Assembly: GCA_031292625.1 (NCBI GenBank) | Contig: JARLGU010000004.1 | Coordinates: forward strand, 1-59,252 | From: Capsulimonadaceae bacterium | GTDB taxonomy: Bacteria > Armatimonadota > Armatimonadia > Armatimonadales > Capsulimonadaceae | DNA length: 59,252 nt | Direction of reading: 5' to 3' | Shown here: positions 1 through 59,252 of the stretch, in pieces | Layout of the letters: the number at the start of each line of letters is the position of its first letter | Numbering within the stretch: position 1 is the stretch's first letter | The notes under the pieces: generated by a model | What the model saw: the letters and a program-made list of their open reading frames with translations, nothing else | Told to the model about the DNA's origin: nothing | Database searches by the model: none | Program-made: the position numbers and the translations under genes

Positions 1-340
1 TTACCATCAAGCCAAAATAAAGGGCGGTTCACACCGCTGAATCCCAGGAAAGGAGACCACCCTCAAGACTCGTCTTGGGTAAGATTCGTAAATGAGGCAA
101 CCACTAACCTTTGGTCAGATTCTTAGCTGACACCTTACGTACACTACATGGCATTTTCAAAATCGACTGTGGGTGTGCTTGCGCTTTTCCACCGATAAAT
201 CCTCAAAACATAGACTCCAACCTGCGATTTTGGCTCATTGCCGGAATCGAAAATATTTTTCGAGGCAGTTTATGTCTCCAACTGCGGAACTCGGGCTAGC
301 AATCAGACCGACGAATATTCCGCCAGCGCGCCGGATAGGC
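1..340. other. intergenic sequence before tRNA-Lys, no gene seen
   Basis: No open frame here resembles a protein, and I see no RNA fold I can name. The base composition is more AT-rich than the body of the window. It may hold the end of an upstream transcription unit cut off by the window start. Confidence 0.4.
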
Positions 341-370
341 TTGACAAGGCTGTCCTTCGTGTGAGATAAT
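341..370 (+). promoter_or_regulatory. sigma70-type promoter of tRNA-Lys
   Basis: A consensus -35 box TTGACA lies at 341-346 and a -10 box GATAAT at 365-370, separated by 18 bases. Transcription would start near 377, about 40 bases upstream of the mature tRNA. The leader holds a short inverted repeat, CGGCAA at 382-387 and TTGCCG at 402-407. Confidence 0.7.
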
Positions 371-418
371 ATCGTCGCTTCCGGCAACGGGAGTTTATTT
401 ATTGCCGCACCAGCATGT

Positions 419-494
<76 letters not shown>

Positions 495-502
495 ACGGTT
501 GG

Positions 503-557
503 AAAGCGCCTTTCTACTCTGTAAACCAGGGTAGGAAGGCGCTTTTTGCTTTTTATT
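503..557 (+). terminator. rho-independent terminator of tRNA-Lys
   Basis: A 15-base-pair stem, AAAGCGCCTTTCTAC at 503-517 with GTAGGAAGGCGCTTT at 531-545 and one G-U pair, encloses a 13-base loop and is followed by a T-rich tail. Near copies of this hairpin occur at 3019-3070 and 9306-9350. Confidence 0.85.
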
Positions 558-685
558 AACATTTGTGTTCGTGCTCAGCGATAATGTCCTCCAATTGCTC
601 AAGGAAAATGTCCGCCCGGCGTAGTTGGTCGTTGTTCGCCTCATGATAGTCAGCGTCCATGCGACGATATCTATTCCATTCGCAG

Positions 686-832
686 ACCCAATACGCCGGG
701 CGTCTCCACCGCGAGTACGACAGCAAGCGCGAGGTGATCATCTACGACTACGTGGACGAAGCAGTCCCGATGCTCGCGCGGATGTTCGGGAAGCGGAAGG
801 TAGGATACAGGGCGATTGGGTATCGGATATAA
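686..832 (+). pseudogene. C-terminal stump of a DEAD/DEAH-type helicase
   Basis: The plus frame ending with TAA at 830-832 reads through QYAGRLHREYDSKREV, then IYDYVDEAVPML and GYRAIGYRI. This is the characteristic C-terminal tail of superfamily 2 helicases, with motif VI (Q-x-x-GR-x-x-R) followed by the YDYVD segment. It resembles the helicases of TOTE-type conflict systems and restriction-like loci. Everything upstream of motif VI is missing and the sequence just before it is unrelated, so only about 48 codons remain. It lies directly after the left tRNA attachment repeat, consistent with deletion of most of the element. Family placement is from memory of the motif. Confidence 0.6.
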
Positions 833-838
833 GTGCGA

Positions 839-1198
839 TCAATAGCGCCCTGACGACCATGCTCGATAAAGGCTGCGTATATGTACGAAGTCAGCAGGGA
901 GGCCTTCATCATCGAGATCGTGTACTCCGATCCATCGCTTTTTTTCGCCTCGGACGACGTGACACTGCACGATATTCTGGTCGTTAACGCGAAATTTCGT
1001 GACCTTGACATCAATACCCAGCAAGGATGCAGAGAACGGCACTTCGATGCCGTCTTCGAAAGCAACCTCCCACGCGCCTGCTTGCTCGTATTCATCGTAA
1101 GCGTCTACGAGAATCTCTTCAATCTCGCGTCGCTCAACCTCCGTTAGGTCGGATCCCTCCGGCTCCTGATCGCCGCCGTTCTCAATCTTAATAAACAT
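839..1198 (-). CDS. CcbP-like calcium-binding protein
   Basis: This is an acidic protein of 119 residues. The segment from EEILVDAYDEYEQ through WEVAFEDGIEVPF matches the pattern I know from the Calci_bind_CcbP family of small calcium-binding proteins, named for cyanobacterial CcbP. That pattern is a VDAY motif, then an E-D-x-x-x-x-PF segment and a short beta-rich domain. The start is the ATG at 1196-1198, two bases after the stop of the upstream SWIM-type reading frame, which indicates translational coupling. A longer open frame exists to 1462 but its extra N terminus overlaps that frame and looks like a shadow. The role in the element is unknown. The gene appears intact, although its upstream partner is broken. 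Confidence 0.6.
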   Translation of the reverse strand: MFIKIENGGDQEPEGSDLTEVERREIEEILVDAYDEYEQAGAWEVAFEDGIEVPFSASLLGIDVKVTKFRVNDQNIVQCHVVRGEKKRWIGVHDLDDEGLPADFVHIRSLYRAWSSGRY

Positions 1199-1200
1199 GG

Positions 1201-1680
1201 CTACAGCCACTTTTCCTTTTCGAGGAGCTTGATGAAATTGCGTTTGCGCCGGAACTCGGCGTAAAATGTGCCGACAAGCTGCAGGAACTCGTCGCTGCGC
1301 CCGAGAGGCGCCAGTATCTCCTGGCATTTCCGCAGTAGCTCGACCGGGTGTTCGTAGTTCCCGCTGCTCGCATTCTCTAGAAGAGATTGGGCAATGGCAA
1401 GGTAGACCCGCACTGCGTCGTCTGGCTGCGTTGCCGCTCGACGACCAGCAAGCTGAATTCATAAGTCTTGCTCGATTTCATTGCCCTTCGACGCTGAAAT
1501 GGCCTCGTTCCATGCTTCATCGTTGCGGCCTTCGTAAAGAAGGACTTTCACGATCTCGGGAGTTGCCGAATACCAGTAGCGTCTGCCAGACGTTGATTTC
1601 GGATCCTTCTGTCTGTCACGCAGAAACTGCCAGGCCTGTTCCCGCCATTTAGGCCACGTTTGCGTTCGCCGCATAAAATC
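1201..1680 (-). pseudogene. SWIM zinc-finger family protein, C-terminal part, with in-frame stop
   Basis: Two minus-strand reading frames, 1459-1803 and 1201-1413, lie in the same frame and are separated by one TGA at 1459-1461. Read through the stop, the protein runs from a WREQAWQFL segment, through helical repeats (IVKVLLYEGRNDEAWNEAI, then YLAIAQSLLENASSGNYEH), to the end RRKRNFIKLLEKEKWL. The KRNF-x-x-LL ending after tandem helical repeats is typical of the C-terminal region of SWIM zinc-finger proteins. The zinc-finger N terminus is missing. Beyond about 1680 the frame runs into the duplicated PIN-like segment, so the 5' part was lost by rearrangement. A single nonsense change plus truncation makes this a pseudogene. 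Confidence 0.6.
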
Positions 1681-1715
1681 GATTGACTCGTTGTGTAGGT
1701 CGGCAGCGTATCTTT

Positions 1716-1940
1716 CGTGAGGAGCGTATCTAGTTCGGTCGTAGCCAAGGCGAGAACTCTCCACGCTTGATGGTAATTTGCCAGTAGAATACCCGCTCCG
1801 CATGCGATCCTCGCTCCTTCAACGCCATTGCCACGCCAGGCATCGATGTTACGATATGGTCCATTCCGACACATATTGCGCGGTATGAAGACGGTGCCGA
1901 AATGGTATAGTAAATCAGATACACGATGTGGTTCGTGAAG
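1716..1940 (-). pseudogene. fragment of a PIN-like (DUF5615-type) protein, copy 1
   Basis: One minus frame carries LHEPHRVSDL, HFGTVFI and then CGAGILLANYHQ with ATTELDTLLT. The same peptide order occurs at 3148-3390, with differences that preserve the reading frame and many of the residues. This supports ancient coding on the minus strand. The V-F-I-T-H-N-R motif of copy 2, followed by a G-I-L-L segment, resembles DUF5615 PIN-like proteins, which are often toxin-like nucleases. No start or full domain is left here, and the frame continues into the SWIM-type remnant. Family assignment is tentative. Confidence 0.4.
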
Positions 1941-1948
1941 GTGCAGCT

Positions 1949-2182
1949 ATGACTCGAACATTACAGAACCTGGGCGACAACAAGGGGCTCGTCCTGACCC
2001 CAAACATGCTGGATCACCTTGGCGTTTCCGATGAAGTCGAGGTTGTTCTGGAGGATGGGAAGATCGTCATTACAGCGCCGAATCCCAAGTCGACGGGCCG
2101 AGGCAGGAGCTTCGACGACGCAATGGCCTCCACGTTTGAGCGATACGGCCAGACAATGCGCGATCTCGCCGACGCTGGCTGA
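1949..2182 (+). CDS. AbrB/MazE-type antitoxin of a Doc toxin
   Basis: This 77-residue protein begins MTRTLQNLGDNKGLVLT and continues LGVSDEVEVVLEDGKIVIT, the swapped-hairpin AbrB/SpoVT DNA-binding fold of antitoxins. The acidic, helical tail (residues about 55-77) would wrap the toxin. The ATG at 1949 is preferred over the upstream GTG at 1928 because GAAGG at 1937-1941 sits 7 bases ahead of it. The toxin gene begins 34 bases downstream on the same strand. Such antitoxins normally bind their own promoter. The first codons and upstream region resemble a stretch at about 3370-3410, part of the local duplication. Confidence 0.75.
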   Translation: MTRTLQNLGDNKGLVLTPNMLDHLGVSDEVEVVLEDGKIVITAPNPKSTGRGRSFDDAMASTFERYGQTMRDLADAG

Positions 2183-2216
2183 TTCAAGCGATTTATCGAA
2201 GGGATGTCGGAGCTTG

Positions 2217-2630
2217 ATGACGACCAACAAACCGCAGTCTGTCGCATTTCTCACCGTTGACCATGTCATTGCTCTTCATACTGAGGCGATTAGGCGAGTC
2301 ACTCCGACCGAGGCTCTGACAATCACTGATCGCGGGAGGCTGGAAGCTGCGGTTATGCAGCCCCAGCAAACGTTCGATGGCGACTACCTGTACAGATCGA
2401 TAATCGAAATGGCGGCCGCGTATCTGATCGGGCTTGCCGGCAACCATCCCTTTGAGAACGGCAACAAGCGCGTCGCCTTCGCCGCATGCTCGGTATTCCT
2501 CGAGATGAATGGCCTTTGTCTTACGCTTTCCGAGGATCAGGCGACCACAATGACGCTCCGCGTGGTGCGCCATGATCTTGACCGCGACCAGACTGTCTTG
2601 CTTCTGCGCGATTTTACCAAACCTCTCTGA
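2217..2630 (+). CDS. doc: Doc (death-on-curing) family toxin
   Basis: This 137-residue protein carries the Fic/Doc signature HPFENGNKR at residues 77-85, where the His acts in catalysis and N-x-N-K-R binds the nucleotide phosphate. Canonical Doc phosphorylates and inactivates elongation factor EF-Tu. The length and the preceding helix (YRSIIEMAAAYLIGLAGN) fit the short Doc type rather than long Fic AMPylases. The start is ATG 2217, with GGAG at 2209-2212. A longer frame upstream overlaps the antitoxin and is not used. The gene follows its AbrB-type antitoxin, as in type II toxin-antitoxin modules. It is apparently intact. Confidence 0.85.
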   Translation: MTTNKPQSVAFLTVDHVIALHTEAIRRVTPTEALTITDRGRLEAAVMQPQQTFDGDYLYRSIIEMAAAYLIGLAGNHPFENGNKRVAFAACSVFLEMNGLCLTLSEDQATTMTLRVVRHDLDRDQTVLLLRDFTKPL

Positions 2631-2703
2631 TCGGTCGAACGGGCTGTTTGCCGCCGGTGGCCTAAGTATTCATTTGGCGTACACTAAGTGTCCGTGTCGA
2701 TAT

Positions 2704-2761
2704 AACCTTTACACTTTTCGAGACCTGTCGAGATCGTGGCTACTGCCAAAATGTAAAGGTT
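2704..2761. repeat. inverted repeat with arms AACCTTTACA / TGTAAAGGTT
   Basis: AACCTTTACA at 2704-2713 is matched exactly by TGTAAAGGTT at 2752-2761. The match extends a few T/A bases further inward if one bulged base is allowed. The loop is 38 bases, with no T-run after it. It lies downstream of doc and could be a recombination or regulatory site. Confidence 0.6.
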
Positions 2762-2857
2762 GTTCGGTGACGAGCCCTAACTTCACGACATTGAAACTCA
2801 AAATTCTCCAAGCGCTATAAGATTTTCGGGACTGTTTATCAGATCATAATGGTAAAA

Positions 2858-2948
2858 CATAGCCTGAAATTCCAAATTAGTCGACCTCATATGCCAAAAT
2901 ATAGCATTGAAAATCGACGATCAGATTAGTATAGCCTCAAAAAAGTCG
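2858..2948. repeat. three direct repeats of an ATAGCxTxAAA motif near the right attachment site
   Basis: CATAGCCTGAAAT begins at 2858, TATAGCATTGAAAAT at 2900 and TATAGCCTCAAAAAAGTCG at 2930. They recur at 30-42 base intervals and end 17 bases before the tRNA copy. Position and spacing resemble arm-type binding sites of a tyrosine integrase (inference). Confidence 0.45.
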
Positions 2949-2965
2949 TATTCATAACGGCCTAG

Positions 2966-3010
2966 CTCTTAATCAGCGGGCCGAAGGTTCGAGTCCCCCA
3001 CGACCCACCA
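2966..3010 (+). repeat. decayed tRNA-Lys 3' half (attR-like)
   Basis: From CTCTTAATCAG through the CCA end this repeats the 3' half of the tRNA at 450-494. The T stem no longer pairs (GAAGG against CCCCC) and no 5' half is present, so it is not a functional tRNA. It forms the right boundary of the integrated segment. Confidence 0.8.
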
Positions 3011-3018
3011 CCGGTAGG

Positions 3019-3070
3019 AAAGTGCCTTTCTACTCTGTTTAAATGAGTAGGAAGGCGCTCTTTGCTTTTT
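3019..3070 (+). terminator. second copy of the tRNA-Lys terminator hairpin
   Basis: AGTGCCTTTCTACTC at 3021-3035 pairs with GAGTAGGAAGGCGCT at 3045-3059, followed by a T-rich tail. It was carried along with the tRNA repeat. The reduced loop (9 bases) and compensating stem bases show it still folds. Confidence 0.7.
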
Positions 3071-3147
3071 GTTGTCACTTGTTGACAACTCGCCGCTTTC
3101 TCTGTAATGTGGGGGGCAGCAGGTGTCGGACACTGGTTAACCCCACT

Positions 3148-3450
3148 CGTAAGGAGCGCATCCAGTTCGGTCGTAGCCAAGGTGAGAACTCTCCTTGGTT
3201 GATGGTAATTCGGCAGTAGAATACCCGCTCCGCATGCGTCGGCCGCATGGCAAATTCGCTTTCTCGACAAGGGTCCGCTGGCGTTCGATACATCGATGCA
3301 GCGAGCTTCCAGTGCGTCCCTATTGTGCGTTATGAAGACGATGCCGAAATGGCGTGGTAGATCGGATACGCGATGCGGTTCGTGAAGGCACTGCTCTGAC
3401 TCGAACACGGCAAAATCCAGCAGGTCGGGGTTGTATCCGTGATCCTCCAA
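3148..3450 (-). pseudogene. PIN-like (DUF5615-type) protein, copy 2, 3' end replaced
   Basis: The minus frame starts MEDHGYNPDLLDFAVFE, contains FGIVFITHNRDALEARC, then CGAGILLPNYHQ and TTELDALLTSG. The T-H-N-R-D segment followed by a G-I-L-L strand resembles PIN-like DUF5615 proteins, whose members are toxin-like RNases. Expected N-terminal residues (an early D-E-N motif) are not visible. After about 3148 the open frame continues over the terminator and tRNA copy to 2962, so its native 3' end has been replaced. Residues 21-101 parallel copy 1 at 1716-1940. I regard it as a remnant; a live short gene cannot be excluded. Confidence 0.4.
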
Positions 3451-3487
3451 GATTCAGCCTGCAGCATTGTTGGTTGCCGGTTTTTCA

Positions 3488-4378
3488 TCACAACCGAGTC
3501 TCGCCCGACGTCCGGTATGCTCGAGGGCTCATGCCGCAACACGTTTTGAATTGACGACTGAAATGGAACGCATCAGCGTAGCCGGACCGTTCCCCGATCT
3601 CTTGAACGGAAAGGCTTGTTGTAACCAATAGGCGCCTCGCCTGGTGTATCCGCAGAGATTGCAGGTACCTGCCCGGGGATGTTGACATTGTCGCATCGAA
3701 CAGAGCATGAAGCCTTCGCGGCGACAGACAGAATCTGTTCGCAAGTTCCTCGATTGTTACGGTTGTCAGGTGTTCGCCAATATACTCCAGAATTGGCCGC
3801 ATTCGCCCTGCGCCGGATACCAGCGCGCCAAACGCTGGCGATGCCGGAACACTGTCTGCGATGACAGCCGCAAGCGCAATGCCAATCGATCGTATGGCGA
3901 GTGCCTGTCCCAATCCGCGCGGCCGCTTGGCCGTGATCCGCAGTTCCTCGCTCAGGAGGCCGACGCGTCTTGCGGCGCTGCAAGGAAGAATACAGGGCGT
4001 TTCAAACAAAGACAGAAGCGCCACGGTCCCCCAAATCCGAAATAGCCCCGTCGTCCACGTGCTGACGCCAGGCGTCGTTCGCAAGCTAAGCGTCTCGTGG
4101 GTAACGTATGCCGGGATGCAAAGCCCTTCGCCGCGTTGACAAATAATGCGCCGGCCGTCCGCAAGCGCTAACTCGATCGGTCCACGATGCTCGCACGTCA
4201 ATATGTCGATGGGCAACGTCCGCCATCCTGATCGGTACCCCGGCTCGATCGATCGCTTCATGCACGCCTCAAAATCGAATGAGAGACCGTCTGCCAGTGT
4301 CTCCCACAAAGGCGATGAGCGAGGATGTTGAATTGGCTCAACGTCCAGATCCGACATGTTTACGTCTACATTTGGCAT
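3488..4378 (-). CDS. AraC-family transcriptional regulator
   Basis: This 296-residue protein has a cupin-like N-terminal sensing domain (about 1-150, with HRGPIELALADGRR and HETLSLR strands). Its C-terminal AraC DNA-binding domain (about 190-290) has two helix-turn-helix units: IEELANRFCLSPRRLHALF and VQEIGERSGYADAFHFSRQF. The ending G-M-S-P-R-A-Y-R is typical. It is divergent from the glycoside hydrolase at 4479, with only about 100 bases between the starts, so it probably senses a sugar and controls that gene from the shared promoter region. The start ATG at 4376-4378 gives the usual family length. Confidence 0.9.
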   Translation of the reverse strand: MPNVDVNMSDLDVEPIQHPRSSPLWETLADGLSFDFEACMKRSIEPGYRSGWRTLPIDILTCEHRGPIELALADGRRIICQRGEGLCIPAYVTHETLSLRTTPGVSTWTTGLFRIWGTVALLSLFETPCILPCSAARRVGLLSEELRITAKRPRGLGQALAIRSIGIALAAVIADSVPASPAFGALVSGAGRMRPILEYIGEHLTTVTIEELANRFCLSPRRLHALFDATMSTSPGRYLQSLRIHQARRLLVTTSLSVQEIGERSGYADAFHFSRQFKTCCGMSPRAYRTSGETRL

Positions 4379-4397
4379 GGTCGCAATCTACGGCAAA

Positions 4398-4406
4398 TGT
4401 TATAAT
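4398..4406 (+). promoter_or_regulatory. extended -10 promoter of the glycoside hydrolase gene
   Basis: TGTTATAAT (TGnTATAAT) lies in the AraC-hydrolase divergent gap. No good -35 box is visible, as expected for an extended -10 promoter that relies on an activator such as the neighbouring AraC protein. Confidence 0.5.
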
Positions 4407-4478
4407 CCTTTACCAGAATACCGCACGTAGATAAGATTATGCGCTGGGCACGACTTGTTCGCGAGCAGGCTCGCCGCA

Positions 4479-6635
4479 ATGCCTGGAAATCAAACGCCTA
4501 ATCTGACAGATTTAGCTACTTCCCAACCGAGTACAGATATGGACGATAAAAATCTTCACAATATCCTGTTTTCTGAACCGAAGGAAATTGCGACTTGCTG
4601 CGGCACGCCGATCCTCGCCTATGGATACACCTGGGTCGTCGGCGCTCCCCCACAACTCGCACCAGATCAGCCGATGCAAGCCGGCAACAAGAATCGCGTA
4701 ACGAAGCTTCGGCTCAAGACCAGTTCCGAGATCAAATCCAACCGGCTTGGCGTTAACGCAACCCGCCTGCCGCATTCACCGGCAGTCGATTATCTGCCCC
4801 TCGAAGCGATCCACCTGATCGACGGCGATAAGACGACCTGCTGGTGCAGCCACTCCGCCCCCAACTCGACGGTTGATGAGCCGTGGATCCGGATCGACTT
4901 GCCGACGGAAACAAGCGTTAGCCGCATCGTCCTTCGCAAGCGCATTCCAGGGACGGTCCGCAATGTCTTAGGATCAATTCGTCTGGATAAAGGCGCAGTC
5001 GAGATCGGGACGGCAATGCCAGAGCGTCTCGAAGTATCCATGAGCCGCGACGCCGAGAACTGGATTACAATCTTCTCCGGAGCAGTCGAAGGGTTCGATC
5101 AAAAGAGCGATTTTGAATTCGATGCGATGAGAACGACCGCCAAGCAAATCCTGATTACAGGGCGCAATCTGGCCCGTGTCGAAAACTGGCTGTTCGGATT
5201 CTCGATCGCATCCGTCGAGGTCTACGATGCTAAAGGCGAGAATGTTGCGCTCGCGACGCATGGAACGGGTGTCTCGGTCAGCTCGACCCAGCACTGCTTT
5301 GGACAGACGATTGAGGCGCACCGGCAACTCTGGCCGATGACTGCGGACCTAGGCGTGAAAAGCGTCCGTGTGGGCTACCACGACGACCCGATCAACTGGC
5401 ATTGGGTTGAGAGAGAACGTGGAAAGCTCGTAATCGATTACAAAGCGGACGCGGCGATCACATGGCTTGCCGAGAACGGAATTGGCGTCGTAATGGCCCT
5501 TGGGTTCGGCAATCGGCTCTACACACAGGCAGATCCAGTTCGGCACTTGCCGCAGCTTTGGGAGTGGTACTATGAAAATCCAGCGCCGCCGACCACCCCG
5601 GACGCTCTGGAGGCTTGGGCACGGTATGTTCGCTTTATGGCTCGCAATTTCCGCGACCGCGTTCGTTGCTTCGAGGTATGGAACGAGTGGAACAGCGATA
5701 TCTATTGGGGCGGACCGCCGTCAATCGATGCGTATCTTGCCGTAGCCAAAATTGCAATTCCGATCATCCACGAAGAAGCGCCGGGAACCCCTGTATCGCT
5801 CGGCGGCGCTGCTTGCTTCCCCTGGGGGATGTCAAAATGGACAACGGATGATCTACGCGAAACTGAAGCGGATTCGGCAACGCCCGTGGGCATGTTCTTG
5901 GCCGCCATCCGCGAACTGGGCAAGGAAGTGGACGCTATTCAGTGGCATCCGGCGTACCAACCGCATCCCAGCAAGCTAACAGGATACTCCGCCGATGTGC
6001 GTGCGCTGATGAATTATTGCCGCGATCACTTATTCAGAGGCGAGTTTATTGCATCGGAATGGACCTTTGGAGCAAGCTATCCGCCTCCTACTCCTCCAAA
6101 CTGGTGGGGAAATTTCGTTTGCAGCGAGATTCAAAAGGCGAAGTATGTTGCCCAAATGACCGTGAGGCACGCCAGCCTTGGCGTGACGTCCATCTTCTGC
6201 GAACAATGGCACGACACATATCCGCTCGATCTGAGCCTGATGCGGCGCACCGTCTTCTCCGATCCGCAGTCGCGCCAGCAGCCGCAGGCGGCGTACTATG
6301 TCATGCGAAACCTCGCCACCGCGCTCGACTCGACCGAGCCTGGCGATTTCGCTTACGAGATCGCCTCCACCGCGAGCGCGATAGAACACTACGGACTTTG
6401 CCGCGAGGGCGAGCGCGCGATAGCGGTCTGGCAGCCGGGACTGGCAAGCGATTACTGTGATGGAGTCGAAGCCGATGTCTCCGTCGCGGGCGAATGGGAT
6501 GCCGTGGCGTTCGACTGCCTCAATGGCTCTATGTGCCCGCTGATCGTAAGATGGACTGGGAACCGTACGACCATTTCGGGTCTTTTCGTCAAAGACTATC
6601 CTCTGCTCGTCCAACTGACTCCGAAGCCTATTTAA
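4479..6635 (+). CDS. glycoside hydrolase, clan GH-A fold, with N-terminal discoidin-like domain
   Basis: About 718 residues from ATG 4479; a TTG at 4455 and an ATG at 4539 are alternatives. The N-terminal third contains a discoidin (F5/8 type C)-like sugar-binding domain, seen as LIDGDKTTCW followed by PWIRIDLP and later VEVYDAKG. The central part is a beta/alpha barrel. FEVWNEWN provides the acid/base Glu (about residue 403) and FIASEWTFG the nucleophile (about residue 527), the two strands expected of a retaining clan-A enzyme. No signal peptide is seen, which is odd for a polysaccharide-degrading enzyme and suggests cytosolic oligosaccharide cleavage. The C terminus ends in a small beta domain. 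GH39- or GH5-like relatives seem nearest; the substrate is unknown. The AraC regulator is divergent. Confidence 0.75.
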   Translation: MPGNQTPNLTDLATSQPSTDMDDKNLHNILFSEPKEIATCCGTPILAYGYTWVVGAPPQLAPDQPMQAGNKNRVTKLRLKTSSEIKSNRLGVNATRLPHSPAVDYLPLEAIHLIDGDKTTCWCSHSAPNSTVDEPWIRIDLPTETSVSRIVLRKRIPGTVRNVLGSIRLDKGAVEIGTAMPERLEVSMSRDAENWITIFSGAVEGFDQKSDFEFDAMRTTAKQILITGRNLARVENWLFGFSIASVEVYDAKGENVALATHGTGVSVSSTQHCFGQTIEAHRQLWPMTADLGVKSVRVGYHDDPINWHWVERERGKLVIDYKADAAITWLAENGIGVVMALGFGNRLYTQADPVRHLPQLWEWYYENPAPPTTPDALEAWARYVRFMARNFRDRVRCFEVWNEWNSDIYWGGPPSIDAYLAVAKIAIPIIHEEAPGTPVSLGGAACFPWGMSKWTTDDLRETEADSATPVGMFLAAIRELGKEVDAIQWHPAYQPHPSKLTGYSADVRALMNYCRDHLFRGEFIASEWTFGASYPPPTPPNWWGNFVCSEIQKAKYVAQMTVRHASLGVTSIFCEQWHDTYPLDLSLMRRTVFSDPQSRQQPQAAYYVMRNLATALDSTEPGDFAYEIASTASAIEHYGLCREGERAIAVWQPGLASDYCDGVEADVSVAGEWDAVAFDCLNGSMCPLIVRWTGNRTTISGLFVKDYPLLVQLTPKPI

Positions 6636-9266
<2,631 letters not shown>

Positions 9267-9305
9267 ATAGGACGGAAGCCCCCGGAGTTTCACTGCGCCG
9301 ATTGG

Positions 9306-9350
9306 AAAGCGCCTTTCTGCTCTGTGATCCAGGGCAGGAAGGCGCTTTTG
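9306..9350 (+). terminator. rho-independent terminator of katG
   Basis: AAAGCGCCTTTCTGC at 9306-9320 pairs with GCAGGAAGGCGCTTT at 9334-9348, then TTG. The stem sequence is nearly identical to the tRNA-Lys terminator at 503, although the genes are unrelated. Confidence 0.8.
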
Positions 9351-9368
9351 CTTGTCGCCAAGAGTTTA

Positions 9369-9395
9369 GCCTGACGCTTTCACTGAGCGTCAGGC
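9369..9395 (-). terminator. terminator of the QorB-like gene
   Basis: A perfect 10-base-pair hairpin, GCCTGACGCT / AGCGTCAGGC with a 7-base loop, sits just past the stop of the minus-strand gene at 9401. The following T-run is weak. Together with 9306-9350 it separates the two convergent genes. Confidence 0.6.
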
Positions 9396-9400
9396 GCCAC

Positions 9401-10255
9401 CTACTTCGCGCTCTTGAGCGCGTCGGCCACGACAGCCGCCAGCGGGGTCGTTGGCCGTCCGATCAGGGCCGATAGCTGACGCCCATCGTCGAACAGCGCC
9501 CCCTGCGCGGCGCTAACATCCCAACCGGCGATAGCCGCCGCAAAGCCCTCCGGTACGCCAAATCCTTTAAGAGCGGCGGCATACTCCGCTTCCGGCAGAT
9601 CCTTGTACGGAATCTCACGGCCAGTCTGGCGCGAAATCTCCGCCGCAAGATCGCAGAGCGTGTACGAGTCGTCGCCAGCCAGCTCGTATACCCTTCCCTC
9701 TTGCCCACTTCCGGTCAACGCCACAACCGCCGCCGCCGCATAGTCGGCGCGGGCAGCGGACGCGATGCGTCCATTTCCGGCGCTTCCCAGGAATGCGCCG
9801 CCGGCTAGAGAGCCCGCGATCGACCCCGTGTAGTTCTCGGTATACCAACCGTTGCGCAGGATCGTAAATGCGATGCCCGACGCTTTCAGATCGGCCTCGG
9901 TTGCGCGGTGCTCATCGGCGAGGCTAAGGACCGAGGTATCTGCGTGAAGCAGACTCGTGTAGACGATACGCTTAACGCCGGCCTTCTTCGCTGCGTCGAT
10001 CACGTTCCGGTGCTGTTCAGCTCGCTTGCCAATCTCGTTCGATGAGATGAGAAGCAGCGTCTCGATGCCCGCAAGGGCCTCGACCAGTTCCGCCGGCTGC
10101 GTGTAGTCCGCTGCCCGCGCAACCACCCCGAGCGCGGCGGCCTTTGACGGAGTGCGGACGAGCGCAACGATGTCCGTTGCAGGGATAGCGGCCTTCAATT
10201 TCTCGACGACGAGGCCGCCAAGCTGCCCCGTGGCTCCCGTAATTCCAATAGCCAT
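9401..10255 (-). CDS. NmrA/QorB-like NAD(P)H-dependent quinone oxidoreductase (SDR family)
   Basis: This 284-residue atypical short-chain dehydrogenase starts MAIGITGATGQLGGLVVEKL, with the glycine-rich NAD(P)-binding G-x-x-G-x-x-G motif. It continues with VYTSLLHAD and FTILRNGWYTENY, typical of NmrA-like and QorB (YtfG) proteins, which reduce quinones or act as redox sensors. ATG 10255 is preferred because GAAGGA lies 8 bases before it; the longer frame to 10303 adds an unrelated stretch. It lies downstream of an Rrf2 regulator on the same strand, with a perfect palindrome between them, so it is probably repressed by that protein and induced by electrophile or quinone stress. Confidence 0.85.
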   Translation of the reverse strand: MAIGITGATGQLGGLVVEKLKAAIPATDIVALVRTPSKAAALGVVARAADYTQPAELVEALAGIETLLLISSNEIGKRAEQHRNVIDAAKKAGVKRIVYTSLLHADTSVLSLADEHRATEADLKASGIAFTILRNGWYTENYTGSIAGSLAGGAFLGSAGNGRIASAARADYAAAAVVALTGSGQEGRVYELAGDDSYTLCDLAAEISRQTGREIPYKDLPEAEYAAALKGFGVPEGFAAAIAGWDVSAAQGALFDDGRQLSALIGRPTTPLAAVVADALKSAK

Positions 10256-10375
10256 ATCTGTAATTCCTTCCGTATCGTGTATTGGTGCAAAATGCGGCGA
10301 CAATGTCCATCAAGTCGCTGATCGTATCGCCGCCGCGGAGATGCGGGCGTAATGCAGATCCCGCAAGCCTCATAC

Positions 10376-10394
10376 TGCAACTATTACAGTTGCA
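10376..10394. promoter_or_regulatory. perfect palindromic operator between the Rrf2 and QorB-like genes
   Basis: TGCAACTATTACAGTTGCA has 7-base perfect arms and a 5-base spacer. It lies 7 bases past the stop codon of the Rrf2 gene and about 120 bases upstream of the QorB-like start, exactly where a regulator of that gene would bind. A looser relative lies ahead of the Rrf2 gene at 10863-10883. Confidence 0.7.
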
Positions 10395-10401
10395 AAACAA
10401 A

Positions 10402-10845
10402 TCAAAAAACGTTCTGCCGTGCTTCATTTTGCTTATAGACGGATTCAAGCAAGTCCGCTACGGTGCTTTTCGCCAGATCGTCATACATCGCTCGTTCAGC
10501 CCTCGCGAAGACGTTCCCCAAGACTCCCTGGATACTTCTGCCGACCGGACACGCTGGGTTGGGCTGTTGAGTATGCATCGTGAACGGCGAGCCTTCTTCC
10601 ATCGCCAAGCGCACATCGGAGAGACGGATAGCATCAGGCGATTTGCAAAGCAGCCATCCGCCTCTTGCCCCTGATTGAGACTCCACGAACCCATGATCCT
10701 TGAGCCGTCCAAGCAGCCGCCTGATAAACACGGGATTGGTATTAACGCTTCCGGCGATGAACTCGGATGTCATCGGCGTCCCTTTATCCGTCGCCATTAG
10801 GATCAGGATGTGGAGAGCTACCGTATACCTTGTGCTAACGTTCAT
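10402..10845 (-). CDS. Rrf2-family transcriptional regulator
   Basis: This 147-residue winged-helix protein reads MNVSTRYTVALHILILMA at its N terminus. The recognition region NPVFIRRLLGRLKDHGFVESQSGARGGW is classic Rrf2. The three clustered cysteines of iron-sulphur Rrf2 proteins are absent; one Cys is visible in PNPACPVG. It therefore belongs to the YwnA/HypR-like, thiol-sensing type rather than the IscR type. ATG 10845 is chosen for the GGAAGAG just upstream; a longer frame to 11142 is unlike the family. It probably controls the downstream QorB-like gene through the operator at 10376 and perhaps its own promoter. Confidence 0.9.
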   Translation of the reverse strand: MNVSTRYTVALHILILMATDKGTPMTSEFIAGSVNTNPVFIRRLLGRLKDHGFVESQSGARGGWLLCKSPDAIRLSDVRLAMEEGSPFTMHTQQPNPACPVGRSIQGVLGNVFARAERAMYDDLAKSTVADLLESVYKQNEARQNVF

Positions 10846-10862
10846 ATCTCTTCCAACCAATC

Positions 10863-10883
10863 TGTAACCAATATAGTTCCAAA
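10863..10883. promoter_or_regulatory. degenerate second Rrf2 operator candidate
   Basis: Read on the minus strand, this stretch contains GGAACTATATTGGTTAC, which shares AACTAT and the GTT half-site with the perfect operator at 10376. It lies about 20 bases upstream of the Rrf2 start, suited to autoregulation. Confidence 0.35.
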
Positions 10884-10963
10884 TTAAACGACAACAGAGC
10901 AGAATTTCTCCGACGCGTGATCGCCGCGCGTCCGGCGATGTGCTTGAGAGGCGGACCGCTCCG

Positions 10964-12424
10964 CTACTGCCCGCCGACGAAAGGAGCATCGGGCTCCCCT
11001 TCGCCGAGCGGCTCCTGACGCAGCGGCGGCGGAAGCTTGCGGGCGGCAACCTTGAGGCTGCGTATGCCGCCTGGACGGAAACACGCGAACAGTGCGGCGA
11101 CAAGGCTGACCATTGCGAAGAAAAATATCGTCGGTCTCGCACCGATATGCGCGGCCAGGCTGCCCGCCATCAAACTCCCGATCGGTCCAGTTCCCACGAA
11201 CATCAGCGAGTAAATCGCCATGACGCGACCGCGCAACTCATCGGGCACGGTGAGTTGGAGCAGCGTATTACACGTCGCAAAGCAAAGGACGAAACCGAAC
11301 GCAACGACGGCCATCGCACCATACGCGACACTCATATCGCGAGCAAAAGCGAACACGACGAGACACGCTGTAGACAGAAGGCTTCCGATGATAAGCTGGA
11401 GCTTCTGCTTGCCCATTGACGCGAAAACCGCGACGCTAATCGCCCCCGCGAGCGCGCCGAGTCCGCGCACGGTTTCGAGCAGACCAAAGGCACGAATCTG
11501 TGCGGCCTCGATCGAGTGAGGCAGCAAGGTATATTTGACGAACGGCGGAATAAGAACGTTAAACGAGAAGCCGAACATGCCAAAGACGCCGACAAGGAGC
11601 ACGACGTTCAGCGCGGTGTGATCGTGACGGACGTAACTAAAGCCGGCGCGCAAGTTGGCAATGACATTGTTGTCCCCATCTGAGCGGGGCCGTGGCGCGC
11701 CCAAATTCTTGCCGCGCATGAGGCCAAGGGCGATCAGAACCGCGACGTACGATGCCGCATTGCAGAAGAAGCAGTTTTCCAGGCTGACATGCCGTGCGAG
11801 CAGATAGCCGGCGATTGCCGGCCCGAGCGCGCGCGCGGAATTGAACATCGACGAGTTGAGCGCAACGGCGGACGGCACGTCCTCCTGCGGAACGAGCGAC
11901 GGGACAAAACTCTGACGCGACGGCATGTCGGCGGCCATCGAGATGCCCAAAATGAGCGCGAGAGCCAGGAGTTCGTTAATCGTAATGATCCGCTCGTGAA
12001 TCAGCGTTCCGGTCACCAACGCGCACATCATGGCAGTCGACTGCGTAATCATGATCAGCTTGCGCTTGTTGACGCGATCGATGATGACGCCTGCAAAGAG
12101 GGTGAGCAAGAGCACCGGAAGGCCGCCGGCGAAGTTGACGAAACCGGAGTATAGATTGGCGGTATGCTCAGCGGCCGAGGAGGCGTGCGACTGCACGGCA
12201 GCCGCGGCGTCGCCTCCGTGGCTGAACACAGCCTGGCGAGTCGCCGGATCGGCAAGGACCAGAATAAGCCATCCTTGCGCGAGCCCTTGCATCCAGGCGC
12301 CGATGAGCGAAACGAGCTGCCCTAACCAGAAAAGGCGAAAGTTGTAGTTCCGCAACGCGCGAAATGGATTAGACGCGCCTTCGTTCGCTTGCTTGATTTG
12401 CCCCATTGCCCCCTGCCCGGCCAT
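10964..12424 (-). CDS. MFS transporter, transmembrane secretion effector type
   Basis: This 486-residue inner-membrane protein of the major facilitator superfamily begins NPFRALRNYNFRLFWLGQLVSLIG, the usual opening of the DHA3/enterobactin-exporter-like branch. About 11-12 hydrophobic segments are visible. The conserved loop FAGVIIDRVNKRKLIM lies after the second segment, corresponding to motif A. A roughly 40-residue insertion rich in Ala and His lies between the first two segments (PATRQAVFSHGGDAAAAVQS). Substrates of this branch include siderophores and macrolides; none is indicated here. It is divergent from the glycosyltransferase at 12526. Confidence 0.85.
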   Translation of the reverse strand: MAGQGAMGQIKQANEGASNPFRALRNYNFRLFWLGQLVSLIGAWMQGLAQGWLILVLADPATRQAVFSHGGDAAAAVQSHASSAAEHTANLYSGFVNFAGGLPVLLLTLFAGVIIDRVNKRKLIMITQSTAMMCALVTGTLIHERIITINELLALALILGISMAADMPSRQSFVPSLVPQEDVPSAVALNSSMFNSARALGPAIAGYLLARHVSLENCFFCNAASYVAVLIALGLMRGKNLGAPRPRSDGDNNVIANLRAGFSYVRHDHTALNVVLLVGVFGMFGFSFNVLIPPFVKYTLLPHSIEAAQIRAFGLLETVRGLGALAGAISVAVFASMGKQKLQLIIGSLLSTACLVVFAFARDMSVAYGAMAVVAFGFVLCFATCNTLLQLTVPDELRGRVMAIYSLMFVGTGPIGSLMAGSLAAHIGARPTIFFFAMVSLVAALFACFRPGGIRSLKVAARKLPPPLRQEPLGEGEPDAPFVGGQ

Positions 12425-12525
12425 GCACCATGTCGGTCTGACGGGGCGCAGCGATAGGATACCTCACGCATCGATAGAGGCATGGGTATACTTTAGTATC
12501 TTGCCTCGTTTCACGTGACGTTATC

Positions 12526-13680
12526 GTGTGCTGGATGACGGGAATGACAATCTACCACGAGATCGTTCTAGCGCTTACAGCCGGCCTGTTCCTTAACGCC
12601 ATCGTCAACCTTCTGACCTTTCGCAAGCCGCGCGCGCCAATCATCGACCCCGACGTGCTGCCATTCATCTCGATCCTCGTCCCCGCGCGCAACGAAGAGC
12701 GCCATATCGAGGCGTGCGTCGAGGCGCTGCTCGCCCAAAACTACCCGCACTACGAAGTGATCGTGCTGGACGACGAGTCCACGGACGCCACGTACGCGAT
12801 CCTCCACGCGATGCGCGACCGCGACGACCGCCTGCGCATCATGGTCGGCGCATCGCTCGCTGAAGGCTGGTGCGGCAAGCCTCACGCATGCTGGCAATTG
12901 GCCCGCGCCGCAACCGGCGACTATGTCCTTTTCACGGACGCCGATTGCAGGCTCGCCCCGGACGCGCTCTTGCTCGCGCTCGGGGCGCACATCGAGCACG
13001 ATGCGGACCTCGTCTCCATGATGCCCGAATACATTGCGTCTACCTTCTGGGAACGAGTCGTCATCCCCCTCCTCGTAATGATCCCGATTGCCTTCCTCCC
13101 GATCACTGCCGTGCGCGGCATGCGCTGGCCGCTGATGGCGGCGGCCAATGGCGCGTTTTTGTTCATGCGCCGCGAGGAGTACCTCCGATGCGGAGGACAC
13201 GCCGCCGTGCGCGATCAGCTCGCCGAAGACGTCAAGTTCGCGCAACATGTCAAACGCTTCGGGTTGACCGAATGGTACGGCGACGGCATCAAGGTCTACA
13301 GCGTCCGTATGTACGAGTCGCTTGACGAGATTTGGCGGGGATTTCGCAAGAACCTTTTTGCAGCCTTTTCGCGTAAGCTTTCGATTCTCATTCCGGGGCT
13401 GACGTTGGTGACGATCGTCATGATCCTCCCGCTTCCGCTAACGCTGGCCGGACTTGCCCTGCACGCATCCTGGACCCTATTGCCCGCGGCGGCATTCGCG
13501 CTCACTGTCTTGATCAGGCTCGGGACGTGCTGGTTTCTGGGCCGCGACGATCCCGCATACGCCTTCCTAAACCCGCTTTCGTGGCTGATCGCCATTCTCA
13601 TCGCCTTTTCGTCGATCCGCGACCACTACGGAAATGGCCACACATGGAAGGGACGCCTGTATGACCAGCAAAAGAAATAA
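12526..13680 (+). CDS. family 2 glycosyltransferase, membrane-bound (CrtQ/HpnI-like)
   Basis: About 384 residues. One N-terminal membrane segment is followed by a GT-A domain with ISILVPARNEERHIEACVEALLAQ, VLDDESTDAT and LFTDADC, the last two carrying the nucleotide- and metal-binding aspartates. AEDVKFAQHVKRFG gives the catalytic-base region. Two or three C-terminal membrane helices follow (from about residue 285). This layout matches glycosyltransferases that act on membrane lipids such as carotenoids or hopanoids. The start may be the GTG at 12526 or the ATG at 12535 or 12544. Its acceptor is unknown; no carotenoid or hopanoid gene lies nearby. Confidence 0.8.
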   Translation: MCWMTGMTIYHEIVLALTAGLFLNAIVNLLTFRKPRAPIIDPDVLPFISILVPARNEERHIEACVEALLAQNYPHYEVIVLDDESTDATYAILHAMRDRDDRLRIMVGASLAEGWCGKPHACWQLARAATGDYVLFTDADCRLAPDALLLALGAHIEHDADLVSMMPEYIASTFWERVVIPLLVMIPIAFLPITAVRGMRWPLMAAANGAFLFMRREEYLRCGGHAAVRDQLAEDVKFAQHVKRFGLTEWYGDGIKVYSVRMYESLDEIWRGFRKNLFAAFSRKLSILIPGLTLVTIVMILPLPLTLAGLALHASWTLLPAAAFALTVLIRLGTCWFLGRDDPAYAFLNPLSWLIAILIAFSSIRDHYGNGHTWKGRLYDQQKK

Positions 13681-13743
13681 GGGCACGAGAAAGCAAAAGC
13701 TTCATATAGGCGCCCGCTTTTATCCGATCGAGTAAAATAGGGC

Positions 13744-14079
13744 ATGCCACTTTACGAATACACTTGCAAACGGTGCGGACGGCGCTTCACTTGGCTCGTC
13801 GGGGTCGTCGCAAGCAGCGAGCCTCCGACGTGCGATCGCTGCGGCGGCCAGAATGCCGAACGCCGGACGGCATCGCGGTTTGCGCGGGTGCGCAGTGAAG
13901 CGGATGCGATCGACGCGCTGGCGGACACGGATCTTTCCGGCGACCCCGATGACCCCGCGACGATGCGCAAATGGATGCGCGAGATGGGCGGAGCGGCAGG
14001 CGAGAGCCTGGGCGACGACTTCGATGAGTATGTGGACTCGGCGGAGGCAGGCGAGGAATTCGACGACGACGACGAGTGA
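13744..14079 (+). CDS. FmdB-family zinc-ribbon protein
   Basis: This 111-residue protein begins MPLYEYTCKRCGRRFTWLVG, followed by PTCDRCGG. These two C-x-x-C pairs and the fixed MP-x-Y-E-Y opening define the FmdB/CxxC_CxxC_SSSS zinc-ribbon family of putative regulators. The C-terminal half is very acidic, with a run of Asp/Glu at the end, and carries no known domain. Function in the family is poorly known; the first member was linked to amidase and formamidase regulation. Confidence 0.85.
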   Translation: MPLYEYTCKRCGRRFTWLVGVVASSEPPTCDRCGGQNAERRTASRFARVRSEADAIDALADTDLSGDPDDPATMRKWMREMGGAAGESLGDDFDEYVDSAEAGEEFDDDDE

Positions 14080-14212
14080 TTGCCGCGCTCCGAGATGGCA
14101 TTTGAAGGTCGCCAAATAGGGTAACGAGCCGGTTTGAACCACGCTTCGTCATAAGTTTCCATGGCGGTGCCTCGGGGTAGATAAGTGATACGCTCAATGG
14201 AGGAACGGCACG

Positions 14213-14446
14213 ATGTCTACAGAGTATTTGATGCGTCCCGGCGACCGGTTCGAGGCGATCGAGTGCGGATGCGCCTTTATCGTGGAGAGCGGCCCCATCA
14301 GTGCGGCATTGGCATCCCAGCCGCCGCGTTGCTGCTGCGGTCACGCAATGCACCGCGTCGGTTCATCGTACACGCGCGAAGCGAAGTTACCCCCGGAGAA
14401 GGCGGCGGCCGATCGACTCGCGCAACGTCTTGAGGGATCCATTTAG
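14213..14446 (+). CDS. small cysteine-rich, probably metal-binding protein
   Basis: This 77-residue protein contains a C-x-C pair (ECGCAFIV) and PPRCCCGHAMHRV about 20 residues later. The spacing resembles desulforedoxin or rubredoxin-like knuckles (C-x-x-C then C-C-G-x-x-M), so a bound Zn or Fe is likely. ATG 14213 is supported by GGAGG at 14199-14203. It follows the FmdB zinc-ribbon gene in the same direction. I cannot name a family. Confidence 0.6.
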   Translation: MSTEYLMRPGDRFEAIECGCAFIVESGPISAALASQPPRCCCGHAMHRVGSSYTREAKLPPEKAAADRLAQRLEGSI

Positions 14447-14463
14447 CGTCTGGCGTCAGACGA

Positions 14464-14498
14464 CGGCGGGAAGCGCGAACATTTTCGTCTTCCCGCCG
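14464..14498 (+). terminator. hairpin after the small metal-binding protein gene
   Basis: CGGCGGGAAG at 14464-14473 pairs with CTTCCCGCCG at 14489-14498 around a 15-base loop. No T-run follows, so termination is likely but not certain. Confidence 0.45.
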
Positions 14499-14629
14499 CG
14501 CAGTCAAATCGCGCCAATAGAGGAAGCGTGCGGTTCAACGGCGAACCGTCCATTGGATCCATGCGCTGGCCCAACCCGGCTCCTCAAGCGCACGGCTTCA
14601 ATTCCACGGATTTGAAAAGGATTTCAAAG

Positions 14630-15310
14630 ATGCATCTGCGCCTACCCACTGCCCTTGCCGTTCTCGTATCAATTATCCTGGCCGCCTCCTCCATTGCGAT
14701 GGCCGCCTCATTTTCCGAAGATTTTACAAAGCCCGCCGGTACGAACGGCGCGCCAGCCGGTTGGACGTTTTCCGACACCGGCTTTACGCTCACTTCAGGC
14801 GTTCTATCGGCGAACCCTCCCGAAAACAAGATTTTCGCCGAATGGACAGCGGTGCCAATTGGCAAGGTTCTGACCGTTACCGCCAAGGTTACCGCGGGAG
14901 AGACCACGACGGACAATTGGAAAGTCGCCGGGATCGGGGTTCTTGCGGATGAGGACCATTATTGGCATCTCGCGCTCGTCGAAGGCCCGGACGCCGACGG
15001 CAAGAAGCACTCCGCGGAAATCGTCCAACAAAAGGACGGCAATTGGGGCGGCACCGATCCCTCGTATGCCAAGCTGACGTTCACTACCCCCACCGGCGGC
15101 TTCGACTGGAAACCTGGCGTCACCTACGATTTTAAGATCGTCCTAACCCCGAGTCAGCTCGATGGAACGATCTCCGAAGCCGGCGTCGTCAAGTTTGAGC
15201 AAATCGCTCAGTTCACCGGTCCTGCGGTGACCGCTGGACGCCCCATGCTCGATGCAGGCGGCCTGAAGGCGCGCTTCTCCGCCGTTACCGCCGTCACGGG
15301 CACAAACTAG
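14630..15310 (+). CDS. secreted concanavalin-like domain protein
   Basis: This 226-residue exported protein has a clear Sec signal peptide (MHLRLPTALAVLVSIILAAS..AMA, cleaved before ASF). The mature part is a single beta-rich domain with the markers EDFTKP, GAPAGWTFS, WKVAGIGVLADEDHYWHLAL and GGFDWKPGVTYDFKI. This has the look of a LamG/DUF1080-type jelly roll that binds or cleaves carbohydrate. The same domain forms the N terminus of the next gene, 133 bases downstream. No catalytic residues can be assigned. ATG 14630 is chosen because it opens the signal peptide; the frame upstream to 14528 is not signal-like. It probably acts with its neighbour on an extracellular polysaccharide. Confidence 0.75.
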   Translation: MHLRLPTALAVLVSIILAASSIAMAASFSEDFTKPAGTNGAPAGWTFSDTGFTLTSGVLSANPPENKIFAEWTAVPIGKVLTVTAKVTAGETTTDNWKVAGIGVLADEDHYWHLALVEGPDADGKKHSAEIVQQKDGNWGGTDPSYAKLTFTTPTGGFDWKPGVTYDFKIVLTPSQLDGTISEAGVVKFEQIAQFTGPAVTAGRPMLDAGGLKARFSAVTAVTGTN

Positions 15311-15336
15311 CGCACGTGACGCATCCTGCCTCTACG

Positions 15337-15379
15337 TCCGATCGAAGCCTGCTTGCAAAAGATGCGGGCTTCGATCGGA
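15337..15379 (+). terminator. hairpin between the two secreted-protein genes
   Basis: A 16-base-pair stem with one G-U pair: TCCGATCGAAGCCTGC at 15337-15352 against 15364-15379, with an 11-base loop. The following bases are pyrimidine-rich but not a T-run. It may attenuate readthrough into the hydrolase gene rather than stop it. Confidence 0.6.
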
Positions 15380-15443
15380 GCGCTTCATTCTTCCGTGGCC
15401 CTGACGTACGCCAGTCCGATTTCCATTTTCGAGGTTCCCCACC

Positions 15444-18400
15444 ATGAGACATTGCTACACGTTCCTCCTCGCGGCGCTATTCTTTACCGTACTGCAATCC
15501 GCGTCCATCGCAGCCGCATTCACTGAAGACTTTAGCAAGGCGAATGGCCCCGACGGCGCGCCTGCCGGCTGGACCTACTCCGGCTTCGGGTTCTCGTCGG
15601 GCAGCGGCGCGCTTGAATGCAACCTCGGCGATGAACGGGGCCTAGCAATCTGGCAGGCGGCTCCGATGGGGCGCGACGTAACATTTACCGCTAATGTCAC
15701 GCCAAGAGCGTCCATCGGATCGCAGTGGAAAATTGCCGGCATCGGCGTTATCGTGGATAAGGAGAACTTCTGGCACCTCGCGCTCGTCGAGTCGCCGGAA
15801 AGCGCTGGACGCAAACATGCCGCCGAGTTGACCGAAATGCGCGACGCCGGTTGGCTCGGACAGTTTCAACCCGGCGCAAAGCTCAGCCAGCTGCCAACCA
15901 TCGGCGGTTTCGATTGGAAGGCGGGCATCACGTACCAATTTCGCATTACGGTTTCCGGCGACCAGATCACCGGCGAAATCCGCGAAGGCAACATTGTCCG
16001 CTACCGTACCGGATACAAATTTGATGCGCCCGCCGTCAAGTACGGCCGTCCGATGATCACCTGCATCGGCATGAATATGCGAGTGCAGAACGCAACAGCC
16101 GACATCGCGTCGCCCGTCGCCGATCCGAAAATCGTATCGAACATTCCGCCGTTCAATTGGACATCGGACAGCCTTCCAGGCGGACGCGCGACCGGGTTCT
16201 TTCACGTCCAGACCATCAGCGGCATAGACTGGCTCGTCGATCCCAAAGGCCGCCTATGCTTCAGCACCGGCACGGACCACATTACGTTTCACGGACACCA
16301 CTCCGAAACGCTGGGCTATGCGCCTTACGCAAGAATCGCCGCGGCTAAGTATGGCACTGAAGCCGCGTGGGCGGCGGCGCAGCAAAAACGGCTGCTTTCG
16401 TGGGGTTTCAACGTCGCCGGAACCGGCAGCAGCAAGTCGATGTTCTACGGCGGTCTTGCGCACACGCAGTTCCTTGCGTTCGGCTCACAGTTTCCGGCAA
16501 TCGCCAATATCGTGCCGAAGACAACTTGGACCGGCTTTCCCGACGTGTTCGACCCGCGTTTCGTCCCGTTCTGCAACCAACGCGCACGGGAAGTTTGCAA
16601 GCCGGAAGAGAACGATCCCTGGCTTCTTGGATACTTTATCGATAACGAACTGGAATGGTACGGCAAAGCGCCATTCTATAATGTCGACGGCCTCGCATAC
16701 GGCGCATGGCAGTACGATGGAACGCACGCCTGCAAACAGAAGCTCGTCGCCACGATACGACAGGCGTACGGCGATAACATTGCGGCCGTCAACACGGACT
16801 TCGGCACGAATTACGCCTCGTACGACGAGTTGATGAAGGCGGGAGCGCCCGGACGACCGTCCACCGATAAAGCCAAGGCGACCCTCGATGCGTACGTAAA
16901 GGAAGTCGCGGACCGCTATTTCGACGTCACGACCGCGGCGATTCGCGCACACGACCCAAACCATATGGTGATCGGTTGCCGATTCGCCGGGCAAGCGCCG
17001 GAGCCCTGCTGGAAAGCGGCCGGTCGAACGTGCGACATTGTGACGGTGAACATCTACCCGCGCATCAATATCGAGCAGCAGAACTCACCCGAATTGGTAA
17101 CAAAGCTGCAAGAGTATCACGCGCTTTGCAATAAGCCGATGGCGGTCACCGAATGGAGCTTCCCGGCGCTCGATGCCGTAGACAGCACGGGCATGAAGAT
17201 CCCATCGGTACACGGCGCGGGCATGCGCGTCGATACGCAGGCCCAGAAAGCGCTCTGCTACCAGGTCATGCAGCGAATTCTTTCCGCAACGCCCTTCGTC
17301 GTGGGCTCCCACTACTTCATGTATATCGATGAGCCAGCGACCGGCATCAGTTCGACGTTCCCGGAAGACAGCAACTACGGCCTGATCGCCGAATCCGATG
17401 CCCCCTACCCGGTCGTAACCGCGGCAGCGAAGCGGATCAACGCGACGATCGTCGCCGTGCACGCAGGACACTGCGCCCGCCTCTCGGCAACCGCACACGG
17501 CGATCACATTGTCGTCGCGAACAGCGGAACCGTCGCAGCCAAAGCGCCGATCGTTATCTGGGTGAACGGTGTTCGATCGGAACGGATCGTCAATCTGCCG
17601 GCAGGCGGATCGTTCACCTATTGGGCAAAGCAGGCTACGCTATCGCCCATCGAAGGCGCCTACATCCGCATCGAGGTCGATCCCGGCCGGACAGTCGCGC
17701 AGGCGGCGACCGAAACCCAATCGGCGGATATCGTCGTAAAGCCGCAGGCGACCAAATTCGCGATTGGAATGTTGCGCAAAGGACTGACGGCACATAATGT
17801 CCCGGTAACGAACCAGCCTCTTCACCCTGTCGTCGTCTGGAATCCGTCTCCCGTCGCGCTGTCCAACGTGACCGTCAGGCCGGACACCGGAGGCGCATCG
17901 GTGCATGTGGATAAGCTCGACGCTTACGGCTCGCAAACTTTATGGCTTACGAAGGACGCTCCAGCGCCTCCCGCAGCCGGCACGGTCCGCTTCACGCGGA
18001 CGGACAAGGGAGGCTACACAATCGACAACGGCATCCTGCGGCTCACGAAGGATCAAGACACCGGTGCAATCTTCGACAGCGTCGCGCTGGCCGGAAACGG
18101 CGAACCTACTGTACTTGGCGAATACTGGCCACTGCTGAATCTGAACACCGCCAAGGGTCTGGCATGGATCCGAGCCAACCGCATCATGGACGTCAAGGTC
18201 GTCTACCAGGATGCCAGCGCAATCTCGCTCGATATCACCGCGCAACACGATGCGGCGGGTGATCCCGGCTTCCGCTGCGCCTACCGCGTCGATGTCGCGG
18301 CAGGCGATCCCTGCTTTAGTTCCCGCGTCCTTTGGATCGAGAACACGAATGCGTCGCCGCTCGAATGCCCTCGCTACTATCATTACACGCCGTCCGCGTT

Positions 18401-18731
18401 CGCTTCGGATAGCATCTCGCAAACGCCGACCAACTACTGGGCGACCGTTGCGGTCTGGCGCAGTCCCTCCAAGCGGATTGAGTATGGCACGGCTCCGGCA
18501 TCACGAGACGGTCTATTGGAGGCGTCGTTCTGGAAGGACGACAAGGGCGGCGAGCATCCGGACTGCAGCCGAAAGATCTACCTGACGCTCAAACCTGGCG
18601 AAAAGTGGCAGCCATCCACGCCCGAGCCGGCCGCGCTTATTGGCGGGTTGCGCGAGCAACGAACCGGTGAAGTCGAGTTCCGAGCGCTTGCGCAGGAGTT
18701 GCGCGCGAGGCTCGCGGCGAGGGCGATGTGA
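15444..18731 (+). CDS. secreted GH50-like (agarase-type) glycoside hydrolase with N-terminal concanavalin-like domain
   Basis: This 1,095-residue exported enzyme has a signal peptide (about 1-24, ending SIAAA). Residues about 25-220 repeat the domain of the preceding gene (EDFSKA, GAPAGWTYS, WKIAGIGVIVDKENFWHLAL). Residues about 235-680 form the catalytic barrel. GYFIDNELEWYG carries the acid/base Glu402 and MAVTEWSF the nucleophile Glu570, the pattern of clan-A GH50 beta-agarases and relatives. Two to three beta-sandwich domains fill residues about 690-1095. The family usually cleaves beta-1,4 bonds of agarose in exo fashion, but related enzymes have other galactan substrates, so substrate is open. 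No TonB receptor, sulphatase or sugar transporter is adjacent. Confidence 0.75.
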   Translation: MRHCYTFLLAALFFTVLQSASIAAAFTEDFSKANGPDGAPAGWTYSGFGFSSGSGALECNLGDERGLAIWQAAPMGRDVTFTANVTPRASIGSQWKIAGIGVIVDKENFWHLALVESPESAGRKHAAELTEMRDAGWLGQFQPGAKLSQLPTIGGFDWKAGITYQFRITVSGDQITGEIREGNIVRYRTGYKFDAPAVKYGRPMITCIGMNMRVQNATADIASPVADPKIVSNIPPFNWTSDSLPGGRATGFFHVQTISGIDWLVDPKGRLCFSTGTDHITFHGHHSETLGYAPYARIAAAKYGTEAAWAAAQQKRLLSWGFNVAGTGSSKSMFYGGLAHTQFLAFGSQFPAIANIVPKTTWTGFPDVFDPRFVPFCNQRAREVCKPEENDPWLLGYFIDNELEWYGKAPFYNVDGLAYGAWQYDGTHACKQKLVATIRQAYGDNIAAVNTDFGTNYASYDELMKAGAPGRPSTDKAKATLDAYVKEVADRYFDVTTAAIRAHDPNHMVIGCRFAGQAPEPCWKAAGRTCDIVTVNIYPRINIEQQNSPELVTKLQEYHALCNKPMAVTEWSFPALDAVDSTGMKIPSVHGAGMRVDTQAQKALCYQVMQRILSATPFVVGSHYFMYIDEPATGISSTFPEDSNYGLIAESDAPYPVVTAAAKRINATIVAVHAGHCARLSATAHGDHIVVANSGTVAAKAPIVIWVNGVRSERIVNLPAGGSFTYWAKQATLSPIEGAYIRIEVDPGRTVAQAATETQSADIVVKPQATKFAIGMLRKGLTAHNVPVTNQPLHPVVVWNPSPVALSNVTVRPDTGGASVHVDKLDAYGSQTLWLTKDAPAPPAAGTVRFTRTDKGGYTIDNGILRLTKDQDTGAIFDSVALAGNGEPTVLGEYWPLLNLNTAKGLAWIRANRIMDVKVVYQDASAISLDITAQHDAAGDPGFRCAYRVDVAAGDPCFSSRVLWIENTNASPLECPRYYHYTPSAFASDSISQTPTNYWATVAVWRSPSKRIEYGTAPASRDGLLEASFWKDDKGGEHPDCSRKIYLTLKPGEKWQPSTPEPAALIGGLREQRTGEVEFRALAQELRARLAARAM

Positions 18732-18925
18732 GGGACAAGCCGGCAGTATCGAACGTTAGGCGCTCTTCGTGCGCACCTAACATCTCGCAACAGTCCGCCA
18801 CAGAACCGGTATCGGGCCGGAGAAGCCGTTTGCATCTGGCGCGGAGGGCCGCGCGGAGCGAGAGGCCTAAGCGCACCTTGAGACACTGGCGCACCGATCT
18901 ACCACAAGCGCCCCTAAAAGAGAAA

Positions 18926-18963
18926 GCCTCTTGCCCTCCGAGCATTGGGAAAGAGCAAGAGGC
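18926..18963 (-). terminator. hairpin, terminator-like on the minus strand
   Basis: GCCTCTTGC at 18926-18934 pairs with GCAAGAGGC at 18955-18963. On the minus strand the stem is followed by TTTCTCTTTT, so it could stop leftward transcripts before they enter the hydrolase gene. Confidence 0.4.
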
Positions 18964-18990
18964 CGCCAAGCCAGAGGCTGGAATTCTCCA

Positions 18991-19276
18991 AGAGGGTGTG
19001 AATAACTCTGCATGGTGTGAGGAAATTTCAAGACGGCTCGTGCCGCCGGGGCATCTTTTCGTGGTCGCTTCGCTCCAGGTTAATGACTGCCAGCTATCTG
19101 CGACAAAATCGCCGTCTCCGGCGCAAGAAAGATGGCCCGCCGGTTCGACAAACTTACCGCCCTGAGAGCGCCGAATGGCTGGCCAGAGAGGGCTCCGAAT
19201 TCCTTATTCGTATTGCCCGCCTCTATTGCAGGGAGGAGCCGTAGTAAGAGGCGATTTGATATATTACACACCCTCT
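18991..19276. mobile_element. MITE-like element with AGAGGGTGTG terminal inverted repeats
   Basis: AGAGGGTGTG at 18991-19000 is exactly inverted as CACACCCTCT at 19267-19276, and both are followed inward by AT-rich bases. The interior has no transposase. Ends of the type GAG-GTGTGTAA are common in IS256/Mutator-like insertion sequences, so this may be a non-autonomous derivative. No target duplication is evident. Confidence 0.5.
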
Positions 19277-19386
19277 AAAAGATCGAAAGCTCTTGTAAGA
19301 CGGCTCTACGGCCACGGTGGCCGTTTTCGATAAAGGGCCGTCACAGCGCTTTCGCCGCTTCACGATGTGCGCTGGAATCCGACGCT

Positions 19387-19738
19387 GGCGGCAAAAGGCT
19401 GTACGCGTGTTGACGAGGCATCGTAAATCACCGCCGTGACCGAGGCGCGGCCGAGACCGGTCCGTGACCGGCGGACGATGGCGGCAAAAGGCTGTACGCG
19501 TGTTGACGAGGCATCGTAAATCACCGTCGTGAACGAGGCGCGGGCGAGACCGCTCCGTGACCGGCGGACGATGGCGGCAAAAGGCTGTACGCGTGTTGAC
19601 GAGGCATCGCAAATCACCGCCGCGAACGAGGCGCGGGCGAGACCGGTCCGTGACCGGCGGACGATGGCGGCAAAAGGCCGTACGCGTGTTGACGAAGCAT
19701 CGTAAATGACCGCCGCGAACGAGGCGCGGGCAAAAAAT
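19387..19738. repeat. 93-bp tandem repeat, about 3.8 copies
   Basis: Units beginning GGCGGCAAAAGGC start at 19387, 19480, 19573 and 19666, exactly 93 bases apart. They differ at only a few positions; the last is cut short. As 93 is divisible by three, frames stay open across the array on the minus strand, giving a 31-residue peptide repeat (VIYDASSTRV then FAAIVRRSR). No signal peptide or domain supports translation. Confidence 0.9.
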
Positions 19739-19818
19739 TGCCCCGGCGGCACGAGCCGTCCTGAATCCCTCTCGCAATACGCCAGAATATTACACACACT
19801 CTCGGCCTAGCCGCTCCG

Positions 19819-21378
19819 CTACTTCTTCGGCGTCAGGCTGATAGGCTGACCGTTAGCGCCAGCTTGCGCGGACATCGCTTTCTGCCGGTCGCTATAGCTC
19901 TTCAGCCACTTGGACTCCGCCGCCGCCAGGTCTGGCCGGTTGAGATCCTTGAAGTCCTGCAGGAGCTGGACATGAACGCCCGCGTTATCGTAGTCGTTCT
20001 TCGACGCGATCTGGAACTCCTGGATCGCCTTGTCCGGCTTGCCCGCCTTCTTGTAGAGATCGCCGAGTTGAAGCGCGAGATCGGGATCGGCGCCGCCAGC
20101 CGCCTTCGCGGCCGCCTCAAAAGCCTTGAGCTGATCGTCGGGCTTATCCAGCATGCGGAATATCATCCCGCGCTGCGCCTGGATCTGCTCGACCGACTGC
20201 GAGTCGGTCACTTTCTTGAGGGCCTTGTCATATGTCGCGGCGACCGAGTTGAGCACTGCGGGAGCGGGTTTGCCGCCCGTTGCCCCGGCATCTTTAAAGG
20301 CATTCATTAGAGCCCAATCCCCTGCGAGTTGAGGATCCAGCACGACCACTTTCATCGCCTTCTGAGCGGCGTCCATATCCGCGGACTCGAGTTTCTGTGA
20401 AGCCGACGAAGCGATCTGGCTCACATAATCCGCCTTCTTCTTCGCGAAGTCCTTCGGCGTGTCGTCGCGGGTGGCTAGCAGCTTGATAATGAAGTACCCG
20501 AATTGCGGCGACTTCACGGGCGTCTGGCTCCAAGCGCCGACCTTCAGTGTCCGCGCGCCGTTCATGAACTCGTCAACGTAGGGAGTCTGGCCGTTGATCC
20601 AGCCGTCATCCCCGCCCTTTGCCTTGGTCCCCGGATCGTCGGAGTATTGCTTCGCAAGCTGCTCGAAGTTCGCTCCGTTGCTCTTGTTCAGCAGATCGAC
20701 AATCTTCTTCGCCTGATCCAGCGCCTGGGCATCCGGACGGCTCTTCGTGCCGATCAAAATGTGCTCGGTATGCATGCTGGTGTAGTATTCGGCCACCTTC
20801 GCGTCGCTCGGCGTCGCAAGACGCGTAATCGCCGCGTTGTATTTAGTCATTAACGCCGCCGACTCGAGCCGGCTCGCGGGGACAATGTGATCGAATGTCT
20901 GTCCGGTCTTCGCGAGTTCATTATCGACCTCGGACTGGCTTGCACCCGGCTTGAGGCCGAGCTGCGACCCGATAGAGTCGAGCGCCTTTTTCCGCTGAGC
21001 ATCGATATCCGCGCTTGACGCCTGCAGCCCACGGCTCTTGGCGATCTGGAGCAACAAAACCTGGTTGATCGCTTGGGTCAACGCGCTCGAATGCAGCTCG
21101 CCGCTTGCCATCGGGCCGCTCATGTTGCCCCCGCCGTACATCGACATCTGCTGTTGGTAGCGCTCCAAGGCATCGACATACGCGGCGCGCGTAATCGCCT
21201 CGCCGTTCACCTTCGCGATGACATCGTCCGCGCTGGCTGCCGGAGGCGCTTCGGCCGACTTGTTGAAGTAGGATCCCAGGCCCATAAAGCCGCCGCCAAT
21301 AATCATTGCGCCTGTGGCGATCCAAACCCAGACCCTTGACATGTTGTTGCTACGTTTGCGAATGGAAATGAGAGACAT
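19819..21378 (-). CDS. membrane-anchored parvulin-type peptidyl-prolyl isomerase with TPR-like C terminus
   Basis: This 519-residue envelope chaperone has one N-terminal membrane anchor (VWVWIATGAMIIGGGFMGLG, about residues 15-35). Next comes a SurA/PrsA-like N-terminal chaperone region beginning VIAKVNGEAITRAAYVDAL. A parvulin rotamase domain follows (about 205-310), recognised by TEHILIGTKSRPDAQ, FEQLAKQYSDDPGTKAKGGDDGW and a FGYFIIKLL ending. Residues about 390-500 form TPR-like helices (LALQLGDLYKKAGKPDKAI). The protein would fold exported proteins outside the inner membrane. ATG 21378 or the internal ATG at 21342 may be used. Confidence 0.88.
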   Translation of the reverse strand: MSLISIRKRSNNMSRVWVWIATGAMIIGGGFMGLGSYFNKSAEAPPAASADDVIAKVNGEAITRAAYVDALERYQQQMSMYGGGNMSGPMASGELHSSALTQAINQVLLLQIAKSRGLQASSADIDAQRKKALDSIGSQLGLKPGASQSEVDNELAKTGQTFDHIVPASRLESAALMTKYNAAITRLATPSDAKVAEYYTSMHTEHILIGTKSRPDAQALDQAKKIVDLLNKSNGANFEQLAKQYSDDPGTKAKGGDDGWINGQTPYVDEFMNGARTLKVGAWSQTPVKSPQFGYFIIKLLATRDDTPKDFAKKKADYVSQIASSASQKLESADMDAAQKAMKVVVLDPQLAGDWALMNAFKDAGATGGKPAPAVLNSVAATYDKALKKVTDSQSVEQIQAQRGMIFRMLDKPDDQLKAFEAAAKAAGGADPDLALQLGDLYKKAGKPDKAIQEFQIASKNDYDNAGVHVQLLQDFKDLNRPDLAAAESKWLKSYSDRQKAMSAQAGANGQPISLTPKK

Positions 21379-21768
21379 GGAGATATCTAGTTCCTTAGTC
21401 GTATTACGGTAACCGCAAGTACGGTCGGCGTGAACAAATCGTTATCAAACGATCCGAAGATCGCGGGCGCCACGCCCGCACCGGCCCTCCGTCGAGACCG
21501 GGGATCGTCAGTCGGTTCCGCGAGACTGTTTTCCCAATGAGGTCTACGTATTTTAGCCGCATTCCAAACCCTTTGTCAAACTCCTTTGCAAGACGCCCTG
21601 CCTTTACGATAACGACGCGGTTTACAGACAGCCAAGACGCCATCTCACAGGGCGAAAACGGCTCAAAACAGCTAGCTTGATCCGCCATGGGACGGACCCA
21701 GGCCGCTGCGGTATAATGCCCGTGACCGCCAACGCAATCATGCGCGCCGGCCGGCGATCGGAAACCTC
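21379..21768. other. divergent intergenic region between the isomerase and Nif3-like genes
   Basis: No gene is convincing; one 94-codon minus frame (21404-21688) lacks any recognisable feature. A hairpin GCGGGCG-CCA-CGCCCGC lies at 21463-21479. A TATAAT -10 box stands at 21712-21717, about 50 bases ahead of the Nif3-like start, without a clear -35 box at the right distance. Confidence 0.45.
21712..21717 (+). promoter_or_regulatory. -10 box of the Nif3-like gene
   Basis: A perfect TATAAT, with no convincing -35 partner 16-18 bases upstream. A TTGATC lies at 21678, but too far away. Confidence 0.4.
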
Positions 21769-22530
21769 ATGAGACTCGACGACTTACTTGCCTGGCTATG
21801 CTCTATCGCGCCCGAAGAGAGCGCTTTCCCCGACGACCCAATCGGACTGCTTATTCGCCCCGCAGAGCGAAATGTCGCGAGGGTGGCTGTCTGCCTGGAC
21901 GTCACGCCGGCGGTCGCGGAGACGGCCGCAGCCGAAAACGCAGACCTCGTGATCTGCCATCATCCGCTCATTTACCGGCCCCTCAACCGCATTGACACAG
22001 CGGATCCAATCGGATGCGCAGTAGCGACGCTGGTACGCGAAGGGATCTCGCTCTATGCGATGCATACGAACTGGGACGGCGCGGAAGGCGGCATTAACGA
22101 TACCCTTGCACGCAAACTCGGTTTGCAAGGCATCCGCCCTCTCTCCGTCGCCGGACCATCGCAAATTGCACGAATCGGCGACCTTCGAGGCCCCATAACC
22201 GTCCAAGACTTTGCGGCCCGCATCGGCGAAACGCTTGATGTCAGCGGCGAAAGCGCGCTGCGTTATTCTCCAATACACTCCGAGCGCATCATCCACCACA
22301 TTGCAGTCTGCGGAGGCGCAGGAGCTGGATTTTTGCGAGAAGCCTTGGCGGCTGGCGCTGATGCCTATGTAACGGCGGATGTCCGGCACCACGAGTTTGT
22401 TGACGCCGATTCTCGGGGAGCCATCTTGTTCGATGCCGGCCATGCCGGAACCGAAAGGCCAGGCATGGCCGCGCTCGCCTCGCGAATTCGTCAGCACTTC
22501 CCGGATCTATCGATCAGCCTACTTGACTGA
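21769..22530 (+). CDS. Nif3-like dinuclear metal-centre protein (GTP cyclohydrolase 1 type 2 family)
   Basis: This 253-residue protein of the widespread YbgI/NIF3 family forms hexameric rings with a two-metal centre. The metal ligands are visible: LVICHHPLIY, YAMHTNWD and, near the C terminus, LFDAGHAGTERPG. DVRHHEF is the fourth conserved block. Cellular function in the family is unsettled; members have been linked to GTP cyclohydrolase-like activity and iron handling. It is followed, 26 bases downstream, by the class C26 hydrolase gene, so the two probably share a message. Confidence 0.9.
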   Translation: MRLDDLLAWLCSIAPEESAFPDDPIGLLIRPAERNVARVAVCLDVTPAVAETAAAENADLVICHHPLIYRPLNRIDTADPIGCAVATLVREGISLYAMHTNWDGAEGGINDTLARKLGLQGIRPLSVAGPSQIARIGDLRGPITVQDFAARIGETLDVSGESALRYSPIHSERIIHHIAVCGGAGAGFLREALAAGADAYVTADVRHHEFVDADSRGAILFDAGHAGTERPGMAALASRIRQHFPDLSISLLD

Positions 22531-22556
22531 CCGTTTCCAAATTGAGCCAACAGACT

Positions 22557-23342
22557 ATGTCCAAGCCAATCATCGTAATCTCGTCCGGAAGAATTAACCG
22601 AGGCGCCGCCGAAGGCGACCTACAACGAATCGTCCTCGGTCTTAACTCGGAATACGTCGAAAGCGTCGTTCAAGCAGGCGGCGCGCCGGTCATACTTCCC
22701 CGCCACTCCAACCTGGAAGCGGTGCGCGACGCAGTCGAAATGGCGGACGGCCTCATTCTCACGGGCGGCGGCGACATCGCATCGATCACTTACGAGCGCG
22801 AACCGCATCCCACAATGCTTGGTCAGGACATCGTGCGCGACGAGGCAGAAATTGCGGCGACCCAGATCGCAATTGGGCGCGACATCCCGGTTCTCGGCAT
22901 ATGCCGGGGTTTGCAGTTGATTAACGTCGCCCTCGGCGGTACCCTCATGCAGGATATCGCAAGCCAAATCGGCTCGGAGATCCAGCATAAAACGCACTCG
23001 ACCGCACCCGGAGTCGTCCACACGATCGACATCGAGCCCGCATCGACCCTTGCCAACCTGCACAACGCCATCGTGCTGCAGGTCAACTCGGAGCATCACC
23101 AGGCGATCGAACGGCTTGGCGACGGATTGCGCGTGACCGCCCGCGCCAGAGATGCCGTCGTTGAAGCCATCGAGTTCGCGGACGGCAAGCCGCTCCTGGC
23201 CGTGCAGTACCATCCCGAAGACCTTGCCCAAAACGATCCGAGGTTTCGGCTTTACTTCAATTGGATCGTAACGAAGGCACTGGAGTACAAGGCGCGAAAA
23301 ACGGTCAAAACAAAGCCGACCAACGGGCATAAAATCGTCTGA
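22557..23342 (+). CDS. gamma-glutamyl-GABA hydrolase family (peptidase C26)
   Basis: This 261-residue class I glutamine amidotransferase-like hydrolase relates to PuuD. The nucleophile Cys116 lies in VLGICRGLQLINVALGG, and the catalytic His-Glu pair in AVQYHPED. VNSEHHQAI is the extra conserved block of the C26 family. PuuD cleaves gamma-glutamyl-GABA in putrescine breakdown, but relatives have other gamma-glutamyl amides as substrates, and no putrescine genes are nearby. ATG 22557 is chosen; an in-frame TTG at 22542 is possible. Neither has a clear ribosome site. The stop lies only 6 bases from that of the convergent heptosyltransferase. Confidence 0.88.
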   Translation: MSKPIIVISSGRINRGAAEGDLQRIVLGLNSEYVESVVQAGGAPVILPRHSNLEAVRDAVEMADGLILTGGGDIASITYEREPHPTMLGQDIVRDEAEIAATQIAIGRDIPVLGICRGLQLINVALGGTLMQDIASQIGSEIQHKTHSTAPGVVHTIDIEPASTLANLHNAIVLQVNSEHHQAIERLGDGLRVTARARDAVVEAIEFADGKPLLAVQYHPEDLAQNDPRFRLYFNWIVTKALEYKARKTVKTKPTNGHKIV

Positions 23343-23348
23343 CCAGCC

Positions 23349-24365
23349 CTAACCGGCGCCCTTTGCGGCGCGAACGGGGTTCGGAGCCGCCAGAAGTTCC
23401 TCGACGGCCTGTGAAACCTCGGCAGGCGTCACGTCGCTCATGCACATAAAGCGGCCGCCGCACGTGGGATGGTTGTTGCACGGCGAACAGGGCAAGCGCT
23501 TATTAAGGACCCGCGCAGGCGTAGGACCGTACGGTCCAACGACCACTGGATCGGTTGAACCAAAGATTGCAACCAGCGGCGTCCCAACCGCGGCCGCCAT
23601 GTGCATTGCGCCAGTATCCACCGTCACAATCACATCGCAAGCCTCGATCACGCCGCTCAACTCGCGGACGCTCGTCTTGCCGGTCAAATCCACCAGCCCA
23701 TCGCCTTGAATACCCTCGCGTATCGCCGATGCCGCCAACCGGTCCGCCGCGCTTCCGCCCCCCAACAGAACGACTCCCCGCCCCGATGACAATTCGCGCC
23801 TGACAACCTGGATAAAGCTCTCCGTGGGCCAACGCTTTTGGGGACGCGACGCGCCCAAATTGAACCCAATCAATGGCCGCCGATCCCGAACGGGCCCCAG
23901 CAACCCCTTGGCGCGCTCGCGATCCTGGTCCGAGACGGCGAGGACCAGTGCATGCGGCTCATCTGGACGGTCTATATATGGCCGAACCGCATCGAGCATG
24001 GCGTCGCTCATATGGCGATCCGCCGCAACGCGCTTGGCCAACGAACGCCGAGGCGTCATCGCGAGCATGGCCGCGAACTCGTATAGCCGTATCGGCGGCA
24101 GAATCACGACGGCGTCATAGCGCCCTCGTGAAAGCGTGCTCCAGACCTGCCAGAATCGCTTGAGGAAGCCCCCCTGGACGCGGGGGATAAGATGATCGAT
24201 ATCCGGATTGCGCGACAAGATATCGTAGGCGCCGTAACCAGGCTGCGATCCGGCGATCGCGTCGATTATGGCGTACGGATGCGCCAGACGCAACGCCGAA
24301 AGTGCAGGCGTCGTCATAAGCGCGTCCCCGAGATAATTCATATTCACGACCAGAATTTTGTTCAT
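23349..24365 (-). CDS. glycosyltransferase family 9 (ADP-heptose:LPS heptosyltransferase-like), last gene of the LPS block
   Basis: About 338 residues. It opens MNKILVVNMNYLGDALMTTPALSAL and carries the GT9 marks IGFNLGASRPQKRWPTE and IVTVDTGAMHMAAAVGTPLVAIFG. These transfer heptose (or a related sugar) from ADP-heptose to inner-core LPS on the cytoplasmic face. A cysteine-rich C-terminal segment (CSPCNNHPTCGGRFMC) is typical of many non-proteobacterial members. An ATG at 24392 would add nine residues. The gene lies 51 bases past a second GT9 gene, and together they probably build the first core sugars. It ends 6 bases from the convergent C26 gene. Confidence 0.88.
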   Translation of the reverse strand: MNKILVVNMNYLGDALMTTPALSALRLAHPYAIIDAIAGSQPGYGAYDILSRNPDIDHLIPRVQGGFLKRFWQVWSTLSRGRYDAVVILPPIRLYEFAAMLAMTPRRSLAKRVAADRHMSDAMLDAVRPYIDRPDEPHALVLAVSDQDRERAKGLLGPVRDRRPLIGFNLGASRPQKRWPTESFIQVVRRELSSGRGVVLLGGGSAADRLAASAIREGIQGDGLVDLTGKTSVRELSGVIEACDVIVTVDTGAMHMAAAVGTPLVAIFGSTDPVVVGPYGPTPARVLNKRLPCSPCNNHPTCGGRFMCMSDVTPAEVSQAVEELLAAPNPVRAAKGAG

Positions 24366-24416
24366 GTCGCAATCAGATAGTGGCATACGCATCCGAATCT
24401 CAAAAGTCTCGAAATC

Positions 24417-25478
24417 CTACCCACCCGCCTTACGGACATGCGAGTATCCGCCAAGCATGCGGAGCGCCGCGTTGACAACCTCGCCAGAGGAAATCGCACG
24501 CAGGCAGAAGACCTGTCCGTTGCACGTCGGGCGCCGATGACACGGAGCGCATTCCATCTTCTTCCAGAATACCATGTTGCGCTTCCCATAGGGTCCGCTT
24601 GCAAGCGGGCTTGTCGGCCCGTAGATTCCGATGCACATTGCGCCCACATCGACGGCGATATGGAGCGGACCGGTATCGCCGCTGATCACGAGATCCACCC
24701 GCGCTAAGACGGATGCGGCTTGGCGCAGATTTGTTTGGCCGGCAATGTTCCGGACAAGGGGACCGGCGCCAATCCCTCGTTCAATCTCATCGACAGCCGG
24801 CTTCTCGGCCGCGGACCCAAGAAGAACGACGCTGACGCCGGACGCGACCAATTTCGTGCCGACATCGATCCAGTTCGCTGTGTTCCAACGCTTCTGCGGC
24901 GTCGACGCCCCTGAGTTCAGCACGACAACGGGCGCTGGCAACCCCTTGAGCGCAGCTTCCGCGAACGCTGCATCTCCGTCCACCAAGTAGCGCTGTACGG
25001 GAATGCCCCCGCGCTCGACCGGAACGCCAACGCTCTCGGCGAATCCGTACTGAATATCGATCGCGTGCCGATCCTTATCTTTCCCAGGCACGGTTCCCTC
25101 AGTCAAAAACAGAAGATTTGCCTCGCGGTTGCGATCGAGGCCGATTCGGCGGCGTGCGCCAGACAGGAACGTGATCAGTCCGCTCACGGCTAGCCCCTGC
25201 ATATCCATCGCCGTATCGTAGCGATCCGCCCGGATCGCTCGGACCGCCCCCAGGAAATCCCGCGCTGAGCCTCGATCCGGCAATTCGTAGACGTGATCCA
25301 AATCCGGATTTCCCGCCAGCAACGATGCGCAACGAGCGCGAACGACCCAACCGATCGAAACATCCGGCCGGTGTCGCTTAATCAAAGAGACGGCCGGCAG
25401 CGCATGCGCGATATCGCCAATGCTGCTCATCTTGACGATGAGCAGCCGCTTCAGTCGGTCGGGTGTTTCTGCGCCCAT
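24417..25478 (-). CDS. glycosyltransferase family 9 (heptosyltransferase-like)
   Basis: This 353-residue GT9 enzyme opens with LLIVKMSSIGDIAHALPAV, the standard start of WaaC/WaaF-type heptosyltransferases. It continues with VVLNSGASTPQKRWNTANW and VISGDTGPLHIAVDVGAMCIG, which bind the ADP-sugar. It ends with a Cys-rich CAPCHRRPTCNG segment like its neighbour. ATG 25478 overlaps the 3' end of the acyltransferase gene by 28 bases; a frame further upstream to 25535 reads through that gene and is rejected. Two consecutive but diverged GT9 genes suggest sequential heptose additions. Confidence 0.9.
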   Translation of the reverse strand: MGAETPDRLKRLLIVKMSSIGDIAHALPAVSLIKRHRPDVSIGWVVRARCASLLAGNPDLDHVYELPDRGSARDFLGAVRAIRADRYDTAMDMQGLAVSGLITFLSGARRRIGLDRNREANLLFLTEGTVPGKDKDRHAIDIQYGFAESVGVPVERGGIPVQRYLVDGDAAFAEAALKGLPAPVVVLNSGASTPQKRWNTANWIDVGTKLVASGVSVVLLGSAAEKPAVDEIERGIGAGPLVRNIAGQTNLRQAASVLARVDLVISGDTGPLHIAVDVGAMCIGIYGPTSPLASGPYGKRNMVFWKKMECAPCHRRPTCNGQVFCLRAISSGEVVNAALRMLGGYSHVRKAGG

Positions 25479-26386
25479 TTCTCTACCACTTCCGCCGGCG
25501 GCGTCACCCGCCACCGATCGTGCAGCCATAACCACTGATCCGGATACATTCGTACAGCCTTCTCAATGGCTGCGTTCACGTCGGTCATAATTCGCTCGAC
25601 ATCGGCATGCTGATCGCCCGTCGACGTCGCGTCGATCCGAGGCAGCGCGAGAATATGATGCGTGTCGTCCGGCTGACGTACGCAGAAGCAAGGAATGAGC
25701 GGCGCTCCGGTCCTGAGCGCCATGATGGCGGGACCCGCCACCGTGCCGGCAAGCCTGCCGAAAAACGGAACCCAGCAGTCTTCCGATTTCTGATCCGGAA
25801 GCATCGCAACGATCTCGCCCCGCTTCAGAGCTTTGATAACGTCCTTCGCCGCATTGCCGCGTCCGAGAACCTGATAGCCCCCATCCTGGCGTATGCCGTT
25901 AAACAGGTCCGCCATCACGGCATTTCGATCCATTCGCGCAACGACGGACAACTTGAGGCCTTCGATTGCGATCCGTTTGGCAGCCAGTTCAAAGTTGCCG
26001 AAGTGACCGGTAATGAAGAGAATGCCCTTGCCTTCGCGATGCATGGACCAAAGATACTCTTCGTCCTCCGGCGAGATCGTAACGAGCTTGCGAACCGCAT
26101 CGGCGGACATGCTGCCGACGTAGGGAAACTCGGCGATTGCCGCTTTCGCAAAGTTGCGAAACACGCGCTCGATTATCTTGAGCTTTTCCGCTTCCGAAAG
26201 ACTGTCGCCGTACGCAATGCCAAGGTTCTTGAGCCCCACTTCGCGGTATCGTTTCGATAACCGGAAGCCAAGGCGCCCTAGCGACGACGCGAACGGCAGC
26301 ATTGCCTTGAGCGGAACGATGCGCGCCAGAAATAGGATGAACAGGAAGGCGCGTATTACGAACGCCTGCCATATGCGCTTAACCAT
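25451..26386 (-). CDS. lipid A late acyltransferase (LpxL/HtrB family)
   Basis: This 311-residue inner-membrane acyltransferase has one N-terminal membrane segment (FVIRAFLFILFLARIV). The catalytic HX4E motif is ITGHFGNFELAA. Further family blocks are VLGRGNAAKDVIKALKRGEIVAMLPDQ and DQWLWLHDRW. It adds a secondary acyl chain to the lipid A precursor, using acyl-ACP. In enterobacteria it acts after KDO addition, but no KDO transferase gene is in this window. The start overlaps the end of lpxK by 8 bases. Confidence 0.92.
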   Translation of the reverse strand: MVKRIWQAFVIRAFLFILFLARIVPLKAMLPFASSLGRLGFRLSKRYREVGLKNLGIAYGDSLSEAEKLKIIERVFRNFAKAAIAEFPYVGSMSADAVRKLVTISPEDEEYLWSMHREGKGILFITGHFGNFELAAKRIAIEGLKLSVVARMDRNAVMADLFNGIRQDGGYQVLGRGNAAKDVIKALKRGEIVAMLPDQKSEDCWVPFFGRLAGTVAGPAIMALRTGAPLIPCFCVRQPDDTHHILALPRIDATSTGDQHADVERIMTDVNAAIEKAVRMYPDQWLWLHDRWRVTPPAEVVEKWAQKHPTD

Positions 26387-27494
26387 GAGTTAACCCGGTA
26401 AGACCGGCGCGTAAGCGCAAGGTCTCCCAAAAAATCTCCTCGTCTTCTACTCTCATTGTAATCCGCAGTGCAAATAAAGGCGCGTCCACGAAGCTTTCGC
26501 CCATTTTTACTGCGTCTTTTTCCGTCGTAATCACGCAAGTCGCCCCGGTTTCACGCATCCGGCCGGTGATCGCCTGGGCTTCGTCGCTGCCGTAAGGCTG
26601 GTGGTCCGGGAACACGAGCATGGGACCGGCAATATCGACTTGCTCGCTCTCGACGGCAGCTTGAAACGACGCCGGTTGCCCAATACCGCAGACAAGCAAC
26701 GCTTTGCCCGGAGAAACTCCGTCCGCGATGCGGTTAACCGGGAGGATCCCCGCGCTCTTGTGACGCGCCTCAAACACCGATACAGACGGCGCAAGTTCCT
26801 TAACCTCCCTGCGCAAAGACGCGAGATGCGCCTCGTCAACACCGTCGGCGCGCGTGAGAACCACCATACCCGCACGGCCAAGATTGGCCTTCGGCTCACG
26901 CAAAAATCCCCTGGGTAGAGCATGACCGTTGTCGAAGGGTCGCCGCGCATCCAGCAACACGAGATCCAGGTCACGCGCAAGTTGCCAGTACTGAAAGCCG
27001 TCGTCCAACAGCAAAACATTTGGCGCAAACAAGTCAAGCGCCAAATGAGCGGACACTCGCCGGTCCTTACCGACGACGACGGGAACGCCTGGAAGAGTAC
27101 GCGCAAGCAAAACCGGCTCATCGCCTGCTTCGGCGGCCGAGTAGAAAACCTCGCCGTTCGCATCCGAGACGACGGCCGAATCCGGAGCAAGGGAACCGCC
27201 ATGCCCCCGGCTCAATATCGCCGGACGATAACCGCTGACAAGAAGGCGGCGAGCAAGCCATTGCGTCATCGGCGTCTTGCCTACGCCGCCAACGGATAAG
27301 TTGCCGACGCTGATGACCGGCACATGGACTCTGGCGCGGCTGCGGACGCCGATACGCTCGGCGGCAAGATACATGGAAAGCCCCGCGGCGTAAAGTCCTT
27401 CAAGCGCACCCAAACCCGCGCGCATCAACGCATACTTTACGCCCTGCCGCTCTCCGGAAAGTACTTGCCGCCAGTATTGCTCATCAGGCGCCAT
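26379..27494 (-). CDS. lpxK: tetraacyldisaccharide 4'-kinase
   Basis: This 371-residue enzyme phosphorylates the 4' position of the lipid A disaccharide. The P-loop is GNLSVGGVGKTPMTQWLA. The conserved acidic block LLLDDGFQYWQLARDLDLVLLDARRPF contains the LpxK D-D-G-F-Q-H-like motif, with Tyr in place of the usual His. CVITTEKDAVK near the C terminus is also typical. ATG 27494 is preferred over an upstream GTG at 27518 because GGAGGA lies immediately before it. It sits between the DUF374 and LpxL-type genes. Confidence 0.95.
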   Translation of the reverse strand: MAPDEQYWRQVLSGERQGVKYALMRAGLGALEGLYAAGLSMYLAAERIGVRSRARVHVPVISVGNLSVGGVGKTPMTQWLARRLLVSGYRPAILSRGHGGSLAPDSAVVSDANGEVFYSAAEAGDEPVLLARTLPGVPVVVGKDRRVSAHLALDLFAPNVLLLDDGFQYWQLARDLDLVLLDARRPFDNGHALPRGFLREPKANLGRAGMVVLTRADGVDEAHLASLRREVKELAPSVSVFEARHKSAGILPVNRIADGVSPGKALLVCGIGQPASFQAAVESEQVDIAGPMLVFPDHQPYGSDEAQAITGRMRETGATCVITTEKDAVKMGESFVDAPLFALRITMRVEDEEIFWETLRLRAGLTGLTHG

Positions 27495-27532
27495 GGCTCC
27501 TCCAGCGGCGCTCGACACGCCTGTTCATTGCC

Positions 27533-28267
27533 TCAGTGACGATGTACGGGATCACCTGCGCCCGCGGCGACGGATGCGACGGCGCGGCCAGTCGATGGCC
27601 CAAGTCCGGTCCTTGCCAACTCGTCTGCTTGCAATTCAAGGTCGTTAATCATTCGTCCAATCCGGTCGGCGTACTCCTGTCGTCCGTCCTGATCGAGGTC
27701 AGGAGGGACATGAATCGGATCGCCGTAAATCAGCGCGGCGCGGGCAAAGGGCATCGGAAGAAGATAGCGATCCCACGTCTTAAGTTTAATGCACGGCCAA
27801 GCGCTTGCGCCAGCAGGCACCAACGGACAGCCAGACTTCTGCGCGAGATAGATCGCCCCCGGATGCAAGACGCCGCTCGGGCCCCGAGGACCATCAGGCG
27901 TAAGCGTCAGGACGCCGCCCTTATGCAGTTCCCTGCGCATAATGAGAACGGCTTCAACCGCTCCGCGCGCCGAGCTCGAGCCTCGAACCGTCCGAAATCC
28001 TAACCGCCTAAAGAGCTTGTTCTGGAGGTTCCCGTCCCGCGATGTCGAGATCATCGCCCAGTAGCCAAGGCCGCGAAACCGCGTCACCGGCACGAAGGAG
28101 CGGCCATGCCACGTAACGAGAACGACCGAATCCCCGGAGTTAGGGTGCATGCGGTCCAGAAATTCTTCACCGATCACGTGTGATCGCAAGGTTGCCGAAA
28201 TTCCGCGTGCAAGCAGATAGGCAGTCCATGCAACAATCGAATCGTTAACGGGAAAACGTGCACTCAT
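27533..28267 (-). CDS. DUF374 lysophospholipid acyltransferase-like protein
   Basis: This 244-residue protein has VVLVTWHGRSFVPV as acyltransferase block 1 (H-x-R-x-F in place of HX4D) and LTLTPDGPRGPSG as block 3. Both are characteristic of DUF374, a family that usually accompanies KdtA/LpxK genes. It is thought to act on lipid A or another membrane lipid; the reaction is unproven. Its ATG overlaps the msbA stop codon in an ATGA junction, so the two are translationally coupled. It lies 38 bases ahead of the chosen lpxK start. Confidence 0.9.
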   Translation of the reverse strand: MSARFPVNDSIVAWTAYLLARGISATLRSHVIGEEFLDRMHPNSGDSVVLVTWHGRSFVPVTRFRGLGYWAMISTSRDGNLQNKLFRRLGFRTVRGSSSARGAVEAVLIMRRELHKGGVLTLTPDGPRGPSGVLHPGAIYLAQKSGCPLVPAGASAWPCIKLKTWDRYLLPMPFARAALIYGDPIHVPPDLDQDGRQEYADRIGRMINDLELQADELARTGLGPSTGRAVASVAAGAGDPVHRH

Positions 28268-30105
28268 GCTTGTGCGTCCAACGGGGCATCGCCGGACGAT
28301 GTGGTCTCGCCGACTCCGTACTGCGTCTCGTGAAGATATGCGTAGCGACCGTGCAATGCCAGAAGCTCCGCGTGCGTGCCGGCTTCGACGATCGTTCCCT
28401 TATGCAAGACAAGAATGCGATCCGCCTTGACGATCGTCGAAAGGCGGTGCGCAATCACCAGCGTCGTGCGCCCATGCATCAGCTTGTCCAGAGCTTCCTG
28501 CACGAGTTGCTCCGATGTCGAGTCGAGCGACGAGGTGGCTTCGTCGAGTATCAGGATCCGGGGGTCCGTCAAAAGGGCTCGCGCGATCGCTAGGCGCTGC
28601 CGCTGCCCGCCTGATAGTTGTACGCCGCGCTGTCCGACAATCGTGTCGTAACCGCTGGGCATCTGCATGATGAAATCATGTGCGTTCGCATAGCGAGCCG
28701 CGGCTTCGACCTGCCCGGCCGTCGCATCCGGACGCCCGTAGGCAATGTTCTCTCGAACAGTGCCGCCAAAGAGGTTCGTCACCTGGTCTACGATGCCGAT
28801 CTGCCTGCGCAACGACGCGAGGGTGACATCTCGAATATCGTAACCGTCCACGAGAATGCGCCCGGCGGTCGGATCGTAAAATCGCGGAATAAGATCGGAC
28901 AACGTCGACTTCCCTGAGCCGGATTCGCCGACGATCGCAACGACATTGCCAGGATGCATCGTAAAATCGATATCGCATAGAACGGGATGCCCCGCCAAAT
29001 ACTCGAAGTCGACGTGGTCGAAGCGGACTTCGCCCTGTACCTTAGGCAGCGCGATAGCGTCCGCCTTCTCCATCACCTGTGTCGGCACATCCAGCACATG
29101 CTTGAATACCCGATCCGCCGCGCCCTGCAAGGTGCGCCAGGTAACCATGATATTCGACATGGTCGAAACGCCGGTTCTGATCTTCTCAAGGGTGTAAACG
29201 AACATGCCGAGGTATTCGACGGACAACTGCTTGCTGGTCACTTCATGGCCGCCCACGAAGATCGCGATGGCGATCGCAATTGCCCCTACCAGGTCTCCGA
29301 CAGGCTGAAGCGCCGCGGAGCGGTAGACGCCCTTCATGAACCACATCTTCGCCGCGTTCACCTGCCCGGAAAACCGTTGGATTTCCCGATCCTCCGCAAC
29401 AAACGCCCTGACGAGACGGACGCCGCCGAGAGTCTCCTCGGTGGTCGTCGTCAGATCGGCGAGGCGGTTCTGCGTTTCGATGCTAATCGAGCGCAATTTC
29501 TTGGTGATAGCATTGAGAAGCATGACGATCACGGGCAGCCCGAATATCGTCAACAGGGTAAGCTTCGTCGAGATGTAAAAGACGATGACGATGCCGCCAA
29601 TGGCAACGATCGGCGCGGAGAGCATGTCCTTGAGAGAAATGATCCCGCCAGTTAACACTGGGACGTCGTTGGAGATCGTCGATATCAGATTGCCCGTTTG
29701 TTCGCCGTCAAAGAACGAAAGGGACAACTTCTGGAGATGGTTGTAGATGTCGCTCTTGAGGCGGACTGAAATGCGCTGCGAAAGTTCGGAAAAGCAGACG
29801 ACCTGCCCCCACGTAAAAAGACCTCGAATGACATAGACGAGCACTACCCCGACGCACGCGAAAAGGAGCCATGCCGTATTCGCCTTCATAAGGCCGTCGA
29901 TCACCTTGCCAAGCAATGGGATGATCGACATGCTGGCAACCGCCTGCCCGACCGCGCAAAGACCGCCAATGACGATAATGCGGATATCCGGGAGCGCGTA
30001 CGAGAAGAGTCTCGCTTGTTGCGACAGTTTTCGGCCATCGCTGCTCGTTGCTGCCCCGGCCCCGTCCAAGGGACTTGCCGGCTTTTGCTGCGTCGTACTC
30101 GTCAC
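28264..30105 (-). CDS. msbA: lipid A flippase-type ABC transporter
   Basis: This 613-residue half-transporter flips lipid A-core across the inner membrane. The N-terminal half has six membrane segments. The C-terminal nucleotide-binding domain shows Walker A GESGSGKST, the signature LSGGQRQRLAIARALL, Walker B LILDEATSSLD and the H-loop IAHRLST. GTG 30105 is favoured because GAGGAA lies 4-5 bases ahead; the longer frame to 30174 adds a segment with no family similarity. Location inside the lipid A cluster makes MsbA function likely, although the fold alone would fit other lipid exporters. Confidence 0.92.
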   Translation of the reverse strand: MTSTTQQKPASPLDGAGAATSSDGRKLSQQARLFSYALPDIRIIVIGGLCAVGQAVASMSIIPLLGKVIDGLMKANTAWLLFACVGVVLVYVIRGLFTWGQVVCFSELSQRISVRLKSDIYNHLQKLSLSFFDGEQTGNLISTISNDVPVLTGGIISLKDMLSAPIVAIGGIVIVFYISTKLTLLTIFGLPVIVMLLNAITKKLRSISIETQNRLADLTTTTEETLGGVRLVRAFVAEDREIQRFSGQVNAAKMWFMKGVYRSAALQPVGDLVGAIAIAIAIFVGGHEVTSKQLSVEYLGMFVYTLEKIRTGVSTMSNIMVTWRTLQGAADRVFKHVLDVPTQVMEKADAIALPKVQGEVRFDHVDFEYLAGHPVLCDIDFTMHPGNVVAIVGESGSGKSTLSDLIPRFYDPTAGRILVDGYDIRDVTLASLRRQIGIVDQVTNLFGGTVRENIAYGRPDATAGQVEAAARYANAHDFIMQMPSGYDTIVGQRGVQLSGGQRQRLAIARALLTDPRILILDEATSSLDSTSEQLVQEALDKLMHGRTTLVIAHRLSTIVKADRILVLHKGTIVEAGTHAELLALHGRYAYLHETQYGVGETTSSGDAPLDAQA

Positions 30106-30121
30106 CGCTTCCTCACTAATT

Positions 30122-30685
30122 TCAATGCACAAGATGATAGTATTGCAAGGCGCCGAACACAATGGCCGTCGCAAGCGTCACCATGGCCGTCGTCGGCTCG
30201 CGGTTATAGACGACCTGGCTCCACGAAAAGGAGATCGGCTCCGCTCCCTGCGTCTTATACGGCCAGAGTCGCGGAATGATGCGCGGCACATGGCGCATAT
30301 ACTCAGTATACGGCTCGCCAAACGCGTTCGTTAGCGAAACCTCCTCCGTCACGATCGCCGATAGATGAAACGCCATAAACAGCGCCACAATCACCACCAG
30401 CGCCGGCAAGCCAAGCCCGGACAGCAAGGCGTACCCGATCGAGAAGAGGAACGAACCAAAATAGAGCGGGTTGCGCACGTAGGAATAAGGCCCCGTCGTC
30501 GCAATGACGTTGTCCTTGTGAATGCAGCCCGCCGCCCAGGTGCGCACGATCTCACCGAGGATAAGAAATACCACGCCAAGCGCGGCCTGCTTCAAATGGT
30601 GCTTGCCAAAGAACCAGGACACAATCAAGAGGCCCAGCGGAATGAGCCACGTGAACGTGGTTCGACGCCGCGCCAGAAAACGCAC
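30122..30685 (-). CDS. isoprenylcysteine carboxyl methyltransferase / PEMT-like integral membrane methyltransferase
   Basis: This 187-residue protein has about five hydrophobic segments. The S-adenosylmethionine-binding motif is TTGPYSYVRNPLYFGSFLF, followed by FGEPYTEYMRHVPRIIP, the two hallmarks of the ICMT/phospholipid methyltransferase superfamily. The start is GTG 30685, 19 bases after the lpxB stop. Members methylate isoprenyl-cysteine, phospholipid head groups or unknown lipids. Its place between lpxB and msbA suggests it modifies lipid A or a lipid handled with it, which I do not know as an established step. Confidence 0.8.
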   Translation of the reverse strand: MRFLARRRTTFTWLIPLGLLIVSWFFGKHHLKQAALGVVFLILGEIVRTWAAGCIHKDNVIATTGPYSYVRNPLYFGSFLFSIGYALLSGLGLPALVVIVALFMAFHLSAIVTEEVSLTNAFGEPYTEYMRHVPRIIPRLWPYKTQGAEPISFSWSQVVYNREPTTAMVTLATAIVFGALQYYHLVH

Positions 30686-30704
30686 GATGGAGCTGTTTGC
30701 TGCG

Positions 30705-32129
30705 CTAATTGGTTTCGTCTCCCTTTAGGATTTGCTGTACGAAAATCTTCGCCGCCCGCACATTTCCGCCGGGCTCTCCGAGCTGGTCGGCGACGGTGCG
30801 CCGGAGATCGCTCTTCATTTTGACCAGACGATCCGGCTGCAAAAGCATCTCGACCGCGATTTCGGCAATCGCGGAAGGCGATGCTTCATCCTGAATGAGT
30901 TCAGGGCAAATTTTGCGGTCCGCTAAAATATTGGGCATTCCGAAAAACTTAATGTCCAGCGCCTTCTTGCGCAGCGCCCACTCGAGTTCCATGATCTTCG
31001 ATCCGCGATAAACGATAATCATCGGGCGGTTGAGTATCGCCGCCTCCAGCGTAGCCGTCCCCGATGTCACGATTACAAGGTCCGCGCGCGCGATCGTATC
31101 ATAAGTTCGTCCCTCGACGAGGGCGACCGGCGCGTTAACGACCTGCCCGGGCCGCGCCCGCCGCACCTTCGCCTTGCTTGCCTCTTCCACATCGCCCGGA
31201 TCGACCAGCATTCCCTCGCTGGTCGCGAGCACGGGGCCCGCGCTCACCGGCGGCAAGGTCATCGCCGCGCTCGCCGCTCTGTAGATTTTGCCCGATGCCT
31301 CTTGCATCAGTCGCAAAATTGTCGCCGATCCCCCGCGCTTTTGTTCACGCTCAAGGATCTCCTCGACCAGCGAGCGGCTCAGGTTAGGCGCGAGCGCAAC
31401 CAGAAACTGGGCCCCGGGAACGCGCGATGCAATCTCGCCAGCAGCACTGAACATCGCCGGCAGGACGTGCTCCACTTCGTGCTTCCGGCTTCCCGGCAAA
31501 AGCGTGATAACCGTCTTCGCCGGATCGAGTCCGAGTTGCTTATCGAAGACCTCTTGCGGGGTCGACGTCTTCACGAGGTCGAGCAGCGGATGCCCAACAA
31601 AATGCGCATTCGCCCCGGCATCGCACAGCATCCGCTCGGACCACGGAAACGGCGTCACGATCGCGTCCGACATTCGAGCAAGCCTCTGGAGGCGGCCCGG
31701 CTTACGTTGCGACCCCGGCGCCGATGACACGCCTCGCCGCCACGATCCTGGCGGCATATAGTAAAGGACCGGACAGGGCGTGTGCTTTTTCACCCATTCG
31801 CCAAGGGGAATGTTAAAGGCGCCGAAGTCGACCAGAATGATCGCCTTCGGCGTAGATTTGCGCAACTCGCGCAGGATGGCCAGCTTCGCGGGATAAACGC
31901 GGTGCAACTTGCTCAGAGCCTCGACAACTCCGATTGCCCCCCACTCCCTGCTGTCCCAGACGAGCCGGACGCCTGCTTGGAGCATGCTCACGCCGCCGAT
32001 TCCCCAGAAGCGCAATTCCTCACCCGGCGCAAGCGCGCGCTGAAGATTAGGATCGGCGCGCAACGCCGCAATCAGATCGGCGGCGTGCCGGTCGCCCGAG
32101 GCCTCTCCTGCTACAACAGCGATGTCCAT
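30705..32129 (-). CDS. lpxB: lipid-A-disaccharide synthase
   Basis: This 474-residue GT19 enzyme condenses UDP-diacylglucosamine with lipid X to the lipid A disaccharide. It opens MDIAVVAGEASGDRHAADLI, where G-E-x-S-G-D is diagnostic. It continues with VDFGAFNIPLGEWVKK, ALLPGSRKHEV-like TLLPGSRKHEVEHVLP, and VTSGTATLEAAILNRPMIIVYR. It is longer than the usual 380 residues because of an insertion of about 60 residues after VSAGPVLATSEG. lpxA lies immediately upstream, 38 bases away. Confidence 0.95.
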   Translation of the reverse strand: MDIAVVAGEASGDRHAADLIAALRADPNLQRALAPGEELRFWGIGGVSMLQAGVRLVWDSREWGAIGVVEALSKLHRVYPAKLAILRELRKSTPKAIILVDFGAFNIPLGEWVKKHTPCPVLYYMPPGSWRRGVSSAPGSQRKPGRLQRLARMSDAIVTPFPWSERMLCDAGANAHFVGHPLLDLVKTSTPQEVFDKQLGLDPAKTVITLLPGSRKHEVEHVLPAMFSAAGEIASRVPGAQFLVALAPNLSRSLVEEILEREQKRGGSATILRLMQEASGKIYRAASAAMTLPPVSAGPVLATSEGMLVDPGDVEEASKAKVRRARPGQVVNAPVALVEGRTYDTIARADLVIVTSGTATLEAAILNRPMIIVYRGSKIMELEWALRKKALDIKFFGMPNILADRKICPELIQDEASPSAIAEIAVEMLLQPDRLVKMKSDLRRTVADQLGEPGGNVRAAKIFVQQILKGDETN

Positions 32130-32167
32130 TCGGTCCCGTGCTATCCCTGCGTCCAGCCACTTGCGGG

Positions 32168-32965
32168 CTAGCCGCGCGGCTTGTCTTTCTGCCTGCCGCC
32201 AAAGCCAAGCCGAATGTTCTTCATAAAATCGAGAAGATAATCCAGTTCGGGGCTGGACGGAATATCGGCCTCAATCACTCCCAGCGCCTGCGAAACGTTC
32301 ATCTTCGAGCGATAGAGAAGCTTATACGCTTGTTTAAGATTGATCCGCACCGCCGACGAAACGCCTGAGCGCCGCAAGCCAATCGTGTTGAGGTCGATGA
32401 CGTCCGCCGGACGGCCATCGGCCATCATGAACGGCGGGACATCCTGGACGACCTTCGAGTAGCCTCCAAGCATCGCCAGCTTGCCGATCCGGGCAAATTG
32501 ATGGATGCCGACAAAACCGCCAACCGTAACGCGGTCCTCGATAATCGCGTGCCCGGCGATGCCGACCATATTGGCCATCGTGATCCCCGAGCCGAGCGTA
32601 CAATTGTGCCCGATATGCGAGTACGCCATGATCAGGTTATCGTCGCCGACCCGCGTTTCCTGTCCCGCTCCCGCGGCGCGGTGAATGGTGACGCACTCAC
32701 GAATAATGTTATTTTTGCCAATAATGAGGTGGCTATTCTCCCCTTTGAACTTGCGGTCCTGAGGAATGCCTCCTAAAATGGCGCCCGGCCAAATCTCGCA
32801 GTTGGCCCCAATCGACGTGTTAGGTTCAATGATAACGTGAGTGTGCAGGACACTGCCCTTCTCAACTCGCGCGGCATCTCCCACGACGGAGTATGCGCCG
32901 ATCGTCACGTCCTCATCGATTTCGGCCAATGGACTGATAATAGCCGTTGGATGAATGCGCGTCAT
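32168..32965 (-). CDS. lpxA: acyl-ACP:UDP-GlcNAc O-acyltransferase
   Basis: This 265-residue left-handed beta-helix enzyme carries out the first step of lipid A synthesis, placing a 3-hydroxyacyl chain on UDP-GlcNAc. Hexapeptide repeats run from residue 2 to about 185 (IHPTAIISPLAEI, GAYSVVGDAARVEKG). The catalytic His120 is in AYSHIGHNCTLG. The C-terminal helical domain follows (RRSGVSSAVRINLKQAYKLLYRS). The normal substrate is UDP-GlcNAc; no gnnA/gnnB genes for the diamino sugar are adjacent. Confidence 0.95.
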   Translation of the reverse strand: MTRIHPTAIISPLAEIDEDVTIGAYSVVGDAARVEKGSVLHTHVIIEPNTSIGANCEIWPGAILGGIPQDRKFKGENSHLIIGKNNIIRECVTIHRAAGAGQETRVGDDNLIMAYSHIGHNCTLGSGITMANMVGIAGHAIIEDRVTVGGFVGIHQFARIGKLAMLGGYSKVVQDVPPFMMADGRPADVIDLNTIGLRRSGVSSAVRINLKQAYKLLYRSKMNVSQALGVIEADIPSSPELDYLLDFMKNIRLGFGGRQKDKPRG

Positions 32966-32998
32966 AAAATGTGAAACTCCTCAAGTACCCCAGCACCG

Positions 32999-33466
32999 CT
33001 ATGGCTTTTTTAGCGCAAAAACAATGTCCGCCTCGACCGCCAACTTGTCGTTGACACGGGCCTCAACGCGAACTTTCCCAACACTTCCACGAGCCCGTAC
33101 AAGCGTGCTCTCCGTAACGAGGACATCCCCAGGGAGAACAGGCAGCCGAAACTTACAATTCTCTATACCTGCTAAATATGCCAGTTTACCACGATGTTCT
33201 TCCATCGCCAGGATCATTATTCCGCCGACCTGCGCCATCGCCTCAATCACCAATACCCCCGGCATGATCGCCTTAATCGGAAAGTGTCCCTGGAAGAACG
33301 GCTCGTTGATCGTAACAGCCTTCATCCCGACCGCCCTTTTGCCGGGATCGAGTTCGAGGATCCGATCCACTAAGAGAAAGGGATAGCGATGCGGCAGGCA
33401 ATCCTTTATTTGTTCAATGTCCATCGTCGTTGCCGCCTCTTTGGACTTGCCATCGGAAGATGTCAT
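32999..33466 (-). CDS. fabZ: 3-hydroxyacyl-ACP dehydratase
   Basis: This 155-residue hot-dog-fold enzyme removes water from 3-hydroxyacyl-ACP in fatty acid synthesis. Catalytic His61 is in [14 protein letters not shown] and Glu75 in [23 protein letters not shown] is the family opening. The ATG at 33466 is chosen because AAGGAGAACG lies just upstream. A longer frame to 33547 is rejected. FabZ competes with LpxA for the same 3-hydroxyacyl-ACP pool, so co-location fits balance between membrane lipids. It is separate from lpxC here, whereas some phyla fuse them. Confidence 0.95.
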
Positions 33467-33558
33467 AAATCGTTCTCCTTGATTTCCAACTGCCGGAGCC
33501 TGTCTGGACCGGCGTTCGCCGGCTGGTTCGCACCCTAACAGACCCATTACAGAACCGG

Positions 33559-34437
33559 TCAGGCGATCAAGCCGCTCAGTTCCGCGGCTAAACGCATGTT
33601 AAGACCGTGCCCAGGCTGAACAGCCACAATGCCTGCACGGATCGGCCGGCCGGCAAACGCCAAATCGCCGATTAGATCGAGCAATTTGTGGCGAGCCGCC
33701 TCATTCGCAAACCGAAGCGGGGTCGACTCATCCGGCGTGCCATCCTCGCGAAGCGCAAAGGCGTTCTCGCGCGAAGCTCCCTTCGCCAAGCCTCGCTCGG
33801 CCAACAGCTTGAGTTCAGCAACGAAGCCATAGGTGCGAGCCGGCGCAACCCCAACCGCATAATCGACGCCTTGATAGCTCGCCGCCTGCGGCGTCATTAG
33901 CGGCTTGCCAGGATAGTCAACCACCACGTTAATCCAGAAATGATCCGACGGCGCCGCCGTAATCATGGACGCACCGTCTCCCTGAACTGTGAGAGGAGAC
34001 ATCAGACGAATTGGCTCGATGCGCGCATCAAGATCCGTCAGGCCCGCTTTGACAATCTCAGCCACGAACGGCGCGGCGCTTCCGTCGAGTATCGGCGCTT
34101 CCGGACCTTCAAACGCAATTACCGCATCGGTAACTCCGCATCCGTTCAGCGCAGACAAAACATGCTCGACCGTAAAGAATACCTCACCGCCGGCCGAAAT
34201 TGCCGTGCAGCGCGTCGTACTATGTCTATTCGAGGGATGAACCGCAATCTCCTGCCCCGTGCGCACGCTTTGAAAAACGAGCCCGGTTCCGGCAGGCGCC
34301 GGCAGAAATTGGACTCCGCCGGTCTCGCCGCCATGAATGCCAATACCGGTGAGGAGAGAAGTGGGGTGAACGAGAGTGCGCCGCGCGACGGATCCATCAT
34401 CCGTCGCGGCGGCTAAATTGACAGCCGGGAGATTCAA
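33559..34437 (-). CDS. lpxC: UDP-3-O-acyl-N-acetylglucosamine deacetylase
   Basis: This 292-residue zinc enzyme catalyses the committed step of lipid A synthesis. Zinc ligands are His92 ([11 protein letters not shown]), His250 and Asp254 ([12 protein letters not shown]). Glu91 and His277 (GHGLN) are the catalytic residues. The start is a TTG whose last two bases overlap the lpxD stop (TTGA), so translation is probably coupled and dependent on lpxD. The usual opening R-R-T-L follows at residue 19, giving a slightly long N terminus. Confidence 0.95.
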
Positions 34438-35495
34438 TCGGTCTCTTCCACGGCTCCGAGCGCCTTTTCCAGAATGGCGATCCGCTTCTCCAGCGACTTA
34501 ATCCGCTTGCGGCTCTCTGGCAAACGCTCGATCTCGACATTCTTTCGCATCTCCGATTGGTGAGAGCGCGCATACCGGCCGCTCACGAAGACTCCATTCG
34601 GCAAGTCGCTAATTACGCCTGACTTTGCCCCGACAATCACGCCGTCGCCAATTGTTACGTGGTCCTTGATCCCGACTTGCCCGGCAAGAATAACCCCGCG
34701 GCCAATGTTGACGCTTCCGGAAACGCCAACCTGAGCGACGATAACGCAGTTTTCGCCAACCGTGCAGTTGTGACCAATGTGCACCAGGTTATCGATCTTC
34801 GTCCCGCGCCCAATGGTCGTCGACCCCGTGCGGGCCTTGTCGATCGTCACGTTCGCGCCGATTTCGACATCGTCCTGGATGATTACGCGGCCAATCTGCG
34901 GGATCTTGTAGTGACGGTCATCGATAAACATGTAACCAAAACCGTCCGTGCCTAAAACGCTGCCGCTATGTATGACAACATTGTTGCCGATGATCGTGTT
35001 CTCGTGCAGCACGACATGCGGGTAAATCACACAGTTTTCGCCAAGGACGACATTGTCGCCGATATAGCTGAACGGATAAATCACCGTATTGGCGCCAAGC
35101 TGGACATTGTCTCCGACGACGGCGCTCGCGTGTATCGAGACATTCTCTCCAATGACCGGGTCCAGACCGACGTGCGCGCTGGGGTGTATCCCCTTGAAAA
35201 TCTTAGGTTGCGGCGCAAAGATGCGAAGGACCTGAGCAAACGCAAAGCGTGGATTGGCGACGCGAATCAGCGGCTTATGAATCGAATCCTCCGTCTGCGC
35301 GTTGGAGCGGGGCGCGATCACGGCCGAAGCCTCGGATCGCGCGGCGTTTGTGAGCAGCTTCGGGTTCTCAGCGAATGTGACGTCGCCATCCTGAGCATCC
35401 TCGATATTGGCAATGCCCCGAATGAGCACGTTCCCGTCGCCCTCTACAACCCCATCCACTACGGCGGCTAATTGTTCTACAGTCGTTTCTTTCAT
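34434..35495 (-). CDS. lpxD: UDP-3-O-acylglucosamine N-acyltransferase
   Basis: This 353-residue enzyme adds the N-linked acyl chain. An N-terminal uridine-binding domain (about 1-95, including [17 protein letters not shown]) precedes a long hexapeptide beta-helix. The helix has [20 protein letters not shown] (catalytic His region) and [19 protein letters not shown]. The C-terminal helix is short and charged ([20 protein letters not shown]), as in many non-enterobacterial LpxD. It overlaps lpxC by 3 bases. Confidence 0.95.
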
Positions 35496-35537
35496 TTGAC
35501 CGCAACTCCTCTCGCAGGTACGAGAAGTCCTCGCTAT

Positions 35538-36719
35538 TTATTGCGTCCAGCCTTGTGTTCGTAACTCGCGCAATACCGTTTGCGTGTAGTCGGCGCCGCT
35601 CTGCCGAGGCGACCAACCGACAACTAGCAGGTGATCCTGCATCGCCATATCCAACACCGTTCGCCGCGTTTCCTCGCGAACCAGGGTCATCTGGCGGCTG
35701 CGCTCATCCCGCAAATCATTGACCGTCCTGGCTATACGAGCGTTCCATCCACCGATCGCAGCCGCATTCGTCATCGGCGCGCCCGAGCCCTCGATCGCCG
35801 GCGCCGGCCTTGCAACATCCACGGTCAGCGCGCCAATCATCTGCTGATCGAACGCTCGAGCCGTACTCAAAATCGAATCTTTGCGTTCAGAGAGCAGCAT
35901 CGTGGCTTCCGCCACGCGGGCATCAATCCGCTCCTGCGCCTGCCGGTTCCCCTCGGCGATCTTTGCCGCGGTTTGCTCGTCGGTCGTCTGCCGCAGCTTC
36001 ACCAATTCTTCAACTTGGACCCGGGCAGCTTGCTGCATATTAGCTTCCAGCCGGGCATCAAGCGACGAAAGGTCATCGCGACGTCCTTGCAGCAACTGAT
36101 CGAAATACTCTTGCGGCCCAGTCCGCGGGTTGCGCGGATCATCATGCTTGCTAAGAGCCCCGATCTTTAAATTCAGATTAATCCGTTTATCGGCATCACC
36201 CGGTAAAATCATCAGGATAGCACGGTTCTCACGTTCGTTAATCTGATCCCGCAAAGCCTCAAACCGGCTCTCCCCCTCCACACGCGCGACACGCGCCGCT
36301 TCCGCCGCCGCAAGCTGATTGGCGGTAGACAAACGCGTCTTGAGAGTCTCCAGCCACTGCGTCCCTGACTCCTCGAGCCGGGACGCCAGCTCGCTCTCCG
36401 AATACCCGGGCCTCTCGTCCAAGCTCAGGCTTTCCGGCGAGAACTGCTCGCCAGGGCTCACTTCTGGTAGGCTGTCGATCGGCTTCGCCGACCCCAGGAT
36501 CCGCGCATACACTCCGAGCGCGGCATCCGTCTGACGCACGAGCCGATAATTCGGGTTGTGCATCAGCAGCGCATCCAAATCGACGAACACAGGCTTGGGT
36601 TGAACCCTGGCCTTGCCGCCGTGAACGCCGAACAGAGCCCCATGGCACCCCGCCACGAACGCCATCGCGACTAGGCCCACACATATGACAACCGCAATGG
36701 GCATTTTGTTACGCCCCAT
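35538..36719 (-). CDS. coiled-coil envelope lipoprotein, unknown family
   Basis: This 393-residue protein has a lipoprotein signal peptide ending FVAGC, with lipidation predicted at Cys25. Most of the mature protein is charged, Ala/Arg/Glu/Gln-rich and helical, as in long coiled coils (about 110-330, including LLQGRRDDLSSLDARLEANM). The region after the signal (FVDLDALLMHNPNYRLVRQ) echoes the opening of OmpH/Skp proteins, in which a V-D-x-x-x-x-x segment starts the jaw. It may be a lipidated, extended Skp-like periplasmic chaperone. I know no named family. GGAGGA precedes the ATG. It lies between ompH and lpxD, where other bacteria have nothing. Confidence 0.65.
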   Translation of the reverse strand: MGRNKMPIAVVICVGLVAMAFVAGCHGALFGVHGGKARVQPKPVFVDLDALLMHNPNYRLVRQTDAALGVYARILGSAKPIDSLPEVSPGEQFSPESLSLDERPGYSESELASRLEESGTQWLETLKTRLSTANQLAAAEAARVARVEGESRFEALRDQINERENRAILMILPGDADKRINLNLKIGALSKHDDPRNPRTGPQEYFDQLLQGRRDDLSSLDARLEANMQQAARVQVEELVKLRQTTDEQTAAKIAEGNRQAQERIDARVAEATMLLSERKDSILSTARAFDQQMIGALTVDVARPAPAIEGSGAPMTNAAAIGGWNARIARTVNDLRDERSRQMTLVREETRRTVLDMAMQDHLLVVGWSPRQSGADYTQTVLRELRTQGWTQ

Positions 36720-36775
36720 TGCTCCTCCAATTTCATCATTTTATAGGCGAGTTGCGATGGACGACCGGCGCAACG

Positions 36776-37444
36776 CTATTTGTTGATCACGGCGATGACA
36801 TCCTTTGTGATGTCCGTCGCGGCGAAAATTGCAACCTGACTCGTCAATACGACCTGAATCCCCTGCTTCTGCGCAACGCTGGCGACGGCTTCCTTGATCT
36901 TTGCGCTGATTGCCTCGCGGACATCCGTATTGCGCTGTTCCCACGTTTGCTGATAACTCTGGTTGATATCGCTCAAAGTTTGCTGCCCTGCGCGAGCTTG
37001 AGCCGTCAAGCGCTGCAGGTCGAGCTGATCCTGGTCGGTCAACGTCTGGGACTTCTCTTTCTTCTGCTGCAGGTTCGTCAACTGATCCAAATCGGACTTC
37101 GAGCTGTCGGTCAGCGTCTTAATCGTCGCCTTGTCCGTATCCGTCGGCGACTGCTTGAGCAAAAGCTCTCCAAGAGTCTTCTGCTGCTCGCGAGAAAGCA
37201 TCAACGATTGCTGCTGCTGCTGGTACGCCGCTTGGATGGACTTGGCGAACGCCTGTAAATCCTGATCGCGAGCAGCCTTCTCCTTGGAAGCGTCAAAAAC
37301 CTTGTCTACATCCACGACCGCAAACGTCGCCCCTGCATGAGCCGCCGGAGCCGCCGCCGAACCGATAGCAAGACAAACCGCCGCCGCCGCAATCACGAAC
37401 GCCATGCGGCGGGCAAGGGTCCTCATAAAGAATCCCGTATCCAT
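36776..37444 (-). CDS. OmpH/Skp-family periplasmic chaperone
   Basis: This 222-residue protein has a signal peptide (to about PAAHAGA). It continues with FAVVDVDKVFDASKEKAARDQDL and a long Gln-rich coiled coil. The end VASVAQKQGIQVVLTSQVAIFAATDITKDVI is the beta-strand cap seen in OmpH/Skp. Skp trimers hold unfolded outer-membrane proteins for BamA. Position directly after bamA is conserved across diderms. Starts at 37444 or 37426 are possible. Six or more consecutive glutamines lie in the coil. Confidence 0.92.
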   Translation of the reverse strand: MDTGFFMRTLARRMAFVIAAAAVCLAIGSAAAPAAHAGATFAVVDVDKVFDASKEKAARDQDLQAFAKSIQAAYQQQQQSLMLSREQQKTLGELLLKQSPTDTDKATIKTLTDSSKSDLDQLTNLQQKKEKSQTLTDQDQLDLQRLTAQARAGQQTLSDINQSYQQTWEQRNTDVREAISAKIKEAVASVAQKQGIQVVLTSQVAIFAATDITKDVIAVINK

Positions 37445-37523
37445 ACAGTTAATCCTCTCTCCTATTACTTAACACACAATACGATGGCCGGGACGCGAAC
37501 GTCCACGGCCATCTGAGAACAAA

Positions 37524-39407
37524 TTAGAAGGACTGTCCAATGCTGAAGTTGGTATGTCCGCCAGTATCCGAGATGCCATAGTCAAGCCGTATCGGACCGA
37601 TCGGCGTCTGTACCCGAATGCCGAAGCCCACATCGGACTGCAAGTTAAGTCCGTAGTGTTGATCAAGCGCGGTCCCCTGGTAAACGCTGTTCCATGCATC
37701 TCCAACATCGGTGAAGAGCACGCCCGTAATGCTGCTCCCGACGGGTATGCGCAGTTCGACGCTCGTCACGAGCATATTCGATCCCCAGAAGCGCGATTCA
37801 TCGAAACCGCGCAGCGTGTCCGCGCCTCCAATGAAGTACTGCTCCGAAAACGGCGTGCTTTGCCCCTCATAACCGGCAAGCACGCGGACGGCCAATACCC
37901 GCTTCGACTCAGTCAACTTCCCTGGAGCGCGCTTCCCCTGGAGGCTCATATATTGCCGTAGATCGAGCGCGCACTTGGGCGACGTATGCCAATCAGGCGT
38001 AATCGGGCTTGGTGCGTTGCCGACCGTTGTCGCCTGAGCGTACACCCCTTCCGCGGAAAAGGAGTAGAAACCGCCGTCCGCTGGATTGAGGTTGTTGTCA
38101 CGCGTACTGCGAGTGATACGTCCGCCAAGACCGTATATGGTTGCATCCTGGCGGATAAACTCTTCCGCAAGCGGCAAGGCCACATCGTTCGACGAAACGG
38201 ATTCGCCTCGCGTCGTCACCGAAACGGTCGTCGGCCTGTCATCGAGCGGCCGGCTCAGCGCGAGGGACGCTCCAACATGCCGCTCAAGATACTGGGCATC
38301 GGTTCCGTTCGTCGTTCCCGACAAGAAGGTGTTCGAAAACCGGTACACAACCTTGTCGAAGACATCGACGTTCAAGCCCGTATGGTTCTTGTCGATCCAC
38401 GGATCCGCGAATGAAACGTCTACCGATGAAGTGCTCTGAGTTCCGCCGACTTCCCACATAATTGCGACGGTCTCGCCGATCCCGCGGAAGTTGCTTTCGG
38501 ACAACTGAGCGCGGCCGACAAGCTTTTCAGTGGACGAGTAGCCAACTCCGACGGAAACGTTGCCCGTGCGGCGCTCCTGCACTGGGATCGAAAGCACCAC
38601 GCTGCCGACGTTTGGCGTCGAAATCTCGGCGGGGCCAACGTTCTCGAACAGGTTCGTGTTAAAAATCCTCTTCAGGTCGTCGCTAAAAACGTTCGTATTG
38701 TATAACGCCCCGGGTTTCTGCTTCATTTCGCGGGTGATGACGTGCGTCTTTGTCTTGCGATTGCCCGTCACCTGAACCGCCGTCACGCGGGCCTCGACGA
38801 CTGGGATCGTCAGGACCCCGGTCGTCGGGTTAATATCGATGTCTTCTGAAATCGACGCCCGATAGCCTTTATCGCGGTAAACGTTGATAACGTTTTGAAT
38901 GTCCTGATCGAGCTTGTTCGTGTTGAGCACTTCGCCAATCTTGGTCGTCATAACGGACTGCAGCTTGGCGGACGGAAAAGCGCTGTTGCCGCGAAACGCG
39001 ATTGCCTTGATCGTAGGGTTCTCTACGACCGCATAAGTTTCGCGAATCTCGCCCGGATGATCGCCCGGCTCAACCTTAACCGTAACCGACGTAAAAAGGC
39101 CCATGGCGTAGACGGACTGGCGGTCCGCCTCTACATCTGTGGCGTTGAACGGCTGACCAACCTTTTGACGCAGCTTGGACAGCACATCCGGGCTCTGAAC
39201 GTGAGCATTGCCGATGATGCGGATCTCACTAACCGTCCCGCCGACTTCGCGATCAGGCGGCGGAGCCGGGTTGGGATTGGTCATGGGATTGAGAGGGAGT
39301 GGCGCGGTGTCGGCTTTCGCCTGTCCGGCCGGCATAGCAAGGATCGACGCGAGGATCGCGCACGAGAGCGCGCGCGATGATGCGCCATTTAGGCCAACTC
39401 GTTTCAA
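37524..39407 (-). CDS. bamA: outer-membrane protein assembly factor BamA
   Basis: This 627-residue Omp85 protein inserts beta-barrel proteins into the outer membrane. After a signal peptide (to about GQAKA) come three visible POTRA domains: IRIIGNAHVQSPDVL, IKAIAFRGNSAFPSA and TAVQVTGNRKTKTHVI. The usual count is five in proteobacteria. The 16-strand barrel follows, with GGADTLRGFDE as the conserved loop-6 motif and a terminal aromatic residue (SIGQSF). The start is a TTG preceded by AGGAGAGG at good distance. Neighbours tamB, ompH and lpxD form the classic envelope locus. Confidence 0.95.
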   Translation of the reverse strand: MKRVGLNGASSRALSCAILASILAMPAGQAKADTAPLPLNPMTNPNPAPPPDREVGGTVSEIRIIGNAHVQSPDVLSKLRQKVGQPFNATDVEADRQSVYAMGLFTSVTVKVEPGDHPGEIRETYAVVENPTIKAIAFRGNSAFPSAKLQSVMTTKIGEVLNTNKLDQDIQNVINVYRDKGYRASISEDIDINPTTGVLTIPVVEARVTAVQVTGNRKTKTHVITREMKQKPGALYNTNVFSDDLKRIFNTNLFENVGPAEISTPNVGSVVLSIPVQERRTGNVSVGVGYSSTEKLVGRAQLSESNFRGIGETVAIMWEVGGTQSTSSVDVSFADPWIDKNHTGLNVDVFDKVVYRFSNTFLSGTTNGTDAQYLERHVGASLALSRPLDDRPTTVSVTTRGESVSSNDVALPLAEEFIRQDATIYGLGGRITRSTRDNNLNPADGGFYSFSAEGVYAQATTVGNAPSPITPDWHTSPKCALDLRQYMSLQGKRAPGKLTESKRVLAVRVLAGYEGQSTPFSEQYFIGGADTLRGFDESRFWGSNMLVTSVELRIPVGSSITGVLFTDVGDAWNSVYQGTALDQHYGLNLQSDVGFGIRVQTPIGPIRLDYGISDTGGHTNFSIGQSF

Positions 39408-39458
39408 ATAATAACCTCTCCTGACAAGCCGGCCGAATTAACATCGCGCCGCACTGAC

Positions 39459-40115
39459 CTAAAGACGGTAGTAAGGCTCAATGCGTCGCCGGATCATTCC
39501 GCGAGCGCGTGATAACCGCGTTTTAACCGCTTCCATGGAGAGCCCGGTCACCTCGGCAATATCGAGGTAGTTGAGGCCTTCCATTTCGCGCAGCACGAGT
39601 ACCGTGCGATACTCCGAAGGGAGCGCATCCACAGCTTTGTAGATCTGGGCGCGCAATTCCTTCTGTTCGAGAAGCTGATCGGGAGCCAGCGACCAATCCG
39701 CGACATCGCGGGTTTCGCCGGCCGGAGACTCTGCGTCCGCCGAAAAGCCTTCGTCAAGCGAGACCGCCTCAAACTCTTTCTGGCGATCGCGCTGTTTAAA
39801 CCGATTCTTACAGTGATTAAGGGCAATCCGGTAGAGCCAAGTATAAACTTTAGATTCCGCGCGAAAAGTCCCGCTGGCCCGATAGGCGCTGATAAACGTC
39901 TCCTGCGTCAAATCGAACGCTTCGTCGGAATCGCGAATCCACTGGAATATCAGATTGTATATCGGTTTTTCGTACCGAGCCAAAAGCGAATTAAAATCCG
40001 ATCGAAGGTCCCGGACATCTCGCTCATTGTCCCTGGTCGCGGCCTTCTCCGTCTCGGAACTATTCGATCCCGACGCAGCCGAAGATCCGTCCCGGCCCGA
40101 CGGCCAAGCCGCCAT
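39459..40115 (-). CDS. ECF-type RNA polymerase sigma factor
   Basis: This 218-residue protein has an unstructured, Ser/Glu-rich N terminus of about 40 residues. Sigma region 2 follows (YEKPIYNLIFQWIRDSDEAFDLTQETFISAYRA, with YTWLYRIALNHCKNRF). Region 4 is at the end (LPSEYRTVLVLREMEGLNYLDIAEVTGLSMEAVKTRLSRAR). A linker rich in Glu and Asp separates them. No anti-sigma gene lies next to it. Location between tamB and bamA suggests it responds to, or drives, envelope assembly, like RpoE in other bacteria. That role is inference. Confidence 0.93.
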   Translation of the reverse strand: MAAWPSGRDGSSAASGSNSSETEKAATRDNERDVRDLRSDFNSLLARYEKPIYNLIFQWIRDSDEAFDLTQETFISAYRASGTFRAESKVYTWLYRIALNHCKNRFKQRDRQKEFEAVSLDEGFSADAESPAGETRDVADWSLAPDQLLEQKELRAQIYKAVDALPSEYRTVLVLREMEGLNYLDIAEVTGLSMEAVKTRLSRARGMIRRRIEPYYRL

Positions 40116-40194
40116 GACGCTACATCCTTTGACAGGTGATGCCAGAAATAGTTTCAGGTTTCTCTCCCAAACAAGCCGTCTTGCAGCGAGCTGC

Positions 40195-43100
40195 TTAGAA
40201 CCTGAAAACGCCCTCGAGACCAGCGCCGTAATCGCCCTGATCGTCGGCCGATAAGATAAGGCTTAGACGGTTGTTTAGGTTATACCCCAGCAATAGCTGA
40301 TATTGTGGCGGACCCACCGTCGATGCAACGGCTCCAGCCGTGCGAGACGTCCCCAGGCTGGTAAATGTCGCCGAAACGCGCGGAAGCAGCTGCTTGGTCA
40401 GCGTGACCACAAACGGAAGCTCGGGAGTGTAATCGACCGTGACATCCAGGCCGGTTACGTCATAGATGCTTTCGAACACGCTCGCGCTGAGTTGGTTCGT
40501 AAGCACTTGCGCAAAGAGCGAGCGTACCCCCGTATCCACGGCTCCCGTGCCGATGTCGCGCATGCTCTGTCCCCCAAGCGCCGCAATGATCTGGCTCTCG
40601 GCCAAAGGCGGATCCGACGTAAACGTCAATTGAAGCCCCGTACCATCGCTCTTGAGCGTCCCCGAGATCTGCGCCGTTATCGTATAGTGCTCCGAGCCCG
40701 CATAGGTGCCGAGCAAGGAAGGCGTCGCCGACACGCCGGATGAAAGGCCCGGGCTCGACGTCAACGTGCGCTGGGAGATGCTGAGACTGGTGCGGGCCTG
40801 TAGGTTGACCGTAACCGTCAACCCGTTTTGATCCGTCGGCGTCGCCGGGTTATAGGCCACTTCCGCGACGCCGCCTGGGAGGACGCGGAACCGCGCGGTC
40901 GGCAGATCAAAGACGCCTTTGTCGATGAACAACCGGCCGTGCAGGTTCGGCACGGCCAACGTGCCGATAAGCTTGAAGTCGCCCGAAGCGTCGCTTACTT
41001 TAACCTGCGAGGAATCGATATGAGCGCCGCGATCAATGCGCAGCGCCACGTTAAAGCGCGGGTTTACCGGCGGATTCGCGTCAGGCGTCTGCTGAACCGC
41101 CTCCGTGTTCGGAAGCGTGATTACGGCATCGTCCACCTCGATTTTGCCCGACACCAGCGGCGCGGTCGCAATGTCCGTCGCGTGGAGCTCCCCGGTTACC
41201 ACGCCGCTCGCCCCCGCGTTTCCGTAGTCGCGGATCTTACTCTCCGCGAATTTAAACCGGTCAGCCTTTGCGACCAGGTCCAGCTTCACGCCGCCAAGCA
41301 GCGCATCGGCAAGCCCGCTGACAGCCGGTCTCGCGCCTAACAGCATTATGCTCCCACTCGCGGAAAGGCTGCCCCCATTCTTCTGCAGCGATTCAGCCGA
41401 CGCTCGTTCGATGGTCGCGGTGTTGCCATTCAAGTTGATCAGTGCATCGATGTTCTTCAGTCCGCTCTGATAGCCGGGCGGTCTCACCTGACCATGAACG
41501 ATCGCGATCTGACCCGCCAACCGCTTGTCCGCCAGCGTTCCGCTAATATTGACATCGGCTTTGAATAATCCGCTGAAGGCGCTGTTTTGCAGCGCTGGAG
41601 CAAACATCGACAAGACCGACAAGCTTTGCTCGGGGATCGACGCGTGCAAGTCGATCGGAACGTTTGTCGGGAAGAATGGCATTGGGGTTCCGGAGGACGC
41701 GTTCCATGCAAACGGTATTGAACCGTGAATGCTCGCGAGATGTTCGACCGGATCCCCGCCCGGCACCGCCTCATCCTTAACCAACCTCAGTCCATCGATC
41801 GTCAGCTGACTCTTTGCGATGGTCATCCGGCCGCTTTCGACGCGGTCGAATGAGATCGATCCATAAGAAAGATGCGCGAGAGTAACCGACGCCGTTACCT
41901 CCGGATCCTTGGTCTTCCCAGCGGCAATCACCGTTAGGTCGCTAATTGAGCCGCCGACCTTCACGCCGGGCGGCAGGAGCGGCGCCAAGAACGAAAGGTT
42001 GACGTTGGAAGCTTCCAGCTTCGCTTCGATCGCGCCCGCCAGGTCGATCGATCCTGATGCGCTTAGGTAGGCAATCTGGCTGCGCGCTCGAAGCGATCTG
42101 ACGGTCAGTTTCGTCCCGCCGAAATCGAAATCGAAGCTCAGTTCATTGAGAAAGTTGTTGCCGATCGTCAAGTTCTTTATATCGGCAGCGACGGTGATCG
42201 TCGGCTTGTCGAGAGTCCCGGTCACCGCAAGCCGGGGTATGGTCACGTCGCCGTCTAGAGGCGACGGAAGCTGGCGCAGGGCCGTGGAGACTTTCGGGCT
42301 GAGCCTCGACATGATTGCGCTGGTGCTTTCGAGGCGCGTCAGAAACACGGAAAGCTTCTGATCCGCAACGCTGGCATCCAAAGCAATGTCCTTGGTGGAC
42401 ATATCGTACCGATACCGGCTGACCGTGTAAGTCGCTCCCGCCAACGAGAGCACAATCGGTACGCCGGTGCTGGAAAAAACGCCGTGATGGTACTGTCCGG
42501 CGGCTCGAACGGACTCAAGCGTAAAAGCGCCGATCTTCAATCGGTCCGTGACAGTCTGCGCCGAAACGTCCGGATCCGACGCCGTCCCTCGGACGGTCCC
42601 GGCGACCGACAAGATCCCCGATGCCACAACGTCCGGATCGATGAAGTGCATCAAGCGCCCGGCATCCAAACCATTGCCGGTAAAGGTCGCCGAAACCTCC
42701 TTCGACGACGTATTAAACGATCCAGCCGCCTCCAGCCTGGCATCCTCCCATGACGCCCGAAGCTGGCGCACCTGTACGGTCCCGGCGTCGTAGTCGAACG
42801 ATCCGCGAATATCCTGAAAGCGATAAGCGTCAAATGTCGCGTTCGCAACGGAGACGTCGGCACGCAATCGCGGAACTTCCATCGACCCGGTGATCTCAAA
42901 CATCCCATTGAGAGATCCAGTCGCCGTCTTTGCGACGCGGCTCATATTGGGAGACTGTGACTTTGTAACAAGATCTTCGGGCAACAGGCTCATCAGTTCA
43001 GTCAGTTGAATCCGGTTGACGCCAACTCGCAAGTTCAGCTGGGGGTTCTTGCTCAGCACGCCGATAACAACGCCATTGATCGTCGCAAGAGCCGGCTCTA

Positions 43101-45132
43101 CGTGGATACTCAGGTCGTCGAATCCGACGTTCCCATCGTGAACGCGAACGACGCCGTTCGCCAAATCGATAGCCTTCTTTTTGTATCGCACATCGACCAG
43201 CGAGATCCGTCCTTCCAGGTCCGGCGAGCTGAGCGGACCAATCGCCCGCCCCTGGAAATAGCCGGTGCCGCGAACGTCCGGGATTCCAAATGCACCCAGC
43301 AATCCGCCAAACTGAATACGAGCAGCGTTCACGCGGATGTCGTAACGGGCAGGAGCTTTGGCAATCATCGGGATCGCCCCGCGAACCAGCAGCGCCCCGC
43401 CCCTTGCATCCTGCGCCAGGAACTCCGGAATCGTTATGCCCACGCCCTGGTCGTAACTCGCAACGCAGGCAATTCGGGGGATCGAATAGCCGCGAACGGT
43501 AGCCTGTCGAACTCGAAGCGACACTCGAGCGCTAATCGGACCGAGCGGAGCATCCGATTTGCCAAGCCTCTCGATCGAATGCTGCGACGGCGGCGCAGGA
43601 CGACCGCTCGACACGACAAACGACGCGTTGGCCAGCCCGGTCACCGCGCCCAATTGCCGCTGGGCGCTCTTAACGATACTGAGCGAATCAAGCGGCACAT
43701 CGGTAAATACGCCGCGAAACACGCACGCATTTGGCGTTGGACGAGCGTCCACGAGCCCCTCCGCGGAAAACGTGCCGCCGCCAGGAGACGCTTTTGCGGT
43801 CAAGGCGTTCAGAGCGATTAATCCGCGCACATAAGTGGTATCGAGGTGGACGTCGGTGAAAGGACAACCGGCGACCAGAACAGTCGGAGCGGCAACACTT
43901 ATGCGCGCGGTCGGATCTCCCGCCTCGCCCGTAATCAAAGCCGTCGCCGTCGCCGGTTGGGGGATCGCAACCTGGCTGGGCAACGAGGGAACGAACGTGA
44001 GTATCGTATGCAGACGGTCGACTGGAAGCTGAGCGGCATCGACGCGCAGCGCCAGCTCCACCGCCGGAAATCCAAATATCGCGCCGTTGATCGTCAAAGG
44101 CACGCCGTCCGTCCGCGCGGACAGGGCAACCGTCGCCTGGTGCAGCGTGAAGAAAACGTCCCCAGTGACATCCGTCGCGGGATGCGCCAGGAGTAGATGC
44201 GGTTCATCAACGACAACGCCGTTAGCGACGTGGACGAATCCCTGTAAATCCACCGGAGTCGATCGCAGGTTTCCAGCCTTGCTCACGGTCACGTCCGCAT
44301 CAACATACCCCCCGTCGACACGGATCTTCGACTGTATCCACGGAATAAAGTCTGCCGCGAGAAAACGAGCCGAGCCGCGGGTAAGGGCGATGTGTATGCG
44401 GAACCCCCGATCGCTGCGCCTAAGAACTGGACCAAGAGGGTTGCGCAAGATGACGCCGCTAATCGCCCCTGAGGAAAACAGGTCGTTGACACTCTTGCCC
44501 GTAGCCCAGAAGCGATACGCCCGCGTCGATCGGAAATCGACATTTACGGAAACGTTGTCTATCCGTTCGACACGGCCAAGGAGCGACTTCGACGCGCTTT
44601 GATCGTGAAAGTAGACCGTGCTGTGGCGCACGGACAGGACGCCAGCATAGAGCTTCTGTTCACGCAACTCCTGTTTGGGGATCAAATCCGAGAAATTCCA
44701 AGAAGCGAGCGACGTCCGCTCCGCATAGGCGGTTGCGCCCTCGACGTCGATGTCGCCAAGCGCAATCGGTATATTCGAAACGTCCTTGAGGATAAGCGGG
44801 AGGTTGTAATGGACGACAACGCGACGCGCGCGCAGAAAGGCGAGGCCGTCTTTATCGCCTGCAAATGTCGCCCCGTTAGACAGTTCGAGGCCTTCTATAA
44901 CGATCCGGCCTGGGTAATCCAAAAAATCGAGGCGAGCGATGCGGGCTTCACGATGGATCGCCGGGCCAATAATCTGAGCAATGAGAGGAGCGAGGTTGGT
45001 CGAAAGGTATCGATTTAGAGAAATCAGGTTGAGCGCGGCCGCCAAAAGAAATACGGTCACCGGCACGATGACCATGAGATGAACCGCCCACGCGCCTGAG
45101 CGCGGCAATTGGGGTAGCGACGCCGATTTCAA
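40195..45132 (-). CDS. tamB: TamB/AsmA-like translocation and assembly protein (DUF490)
   Basis: This 1,645-residue protein has one N-terminal inner-membrane anchor (VHLMVIVPVTVFLLAAALNLISL). A very long, repetitive beta-rich periplasmic span follows, of the kind that forms a lipid-conducting groove. The conserved C-terminal DUF490 domain occupies about the last 350 residues (LTFTSDPPLAESQIIAALGG, then DVTGLDVTVDYTPELPF and a barrel-like end GVFRF). TamB-type proteins carry phospholipids to the outer membrane or assist barrel insertion. No TamA gene is seen; BamA next door may be its partner, as in phyla lacking TamA. Confidence 0.9.
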   Translation of the reverse strand: MKSASLPQLPRSGAWAVHLMVIVPVTVFLLAAALNLISLNRYLSTNLAPLIAQIIGPAIHREARIARLDFLDYPGRIVIEGLELSNGATFAGDKDGLAFLRARRVVVHYNLPLILKDVSNIPIALGDIDVEGATAYAERTSLASWNFSDLIPKQELREQKLYAGVLSVRHSTVYFHDQSASKSLLGRVERIDNVSVNVDFRSTRAYRFWATGKSVNDLFSSGAISGVILRNPLGPVLRRSDRGFRIHIALTRGSARFLAADFIPWIQSKIRVDGGYVDADVTVSKAGNLRSTPVDLQGFVHVANGVVVDEPHLLLAHPATDVTGDVFFTLHQATVALSARTDGVPLTINGAIFGFPAVELALRVDAAQLPVDRLHTILTFVPSLPSQVAIPQPATATALITGEAGDPTARISVAAPTVLVAGCPFTDVHLDTTYVRGLIALNALTAKASPGGGTFSAEGLVDARPTPNACVFRGVFTDVPLDSLSIVKSAQRQLGAVTGLANASFVVSSGRPAPPSQHSIERLGKSDAPLGPISARVSLRVRQATVRGYSIPRIACVASYDQGVGITIPEFLAQDARGGALLVRGAIPMIAKAPARYDIRVNAARIQFGGLLGAFGIPDVRGTGYFQGRAIGPLSSPDLEGRISLVDVRYKKKAIDLANGVVRVHDGNVGFDDLSIHVEPALATINGVVIGVLSKNPQLNLRVGVNRIQLTELMSLLPEDLVTKSQSPNMSRVAKTATGSLNGMFEITGSMEVPRLRADVSVANATFDAYRFQDIRGSFDYDAGTVQVRQLRASWEDARLEAAGSFNTSSKEVSATFTGNGLDAGRLMHFIDPDVVASGILSVAGTVRGTASDPDVSAQTVTDRLKIGAFTLESVRAAGQYHHGVFSSTGVPIVLSLAGATYTVSRYRYDMSTKDIALDASVADQKLSVFLTRLESTSAIMSRLSPKVSTALRQLPSPLDGDVTIPRLAVTGTLDKPTITVAADIKNLTIGNNFLNELSFDFDFGGTKLTVRSLRARSQIAYLSASGSIDLAGAIEAKLEASNVNLSFLAPLLPPGVKVGGSISDLTVIAAGKTKDPEVTASVTLAHLSYGSISFDRVESGRMTIAKSQLTIDGLRLVKDEAVPGGDPVEHLASIHGSIPFAWNASSGTPMPFFPTNVPIDLHASIPEQSLSVLSMFAPALQNSAFSGLFKADVNISGTLADKRLAGQIAIVHGQVRPPGYQSGLKNIDALINLNGNTATIERASAESLQKNGGSLSASGSIMLLGARPAVSGLADALLGGVKLDLVAKADRFKFAESKIRDYGNAGASGVVTGELHATDIATAPLVSGKIEVDDAVITLPNTEAVQQTPDANPPVNPRFNVALRIDRGAHIDSSQVKVSDASGDFKLIGTLAVPNLHGRLFIDKGVFDLPTARFRVLPGGVAEVAYNPATPTDQNGLTVTVNLQARTSLSISQRTLTSSPGLSSGVSATPSLLGTYAGSEHYTITAQISGTLKSDGTGLQLTFTSDPPLAESQIIAALGGQSMRDIGTGAVDTGVRSLFAQVLTNQLSASVFESIYDVTGLDVTVDYTPELPFVVTLTKQLLPRVSATFTSLGTSRTAGAVASTVGPPQYQLLLGYNLNNRLSLILSADDQGDYGAGLEGVFRF

Positions 45133-45276
45133 ACGGCAACCCCTCGCTCACATCGAGATAGAATCGCGAGAGTTGCGGCGAATGTCCGCGGGTGGCGTCC
45201 CCGGCCAGCTTGTCCAAGCCGATTCCCCGCGTTCGCGACTCGCATCGTGCGCGCGTCCCCGCGTGGGAGTGCCGCG

Positions 45277-46200
45277 CTAGAGCAACCCGACCGCTTCGGA
45301 AAGTTCAATCGCATTGTGCGAAGAGCGGACGAAAGGACCGCTGGCAATGAACACGAAGCCCATTTCGAGTCCGATCGCCTTGTACTCGTCGAAAACATCT
45401 GGATGGATATACTCGACAACTTCAAGATAACCCTTGCCGGGCTTGAGGTATTGACCGATCGTGATCGCATCGACTTTTTTGTCCCGAAGGTCGCGCAACA
45501 AAGCAATGACTTCGTCTCGCGTTTCGCCCAGCCCCACCATGAAGCCGGATTTCGTGTATATGGTCGGATCTTGCAACTTGACATATTCGAGCACGTCCAA
45601 CGACCGCGGATACTTGGCTTGCGGCCGGACCTGCCGGTAGAGACGGGGCACGGTCTCCGTGTTGTGGTTAAATATGTCCGGTCTCGCCTGCACGATCACG
45701 TCGAGCGCATCGCGCTTGCCAAGGAAATCGGGCGTAAGCACTTCGACAATCGAGCCCGGCAGTAGTTCGCGCAAGCACGCAATCGTCTGAGCGAAATGCC
45801 GCGCGCCGCCGTCGGCGAGCTCGTCCCGGTTAACGCTGGTAACGACAGTATGGCGCAAGCCGAGAGTCTTGGCCGCCTCCGCGACACGTCTGGGTTCGTC
45901 GGGATCGAGGGGGAGGCCACGCCCCGTTTTGACCGCGCAAAAGCGGCACGAGCGCGTGCACGTATCGCCCATAATCATGAATGTCGCTGATTTCTTCGTC
46001 CAACATTCCCAGAGATTCGGGCATCGCGCTTCCTCGCAGACTGTCACCAGGCGGCCGGACCGCATCAGGTTTTCGACATCAGCGATAGGCTGGCGCTTCG
46101 GAAGACGGATCGTCAACCATTCCGGCAACCGCCGGACAACGCGCCGTTCGCCTGCCTCCTCGACGGAGGCGGAATTTTCAATTTGCAGCAGATCGGACAT
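45277..46200 (-). CDS. lipA: lipoyl synthase
   Basis: This 307-residue radical SAM enzyme inserts two sulphurs into octanoyl groups on lipoate-dependent enzymes. It shows both [4Fe-4S] sites: the auxiliary cluster Cys55, Cys60 and Cys66 in TVCEEARCPNLWECW, and the radical SAM cluster Cys81, Cys85 and Cys88 in DTCTRSCRFCAVKTG. The start ATG 46200 has GAAGGT 6 bases upstream. The C-terminal R-S-S-x-x-A motif, which ligates the auxiliary cluster, is present as VRSSHNA. No lipB lies nearby. It follows gltA by 32 bases. Confidence 0.97.
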   Translation of the reverse strand: MSDLLQIENSASVEEAGERRVVRRLPEWLTIRLPKRQPIADVENLMRSGRLVTVCEEARCPNLWECWTKKSATFMIMGDTCTRSCRFCAVKTGRGLPLDPDEPRRVAEAAKTLGLRHTVVTSVNRDELADGGARHFAQTIACLRELLPGSIVEVLTPDFLGKRDALDVIVQARPDIFNHNTETVPRLYRQVRPQAKYPRSLDVLEYVKLQDPTIYTKSGFMVGLGETRDEVIALLRDLRDKKVDAITIGQYLKPGKGYLEVVEYIHPDVFDEYKAIGLEMGFVFIASGPFVRSSHNAIELSEAVGLL

Positions 46201-46232
46201 GACTTACCTTCTTTGCGCCTTTCGCGCGCAAC

Positions 46233-47384
46233 TCAGCCGCGATGTACCAGCGGCATCACCTTGCGCGACTCGGGCCCCGTGTAGATGGCGCGCGGTCGAA
46301 TGAGCTTATTGTTGCCAAGTTGCTCCAAGATATGCGCGGTCAACCCGGAAATTCGCGACACCGCGAAGACGGGTGTAAAGAACTCGGTCGGTATGCCAAG
46401 GACATGGTAAACGGATGCCGAGAAGAAATCCACATTTGCCTTCAAAGTAGACTTGCCCTTCGCGGCCAGCGCCTTTTCGGCAGCGCCTTCGACGGCCTCC
46501 GAGATATCGTACCACTTGCGGTTGCCGCTGCTCTCGGCCAGTTGCCGGGACATGTAGCGCAGTGAAACGGCGCGCGGATCGAGCGTCTTGTACACGCGAT
46601 GGCCGATGCCCATCAGCTTCCGGCCCGACGCGAGCGCATCCTCGACAAAGCGGTCGGCTTCACGCGGATCGCCGATCTGCTCGAGCATGTGCATAACTTC
46701 GACGTTTGCGCCGCCGTGCAGCGGTCCCGCAAGAGCCCCAAGCGCCGCGGTTACGCCGGAGTACATGTCGCTCAGAGTTCCAACCGCAACGCGCGCCGCG
46801 AAAGTGGAGGCATTGAGTTCGTGATCGGCGTGCAGCACCAGGGCCACGTCAAGAGCGTGTTCGGCGATGTGGTCCGGTTCGTCGCCCGTCAGCATGTACA
46901 GGAAGTTCCAGGCTGTGCTTTTACCGGAGACAGGTTCGATAATCGGACGATCCATGCTGAGTCGCGCGAGCGCCGCAACGAGCGTCCCCATCTGAGCGGT
47001 CAGTCGAACGGCCTTGCGGCGATTTGCCGGTATGGAATTGTCCCCCGTGTCGGGATCGTAGAACGCGAGCAAAGACACGGCCGTGCGCAAGAGATCCATC
47101 GGAGGAGCGCCTGCAGGAAACTGCTTGATCAGCCTCATTGCCTCTGCGGGAACGGTCCGATTGGCATCGAGCTCATCGCCTAGAGCTTCGAGCTGGCTTC
47201 GATTGGGCAGATCGTCGTTCCACAGCAGAAAGACGATCTCTTCAAAGGTGCTATTGAGTGCAAGATCGTGAATGTCGTATCCACGAAATATGAGCTTACC
47301 CTCTGTACCGTTTACGTCCGTAATCGAGGATTCGCCCGCAATGACATCTTCCAAGCCCTCTTTGAACGTTTTCGGTTCACTCAT
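46233..47384 (-). CDS. gltA: citrate synthase
   Basis: This 383-residue type II-like short citrate synthase condenses acetyl-CoA with oxaloacetate. Catalytic residues are visible: His223 in GPLHGGANVEV, His262 in GIGHRVYKTLDPR and Asp319 in ANVDFFSASVYHVLGIP. LHADHELNAST is a further conserved block. The length fits the Gram-positive/archaeal dimeric type rather than the NADH-regulated hexamer. A 2-methylcitrate synthase cannot be excluded from sequence alone. It is the first gene of the long minus-strand block, and with lipA makes a small central-metabolism pair. Confidence 0.93.
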   Translation of the reverse strand: MSEPKTFKEGLEDVIAGESSITDVNGTEGKLIFRGYDIHDLALNSTFEEIVFLLWNDDLPNRSQLEALGDELDANRTVPAEAMRLIKQFPAGAPPMDLLRTAVSLLAFYDPDTGDNSIPANRRKAVRLTAQMGTLVAALARLSMDRPIIEPVSGKSTAWNFLYMLTGDEPDHIAEHALDVALVLHADHELNASTFAARVAVGTLSDMYSGVTAALGALAGPLHGGANVEVMHMLEQIGDPREADRFVEDALASGRKLMGIGHRVYKTLDPRAVSLRYMSRQLAESSGNRKWYDISEAVEGAAEKALAAKGKSTLKANVDFFSASVYHVLGIPTEFFTPVFAVSRISGLTAHILEQLGNNKLIRPRAIYTGPESRKVMPLVHRG

Positions 47385-47441
47385 CGGTTGCGTTCCTCCG
47401 GGGTAGAATTAACGCGCTCATTCTACCTGCTGCTCGAGAAG

Positions 47442-47497
47442 GCTGTCAAATGATCCGCCTCCGTCCTCCCGTGCTCGATTAAGCGCCAAATGACAGC
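47442..47497. promoter_or_regulatory. inverted repeat in the gltA / cytochrome divergent region
   Basis: GCTGTCA at 47442-47448 is inverted as TGACAGC at 47491-47497, each next to a CAAATG. It lies between divergent genes, so it may bind a regulator or bracket their promoters. No named site is recognised. Confidence 0.35.
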
Positions 47498-47570
47498 TTG
47501 ACGGAGCCAGCCATGAACTCATGTCCCGCGATGTCGTCTGTTCGTTTATCGAACTGGGAAGGGAGTCGCC

Positions 47571-48518
47571 ATGAACCCGTCTATCGCCATTGGCAAAGCG
47601 CGCATACCCGTTACAGGGACTATCGTATTGTTCGCCGTTCTCATCGCCGCGGCGTCCACGCCGGCCGGTCCTCCATTGGCCGTTGCCGCAGATAACCCGG
47701 TCGTGTACAAGACGCTTTTCTCGACCAAATGCTCTGCTTGCCATAACCTCCCCGATCCAGGCGTCATCCAGAACACCCAGGAACGCTGGCGGGCGGTCGT
47801 TGCCAAAATGGCGGGACGCGCCCAGGGCAACATTACAGACGAGGACCAGGCGCATATTGTCTCCTACCTCGGGCTATTTCCGCCGAAACAAACTTCGGCA
47901 AAGCCAGACGGCCTGGGGACGGCGCCGGACGACGTCTGGGACCGCGATCCATTGCATTCGTTCGTCTCTACTCTTGCAACGCCCGACCAACTCGCTCAGT
48001 TCCGCTCACTTGGCGGCAAGCCGTCAAGCACGCCGCTCAGTCCTGCGGCGCTCACGGACGGCATAATTCTTACCGCTCCCGCCGTCAACGCTCTCCTTGT
48101 GCACCGGACAGCGACGCTTAACGGCGGTCTCGACCTCAGGATTAAAGTCCGATTCCCGGCCACCGCAAATCTCGACCGGTGCGCGGGGCTCGTCTTCGGT
48201 TTCGTCGACGTCCTGAACTATGACGCCGTACTCTTCGATGCGTCCAATAAGCGAGCCAGCCTGGTCCGGTGTCAGGCTGGGCAGTCCAGCACGATTGCGA
48301 CCGCTCCGCTCGCGGACATCGACGATACGCAATCCTGGCACACTGTCAGGTTGATGTTCCGCCCGCAATCGCATCGCGCGACCGTTTGGGTGGATTCGAG
48401 CAAGCGCCTTAACGCTGAGCTCGGCGATTATGCCGACGGCGGACAACTCGGACTTTTGGCGACACCCAGGACGACAGCAGGGTTTAAGGACCTCTACGCC
48501 GACATTTACGGGCAGTAA
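47571..48518 (+). CDS. exported cytochrome c fused to a concanavalin-like domain
   Basis: This 315-residue protein has a signal peptide (to about AVAAD). A class I cytochrome c domain (about 45-105) has the haem site CSACH at residues 54-58 and a likely distal Met80 in AKMAGR. A C-terminal beta domain (about 155-315) contains ILTAPAVNALLVHRTA, CAGLVFGFVDVLNYDAVLFD and WHTVRLMFRPQSHRATVWVD, resembling LamG/DUF1080-type folds. The arrangement is known in planctomycete-like proteins that couple electron transfer to sugar or surface binding. The role is unknown. GGGAG precedes the ATG. The CHAT gene follows in the same direction. Confidence 0.75.
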   Translation: MNPSIAIGKARIPVTGTIVLFAVLIAAASTPAGPPLAVAADNPVVYKTLFSTKCSACHNLPDPGVIQNTQERWRAVVAKMAGRAQGNITDEDQAHIVSYLGLFPPKQTSAKPDGLGTAPDDVWDRDPLHSFVSTLATPDQLAQFRSLGGKPSSTPLSPAALTDGIILTAPAVNALLVHRTATLNGGLDLRIKVRFPATANLDRCAGLVFGFVDVLNYDAVLFDASNKRASLVRCQAGQSSTIATAPLADIDDTQSWHTVRLMFRPQSHRATVWVDSSKRLNAELGDYADGGQLGLLATPRTTAGFKDLYADIYGQ

Positions 48519-48653
48519 GAAGCAAACAAACACGGAATTAGGCGCAAACCATCTTCTTGCCCTCTCGAAAACCGCTCGTTGTTCCATCATTTAACTCGTG
48601 AATCGTCACGTATTTCACGCTTGAGTGTGGGCGTACACACAATCTGTGGAAAA

Positions 48654-51600
48654 ATGCAGGCAATGCTGCGAGTTTCGACGTATCCTTGGTCCCGGAGAAC
48701 GCCTACCGCTCTGGCCGCGATCGCGCTTATAACGCCTCACGCGCTTATCGCGGCTCCCGCGCCTGCGTCAAGCGCGCGAGCGTCGGCGCTCGCCGCCGCC
48801 GCGTTCGCCTCGGACCAGGGTCGACGATACGTTTCGCAAGGCAAGCTTAACGAAGCGGTCGGCTGGTACGAAGAGGCTCTGTCCGGCTATCAGCGCGCCG
48901 GCGAAATCGGCAAGCAAGCCGTCGTCCTCACCTGTCTCGCGAATATCCACGAGCGAACGAAGCGCTACGACATGGCGCTCGACGACAATCAGCGCTCCCT
49001 CGCACTCGATAAAGCCTCCAAGGACAACCGCTCGATCGGCGTCGATGAATACAATATCGGCCAGGATCTTGAGCGGCTGAACATAACGAGCGAGGCAGTT
49101 GCCGCGTACCTACAGTCCGCTCAGGCATTCCACGACGCGAAAGATCCGGTATCCGAAATCGCGCACCTGGATCAGGCGGCCGCCTATTGCGAAACAACAA
49201 ACGTTCTGCCGCAAGCGCTTGAAATACGGCAGCACGCGCTTAGCGTCGCGCAAATTTCCGGACGTCAAAACGCGCAACTCGAACAGCACTCGAAGATCGG
49301 CGCTCTTTACGAGGCGATGAAGCTTCCAGATAAAGCCCTCGAGTCGCGCAAGCAGGCGCTCGATATCGCGCGCGCAACCGACAACGTTCCCGCCGTCGCA
49401 ACACAGTTGGCCGCGATCGGACAGCTTTTCGAGAGCAAGGGCGACCACATGCATGCCCTAGAATGCCATCAGCAAGCGCTCGGATTGAACCTGCTCGTAA
49501 AGAACCACGCACCCGAGGCATCGGAGCTCGGAAAAATCGCCGAAACGTACGACCGCTTGGGCGAGACGGAGAAGGCGCTGCTGTACCACCAGAGCGCTTA
49601 CGAAGCCTACAACCAGCAAGGTAATTTCTCCGGCGCGTTGTCCGAAATCAATGCAGTCACCCGATCCCAGCTTGCGCTTGGCCGGTTTGAGCAGGCTTCC
49701 GAGTCCGCCAATGCATCCATCGCCATCGCGCGCAAGACAAATCGCCCGCCAGCGCTTGCCGATCAACTCCTGCAGCTTGGCACCGCGTACGCGCGCCTGG
49801 GCCGGATTGCCCAGGCATCGGACAGCTACTCCGAGGCGCTCGGTCTTGTTTCGCAGCACGGTGAACGCGACCGCCAGAGAGTCCTCCTCGCGCGTCTAGC
49901 TGACCTATCTCTCAAAGCGGGGAACCTGCAAACGGCTCTCGCGCGCCGAAATCAGATCCTTGCGCTGGACATCGAAGCCCGCGACCGTACGGCTCAGGCA
50001 GCCGACTACGCAGCGATCGGGGCCGCGCACGCGTCGACGGGCAAGTGGTCGAAAGCCACCGATGCCTACTCCCTGGCGCTCACCGTCCACCGTCAGCTCG
50101 GGCAAACCCTTTCAGTGCGCGCGGACCTGCACGCTCTGGCGTTGATCTGCTTCCGCGGCCATGCCAACACGCGCGCGATCGATTACCATCGACAAGCCCT
50201 TGCGATCGATCAGCAAACCAGGCGAGTGGTCGAAGCCATCGAAGACTACTCAGGGCTCGCTGACTGCTATGCCGACGTCGGCCAGCTGCCGGCGGCGCTT
50301 GAGGCGCAGCGTCACGTGATTGCGCTTGATCGTCGTCTGCCCACTGCGGCGAACGCCGGCCGCCATTTGCTGGATTTGGCCCTCATTCAACACGATCTCA
50401 GCCTCAAAGCGGAAGCGCTCGCCAGCTTCCAGGACGCCGCGACAAACCTGCCGGGATCGTCGAATGCCCGTCTTCGCAGACTCGCCCTGACCGAATCCGG
50501 CCGGCTTTACGAATCCATGGGGCAATATGCCCAAGCGCTCGACGCTGGCGAACAAGCTTTGGCAATCGCCCGGCAGACCAATCAACGGGCGATCGTTCAG
50601 GATTGCCTTGCCGACGAAAGCCGTTATCTTGTGCGGCTAGACAAGTTGGACAAGGCAAAAGCATCGATTGACGAGCTTCTAACCAGCGCAAAGGCTGGCG
50701 GCAACCGCGCGGCCCTTGCCAGCGCCTACGAAAATCAGGGTCTCCTTGCGGAAGCCTCCCGCAACCTGGATGATGCCTGCGAGTGGAACGCGCGAGCAGT
50801 TCGTCTGCGCCGCCAGATCGGAGACTGGGTCGGCTTCGCCCGCGCAAGCCGTCAACAAATCGCCCTGTTTGCGTCCTGGGATAGGCCGCAGCTTGCTATC
50901 GCATATGGCAAGCACGCGCTTAACCAGCTCCAGTCGATTCTTTGGTCGAGTCGCGCCCGCTCGATCCAAGAATCTTCGCAGATCGAACTGGAAGTAGCAC
51001 AAGGCTACCGGACTCTTGCATCCCTCCTGATCGACCAGCACCGGCTTGCCGAAGCGACCCAGGTGATCGGTATCCTGAAGCGTCAGGAGCTTGCCGGTTT
51101 CGCGGGACAGCATCGTTGGGCAAGCGGTTCGAGCGTTCCGATCGCGTCCCTAACCATGGTGGAGCAATCGACCCTGGCGCGGCTTACCGATGCCGAGGGA
51201 CGCTACTGCGCGCTCGCGGAATCACCGGACACGGCGCAGCTTGCCGGAGAAATCGGTGATACGTTTACGTCGGCGCGCCGCCGTTACCACGCATCGCTCA
51301 TGGTTGCGGGCGCGGATTTACCCGACGGAATCCTCGCCGGCGAGCCAAGCCGCGCAACATATGCGTCGCCGCCCGTTCCGTTAAGCTCCGCCGCAAGTCT
51401 CCCGCCCCCACCCGGCGTCGCGATCGTCCGCATGGTGGTCAGCGCGGACGGTTGCCGCTTCCTGGTTACGACCGACCAGGGAATTCAAGCAGAGACGAGC
51501 TCTATAGGAGCCGGCGAGTTACGGCAGATGGCCGCCCATTGGCGAGATCAATTGACCAACCCGGACGTCGATCCCCGCCCGCTTGGCCAGCAGCTCTACA

Positions 51601-52481
51601 ACGTGCTGTTCGCCCCAATTAAAGCAGACATCGCGGCGGCGAACGTCCACACTATTTTGTGGTCGCTAGACGACGTCTTGCGCTACATCCCAATGGGCGC
51701 GCTCTATGACGGCAACGCCTACCTGGCGCAAAACTATCAGAACGTGCTTCTAACAGGCAGTTCCGCCAACGACCCAGCGGCTCAGGGGAAACGACGCTCA
51801 TGGTACGTCCTCGGCGTCGGCGCAACGAAAGCGCATGAGTCGATCCCAGCACGCATCAGATCGGCGGACGAACTCCGCGGCATCATCGTTTCCGCTCAGG
51901 GACGCGGCAGCCTGCCTGGCACCGTCTGCCTGGACAACCAGTTCACGCAGCAGAGGTTCCGCTCCGAGTTGTCGACAGGCTATCCGGTCGTCCACGTCGC
52001 CAGCGCGCTAGCGGTCGGCAGCGATGAGCGCGCATCGTTTATTGTCCTCGGCGATGGCGATCTGAGCTTCCTGAACGTGCTTGGCAGCAATTCCGCCGTA
52101 CTGAAGGATGTGGATCTTCTGACCGTCTCAAACAGCCGGTTCGACCTGGCGTTCAACGGCGGCGACGGACATGAGGTGGAAGGATTGGGAGCTTACGCAA
52201 GAGCGCTGGGGGCATCGAGCGTGTTGGCGGGCTTGTGGCCGGCTCCGGAGGCAAGCACCCGGCGCTGGATGAGTACGTTCTATCAGAACAAGACAGCGGC
52301 GACTGACACCACCAAGGCATCCGCCGTCCAAGCCGCGCAGCTCGACATGATCGGCTCCGCGCCAGCCCCTGTCGCCGCATCGACAAACCAAGCGGACCCG
52401 CTGTTCACGGCGCCGGACAGCGCCCCATTCTCGCACCCGTTCTACTGGGCGTCTTTCCAGCTAATGGGCGACTGGCGCTAA
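48654..52481 (+). CDS. TPR-CHAT protein with degenerate catalytic site
   Basis: About 1,275 residues. A signal-like N terminus (ALAAIALITPHALIAAPAPA) is followed by about 18-20 TPR units (35-860), for example VGWYEEALSGYQRAGEIGKQA. A C-terminal CHAT region spans about 950-1275 (ILWSLDDVLRYIPMGALYD, GDLSFLNVLGSN, GLGAYARALGASSVLAGLWPAPEAST). Active CHAT proteases have H-x-A-x-H and S-A-C-x-T motifs. Here the first reads HVASA (1114-1118), with Ala where the catalytic His should be, and the second reads TVSNSR, with Ser1161 in place of Cys. Both residues seem lost, so it is probably a binding rather than cutting protein. ATG 48654 begins the signal-like segment. Confidence 0.85.
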   Translation: MQAMLRVSTYPWSRRTPTALAAIALITPHALIAAPAPASSARASALAAAAFASDQGRRYVSQGKLNEAVGWYEEALSGYQRAGEIGKQAVVLTCLANIHERTKRYDMALDDNQRSLALDKASKDNRSIGVDEYNIGQDLERLNITSEAVAAYLQSAQAFHDAKDPVSEIAHLDQAAAYCETTNVLPQALEIRQHALSVAQISGRQNAQLEQHSKIGALYEAMKLPDKALESRKQALDIARATDNVPAVATQLAAIGQLFESKGDHMHALECHQQALGLNLLVKNHAPEASELGKIAETYDRLGETEKALLYHQSAYEAYNQQGNFSGALSEINAVTRSQLALGRFEQASESANASIAIARKTNRPPALADQLLQLGTAYARLGRIAQASDSYSEALGLVSQHGERDRQRVLLARLADLSLKAGNLQTALARRNQILALDIEARDRTAQAADYAAIGAAHASTGKWSKATDAYSLALTVHRQLGQTLSVRADLHALALICFRGHANTRAIDYHRQALAIDQQTRRVVEAIEDYSGLADCYADVGQLPAALEAQRHVIALDRRLPTAANAGRHLLDLALIQHDLSLKAEALASFQDAATNLPGSSNARLRRLALTESGRLYESMGQYAQALDAGEQALAIARQTNQRAIVQDCLADESRYLVRLDKLDKAKASIDELLTSAKAGGNRAALASAYENQGLLAEASRNLDDACEWNARAVRLRRQIGDWVGFARASRQQIALFASWDRPQLAIAYGKHALNQLQSILWSSRARSIQESSQIELEVAQGYRTLASLLIDQHRLAEATQVIGILKRQELAGFAGQHRWASGSSVPIASLTMVEQSTLARLTDAEGRYCALAESPDTAQLAGEIGDTFTSARRRYHASLMVAGADLPDGILAGEPSRATYASPPVPLSSAASLPPPPGVAIVRMVVSADGCRFLVTTDQGIQAETSSIGAGELRQMAAHWRDQLTNPDVDPRPLGQQLYNVLFAPIKADIAAANVHTILWSLDDVLRYIPMGALYDGNAYLAQNYQNVLLTGSSANDPAAQGKRRSWYVLGVGATKAHESIPARIRSADELRGIIVSAQGRGSLPGTVCLDNQFTQQRFRSELSTGYPVVHVASALAVGSDERASFIVLGDGDLSFLNVLGSNSAVLKDVDLLTVSNSRFDLAFNGGDGHEVEGLGAYARALGASSVLAGLWPAPEASTRRWMSTFYQNKTAATDTTKASAVQAAQLDMIGSAPAPVAASTNQADPLFTAPDSAPFSHPFYWASFQLMGDWR

Positions 52482-52536
52482 GCGCGGTCCGTTCTGCCTT
52501 TGACGCCCCAGCCGGGCACTCCGCCGCCTCCGCGTT

Positions 52537-54330
52537 CTACGCACTGCCGATCAACGCCGACACGAACTCGCCGACCGTCTGACCGTCGCGCCAATGGGCA
52601 GCGCCTGTGGGTAACTGTGCCCTAAGAGCCAACGCCGTCGCCGCATCCTGATCGATCGCGTCGTCCGGATGGGCATCATAGGTGTCGAACAGCCCCAGGC
52701 ACCCAGCCTTTTGCAAGGCGGTCCAGTGAGGATGCGTCCTCGGGACATCGCGAAAATAGGTCAGCGTCTGGTTCTGCTTGAGCAGAAGATCCTGTACGCG
52801 AGCAATATCGACGCGCCGGACCGTCGTCCCCTGATCGATCGCCACGTGGGCAGCCACGCCCGCCGCATGCCCAAGCGCCATCCAACACGGCTCCATCCGA
52901 AGCGTGCTAAATCCAAGGTGCGTCGCCGAACACGGCACCGGCGTCAACACGCCATCGATATCGAGCGGCACCATGACGCCATACGGCGCCTGATACTGAC
53001 GAGAAATCATACCGAGGCCGAGAAAGCCGTCGAGATGCACCTTGCCGGGCTCGCGTTTGCGAACCGCGTGCGAGTCCAACGGATAGTGGCTGGCTGTGAC
53101 GCTATCGAGCTTCGAGGGCGGCCTCTTGTCGCGGGATGCCTCCTCGACTCCCTCCATTATGCGATACGCGCGATCGACGTCTTCCGGCGCAATGGCATCG
53201 AGAGCCGTAAAGAGGTATTCGCCAATGATCCGCCGGCCTTCACGGACGTAGATTTGCCGTGGGAAGTGGTCATTGTCGGTATACTCGCCAGCGGCAAGCC
53301 CCCACTCTCTCGCCTCGGCGCGGAACCATTCCGGAAGCTCCGGATCGTTCTGGCAGAACCAGAGCAAACCCAACGTATAGTCGCGCAAACGCTGTGCGAA
53401 CCGGTCGCGCCACTCCCAGTCCGCTGACGGATACGGCCAGTTCTCCTCCGGCAGATCGGTCGACAGAAAAGAGGCGTGGTGATTGTTTGAATCCGTTTTG
53501 CCGTTCGGAAGGGCGACCGGGTTGACGATGCCAATATCTCGCGCTCCCTTTTTGCCCGGCATAAAATGCTCCATGGATCCAGAGCGAACATCGCCGATCA
53601 AGCTCGCATAGTCGACACGATTGTAGTTAGACGGCTTATCGATTGGCACGCGGATGTTAGGATCGGATGTCAGGCAGAGGCGATAATTGTAAGCCTGCAA
53701 CGTATCGTCGCCCTCTTCCGTCGATCCCTCTCCGAGCGGTCCCGCCCCCCACGGCCGATACACTCGACCGGCGAACGGTTCGCCATATTCGGATTTTCCC
53801 TCGCGACGCGTCTCGAAACGGCATCCCGCGGCGGCGGCCAGATCGCCTTCATACGTAGCGTCAATAAAGACCTTCGCCTCGTATGTCTCCAATGCGCCAG
53901 TGGCGCGATCGAGAACGGTCACGCTGCGCAAACTCCGTTTCGCATCCAAGCAGACACGATCAGGACGGGCGTCGAGTTGTCTGCCTCGCAGAACCCGGAT
54001 ATGATCGCCTTCGCCCGCCACCATATTCTCGAAGACCTGTTCGGCGACATGCGGCTCAAAATGATAGCCATCGGAGCAATCTTTCACTTGCTGAGACGCT
54101 TCGCCGTAAAGCGCGATGTAGTACTCCTTGACTCGCGTGACGAATTCCAAGAAGAGACCTGCCGTAGCGCCGCGCGTCCCGATATCCGTCGCGCCCAACC
54201 CGTTGGCGGGCAGGCCGCCGATATGATCGGTTCGTTCGAGCAGAAGAACATGCCGGCCGCACCGCGCCGCGGCGACGGCCGCACAGATGCCGCCGGGCGT
54301 TGCACCAGCGATTACGATATCATATGTCAT
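52537..54330 (-). CDS. FAD-dependent oxidoreductase (FAD_oxidored family)
   Basis: This 597-residue flavoprotein opens MTYDIVIAGATPGGICAAVAAARCG, the dinucleotide-binding G-x-x-x-G-G fold. It is followed by HVLLLERTDHIGGLPANGLGATDIG, typical of the FAD_oxidored group that includes the heterodisulphide-reductase-like and xanthan lyase-associated proteins. VFIDATYEGDLAAAAGC and the late block MEPCWMALGHAAGVAAHVAI are also family marks. Substrate is unknown; many members occur with glycan-degradation genes. ATG 54330 is chosen over a longer frame because AGGAAAG precedes it. It ends 56 bases from the convergent CHAT gene. Confidence 0.85.
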   Translation of the reverse strand: MTYDIVIAGATPGGICAAVAAARCGRHVLLLERTDHIGGLPANGLGATDIGTRGATAGLFLEFVTRVKEYYIALYGEASQQVKDCSDGYHFEPHVAEQVFENMVAGEGDHIRVLRGRQLDARPDRVCLDAKRSLRSVTVLDRATGALETYEAKVFIDATYEGDLAAAAGCRFETRREGKSEYGEPFAGRVYRPWGAGPLGEGSTEEGDDTLQAYNYRLCLTSDPNIRVPIDKPSNYNRVDYASLIGDVRSGSMEHFMPGKKGARDIGIVNPVALPNGKTDSNNHHASFLSTDLPEENWPYPSADWEWRDRFAQRLRDYTLGLLWFCQNDPELPEWFRAEAREWGLAAGEYTDNDHFPRQIYVREGRRIIGEYLFTALDAIAPEDVDRAYRIMEGVEEASRDKRPPSKLDSVTASHYPLDSHAVRKREPGKVHLDGFLGLGMISRQYQAPYGVMVPLDIDGVLTPVPCSATHLGFSTLRMEPCWMALGHAAGVAAHVAIDQGTTVRRVDIARVQDLLLKQNQTLTYFRDVPRTHPHWTALQKAGCLGLFDTYDAHPDDAIDQDAATALALRAQLPTGAAHWRDGQTVGEFVSALIGSA

Positions 54331-54477
54331 GGGATTGTTGCTTTCCTGGCAGGTTGCAAACCGCGGCAGTTGCAACGGGCGACAGCGAAGAACACGGGCG
54401 GCAAGAAAGGCCGCTCGCCCATCGCTGACGGACGAGCGGATTGCTACCTGGCGCCGCTCATGGAACGCCGGTCGTAA

Positions 54478-55320
54478 CTAGTCGATAAATGTAACGGGCT
54501 GTAGGACCGGGGGAATGATTCCTCGTTGCGCGCCCTCAGTCAATAGAAGTTCGATGCCGCGTTTGCCGCGCTCGCCAAGATTGAGGGTCAGTTCGTTAAC
54601 ATACATGCCGACAAACTTGTCGGCGGTTTCGCGGGGCATGTCCCGCGCAAACGTAAGCGCGTATTCAAGCGCCTCGTCGCGATGACTGAGGCTGTACTCG
54701 ATGCTGCGGCGCATCACGGCGGACATCTTTCGCATCAGATCGTCGCCCAGGTCCCGGCGGATCGCATTGACGCCGAGCGGAAGCGGCGTCCCCGTGCGCG
54801 CCTGCCACCAGACGCCCATATCGACGATCAGGTGTAGCCCCTCGCTCGCGTGCGTCAGTTGCCCCTCGTGAATGATCAGCCCTGCGTCCACGTCGCCGGA
54901 CTTTACCTTTCCCATGATATCTTGGAAGTAAGTGTTGACCGGCTCAAAAGGACGGCCGTCCATATATATAAGGAACGCGAGGTAGGCGGTGGTCATCTTG
55001 CCGGGGATCGCGATGCGCTTGCCTTCAAGCGACGCGGGATCGATCGGGGTCGTGGCAACGATCATCGGCCCGTACTGGTCGCCAACGCTTGCGCCGTGAG
55101 CGAGCAGCGCATATTTGTCTTGCACATAAGCGTATGCATGGAGCGAAATCGCGGTGGTGTCGAGCTTACCCTCGCGCGCCCACTCGTTCAGAGTTTGAAT
55201 ATCGCGCAGAACGTGCTCAAATTTGAGTCCTTCGGCGTCGATCTTATCCTTGGCCAATCCGTAAAACATAAACGCGTCATCGCTATCGGGGCTGTGTCCA
55301 AGGGTAAGGGATCTTGCCAT
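54478..55320 (-). CDS. mqnD: 1,4-dihydroxy-6-naphthoate synthase (menaquinone futalosine pathway)
   Basis: This 280-residue enzyme of the alternative (futalosine) menaquinone route converts cyclic dehypoxanthinylfutalosine to 1,4-dihydroxy-6-naphthoate. It opens LTLGHSPDSDDAFMFYGL, the signature of MqnD. It continues with TAISLHAYAYVQDKYALL, RIAIPGKMTTAYLAF and AGLIIHEGQLT, which line the substrate pocket in this periplasmic-binding-protein-like fold. It shows the cell makes menaquinone without the classical men genes. mqnA, mqnB, mqnC and mqnE are not in the window. Confidence 0.93.
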   Translation of the reverse strand: MARSLTLGHSPDSDDAFMFYGLAKDKIDAEGLKFEHVLRDIQTLNEWAREGKLDTTAISLHAYAYVQDKYALLAHGASVGDQYGPMIVATTPIDPASLEGKRIAIPGKMTTAYLAFLIYMDGRPFEPVNTYFQDIMGKVKSGDVDAGLIIHEGQLTHASEGLHLIVDMGVWWQARTGTPLPLGVNAIRRDLGDDLMRKMSAVMRRSIEYSLSHRDEALEYALTFARDMPRETADKFVGMYVNELTLNLGERGKRGIELLLTEGAQRGIIPPVLQPVTFID

Positions 55321-56173
55321 AAGTTTGTTCTCCCGTGCGGGGCTGCCGCAAACGATTTCGATTGTACCAGCTTTGCACGAACTCGATCAATACGCGCATT
55401 CACATCTGGCTTGCAGCAATGACCAGCAATGGCGTTCGTCTCCGATCCTGGTATAGCGCCGACGGGCGCGGCCATGCGCCGCAAACGGACAGTGTCCGCG
55501 CCGACGCCGCCTTGTCCGGCCCCCCCGGCGAACGTGCTCGCAGACGCCGGCTTCCGCCGCGCCGCGTGCCGATCGACACGCGAATCGAAGCACGCCGCGA
55601 CTGGATCCGGGAGGCGATAGAGCGGATTGCTACGGAAATCGGAATGGAGCGGGGGGTTACGGAGATGGGCGGCTGGAATATCGGGATCTAGGCGAGGAGC
55701 GGTGTCGGTGGAGCGTAGGGAGTACTGGATTTGAATACCTCACAAGATTCACCAGTCACTTTGTGAGCATCTCTACATTGTGCTTGTTTTCGCCTCCAGA
55801 ACCTTAGGTGCTCGCTTCCCGTGACCGTTGCGCCGGGCGGCACGGGGTACTTCTGTGGTACAAGTCTCGCGTTTACTGCAAATGGATAGCCGTGGTTCCG
55901 CCCATCGACGTCCACGCGCCCGAGGCGAGTGCTTCCATTTTGAATCTCGCTTATATATTCCCAAATATATTTACAAAGTAAATGTTTTGATGTAACATAT
56001 ACATGTAAATGTAAACATTCTGTGAGGCAAAATCCATGGGGTTCTAAGAAACTTACGAGAAGGCGTTGCGCCGCCCTCACTGGGGCGGTGCCATAGGATC
56101 CTTTAAAGACGCGGGGAACGAGGATGACCTGCGAAGGTCGGCCGGTAAAATCGAGTCGGCGGTCGCGCACGAC
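55321..56173. other. gene-poor stretch at the start of the right-hand accessory patch
   Basis: I find no gene I can defend. A plus frame ending at 55691 and a minus frame at 55688-56170 are open, but neither shows a known motif; the minus frame, with GRVDVDGRNHGYPFAVNARL, is the better candidate for a real short gene. From about 55955 the sequence turns AT-rich and carries the repeats listed next. Composition changes here from the GC-rich core to the patch. Confidence 0.4.
55981..56019. promoter_or_regulatory. AT-rich inverted and direct repeats, possible operator
   Basis: AATGTTT at 55981-55987 is inverted as AAACATT at 56013-56019. Between them ATGTAAC/ATGTAAA recurs three times, with ACATATACATGT in the centre. 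It lies about 150 bases before the hypothetical gene at 56174, upstream of the XRE-type regulator gene, so it may be its binding site. Confidence 0.4.
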
Positions 56174-56617
56174 ATGAACACGAACTCAGGCGACTGGCGT
56201 ACACCGGTAGTCGAGCAGCTATGTGAGCTTATCGATGGGATGATGGATAGGCCGGAACTATACTTTGGCTTATCGACGCGCGAGAGTATTCGTGAGAGCC
56301 TTGACGGTCTCGAAGCCGCCTGCTTGCCGGTAAAGAATGAGGATTGTTTGAAAAGGTTCCTCGACGCCGCTTATGTTCGCCTCGATAAACTTGTCGAGCT
56401 GGGTTCGGCGGCCCTGACTTCGCATGACGTCGCACGAGAGATCGTTGTGGCGTACATGGAGAATACTGCACGCGACGTTTTCCAATGCGCAGTGGCGGTG
56501 AAAGATCAACACAACCGTGGTGGAGAGCCTGCAGGCGAGATGCTCAACAGAGCCCTCTCATACGTGCATTTTAGCGACCTCGCGGAACAGGTGCGCCGGT
56601 TCAGGCAAGATTCGTAA
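56174..56617 (+). CDS. hypothetical protein upstream of the ImmA-PIN pair
   Basis: A 147-residue, mostly helical, acidic protein (MNTNSGDWRTPVVEQLCELI at the start, MMDRPELYFGLSTRESIRESL next). No catalytic or DNA-binding motif is visible, and I do not recognise a family. ATG 56174 is preferred to a start at 56066 because the extra N terminus is unlike a protein. It points the same way as the next two genes, 62 bases ahead, and may be a third component of that locus. Confidence 0.5.
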   Translation: MNTNSGDWRTPVVEQLCELIDGMMDRPELYFGLSTRESIRESLDGLEAACLPVKNEDCLKRFLDAAYVRLDKLVELGSAALTSHDVAREIVVAYMENTARDVFQCAVAVKDQHNRGGEPAGEMLNRALSYVHFSDLAEQVRRFRQDS

Positions 56618-56679
56618 GCCGCCCTCACAGCGAGTATCCGTGCGCGATCTTCTAAATAGATTTATAAAGGAAAGTTATT

Positions 56680-57909
56680 ATGCCAAAAAGCATTTCGCCG
56701 ATAGAACTTGGAAAGCGAATTGCCGCCGCACGCAAAGAGAGGAACGTGTCTCAAGAGGATGCGGCGAAGCACTTGGGCGTGTCCCGGCCAACGTACATTG
56801 CCATCGAAAGGGGAAGTCGCGCCGCGAAGGCCGAGGAGATCATCTCGTTGGCGGCCTATTTTGGCAAGTCGGTCAACGATTTGGTTTCGCCAAGATCAAC
56901 GATCACGGAATTTGCGCCGCAGTTTCGAGTGACGCAAAGCGCGACGGCAGAACCAATCGTCATTGACGAGGCCGTGGGTGCTTTTAAGCAGGCGTGCAAC
57001 GATTATCTCTGGCTAGAGCATGCTCTCAATGCTCCGATGCCCAAGCGGGTTGACATAGACGAATACCCGATTTCAAACGTTGCCCCAGCAGTAATCGCCG
57101 AGGATATTGCCCAGATGGAACGATCGCGGCTTAACCTGGGAATGGGGCCGATTGCTGACCTCGCCGGCACGTTAGAGGCCGAGGCAGGCATTCGGGTCTT
57201 CGCGCTGCCGGTCGAGGAATTTCGCGTCGCTGGAATGTTCGTTTTCAACGATCAGCTTGGGGGATGCATTATGGTCAACGGCAGTCATCCCGTAACCCGT
57301 CAGGCATGGTCTCTGGCGCACGAGTACGCTCACTATTTGACCAATCGCTATCACAATGAGGTGACCGTGCTCATAGAGTATGAGCGAAAACCCAAGGCGG
57401 AGCAGTTCGCCGATCACTTCGCAGCAAGTTTCCTCATGCCTGCTCCTGGCATTCGAAGACGATTCAATTCGATAGTCCAGAGCAGGAAGGACTTTTCGGT
57501 TGCCGATCTTTGCGTGATGGCTGACCAGTACGCAGTCTCGGTTGAAGCGATGGCACGCCGTCTTGAGCGTCTTGGGTGCTTGCCGCAGGGAACGTGGCAA
57601 ACGTTGGAAGATCGATCAGTTAGCGGCAAGAGGGCGCGCAAGGAGATCGGCCTGGATTCGCGCCCGCCGAGGCGGGTAATCTTGCCAAGGCGATATGTAA
57701 GGTTGGCTGTCCAGGCATTTGATGAGGAACTGATCACCGAAACTCAGCTGGCTCGTTTCCTTCGCTGTAGTCGCGTGGAGGCCCGCGAAATCGCGGATGC
57801 TGCATCGGTCACTGAGGAAATCAATGTTAACGCTGGCGGAACGTACCAGTTGTCGTTGACCTTTGGCGACTCAATCGGTCCCACGAGAGATGATAAGGAG
57901 GCGGCGTAA
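56680..57909 (+). CDS. XRE regulator fused to an ImmA/IrrE metallopeptidase
   Basis: This 409-residue protein has an N-terminal helix-turn-helix (about 8-68, including NVSQEDAAKHLGVSRPTYIAIERG). A zinc peptidase domain of the ImmA/IrrE type (COG2856) follows, with HEYAH at 214-218 and the third ligand Glu241 in AEQFADHFAASFLMP. C-terminal helices (about 330-390) follow. Such fusions act as regulators whose protease part cuts a partner, as in phage-like induction and in IrrE of Deinococcus. AAGGAAAG precedes the ATG. The stop overlaps the ATG of the PIN gene by one base (TAATG), so the two are co-translated as a likely toxin-antitoxin-type pair. Confidence 0.88.
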   Translation: MPKSISPIELGKRIAAARKERNVSQEDAAKHLGVSRPTYIAIERGSRAAKAEEIISLAAYFGKSVNDLVSPRSTITEFAPQFRVTQSATAEPIVIDEAVGAFKQACNDYLWLEHALNAPMPKRVDIDEYPISNVAPAVIAEDIAQMERSRLNLGMGPIADLAGTLEAEAGIRVFALPVEEFRVAGMFVFNDQLGGCIMVNGSHPVTRQAWSLAHEYAHYLTNRYHNEVTVLIEYERKPKAEQFADHFAASFLMPAPGIRRRFNSIVQSRKDFSVADLCVMADQYAVSVEAMARRLERLGCLPQGTWQTLEDRSVSGKRARKEIGLDSRPPRRVILPRRYVRLAVQAFDEELITETQLARFLRCSRVEAREIADAASVTEEINVNAGGTYQLSLTFGDSIGPTRDDKEAA

Positions 57910-58445
57910 TGCAATCGCCGCTTATCTGGGATGCGTGCAGCCTCCTTAACCTTGCTGCGACAAACCGAGAGATCGAGATCCTATCCAGCATGGGACGACA
58001 GTCGTACGTGCCCGAAAAGGTGCTGCGCGATGAAGTTCTTTATCTGCGACCTTTTGAGCAACGCGACAAGGACGAACTCGAGCTGATCGACCCGCAGCCA
58101 CTTGTTGTCGCCGGCGTTCTGACACCGCTCGTGCTGTCTTCTGAGGAGTATGAACTCTACGTCGACTTTGCGAGCCAAGTCGATGACGGGGAAGCCCAAT
58201 GCCTGGCAATCGCGGCAAGCCGGAGTTATTGCCTTGCGAGTGACGACGGAGCAGCGTTACGTGTTGCCCGAGAATGGACACCGGCTATTTCCGTAATTAC
58301 GACGCCGGAATGGCTGCAAACATGGCTCAACTCGACTCCAAATGTCGATTGCCGAGTTGTCGTGCAAATGGTAACCAAACGAGCAAAGTTTCGTCCCCGG
58401 CGCACGAGCGCCTTGCTGTCCTGGTGGCAAAGCTGTCTCGAATAG
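57909..58445 (+). CDS. PIN-domain protein, probable toxin partner
   Basis: This 178-residue protein reads LIWDACSLLNLAATNRE at the N terminus, where Asp8 would be the first metal ligand of a PIN nuclease. It continues with VDDGEAQCLAIAASRSYCLASDDGAALRVA, carrying the later acidic residues. PIN toxins cut RNA. Its start overlaps the stop of the XRE-ImmA/IrrE gene, so expression is coupled. The C-terminal 30 residues are basic (KRAKFRPRRTSALL). The pairing of PIN with a metallopeptidase regulator differs from the usual VapB partner. Confidence 0.75.
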   Translation: MQSPLIWDACSLLNLAATNREIEILSSMGRQSYVPEKVLRDEVLYLRPFEQRDKDELELIDPQPLVVAGVLTPLVLSSEEYELYVDFASQVDDGEAQCLAIAASRSYCLASDDGAALRVAREWTPAISVITTPEWLQTWLNSTPNVDCRVVVQMVTKRAKFRPRRTSALLSWWQSCLE

Positions 58446-58518
58446 TCTTCGACGAGGTGGAGAGGCGAAGTGCCGTGCTTGCAATTATCTATCGCCAACA
58501 GATTTGCGCCCCGTGGCG

Positions 58519-58911
58519 TTAAAGCCGCCCTCCCCGTGCCGCCGTGCCGCCGCGCGCCGTAATAACACCGGCGAACAGAGCCACTAGGCGTTGGAAGGAT
58601 TGTTGAGCCGCGATTTTGTCGACGTTGGCCCTGCTCGACGCGACATTTGCTTGGGCCGCGCGTACGTTTGCCTCGCAGGATTCGATGTTAGCCAGAGCCG
58701 AGTGGACATCCGCCTGGCTTGATTTGATTCCGATCGCGAACGCCAAAACGTTCGATTCCGCCGACCGGACGGCCTGCTCACGGGCATGGCCGTCGTCTCT
58801 TGCAGCGCTTAGCCCAGCTTGGACCGCTTGGATGTTAGCGCGGCGTGTGTCATAGGCCGTCTGCCGCTCAGCCATTTTTCTGATGTCCATTCCGAGCCCG
58901 TCCATGGGCAC
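58519..58911 (-). pseudogene. fragment of an RND-efflux periplasmic adaptor (HlyD/AcrA family)
   Basis: The minus frame gives an Ala-rich coiled coil (ALANIESCEANVRAAQANVA). It ends SFQRLVALFAGVITARGG, which matches the end of the hairpin and the return strand of membrane-fusion proteins (typically L-Q-S-F-x-x-V-x-A-P-F-x-G-V-V-T-A-R). It stops soon after, and the N-terminal part is missing or unrecognisable. The P expected before the F is L here. About 130 codons remain of a normal 350-400. It lies beside an insertion sequence end, which may have caused the loss. Confidence 0.65.
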
Positions 58912-59119
58912 TAATATGACAACGTACGCAGACGCATCGTTCAGGTGTCTCGCGGCAACGACGCCTCTACAACCGTACTATCCTTTACAATCGTTCAAAA
59001 GGGGGCTTCCATCCTTGATGTCGAAGTTGCCCTGCAAGAGAGCTCTATGCGCACTGGAATGTTTGTTACGAGCGGCGTGAAGGCAGAGAGGCGACATTCA
59101 TGGACGGTGCTCTTTGGAG

Positions 59120-59252
59120 TGAACCCCTGAACTGAGACAGACAGTTAAGGTGCGGTCCTCTTGTACTTGCTGACAGACATCTCAAACTCGGCTGGCGGCA
59201 TGTAGCCAAGAGCCGAATGGAGGCGCTTCTTGTTGTAGACCTCTTCGAGAAA
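59120..59252 (-). mobile_element. IS3-family insertion sequence, right end, cut by the window edge
   Basis: The element end is placed at TGAACCCCTGAACTGAGACAG (beginning at 59120), which starts with the TG typical of IS3-family termini. The transposase gene ends 25 bases inside. The rest lies beyond the window, so the family group and target duplication cannot be checked. Confidence 0.6.
59145..59252 (-). CDS. IS3-family transposase, C-terminal 35 residues (partial)
   Basis: The minus frame reads FLEEVYNKKRLHSALGYMPP and continues AEFEMSVSKYKRT before the stop at 59145-59147. The sequence Y-N-x-x-R-x-H-S-A-L-G-Y-x-P-P is the highly conserved end of the IS3 OrfB DDE integrase domain. The 5' part is outside the window. 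It marks the right side of the accessory patch as recently active. Confidence 0.88.
   Translation of the reverse strand, partial: FLEEVYNKKRLHSALGYMPPAEFEMSVSKYKRTAP

Follow-up and report, generated by a model that had tools for sequence, protein, structure and literature searches.

A TPR-CHAT protein of a Capsulimonadaceae bacterium with both residues of the catalytic dyad replaced

Introduction

Csx29, the TPR-CHAT protein of Craspase (type III-E CRISPR), combines an array of TPRs with a CHAT domain behind it, and works with Cas7-11 as its partner. Its dyad, H585/C627, is equivalent to H2003 and C2029 of separase (PMC9729208), and it has a non-proteolytic regulatory effect on its partner as well (PMC9935389). 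Loss of catalytic residues is known from the pseudo-orthocaspases, bacterial members of clan CD whose C14 p20 domains carry Y-S, F-S and similar dyads (PMC6426788, PMC7889975). Pseudo-forms represent 858 of 9,994 orthocaspases and some of them are fused to TPRs (PMC6426788); they are found chiefly in Alphaproteobacteria and Cyanobacteria. A third described protein, the transmembrane anti-sigma factor DdvA (8rot, 8rw5), ends in a domain (residues about 640-991) that structurally matches the CHAT domain studied here. Our literature search, which was limited and is weak evidence of absence, found no description of dead bacterial CHATs, and CHAT is not mentioned in the text of PMC6426788.

Here we analysed a TPR-CHAT gene of a soil-type bacterium of the Capsulimonadaceae (assembly GCA_031292625.1, genome of 5.77 Mb), located in a stretch of 59,252 nucleotides of contig JARLGU010000004.1, hereafter the window. 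Its product has the same order of parts as Csx29, which is also the best structural match to its modelled CHAT domain; it differs from Csx29 in the missing dyad, in an N terminus that resembles an export signal and in the absence of Cas genes from the neighbours that were scanned. With the pseudo-orthocaspases it shares the replacement of both catalytic residues in a bacterial clan CD protein, and it falls under their definition (His and/or Cys replaced in a caspase fold), although the likeness is in this respect only: they belong to the p20 family PF00656 and carry other substitutions, whereas the window domain is a PF12770 CHAT and the window ORF gave no Pfam match to PF00656 at E 0.001. In contrast to DdvA, the window protein passes directly from a signal-like N terminus to TPRs, and Pfam found no anti-sigma domain in it. 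The exported TPR-CHATs of Armatimonadota and Acidobacteriota belong to the same family as the window protein, but their dyad is intact.

Results

The gene encoding the window protein is open across 1,275 codons with neither stop nor frameshift, while the other frames contain stops (Table 1). Its likely start is the ATG at 48654 (MQAML) or the one at 48663, and its GC3 and codon usage are like those of the neighbouring genes. A signal-like N terminus, claimed by a first-pass annotation of this DNA, could be read directly, and export of the protein is plausible from it; similar N termini were present in all nine kin and paralogue proteins examined. The same annotation had counted about 20 TPRs, which was close, but 14 repeats were scored and a 40-residue spacing gives about 18; Pfam TPR_12 matched at 1.8e-37. 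The C-terminal domain matched PF12770 at 1.1e-37 over positions 2-289 of 289, with 130.5 bits against a curated cut-off of 24, and this score, together with a predicted caspase-like fold, makes it a member of the CHAT family. The interval 51900-52481, originally given for the domain, holds its C-terminal part and not the whole Pfam match.

Table 1. Features of the window and of related loci
Feature	Contig or locus	Coordinates	Strand	Basis
Cytochrome gene upstream (c-type, CSACH; product exported, C terminus extended by about 200 aa)	window	47571..48518	+	
Whole ORF, TPR protein with C-terminal pseudo-CHAT, 1,275 aa	window	48654..52481	+	ORF reading, Pfam
N terminus resembling a signal peptide: SRR, followed by the hydrophobic TALAAIALITPHALIAA and by APAPA	window	48654..48761	+	direct reading; kin similar
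TPR array, 14 repeats scored, residues 53 to 761	window	48810..50936	+	TPR model iterated on the TPR-CHAT family
CHAT domain PF12770	window	51579..52472	+	Pfam, AlphaFold2, structural match to Csx29
HVASA motif; Ala1118 (codon 52005-52007) in the catalytic His column	window	51993..52007	+	alignments
SNSRF motif; Ser1161 (codon 52134-52136) in the catalytic Cys column	window	52128..52142	+	alignments
Intact paralogue in the same genome	L026	8950-11877	minus	
C14 caspase genes of the window genome (G000)	contigs C25, C28, C38, C48, C59; loci L138, L140-L146			
Intact TPR-CHAT with partner C14 caspase (DUF4384-like part)	L018	7631-9922 with 3657-7634 and 481-3660		
Intact TPR-CHAT with partner subtilase	L017	6117-8237 with 8234-11497		
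Intact TPR-CHAT with partner subtilase	L025	4253-6367 with 1080-4256		
Second dead TPR-CHAT (HxASP, STFQT)	L021	8298-10613		
Second dead TPR-CHAT (HxASP, STFQT)	L023	1562-3814		
CHAT with His kept and Cys replaced by Phe (SAFNT)	L052	3-1148		

A profile of 66 CHATs was aligned to the Craspase TPR-CHAT (7x8a chain), and the two motif columns coincided with H585 and C627. The HVASA and TVSNSR strings reported by the first-pass annotation are present in the sequence: the first, structural His of HVASA is retained, the second, catalytic one is Ala1118, and Ser1161 stands in the Cys column, which bears out the claim that both catalytic residues are replaced. Kin of the same family or order have HIASHF and SAC[DN]T where the window protein has HVASA and SNSRF. 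The dyad is intact in its closest kin, as it is in the paralogue encoded by the same genome (contig C33; HIATHF/SACQTG). Because the His-Cys dyad is present in 62 of the 66 aligned CHATs, the Ala/Ser combination is no chance variant. The three other exceptions are L012 and L013 (both Pro/Phe) and L052 (His/Phe), and since the scan that collected the CHATs used a pattern favouring an intact Cys, the true share of dead CHATs may exceed 4/66. A first scan of the genome contigs with the window CHAT as sole query found no relative. The known catalytic centre is thus lost in the window CHAT, which, by its aligned residues, is predicted not to be an active CHAT cysteine peptidase. The CHAT of L052 comes from a Pyrinomonadaceae MAG with 13 CHAT matches.

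AlphaFold2, supplied with the 66-row alignment, gave a model of the CHAT domain with a pLDDT of 86.1 and a pTM of 0.86. Its best structural match was Csx29 (7y9x_B; Z 26.7 over 324 residues, 3.1 angstrom), and other matches included separases (Z about 24), gingipains (18), ciliary central-pair proteins (16.6) and caspases (12), as well as DdvA (Z 20.5 over 313 residues, 5.5 angstrom). In PDB profile searches an 11-row alignment returned chance matches only and the 66-row alignment worked; with the latter, DdvA gave no sequence match. The caspase-like fold is therefore retained, as judged from the predicted structure. Only two Cys occur in the modelled domain, at model residues 73 (in the N-terminal hairpin) and 231 (in the strand preceding the His strand), and none lies in any catalytic loop. 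A substitute His-Cys pair in the active site, which the first-pass annotation had named as the finding that would speak against its reading, was ruled out on this basis.

The rest of the domain had been described as kept. This holds for 66 of the 99 columns that are invariant among 13 intact kin, and for the fold-determining G325, W334, E212 and H253, which are invariant, but not for the active site, where 12 of the 21 invariant columns in four loops are changed, compared to 21 of 78 elsewhere. The associated Fisher p of 0.011 is indicative only, because the loop borders were placed by hand from predicted strands once the changed columns had been seen. Three intact members, L118, L119 and L120, have nearly as many changes and show no bias towards active-site loops. 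These data indicate that the loops around the active site are remodelled in the modelled window domain.

The kin of the window protein are exported TPR-CHATs of Armatimonadota and Acidobacteriota (L017, L018, L019, L020, L025 and L029-L042) that are 34-40% identical to it in the CHAT domain; in those of Armatimonadota that were inspected, TPRs and a signal-like N terminus are present. A loss common to relatives in the phylum, raised as a possibility at the outset, was not found: relatives are intact, and two species of a sister family carry a different dead TPR-CHAT (L021 and L023, the full genes of L012 and L013). In both species a glycoside hydrolase 42-like gene adjoins it. The two Pro/Phe CHATs share about 69% identity (69-70%) and have a dN/dS of about 0.2 (0.23), which is similar to that of their TPR part and somewhat above that of intact pairs (0.13-0.18). 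The Pro/Phe CHAT is, by this measure, under purifying selection in the two species; dead CHATs therefore recur and can be maintained. Since the window copy is known from one genome only, the best evidence for maintenance is indirect and comes from the Pro/Phe pair. Parsimony on the CHAT tree gave three losses of the dyad, and as the AU test did not reject a single origin for the losses in the window and in L012/L013 (p 0.147), we call these two independent on parsimony only. The end branch leading to the window copy is long; those of the intact paralogue and the intact L118-L120 are about as long, and branch length consequently cannot separate relaxation from a habit of the lineage. The idea that the long branch proves relaxation was rejected on the same grounds.

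The TPR-CHAT gene starts 135 bases after the end of the cytochrome gene. In four family genomes examined the cytochrome gene is divergent from citrate synthase and is followed by genes other than a TPR-CHAT, so that the place of the pseudo-CHAT gene is lineage-specific and non-syntenic. A Pfam scan from 40198 to 58445 identified lipA, gltA, the cytochrome, TamB, an FAD oxidoreductase, mqnA and an HTH-M78 protein, and no Cas gene, Cas7-11 included, among these neighbours. When PADLOC was used to search for defence systems, the window protein gave a generic TPR match only. On three contigs the intact TPR-CHAT genes of kin overlap a protease gene upstream by 4 bases (Table 1), which suggests, from gene arrangement, two-protease operons acting in the cell envelope. 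The window gene has no coupled protease partner. Its genome contains eight C14 caspase-domain genes, compared to none or one in six other family members, and several of the encoded caspases combine a signal-like N terminus with an intact His-Cys motif.

Discussion

The intact dyad of kin, the retained fold and the absence of an alternative Cys support descent from a protease followed by loss of the dyad, as the first-pass annotation had proposed. We consider it probable that the window protein is a dead member of an exported TPR-CHAT protease family, whose TPRs and pseudo-active face bind without cleaving. An ancestral exported TPR-CHAT protease would have had its catalytic His and Cys replaced by Ala and Ser and its active-site loops remodelled while the fold was kept. 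The resulting protein would still be exported, and its TPR array and pseudo-active face would hold protein partners or peptides uncut, so that it would serve in the cell envelope as a module for binding or regulation. Such a role may be likened to that of the TPR-CHAT that regulates Cas7-11 without proteolysis (PMC9935389), or to the pseudo-orthocaspases; a phenotype for a dead caspase homologue is known from SyOC, deletion of which leads to higher oxidative-stress tolerance (PMC7889975). The domain was thus most likely once a protease, and any function that it has now would be in binding. The earlier description, a protease-derived scaffold outside the cytoplasm, fits this picture, with the scaffold part conjectural. 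Caspase-clan pseudoproteases of the C14 family are already known in bacteria, and a dead CHAT is a variant of that theme. That one order contains two lineages with dead exported TPR-CHATs, and that one of these proteins is kept across two species, indicates that the CHAT fold is useful beyond cleavage. It also follows that Pfam CHAT matches, here with 130 bits, should not be labelled proteases unless the dyad has been inspected.

The main alternative is that the window copy is redundant and relaxed, lost its dyad for want of selection, is heading for decay and has no present function. Its long end branch, its restriction to one genome, the intact CHAT elsewhere in that genome and its non-syntenic site beside gltA and the cytochrome, where kin carry other genes, are what such a copy would show. 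However, the 1,275 codons are uninterrupted and normal in usage and GC3, the fold-determining residues are retained, changes are clustered rather than random, and the branch of the intact paralogue is nearly equally long. We regard decay as unlikely, though it deserves more weight than the other alternatives.

A more specific form of the favoured binding role would have the pseudo-CHAT regulate the secreted caspases of its genome, by binding them or by competing for their substrates. The excess of C14 genes, several of whose products have an intact dyad and a signal-like N terminus, would agree with this, as would the translational coupling of intact TPR-CHATs to a C14 caspase in genome G005 and to a subtilase in two others. 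Yet the window gene is unlinked to any C14 gene, and the excess is a correlation in one genome; we hold this form to be doubtful and the caspases to be candidate partners only. A dead homologue controlling an active caspase is known in cFLIP, which acts on caspase-8, and if the regulator were real, it would represent a comparable protease-pseudoprotease system in the envelope of bacteria.

Less likely still is a hydrolase with an altered mechanism, with Ser1161 as nucleophile and, for example, His1061 or His1173 (residues 200 and 312 of the model) as base. Ser in place of Cys does keep a hydroxyl as nucleophile, His1173 comes after the Ser loop at a position where close kin have K or R, and in some kin the residue corresponding to His1061 is likewise a His. 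Against this, there is Ala in the His loop, and the entire LSACxT motif is altered; no such clan CD serine peptidase is known. A sequencing or assembly error, including a compensated frameshift, can be dismissed, since two separate multi-codon motifs differ in frame within an open frame, the other frames contain stops, and codon usage and GC3 equal those of the neighbours.

Returning to the intact proteins, the paralogue of the window genome carries three near-identical copies of VLVRGQRPPVR between its TPRs and its CHAT domain. In the G005 caspase, RGGRMLVRG occurs twice after the catalytic Cys. Both repeats are possible Arg-directed processing sites.

Follow-up and report, generated by a model that had tools for sequence, protein, structure and literature searches.

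A predicted XRE-M78/PIN toxin-antitoxin pair beside what looks like a broken remnant of a QatC-associated gene

The window analysed here, a 59,252-nucleotide stretch of contig JARLGU010000004.1 from a Capsulimonadaceae bacterium, carries an XRE-M78 regulator gene and a PIN nuclease gene that we predict, from sequence, to be a toxin-antitoxin pair of regulator and RNase, of the RosmerTA-like XRE-COG2856/PIN kind. The gene ahead of them looks like a broken remnant of a gene, here called gene A, that in relatives neighbours a protein-modifying enzyme of the type known from phage defence; such a remnant, together with QatC beside gene A in relatives, hints at a larger system that is undescribed in the papers searched. 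We consider it probable that a gene A/QatC-like/XRE-M78/PIN operon has decayed in the window, leaving a putatively autoregulated two-gene pair and a broken gene A. We favour this reading because of the N-terminal match to gene A, the in-frame TAA, the QatC gene upstream in relatives, the lack of one in this genome and a recurring palindrome. The sequences show the gene order and its conservation, the protein families, the PIN active-site residues, the recurring promoter site, the patchy occurrence of QatC and the in-frame stop. The features of the locus are:

55970–55998, forward strand: candidate operon promoter (−35 TTTACA, 17 nt, −10 TAACAT) with overlapping putative operator TTTACAAAGTAAA (55970–55982)
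56036–56617, forward strand: broken gene A frame (MGF and a stop, followed by 189 open codons), its N-terminus homologous to gene A of relative L025 (translation, shuffle test)
56045–56047, forward strand: in-frame TAA, the fourth codon of the broken gene A frame (translation)
56174–56617, forward strand: 147-aa ORF, which starts at an internal ATG with no evident ribosome site by eye and covers the 3' portion of the gene A frame (ORF, translation)
56680–57909, forward strand: XRE HTH and Peptidase_M78 (ImmA/IrrE) regulator, predicted antitoxin, RmrA-like, 409 aa (ORF, Pfam, PADLOC)
57319–57333, forward strand: HEXXH motif of the regulator, HEYAH, residues 214–218 (alignment)
57909–58445, forward strand: PIN nuclease, predicted toxin, 178 aa (ORF, invariant residues, AlphaFold2 model, PDB neighbours)

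The regulator matches the Pfam families XRE HTH (PF01381, 1e-13) and Peptidase_M78 (PF06114, 1.2e-17), and PADLOC classes it as RmrA-type (PDLC03949, E=5.1e-29, residues 12–309). It had been described as fused to the PIN nuclease; the two are separate ORFs (56680–57909 and 57909–58445) that overlap by one nucleotide at TAATG. The PIN protein has no Pfam match at E up to 1, and a PIN profile found nothing among PDB sequences at E up to 0.1. An AlphaFold2 model (pLDDT 94.7) nevertheless has the PIN fold; small PIN-type proteins, VapC and Nob1 among them, make up its ten best PDB neighbours, with probability 0.99–1.00, the lowest E being only 2.2e-3 and none reaching 1e-3. Residues D8, E42, E95 and D112 are invariant across 19 aligned rows, including the window. 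The fold, with VapC among the best neighbours, is shared with VapBC systems. VapB antitoxins are small RHH/AbrB-type proteins, whereas the partner in the window is XRE-M78 and not a small RHH/AbrB/Phd-type VapB. None of the PADLOC RmrT models matched the PIN protein. The candidate family PDC-S70 matched it weakly (E=0.015), with a best value of 1.9e-7 among nine aligned members, all of which match PDC-S70 models only.

A PIN gene lies directly 3' of the regulator in 18 of 20 retrieved loci, and the remaining two end at a contig edge; three of the 20 (L021, L036 and L038) had already been retrieved via the PIN protein, a point against our preferred reading. According to record titles, regulator-PIN loci occur in Armatimonadota, Chloroflexota, Acidobacteriota, Gemmatimonadota, KSB1 and a Deltaproteobacterium; L025 and L004 belong to the same genome (G081), on two contigs. 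A first contig scan of genomes with the PIN protein as sole query gave no matches, and no viral contig aligning to the regulator or PIN was confirmed. The original prediction of a toxin-antitoxin or defence-type locus with a PIN effector agrees with the retention of the PIN partner in relatives and with genes found nearby: a Shedu nuclease gene comes after one relative's locus, and another has DUF1837 and helicase genes and Lit-family genes within about 10 kb.

That prediction also held that the protease cleaves the 147-aa protein, taken as an inhibitor of PIN, and so releases the nuclease. The HEXXH motif and the downstream Glu are both present in the window regulator, and the 147-aa ORF is co-directional and just upstream, both of which speak for such a three-gene system. 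However, HEXXH is absent from 4 of 26 aligned regulators, and the PIN gene is kept at all four loci. Two changes account for the state of the motif on a tree of 24 regulators (near-copies L015 and L017 were left out of this tree and of the QatC tree below). We therefore rejected HEXXH as a requirement for the pair, and the cleavage reading is unsupported because of these four regulators. Furthermore, loci without QatC (e.g. L024, L028 and L035) have a different or opposite-strand gene directly upstream of the regulator. The supposed inhibitor itself is part of a longer frame that meets a stop codon early on, and the counterpart of that frame in L025 is followed by QatC. A working three-gene system of this type is thus highly improbable.

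While the XRE-M78 and PIN genes stand where the three-gene prediction placed them, its third member is not an independent 147-residue protein. The ORF exists, but its frame reaches upstream to the stop at 56045–56047, which is preceded by ATG 56036. The N-terminal 30 residues of this frame match gene A of L025, an Armatimonadota relative, with a score of 57 (equalled in 0 of 5000 shuffles, maximum 35). When that N-terminus is compared with all six reading frames across the 59 kb window, this frame scores best and the runner-up reaches 36. Over the whole length the score is 62 (0 of 2000 shuffles equal, maximum 56). Beyond the first 30 residues the match is not significant (98 of 2000 shuffles as good); the likeness is confined to the first 20–30 residues and the bodies of the proteins are unmatched. 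The in-frame stop is known from one assembly, which is 96.4% complete.

Searches of Pfam, NCBIfam and PADLOC with the 147-aa ORF gave nothing beyond one chance-level NCBIfam match (E 0.092). It gave no result against 61 relatives and had no relative in plasmid and viral collections. Three weak matches only (L018–L020, E 0.0013–0.007) were obtained in 291 genomes of the phylum, and these sit inside longer frames of 222–464 aa. Gene A of L025 was in turn convincing only in its own genome among the 291, with five more matches at E 0.04–0.08 and none in the window. Gene A proteins of other phyla have no detectable kinship to the window frame or to L025 gene A. In profile comparisons the sole signal was between the L022/L026 pair and L027/L029/L037 (probability 78.8%, E 1.7e-5), and all comparisons involving the window 147-aa protein or L025 stayed below 6% probability. 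L037 gene A had no match among PDB sequences at E up to 5, and an AlphaFold2 model from the single 147-aa sequence was not usable (pLDDT 47.7).

The coding score of the 147-aa ORF frame is 0.079, which is weakly coding, compared to 0.121 for XRE, 0.085 for PIN, 0.14–0.30 for 18 other window genes and −0.167 for the antisense ORF 55688–56170; one reverse frame with five stops scores 0.060. Since 189 codons are open after the stop, an internal start (TTG 56066 or ATG 56174) may be used, and the weakly coding score is consistent with this. The result would be a functional three-gene form that makes do without QatC or the modifiable N-terminus. However, no clear ribosome site is seen by eye ahead of either start, and nothing but the N-terminus matches L025. 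We regard continued use of gene A as unlikely.

For the decayed operon that we prefer, the relatives supply the missing gene. Eight of the 20 loci (L022, L025, L026, L027, L029, L030, L033 and L037) have a QatC-like (QueC-family) gene immediately before the regulator. The PIN gene is visible in six of these, while L025 and L029 end at a contig edge. A gene A-like ORF precedes QatC in seven (broken in L033), the eighth ending at a contig edge, and L038 has a QatC remnant. The same arrangement was found in four Rhizobiaceae plasmids examined (of six found), one Roseomonas plasmid and one more Armatimonadota genome. Five QatC-like proteins scanned with PADLOC match QatC at E 1e-31 to 4e-50, and the L027 protein matches the solved QatC 9vlk at E 1.2e-26. 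No QatC match was found in the window or in its genome, although the query used on the genome finds matches in 53 of 291 genomes of the phylum, counting the one it came from. On a tree of 21 regulators the QatC label needs seven changes, at least five of them on well-supported branches; the distant L009, L011 and L039 were left out, and L021 was labelled QatC-less on 537 upstream bases only. The four genes (gene A, QatC, XRE-M78, PIN) apparently make up a cassette that is undescribed in the papers searched.

QatC is absent from 9 of 18 decidable loci, so that the two genes alone may be the actual unit, with QatC beside them only now and then. A plain XRE-COG2856/PIN pair would then work alone, with QatC and gene A as separate defence genes that co-assort in defence islands. 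Pairs of this kind were predicted as toxin-antitoxin systems in 2009, in excerpts of Makarova, Wolf and Koonin (PMC2701414), where COG2856 has a count of 60 PIN neighbours. The window shares with them the XRE-M78 fusion and a PIN gene in the same operon, and differs in that its PIN protein lacks a Pfam match; QueC/QatC or a small first gene, as in the cassette, is not mentioned in those excerpts. In RosmerTA, as excerpted from Ernits et al. 2023 (PMC10440598), diverse toxins pair with an ImmA-domain antitoxin, and the NetFlax ImmA hub D25 was found with PIN-like domains. The RmrA-type regulator is common to RosmerTA and the window, whereas the toxin without an RmrT match is not, nor are the QatC and gene A ahead of the pair in some relatives. 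A pair acting alone is nonetheless unlikely: QatC overlaps the regulator or lies within 71 bases of it, in the same orientation, in 8 of 8 loci, and the arrangement recurs in five phyla (by record titles) and on plasmids.

The promoter site also argues against the pair as the sole unit, as it precedes gene A rather than the regulator in the seven loci with gene A. Of the 17 loci checked, a set without L030, L038, L040 and the plasmid cassettes, 15 carry this palindromic site, TTGACAWTGTCAG, ahead of the operon, and 7 of 7 exact copies are in place; in L025 the site falls on a promoter-like −35. Within two mismatches it was not found in L038, L039 or L040, nor in the plasmid cassettes L014, L015 and L042. 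The window site TTTACAAAGTAAA corresponds to it in position but departs from the consensus at 4 of 13 positions, so that the site is diverged or missing; compared by eye with TTTACAAAGTCAG of the nearest relative, L021, there are 2 differences in 13. The promoter-like match in the window is 9 of 12, and five such matches occur in 2.9 kb versus 1.4 expected. Operator-like repeats had been proposed from the window alone, where the upstream inverted repeat is by itself at chance level (equalled or bettered by 24 of 300 dinucleotide shuffles) and was rejected as a remarkable feature. It is the recurring site in relatives, not the window, that argues for the candidate operator.

The relatives also resemble qatABCD in having a QatC-like enzyme beside a small protein whose N-terminus is similar over a short stretch, as far as excerpts of the 2026 structure paper describe that system (Nat Commun 2026, PMC13279940). 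Among 11 listed gene A N-termini, MG occurs in L025 (MGGF) and the window frame (MGF, then stop) and mostly M[PSAT]D elsewhere; the QatB motif MGTS is absent from all 11. Neither the annotated genes around the plasmid cassettes nor the four window neighbours scanned with Pfam include a QatA-type ATPase or a QatD TatD nuclease. XRE-M78 and PIN stand in place of QatA and the TatD nuclease, and QatC itself, a QueC-family protein extended at both termini, is missing in the window. Excerpts of the structure paper name the mechanism of phage restriction by QatB and QatC as an open question. In a QueC-family survey, again as excerpted, qatA is near only 34.3% and qatD near only 33.6% of QatC-cluster genes (PMC13329287). 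The cassette would place part of the other QatC-cluster genes in a definite genomic context.

For the operon, we infer each of PIN toxicity, neutralisation by XRE-M78, repression, modification and a trigger. XRE-M78 would repress the operon from the palindrome at its promoter and bind the PIN RNase, keeping it inactive. A trigger, perhaps phage infection or DNA damage, would remove the antitoxin, and freed PIN would cut RNA and stop growth. Where all four genes are present, the gene A product may be modified at its exposed N-terminus by the QatC-like enzyme, like the proposed action of QatC on QatB, and this product may act as a sensor or switch on the XRE-M78/PIN complex. A bolder proposal, which we put forward as possible but tentative, is a new Qat-like immune system. 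QatC would conjugate a group, nucleobase-derived or otherwise, to the gene A N-terminus, and the gene A product would switch XRE-M78/PIN on upon infection. The window would then show decay in which the sensor half (QatC and the gene A tail) was lost first and the addictive pair stayed. If true, protein modification by a QueC-family enzyme would be connected with a toxin-antitoxin effector, and coupling QatC to an RNase under XRE-M78 control would give a direct readout of QatC: PIN released or not.

It should be noted that the QatC-like gene, the marker of the fuller form in relatives, is absent from the window and was thus invisible to the original prediction. A C-terminal piece of a transposase, presumably IS3-like from its motif, lies at the contig end.

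The XRE-M78 regulator and the predicted nuclease near the 3' end of the window are encoded in the same direction:

56680-57909 (+): XRE and Peptidase_M78 protein, 409 aa (ORF and Pfam)
57909-58445 (+): PIN-type protein, 178 aa (ORF and structure model)

The TAATG junction noted in the original prediction was borne out as a 1-base overlap of the two genes. The 178-aa protein has no match in Pfam or NCBIfam. The best PDB neighbours of its AlphaFold2 model (alignment of 19 sequences, pLDDT 94.7) are VapC and other PIN-type proteins, with probability 0.99-1.00 for the first ten, a best E-value of 2.2e-3 and none at or below 1e-3. D8, E42, E95 and D112 are invariant in 19/19 aligned rows. It should also be noted that a solved 393-aa HTH protein, PDB 9vzy chain A, matches regulator residues 177-375, in the M78 region (E 4.4e-8); this structure may reveal the mechanism of regulators of this kind.

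The regulator and PIN genes are a conserved unit. A three-regulator alignment, searched against genome contigs, found 20 loci; the PIN family profile matched a gene behind the regulator in 18 of them, and the remaining two (L025 and L029) break off within the regulator at a contig end. Leaving out L021, L036 and L038, which were also found via the PIN protein (as L003, L006 and L005), the count is 15/17, with two cut. Profile scores are 37 and 33 bits in the distant L039 and L040; L038 and L040 have a fragmented regulator. The spacing between the regulator and the longest possible PIN frame ranges from an overlap to a gap of up to 96 bases; the 1-base overlap of the window recurs in L021, its nearest relative (54% identity). 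Across Armatimonadota, the phylum of the window genome, the PIN protein has matches, mostly weak, in 11/291 genomes, the window genome counted; the six genomes of the same family and twelve of the same order that were listed gave no match. Therefore, the locus is patchy and probably acquired.

The HEXXH motif is kept in 22 of the 26 aligned regulators, including that of the window. It is missing in L022, L026, L031 and L036, a loss that takes two changes on a tree of 24 regulators, and the PIN gene lies behind the regulator in all four. Hence, the pairing does not depend on peptidase activity. Release by the peptidase is established for the ImmA/ImmR and IrrE/DdrO families and, by analogy, the activity may serve release where HEXXH is kept. 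ImmA/ImmR release is also described in the portion consulted of Makarova 2009 (PMC2701414).

In 8/20 loci (L022, L025, L026, L027, L029, L030, L033 and L037), a QueC-family gene of 433-543 codons lies ahead of the regulator, overlapping its start or ending at most 71 bases away. None was found in that position in 9/20, and L021 and L040 were undecidable, having only 537 and about 1,140 upstream bases. In the remaining locus (L038, 3245-4983, Armatimonadota), a short QatC remnant sits beside a regulator split in two frames, followed by a whole PIN frame. PIN is present in six of the eight QatC loci, and contig ends cut the other two. Of six Rhizobiaceae plasmids found, four were read, and all four carry the QatC-like gene in their cassettes, as do a Roseomonas mucosa plasmid and another Armatimonadota genome, G105. 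PADLOC assigned all five of the proteins scanned to QatC (E 1e-31 to 4e-50), and the L027 protein matches solved QatC (9vlk) with E 1.2e-26. On plasmid pAoF64/95 (L042), genes of defence type lie near the QatC-XRE-PIN cassette:

925-5203: DUF1837 and DEAD/DEAH helicase genes, within about 10 kb, which we take to be a Hachiman pair
6694-7557: Lit-family gene, about 3 kb away

Behind the Roseomonas cassette lies a Shedu nuclease gene.

A small ORF, gene A, precedes QatC in 7/8 loci, with a broken frame in L033; the eighth locus is cut by a contig end. Gene A products are very different from each other, yet their N-termini are alike: of 11 compared, eight start with M[PSAT]D, L025 with MGGF and the window frame with MGF, and the annotated Roseomonas start is V-R-D. 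In qatABCD, according to the parts consulted of PMC13279940, QatB cannot do without its N-terminal MGTS, and its tail is reported to sit in the QatC active site.

The original prediction had a separate 147-aa protein as third gene of the window locus. This does not hold, as the frame continues upstream to a TAA at 56045-56047, preceded in frame by a gene A-like start. An ATG at 56036, with GAGG before it (by eye), lies three codons ahead of the TAA and opens the frame M G F stop E T Y E K A L R R P H W G G ..., compared with M G G F E Q S Y E N K L R D P H Y G in L025. Over the N-terminal 30 residues the two score 57 (0/5000 shuffles, maximum 35), and over six frames of the whole window the L025 N-terminus matches this frame best (next score 36). 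The whole-length score is 62 (0/2000, maximum 56); behind residue 30 the match is not beyond chance (98/2000), and the window genome was not among the matches of a phylum search with L025 gene A. QatC had no match in the window or its genome (assembly 96.4% complete); the same query matches 53/291 phylum genomes, with contexts read for G105 only. The window thus appears, from sequence comparison, to carry the start of gene A at the expected position, separated from the rest of the gene by a stop codon, with QatC missing. After the stop, 189 codons are open and weakly coding, scoring like the neighbouring regulator and PIN genes and below 18 other window genes. This leaves three readings: a recent break, an error of the assembly, or use of an internal start.

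QatC presence requires seven changes on a tree of 21 regulators, at least five of them forced by well-supported branches. Shuffled labels require a similar number (mean 7.3; 266/500 as low), so QatC is scattered over the tree: it has been lost, or gained, repeatedly next to a persistent regulator-PIN pair. This pattern would fit an addictive pair that resists loss and a sensor half that is readily shed; the window would be one case of QatC loss in which a gene A stub is still visible.

A palindrome, TTGACAWTGTCAG (at most 2 mismatches), occurs no more than 220 bases ahead of the first gene in 15/17 loci checked; the exceptions are L039 and also L031, whose own site falls at the start of its longest ORF. 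All seven exact plus-strand copies in 121,890 bases are in that upstream position. Outside this count, G105 has a site with 1 mismatch 38 bases ahead of gene A, and L030, L038, L040 and the plasmid cassettes have none upstream. In L025, a promoter-like TTGACA-17-TACACT has its -35 box under the palindrome; for the other loci this was judged by eye. Its window counterpart, TTTACAAAGTAAA at 55970, is four mismatches from consensus, lies on a promoter-like match and differs from TTTACAAAGTCAG of L021 at 2/13 positions (by eye). A second string, GTAAAYATTCTGTG, has a single copy in the window, at 56011 (0.02 expected when one mismatch is allowed), and is shared with L025, so the alignment of the two promoters is ambiguous. 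Further CTGACATTGTCAG palindromes lie upstream of gene A in G105 (L073, 5408) and in the 3' part of QatC ahead of the regulator in L022 (3308) and L026 (3305), where they are possible second operators.

As far as the portion consulted goes, the window pair is of the same kind as the XRE-COG2856/PIN pairs predicted in 2009 (PMC2701414); Table 2 of that paper counts 60 PIN neighbours for COG2856 and, conversely, 42 of COG2856 for PIN. It also touches RosmerTA, whose ImmA hub is found with PIN-like partners too in the sections consulted (PMC10440598). Full-text searches of open-licence literature showed no description of the four-gene cassette (gene A, QatC, XRE-M78, PIN) among the papers listed, those of the wider searches being judged by title and opening lines of the abstract. 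The NetFlax paper, which covers ImmA and PIN domain partners, is without QueC, and XRE, ImmA, toxin and PIN domain are all absent from the main text of a 2026 QueC-family survey (PMC13329287). So, the pair was already predicted, the cassette is apparently undescribed, and the window carries it in decayed form.

At 48579-52481 (+), a few kb away from the locus, lies a gene for a TPR-repeat protein of 1300 aa that also has a CHAT (caspase-like) domain. Between the PIN gene and a transposase C-terminus at the contig end (59142-59252, -), presumably IS3-like by motif, lies a 130-aa coiled-coil ORF (58522-58911, -) with only weak Pfam matches, to other families. By eye we take it to be an HlyD/EmrA-type adaptor fragment, possibly debris.
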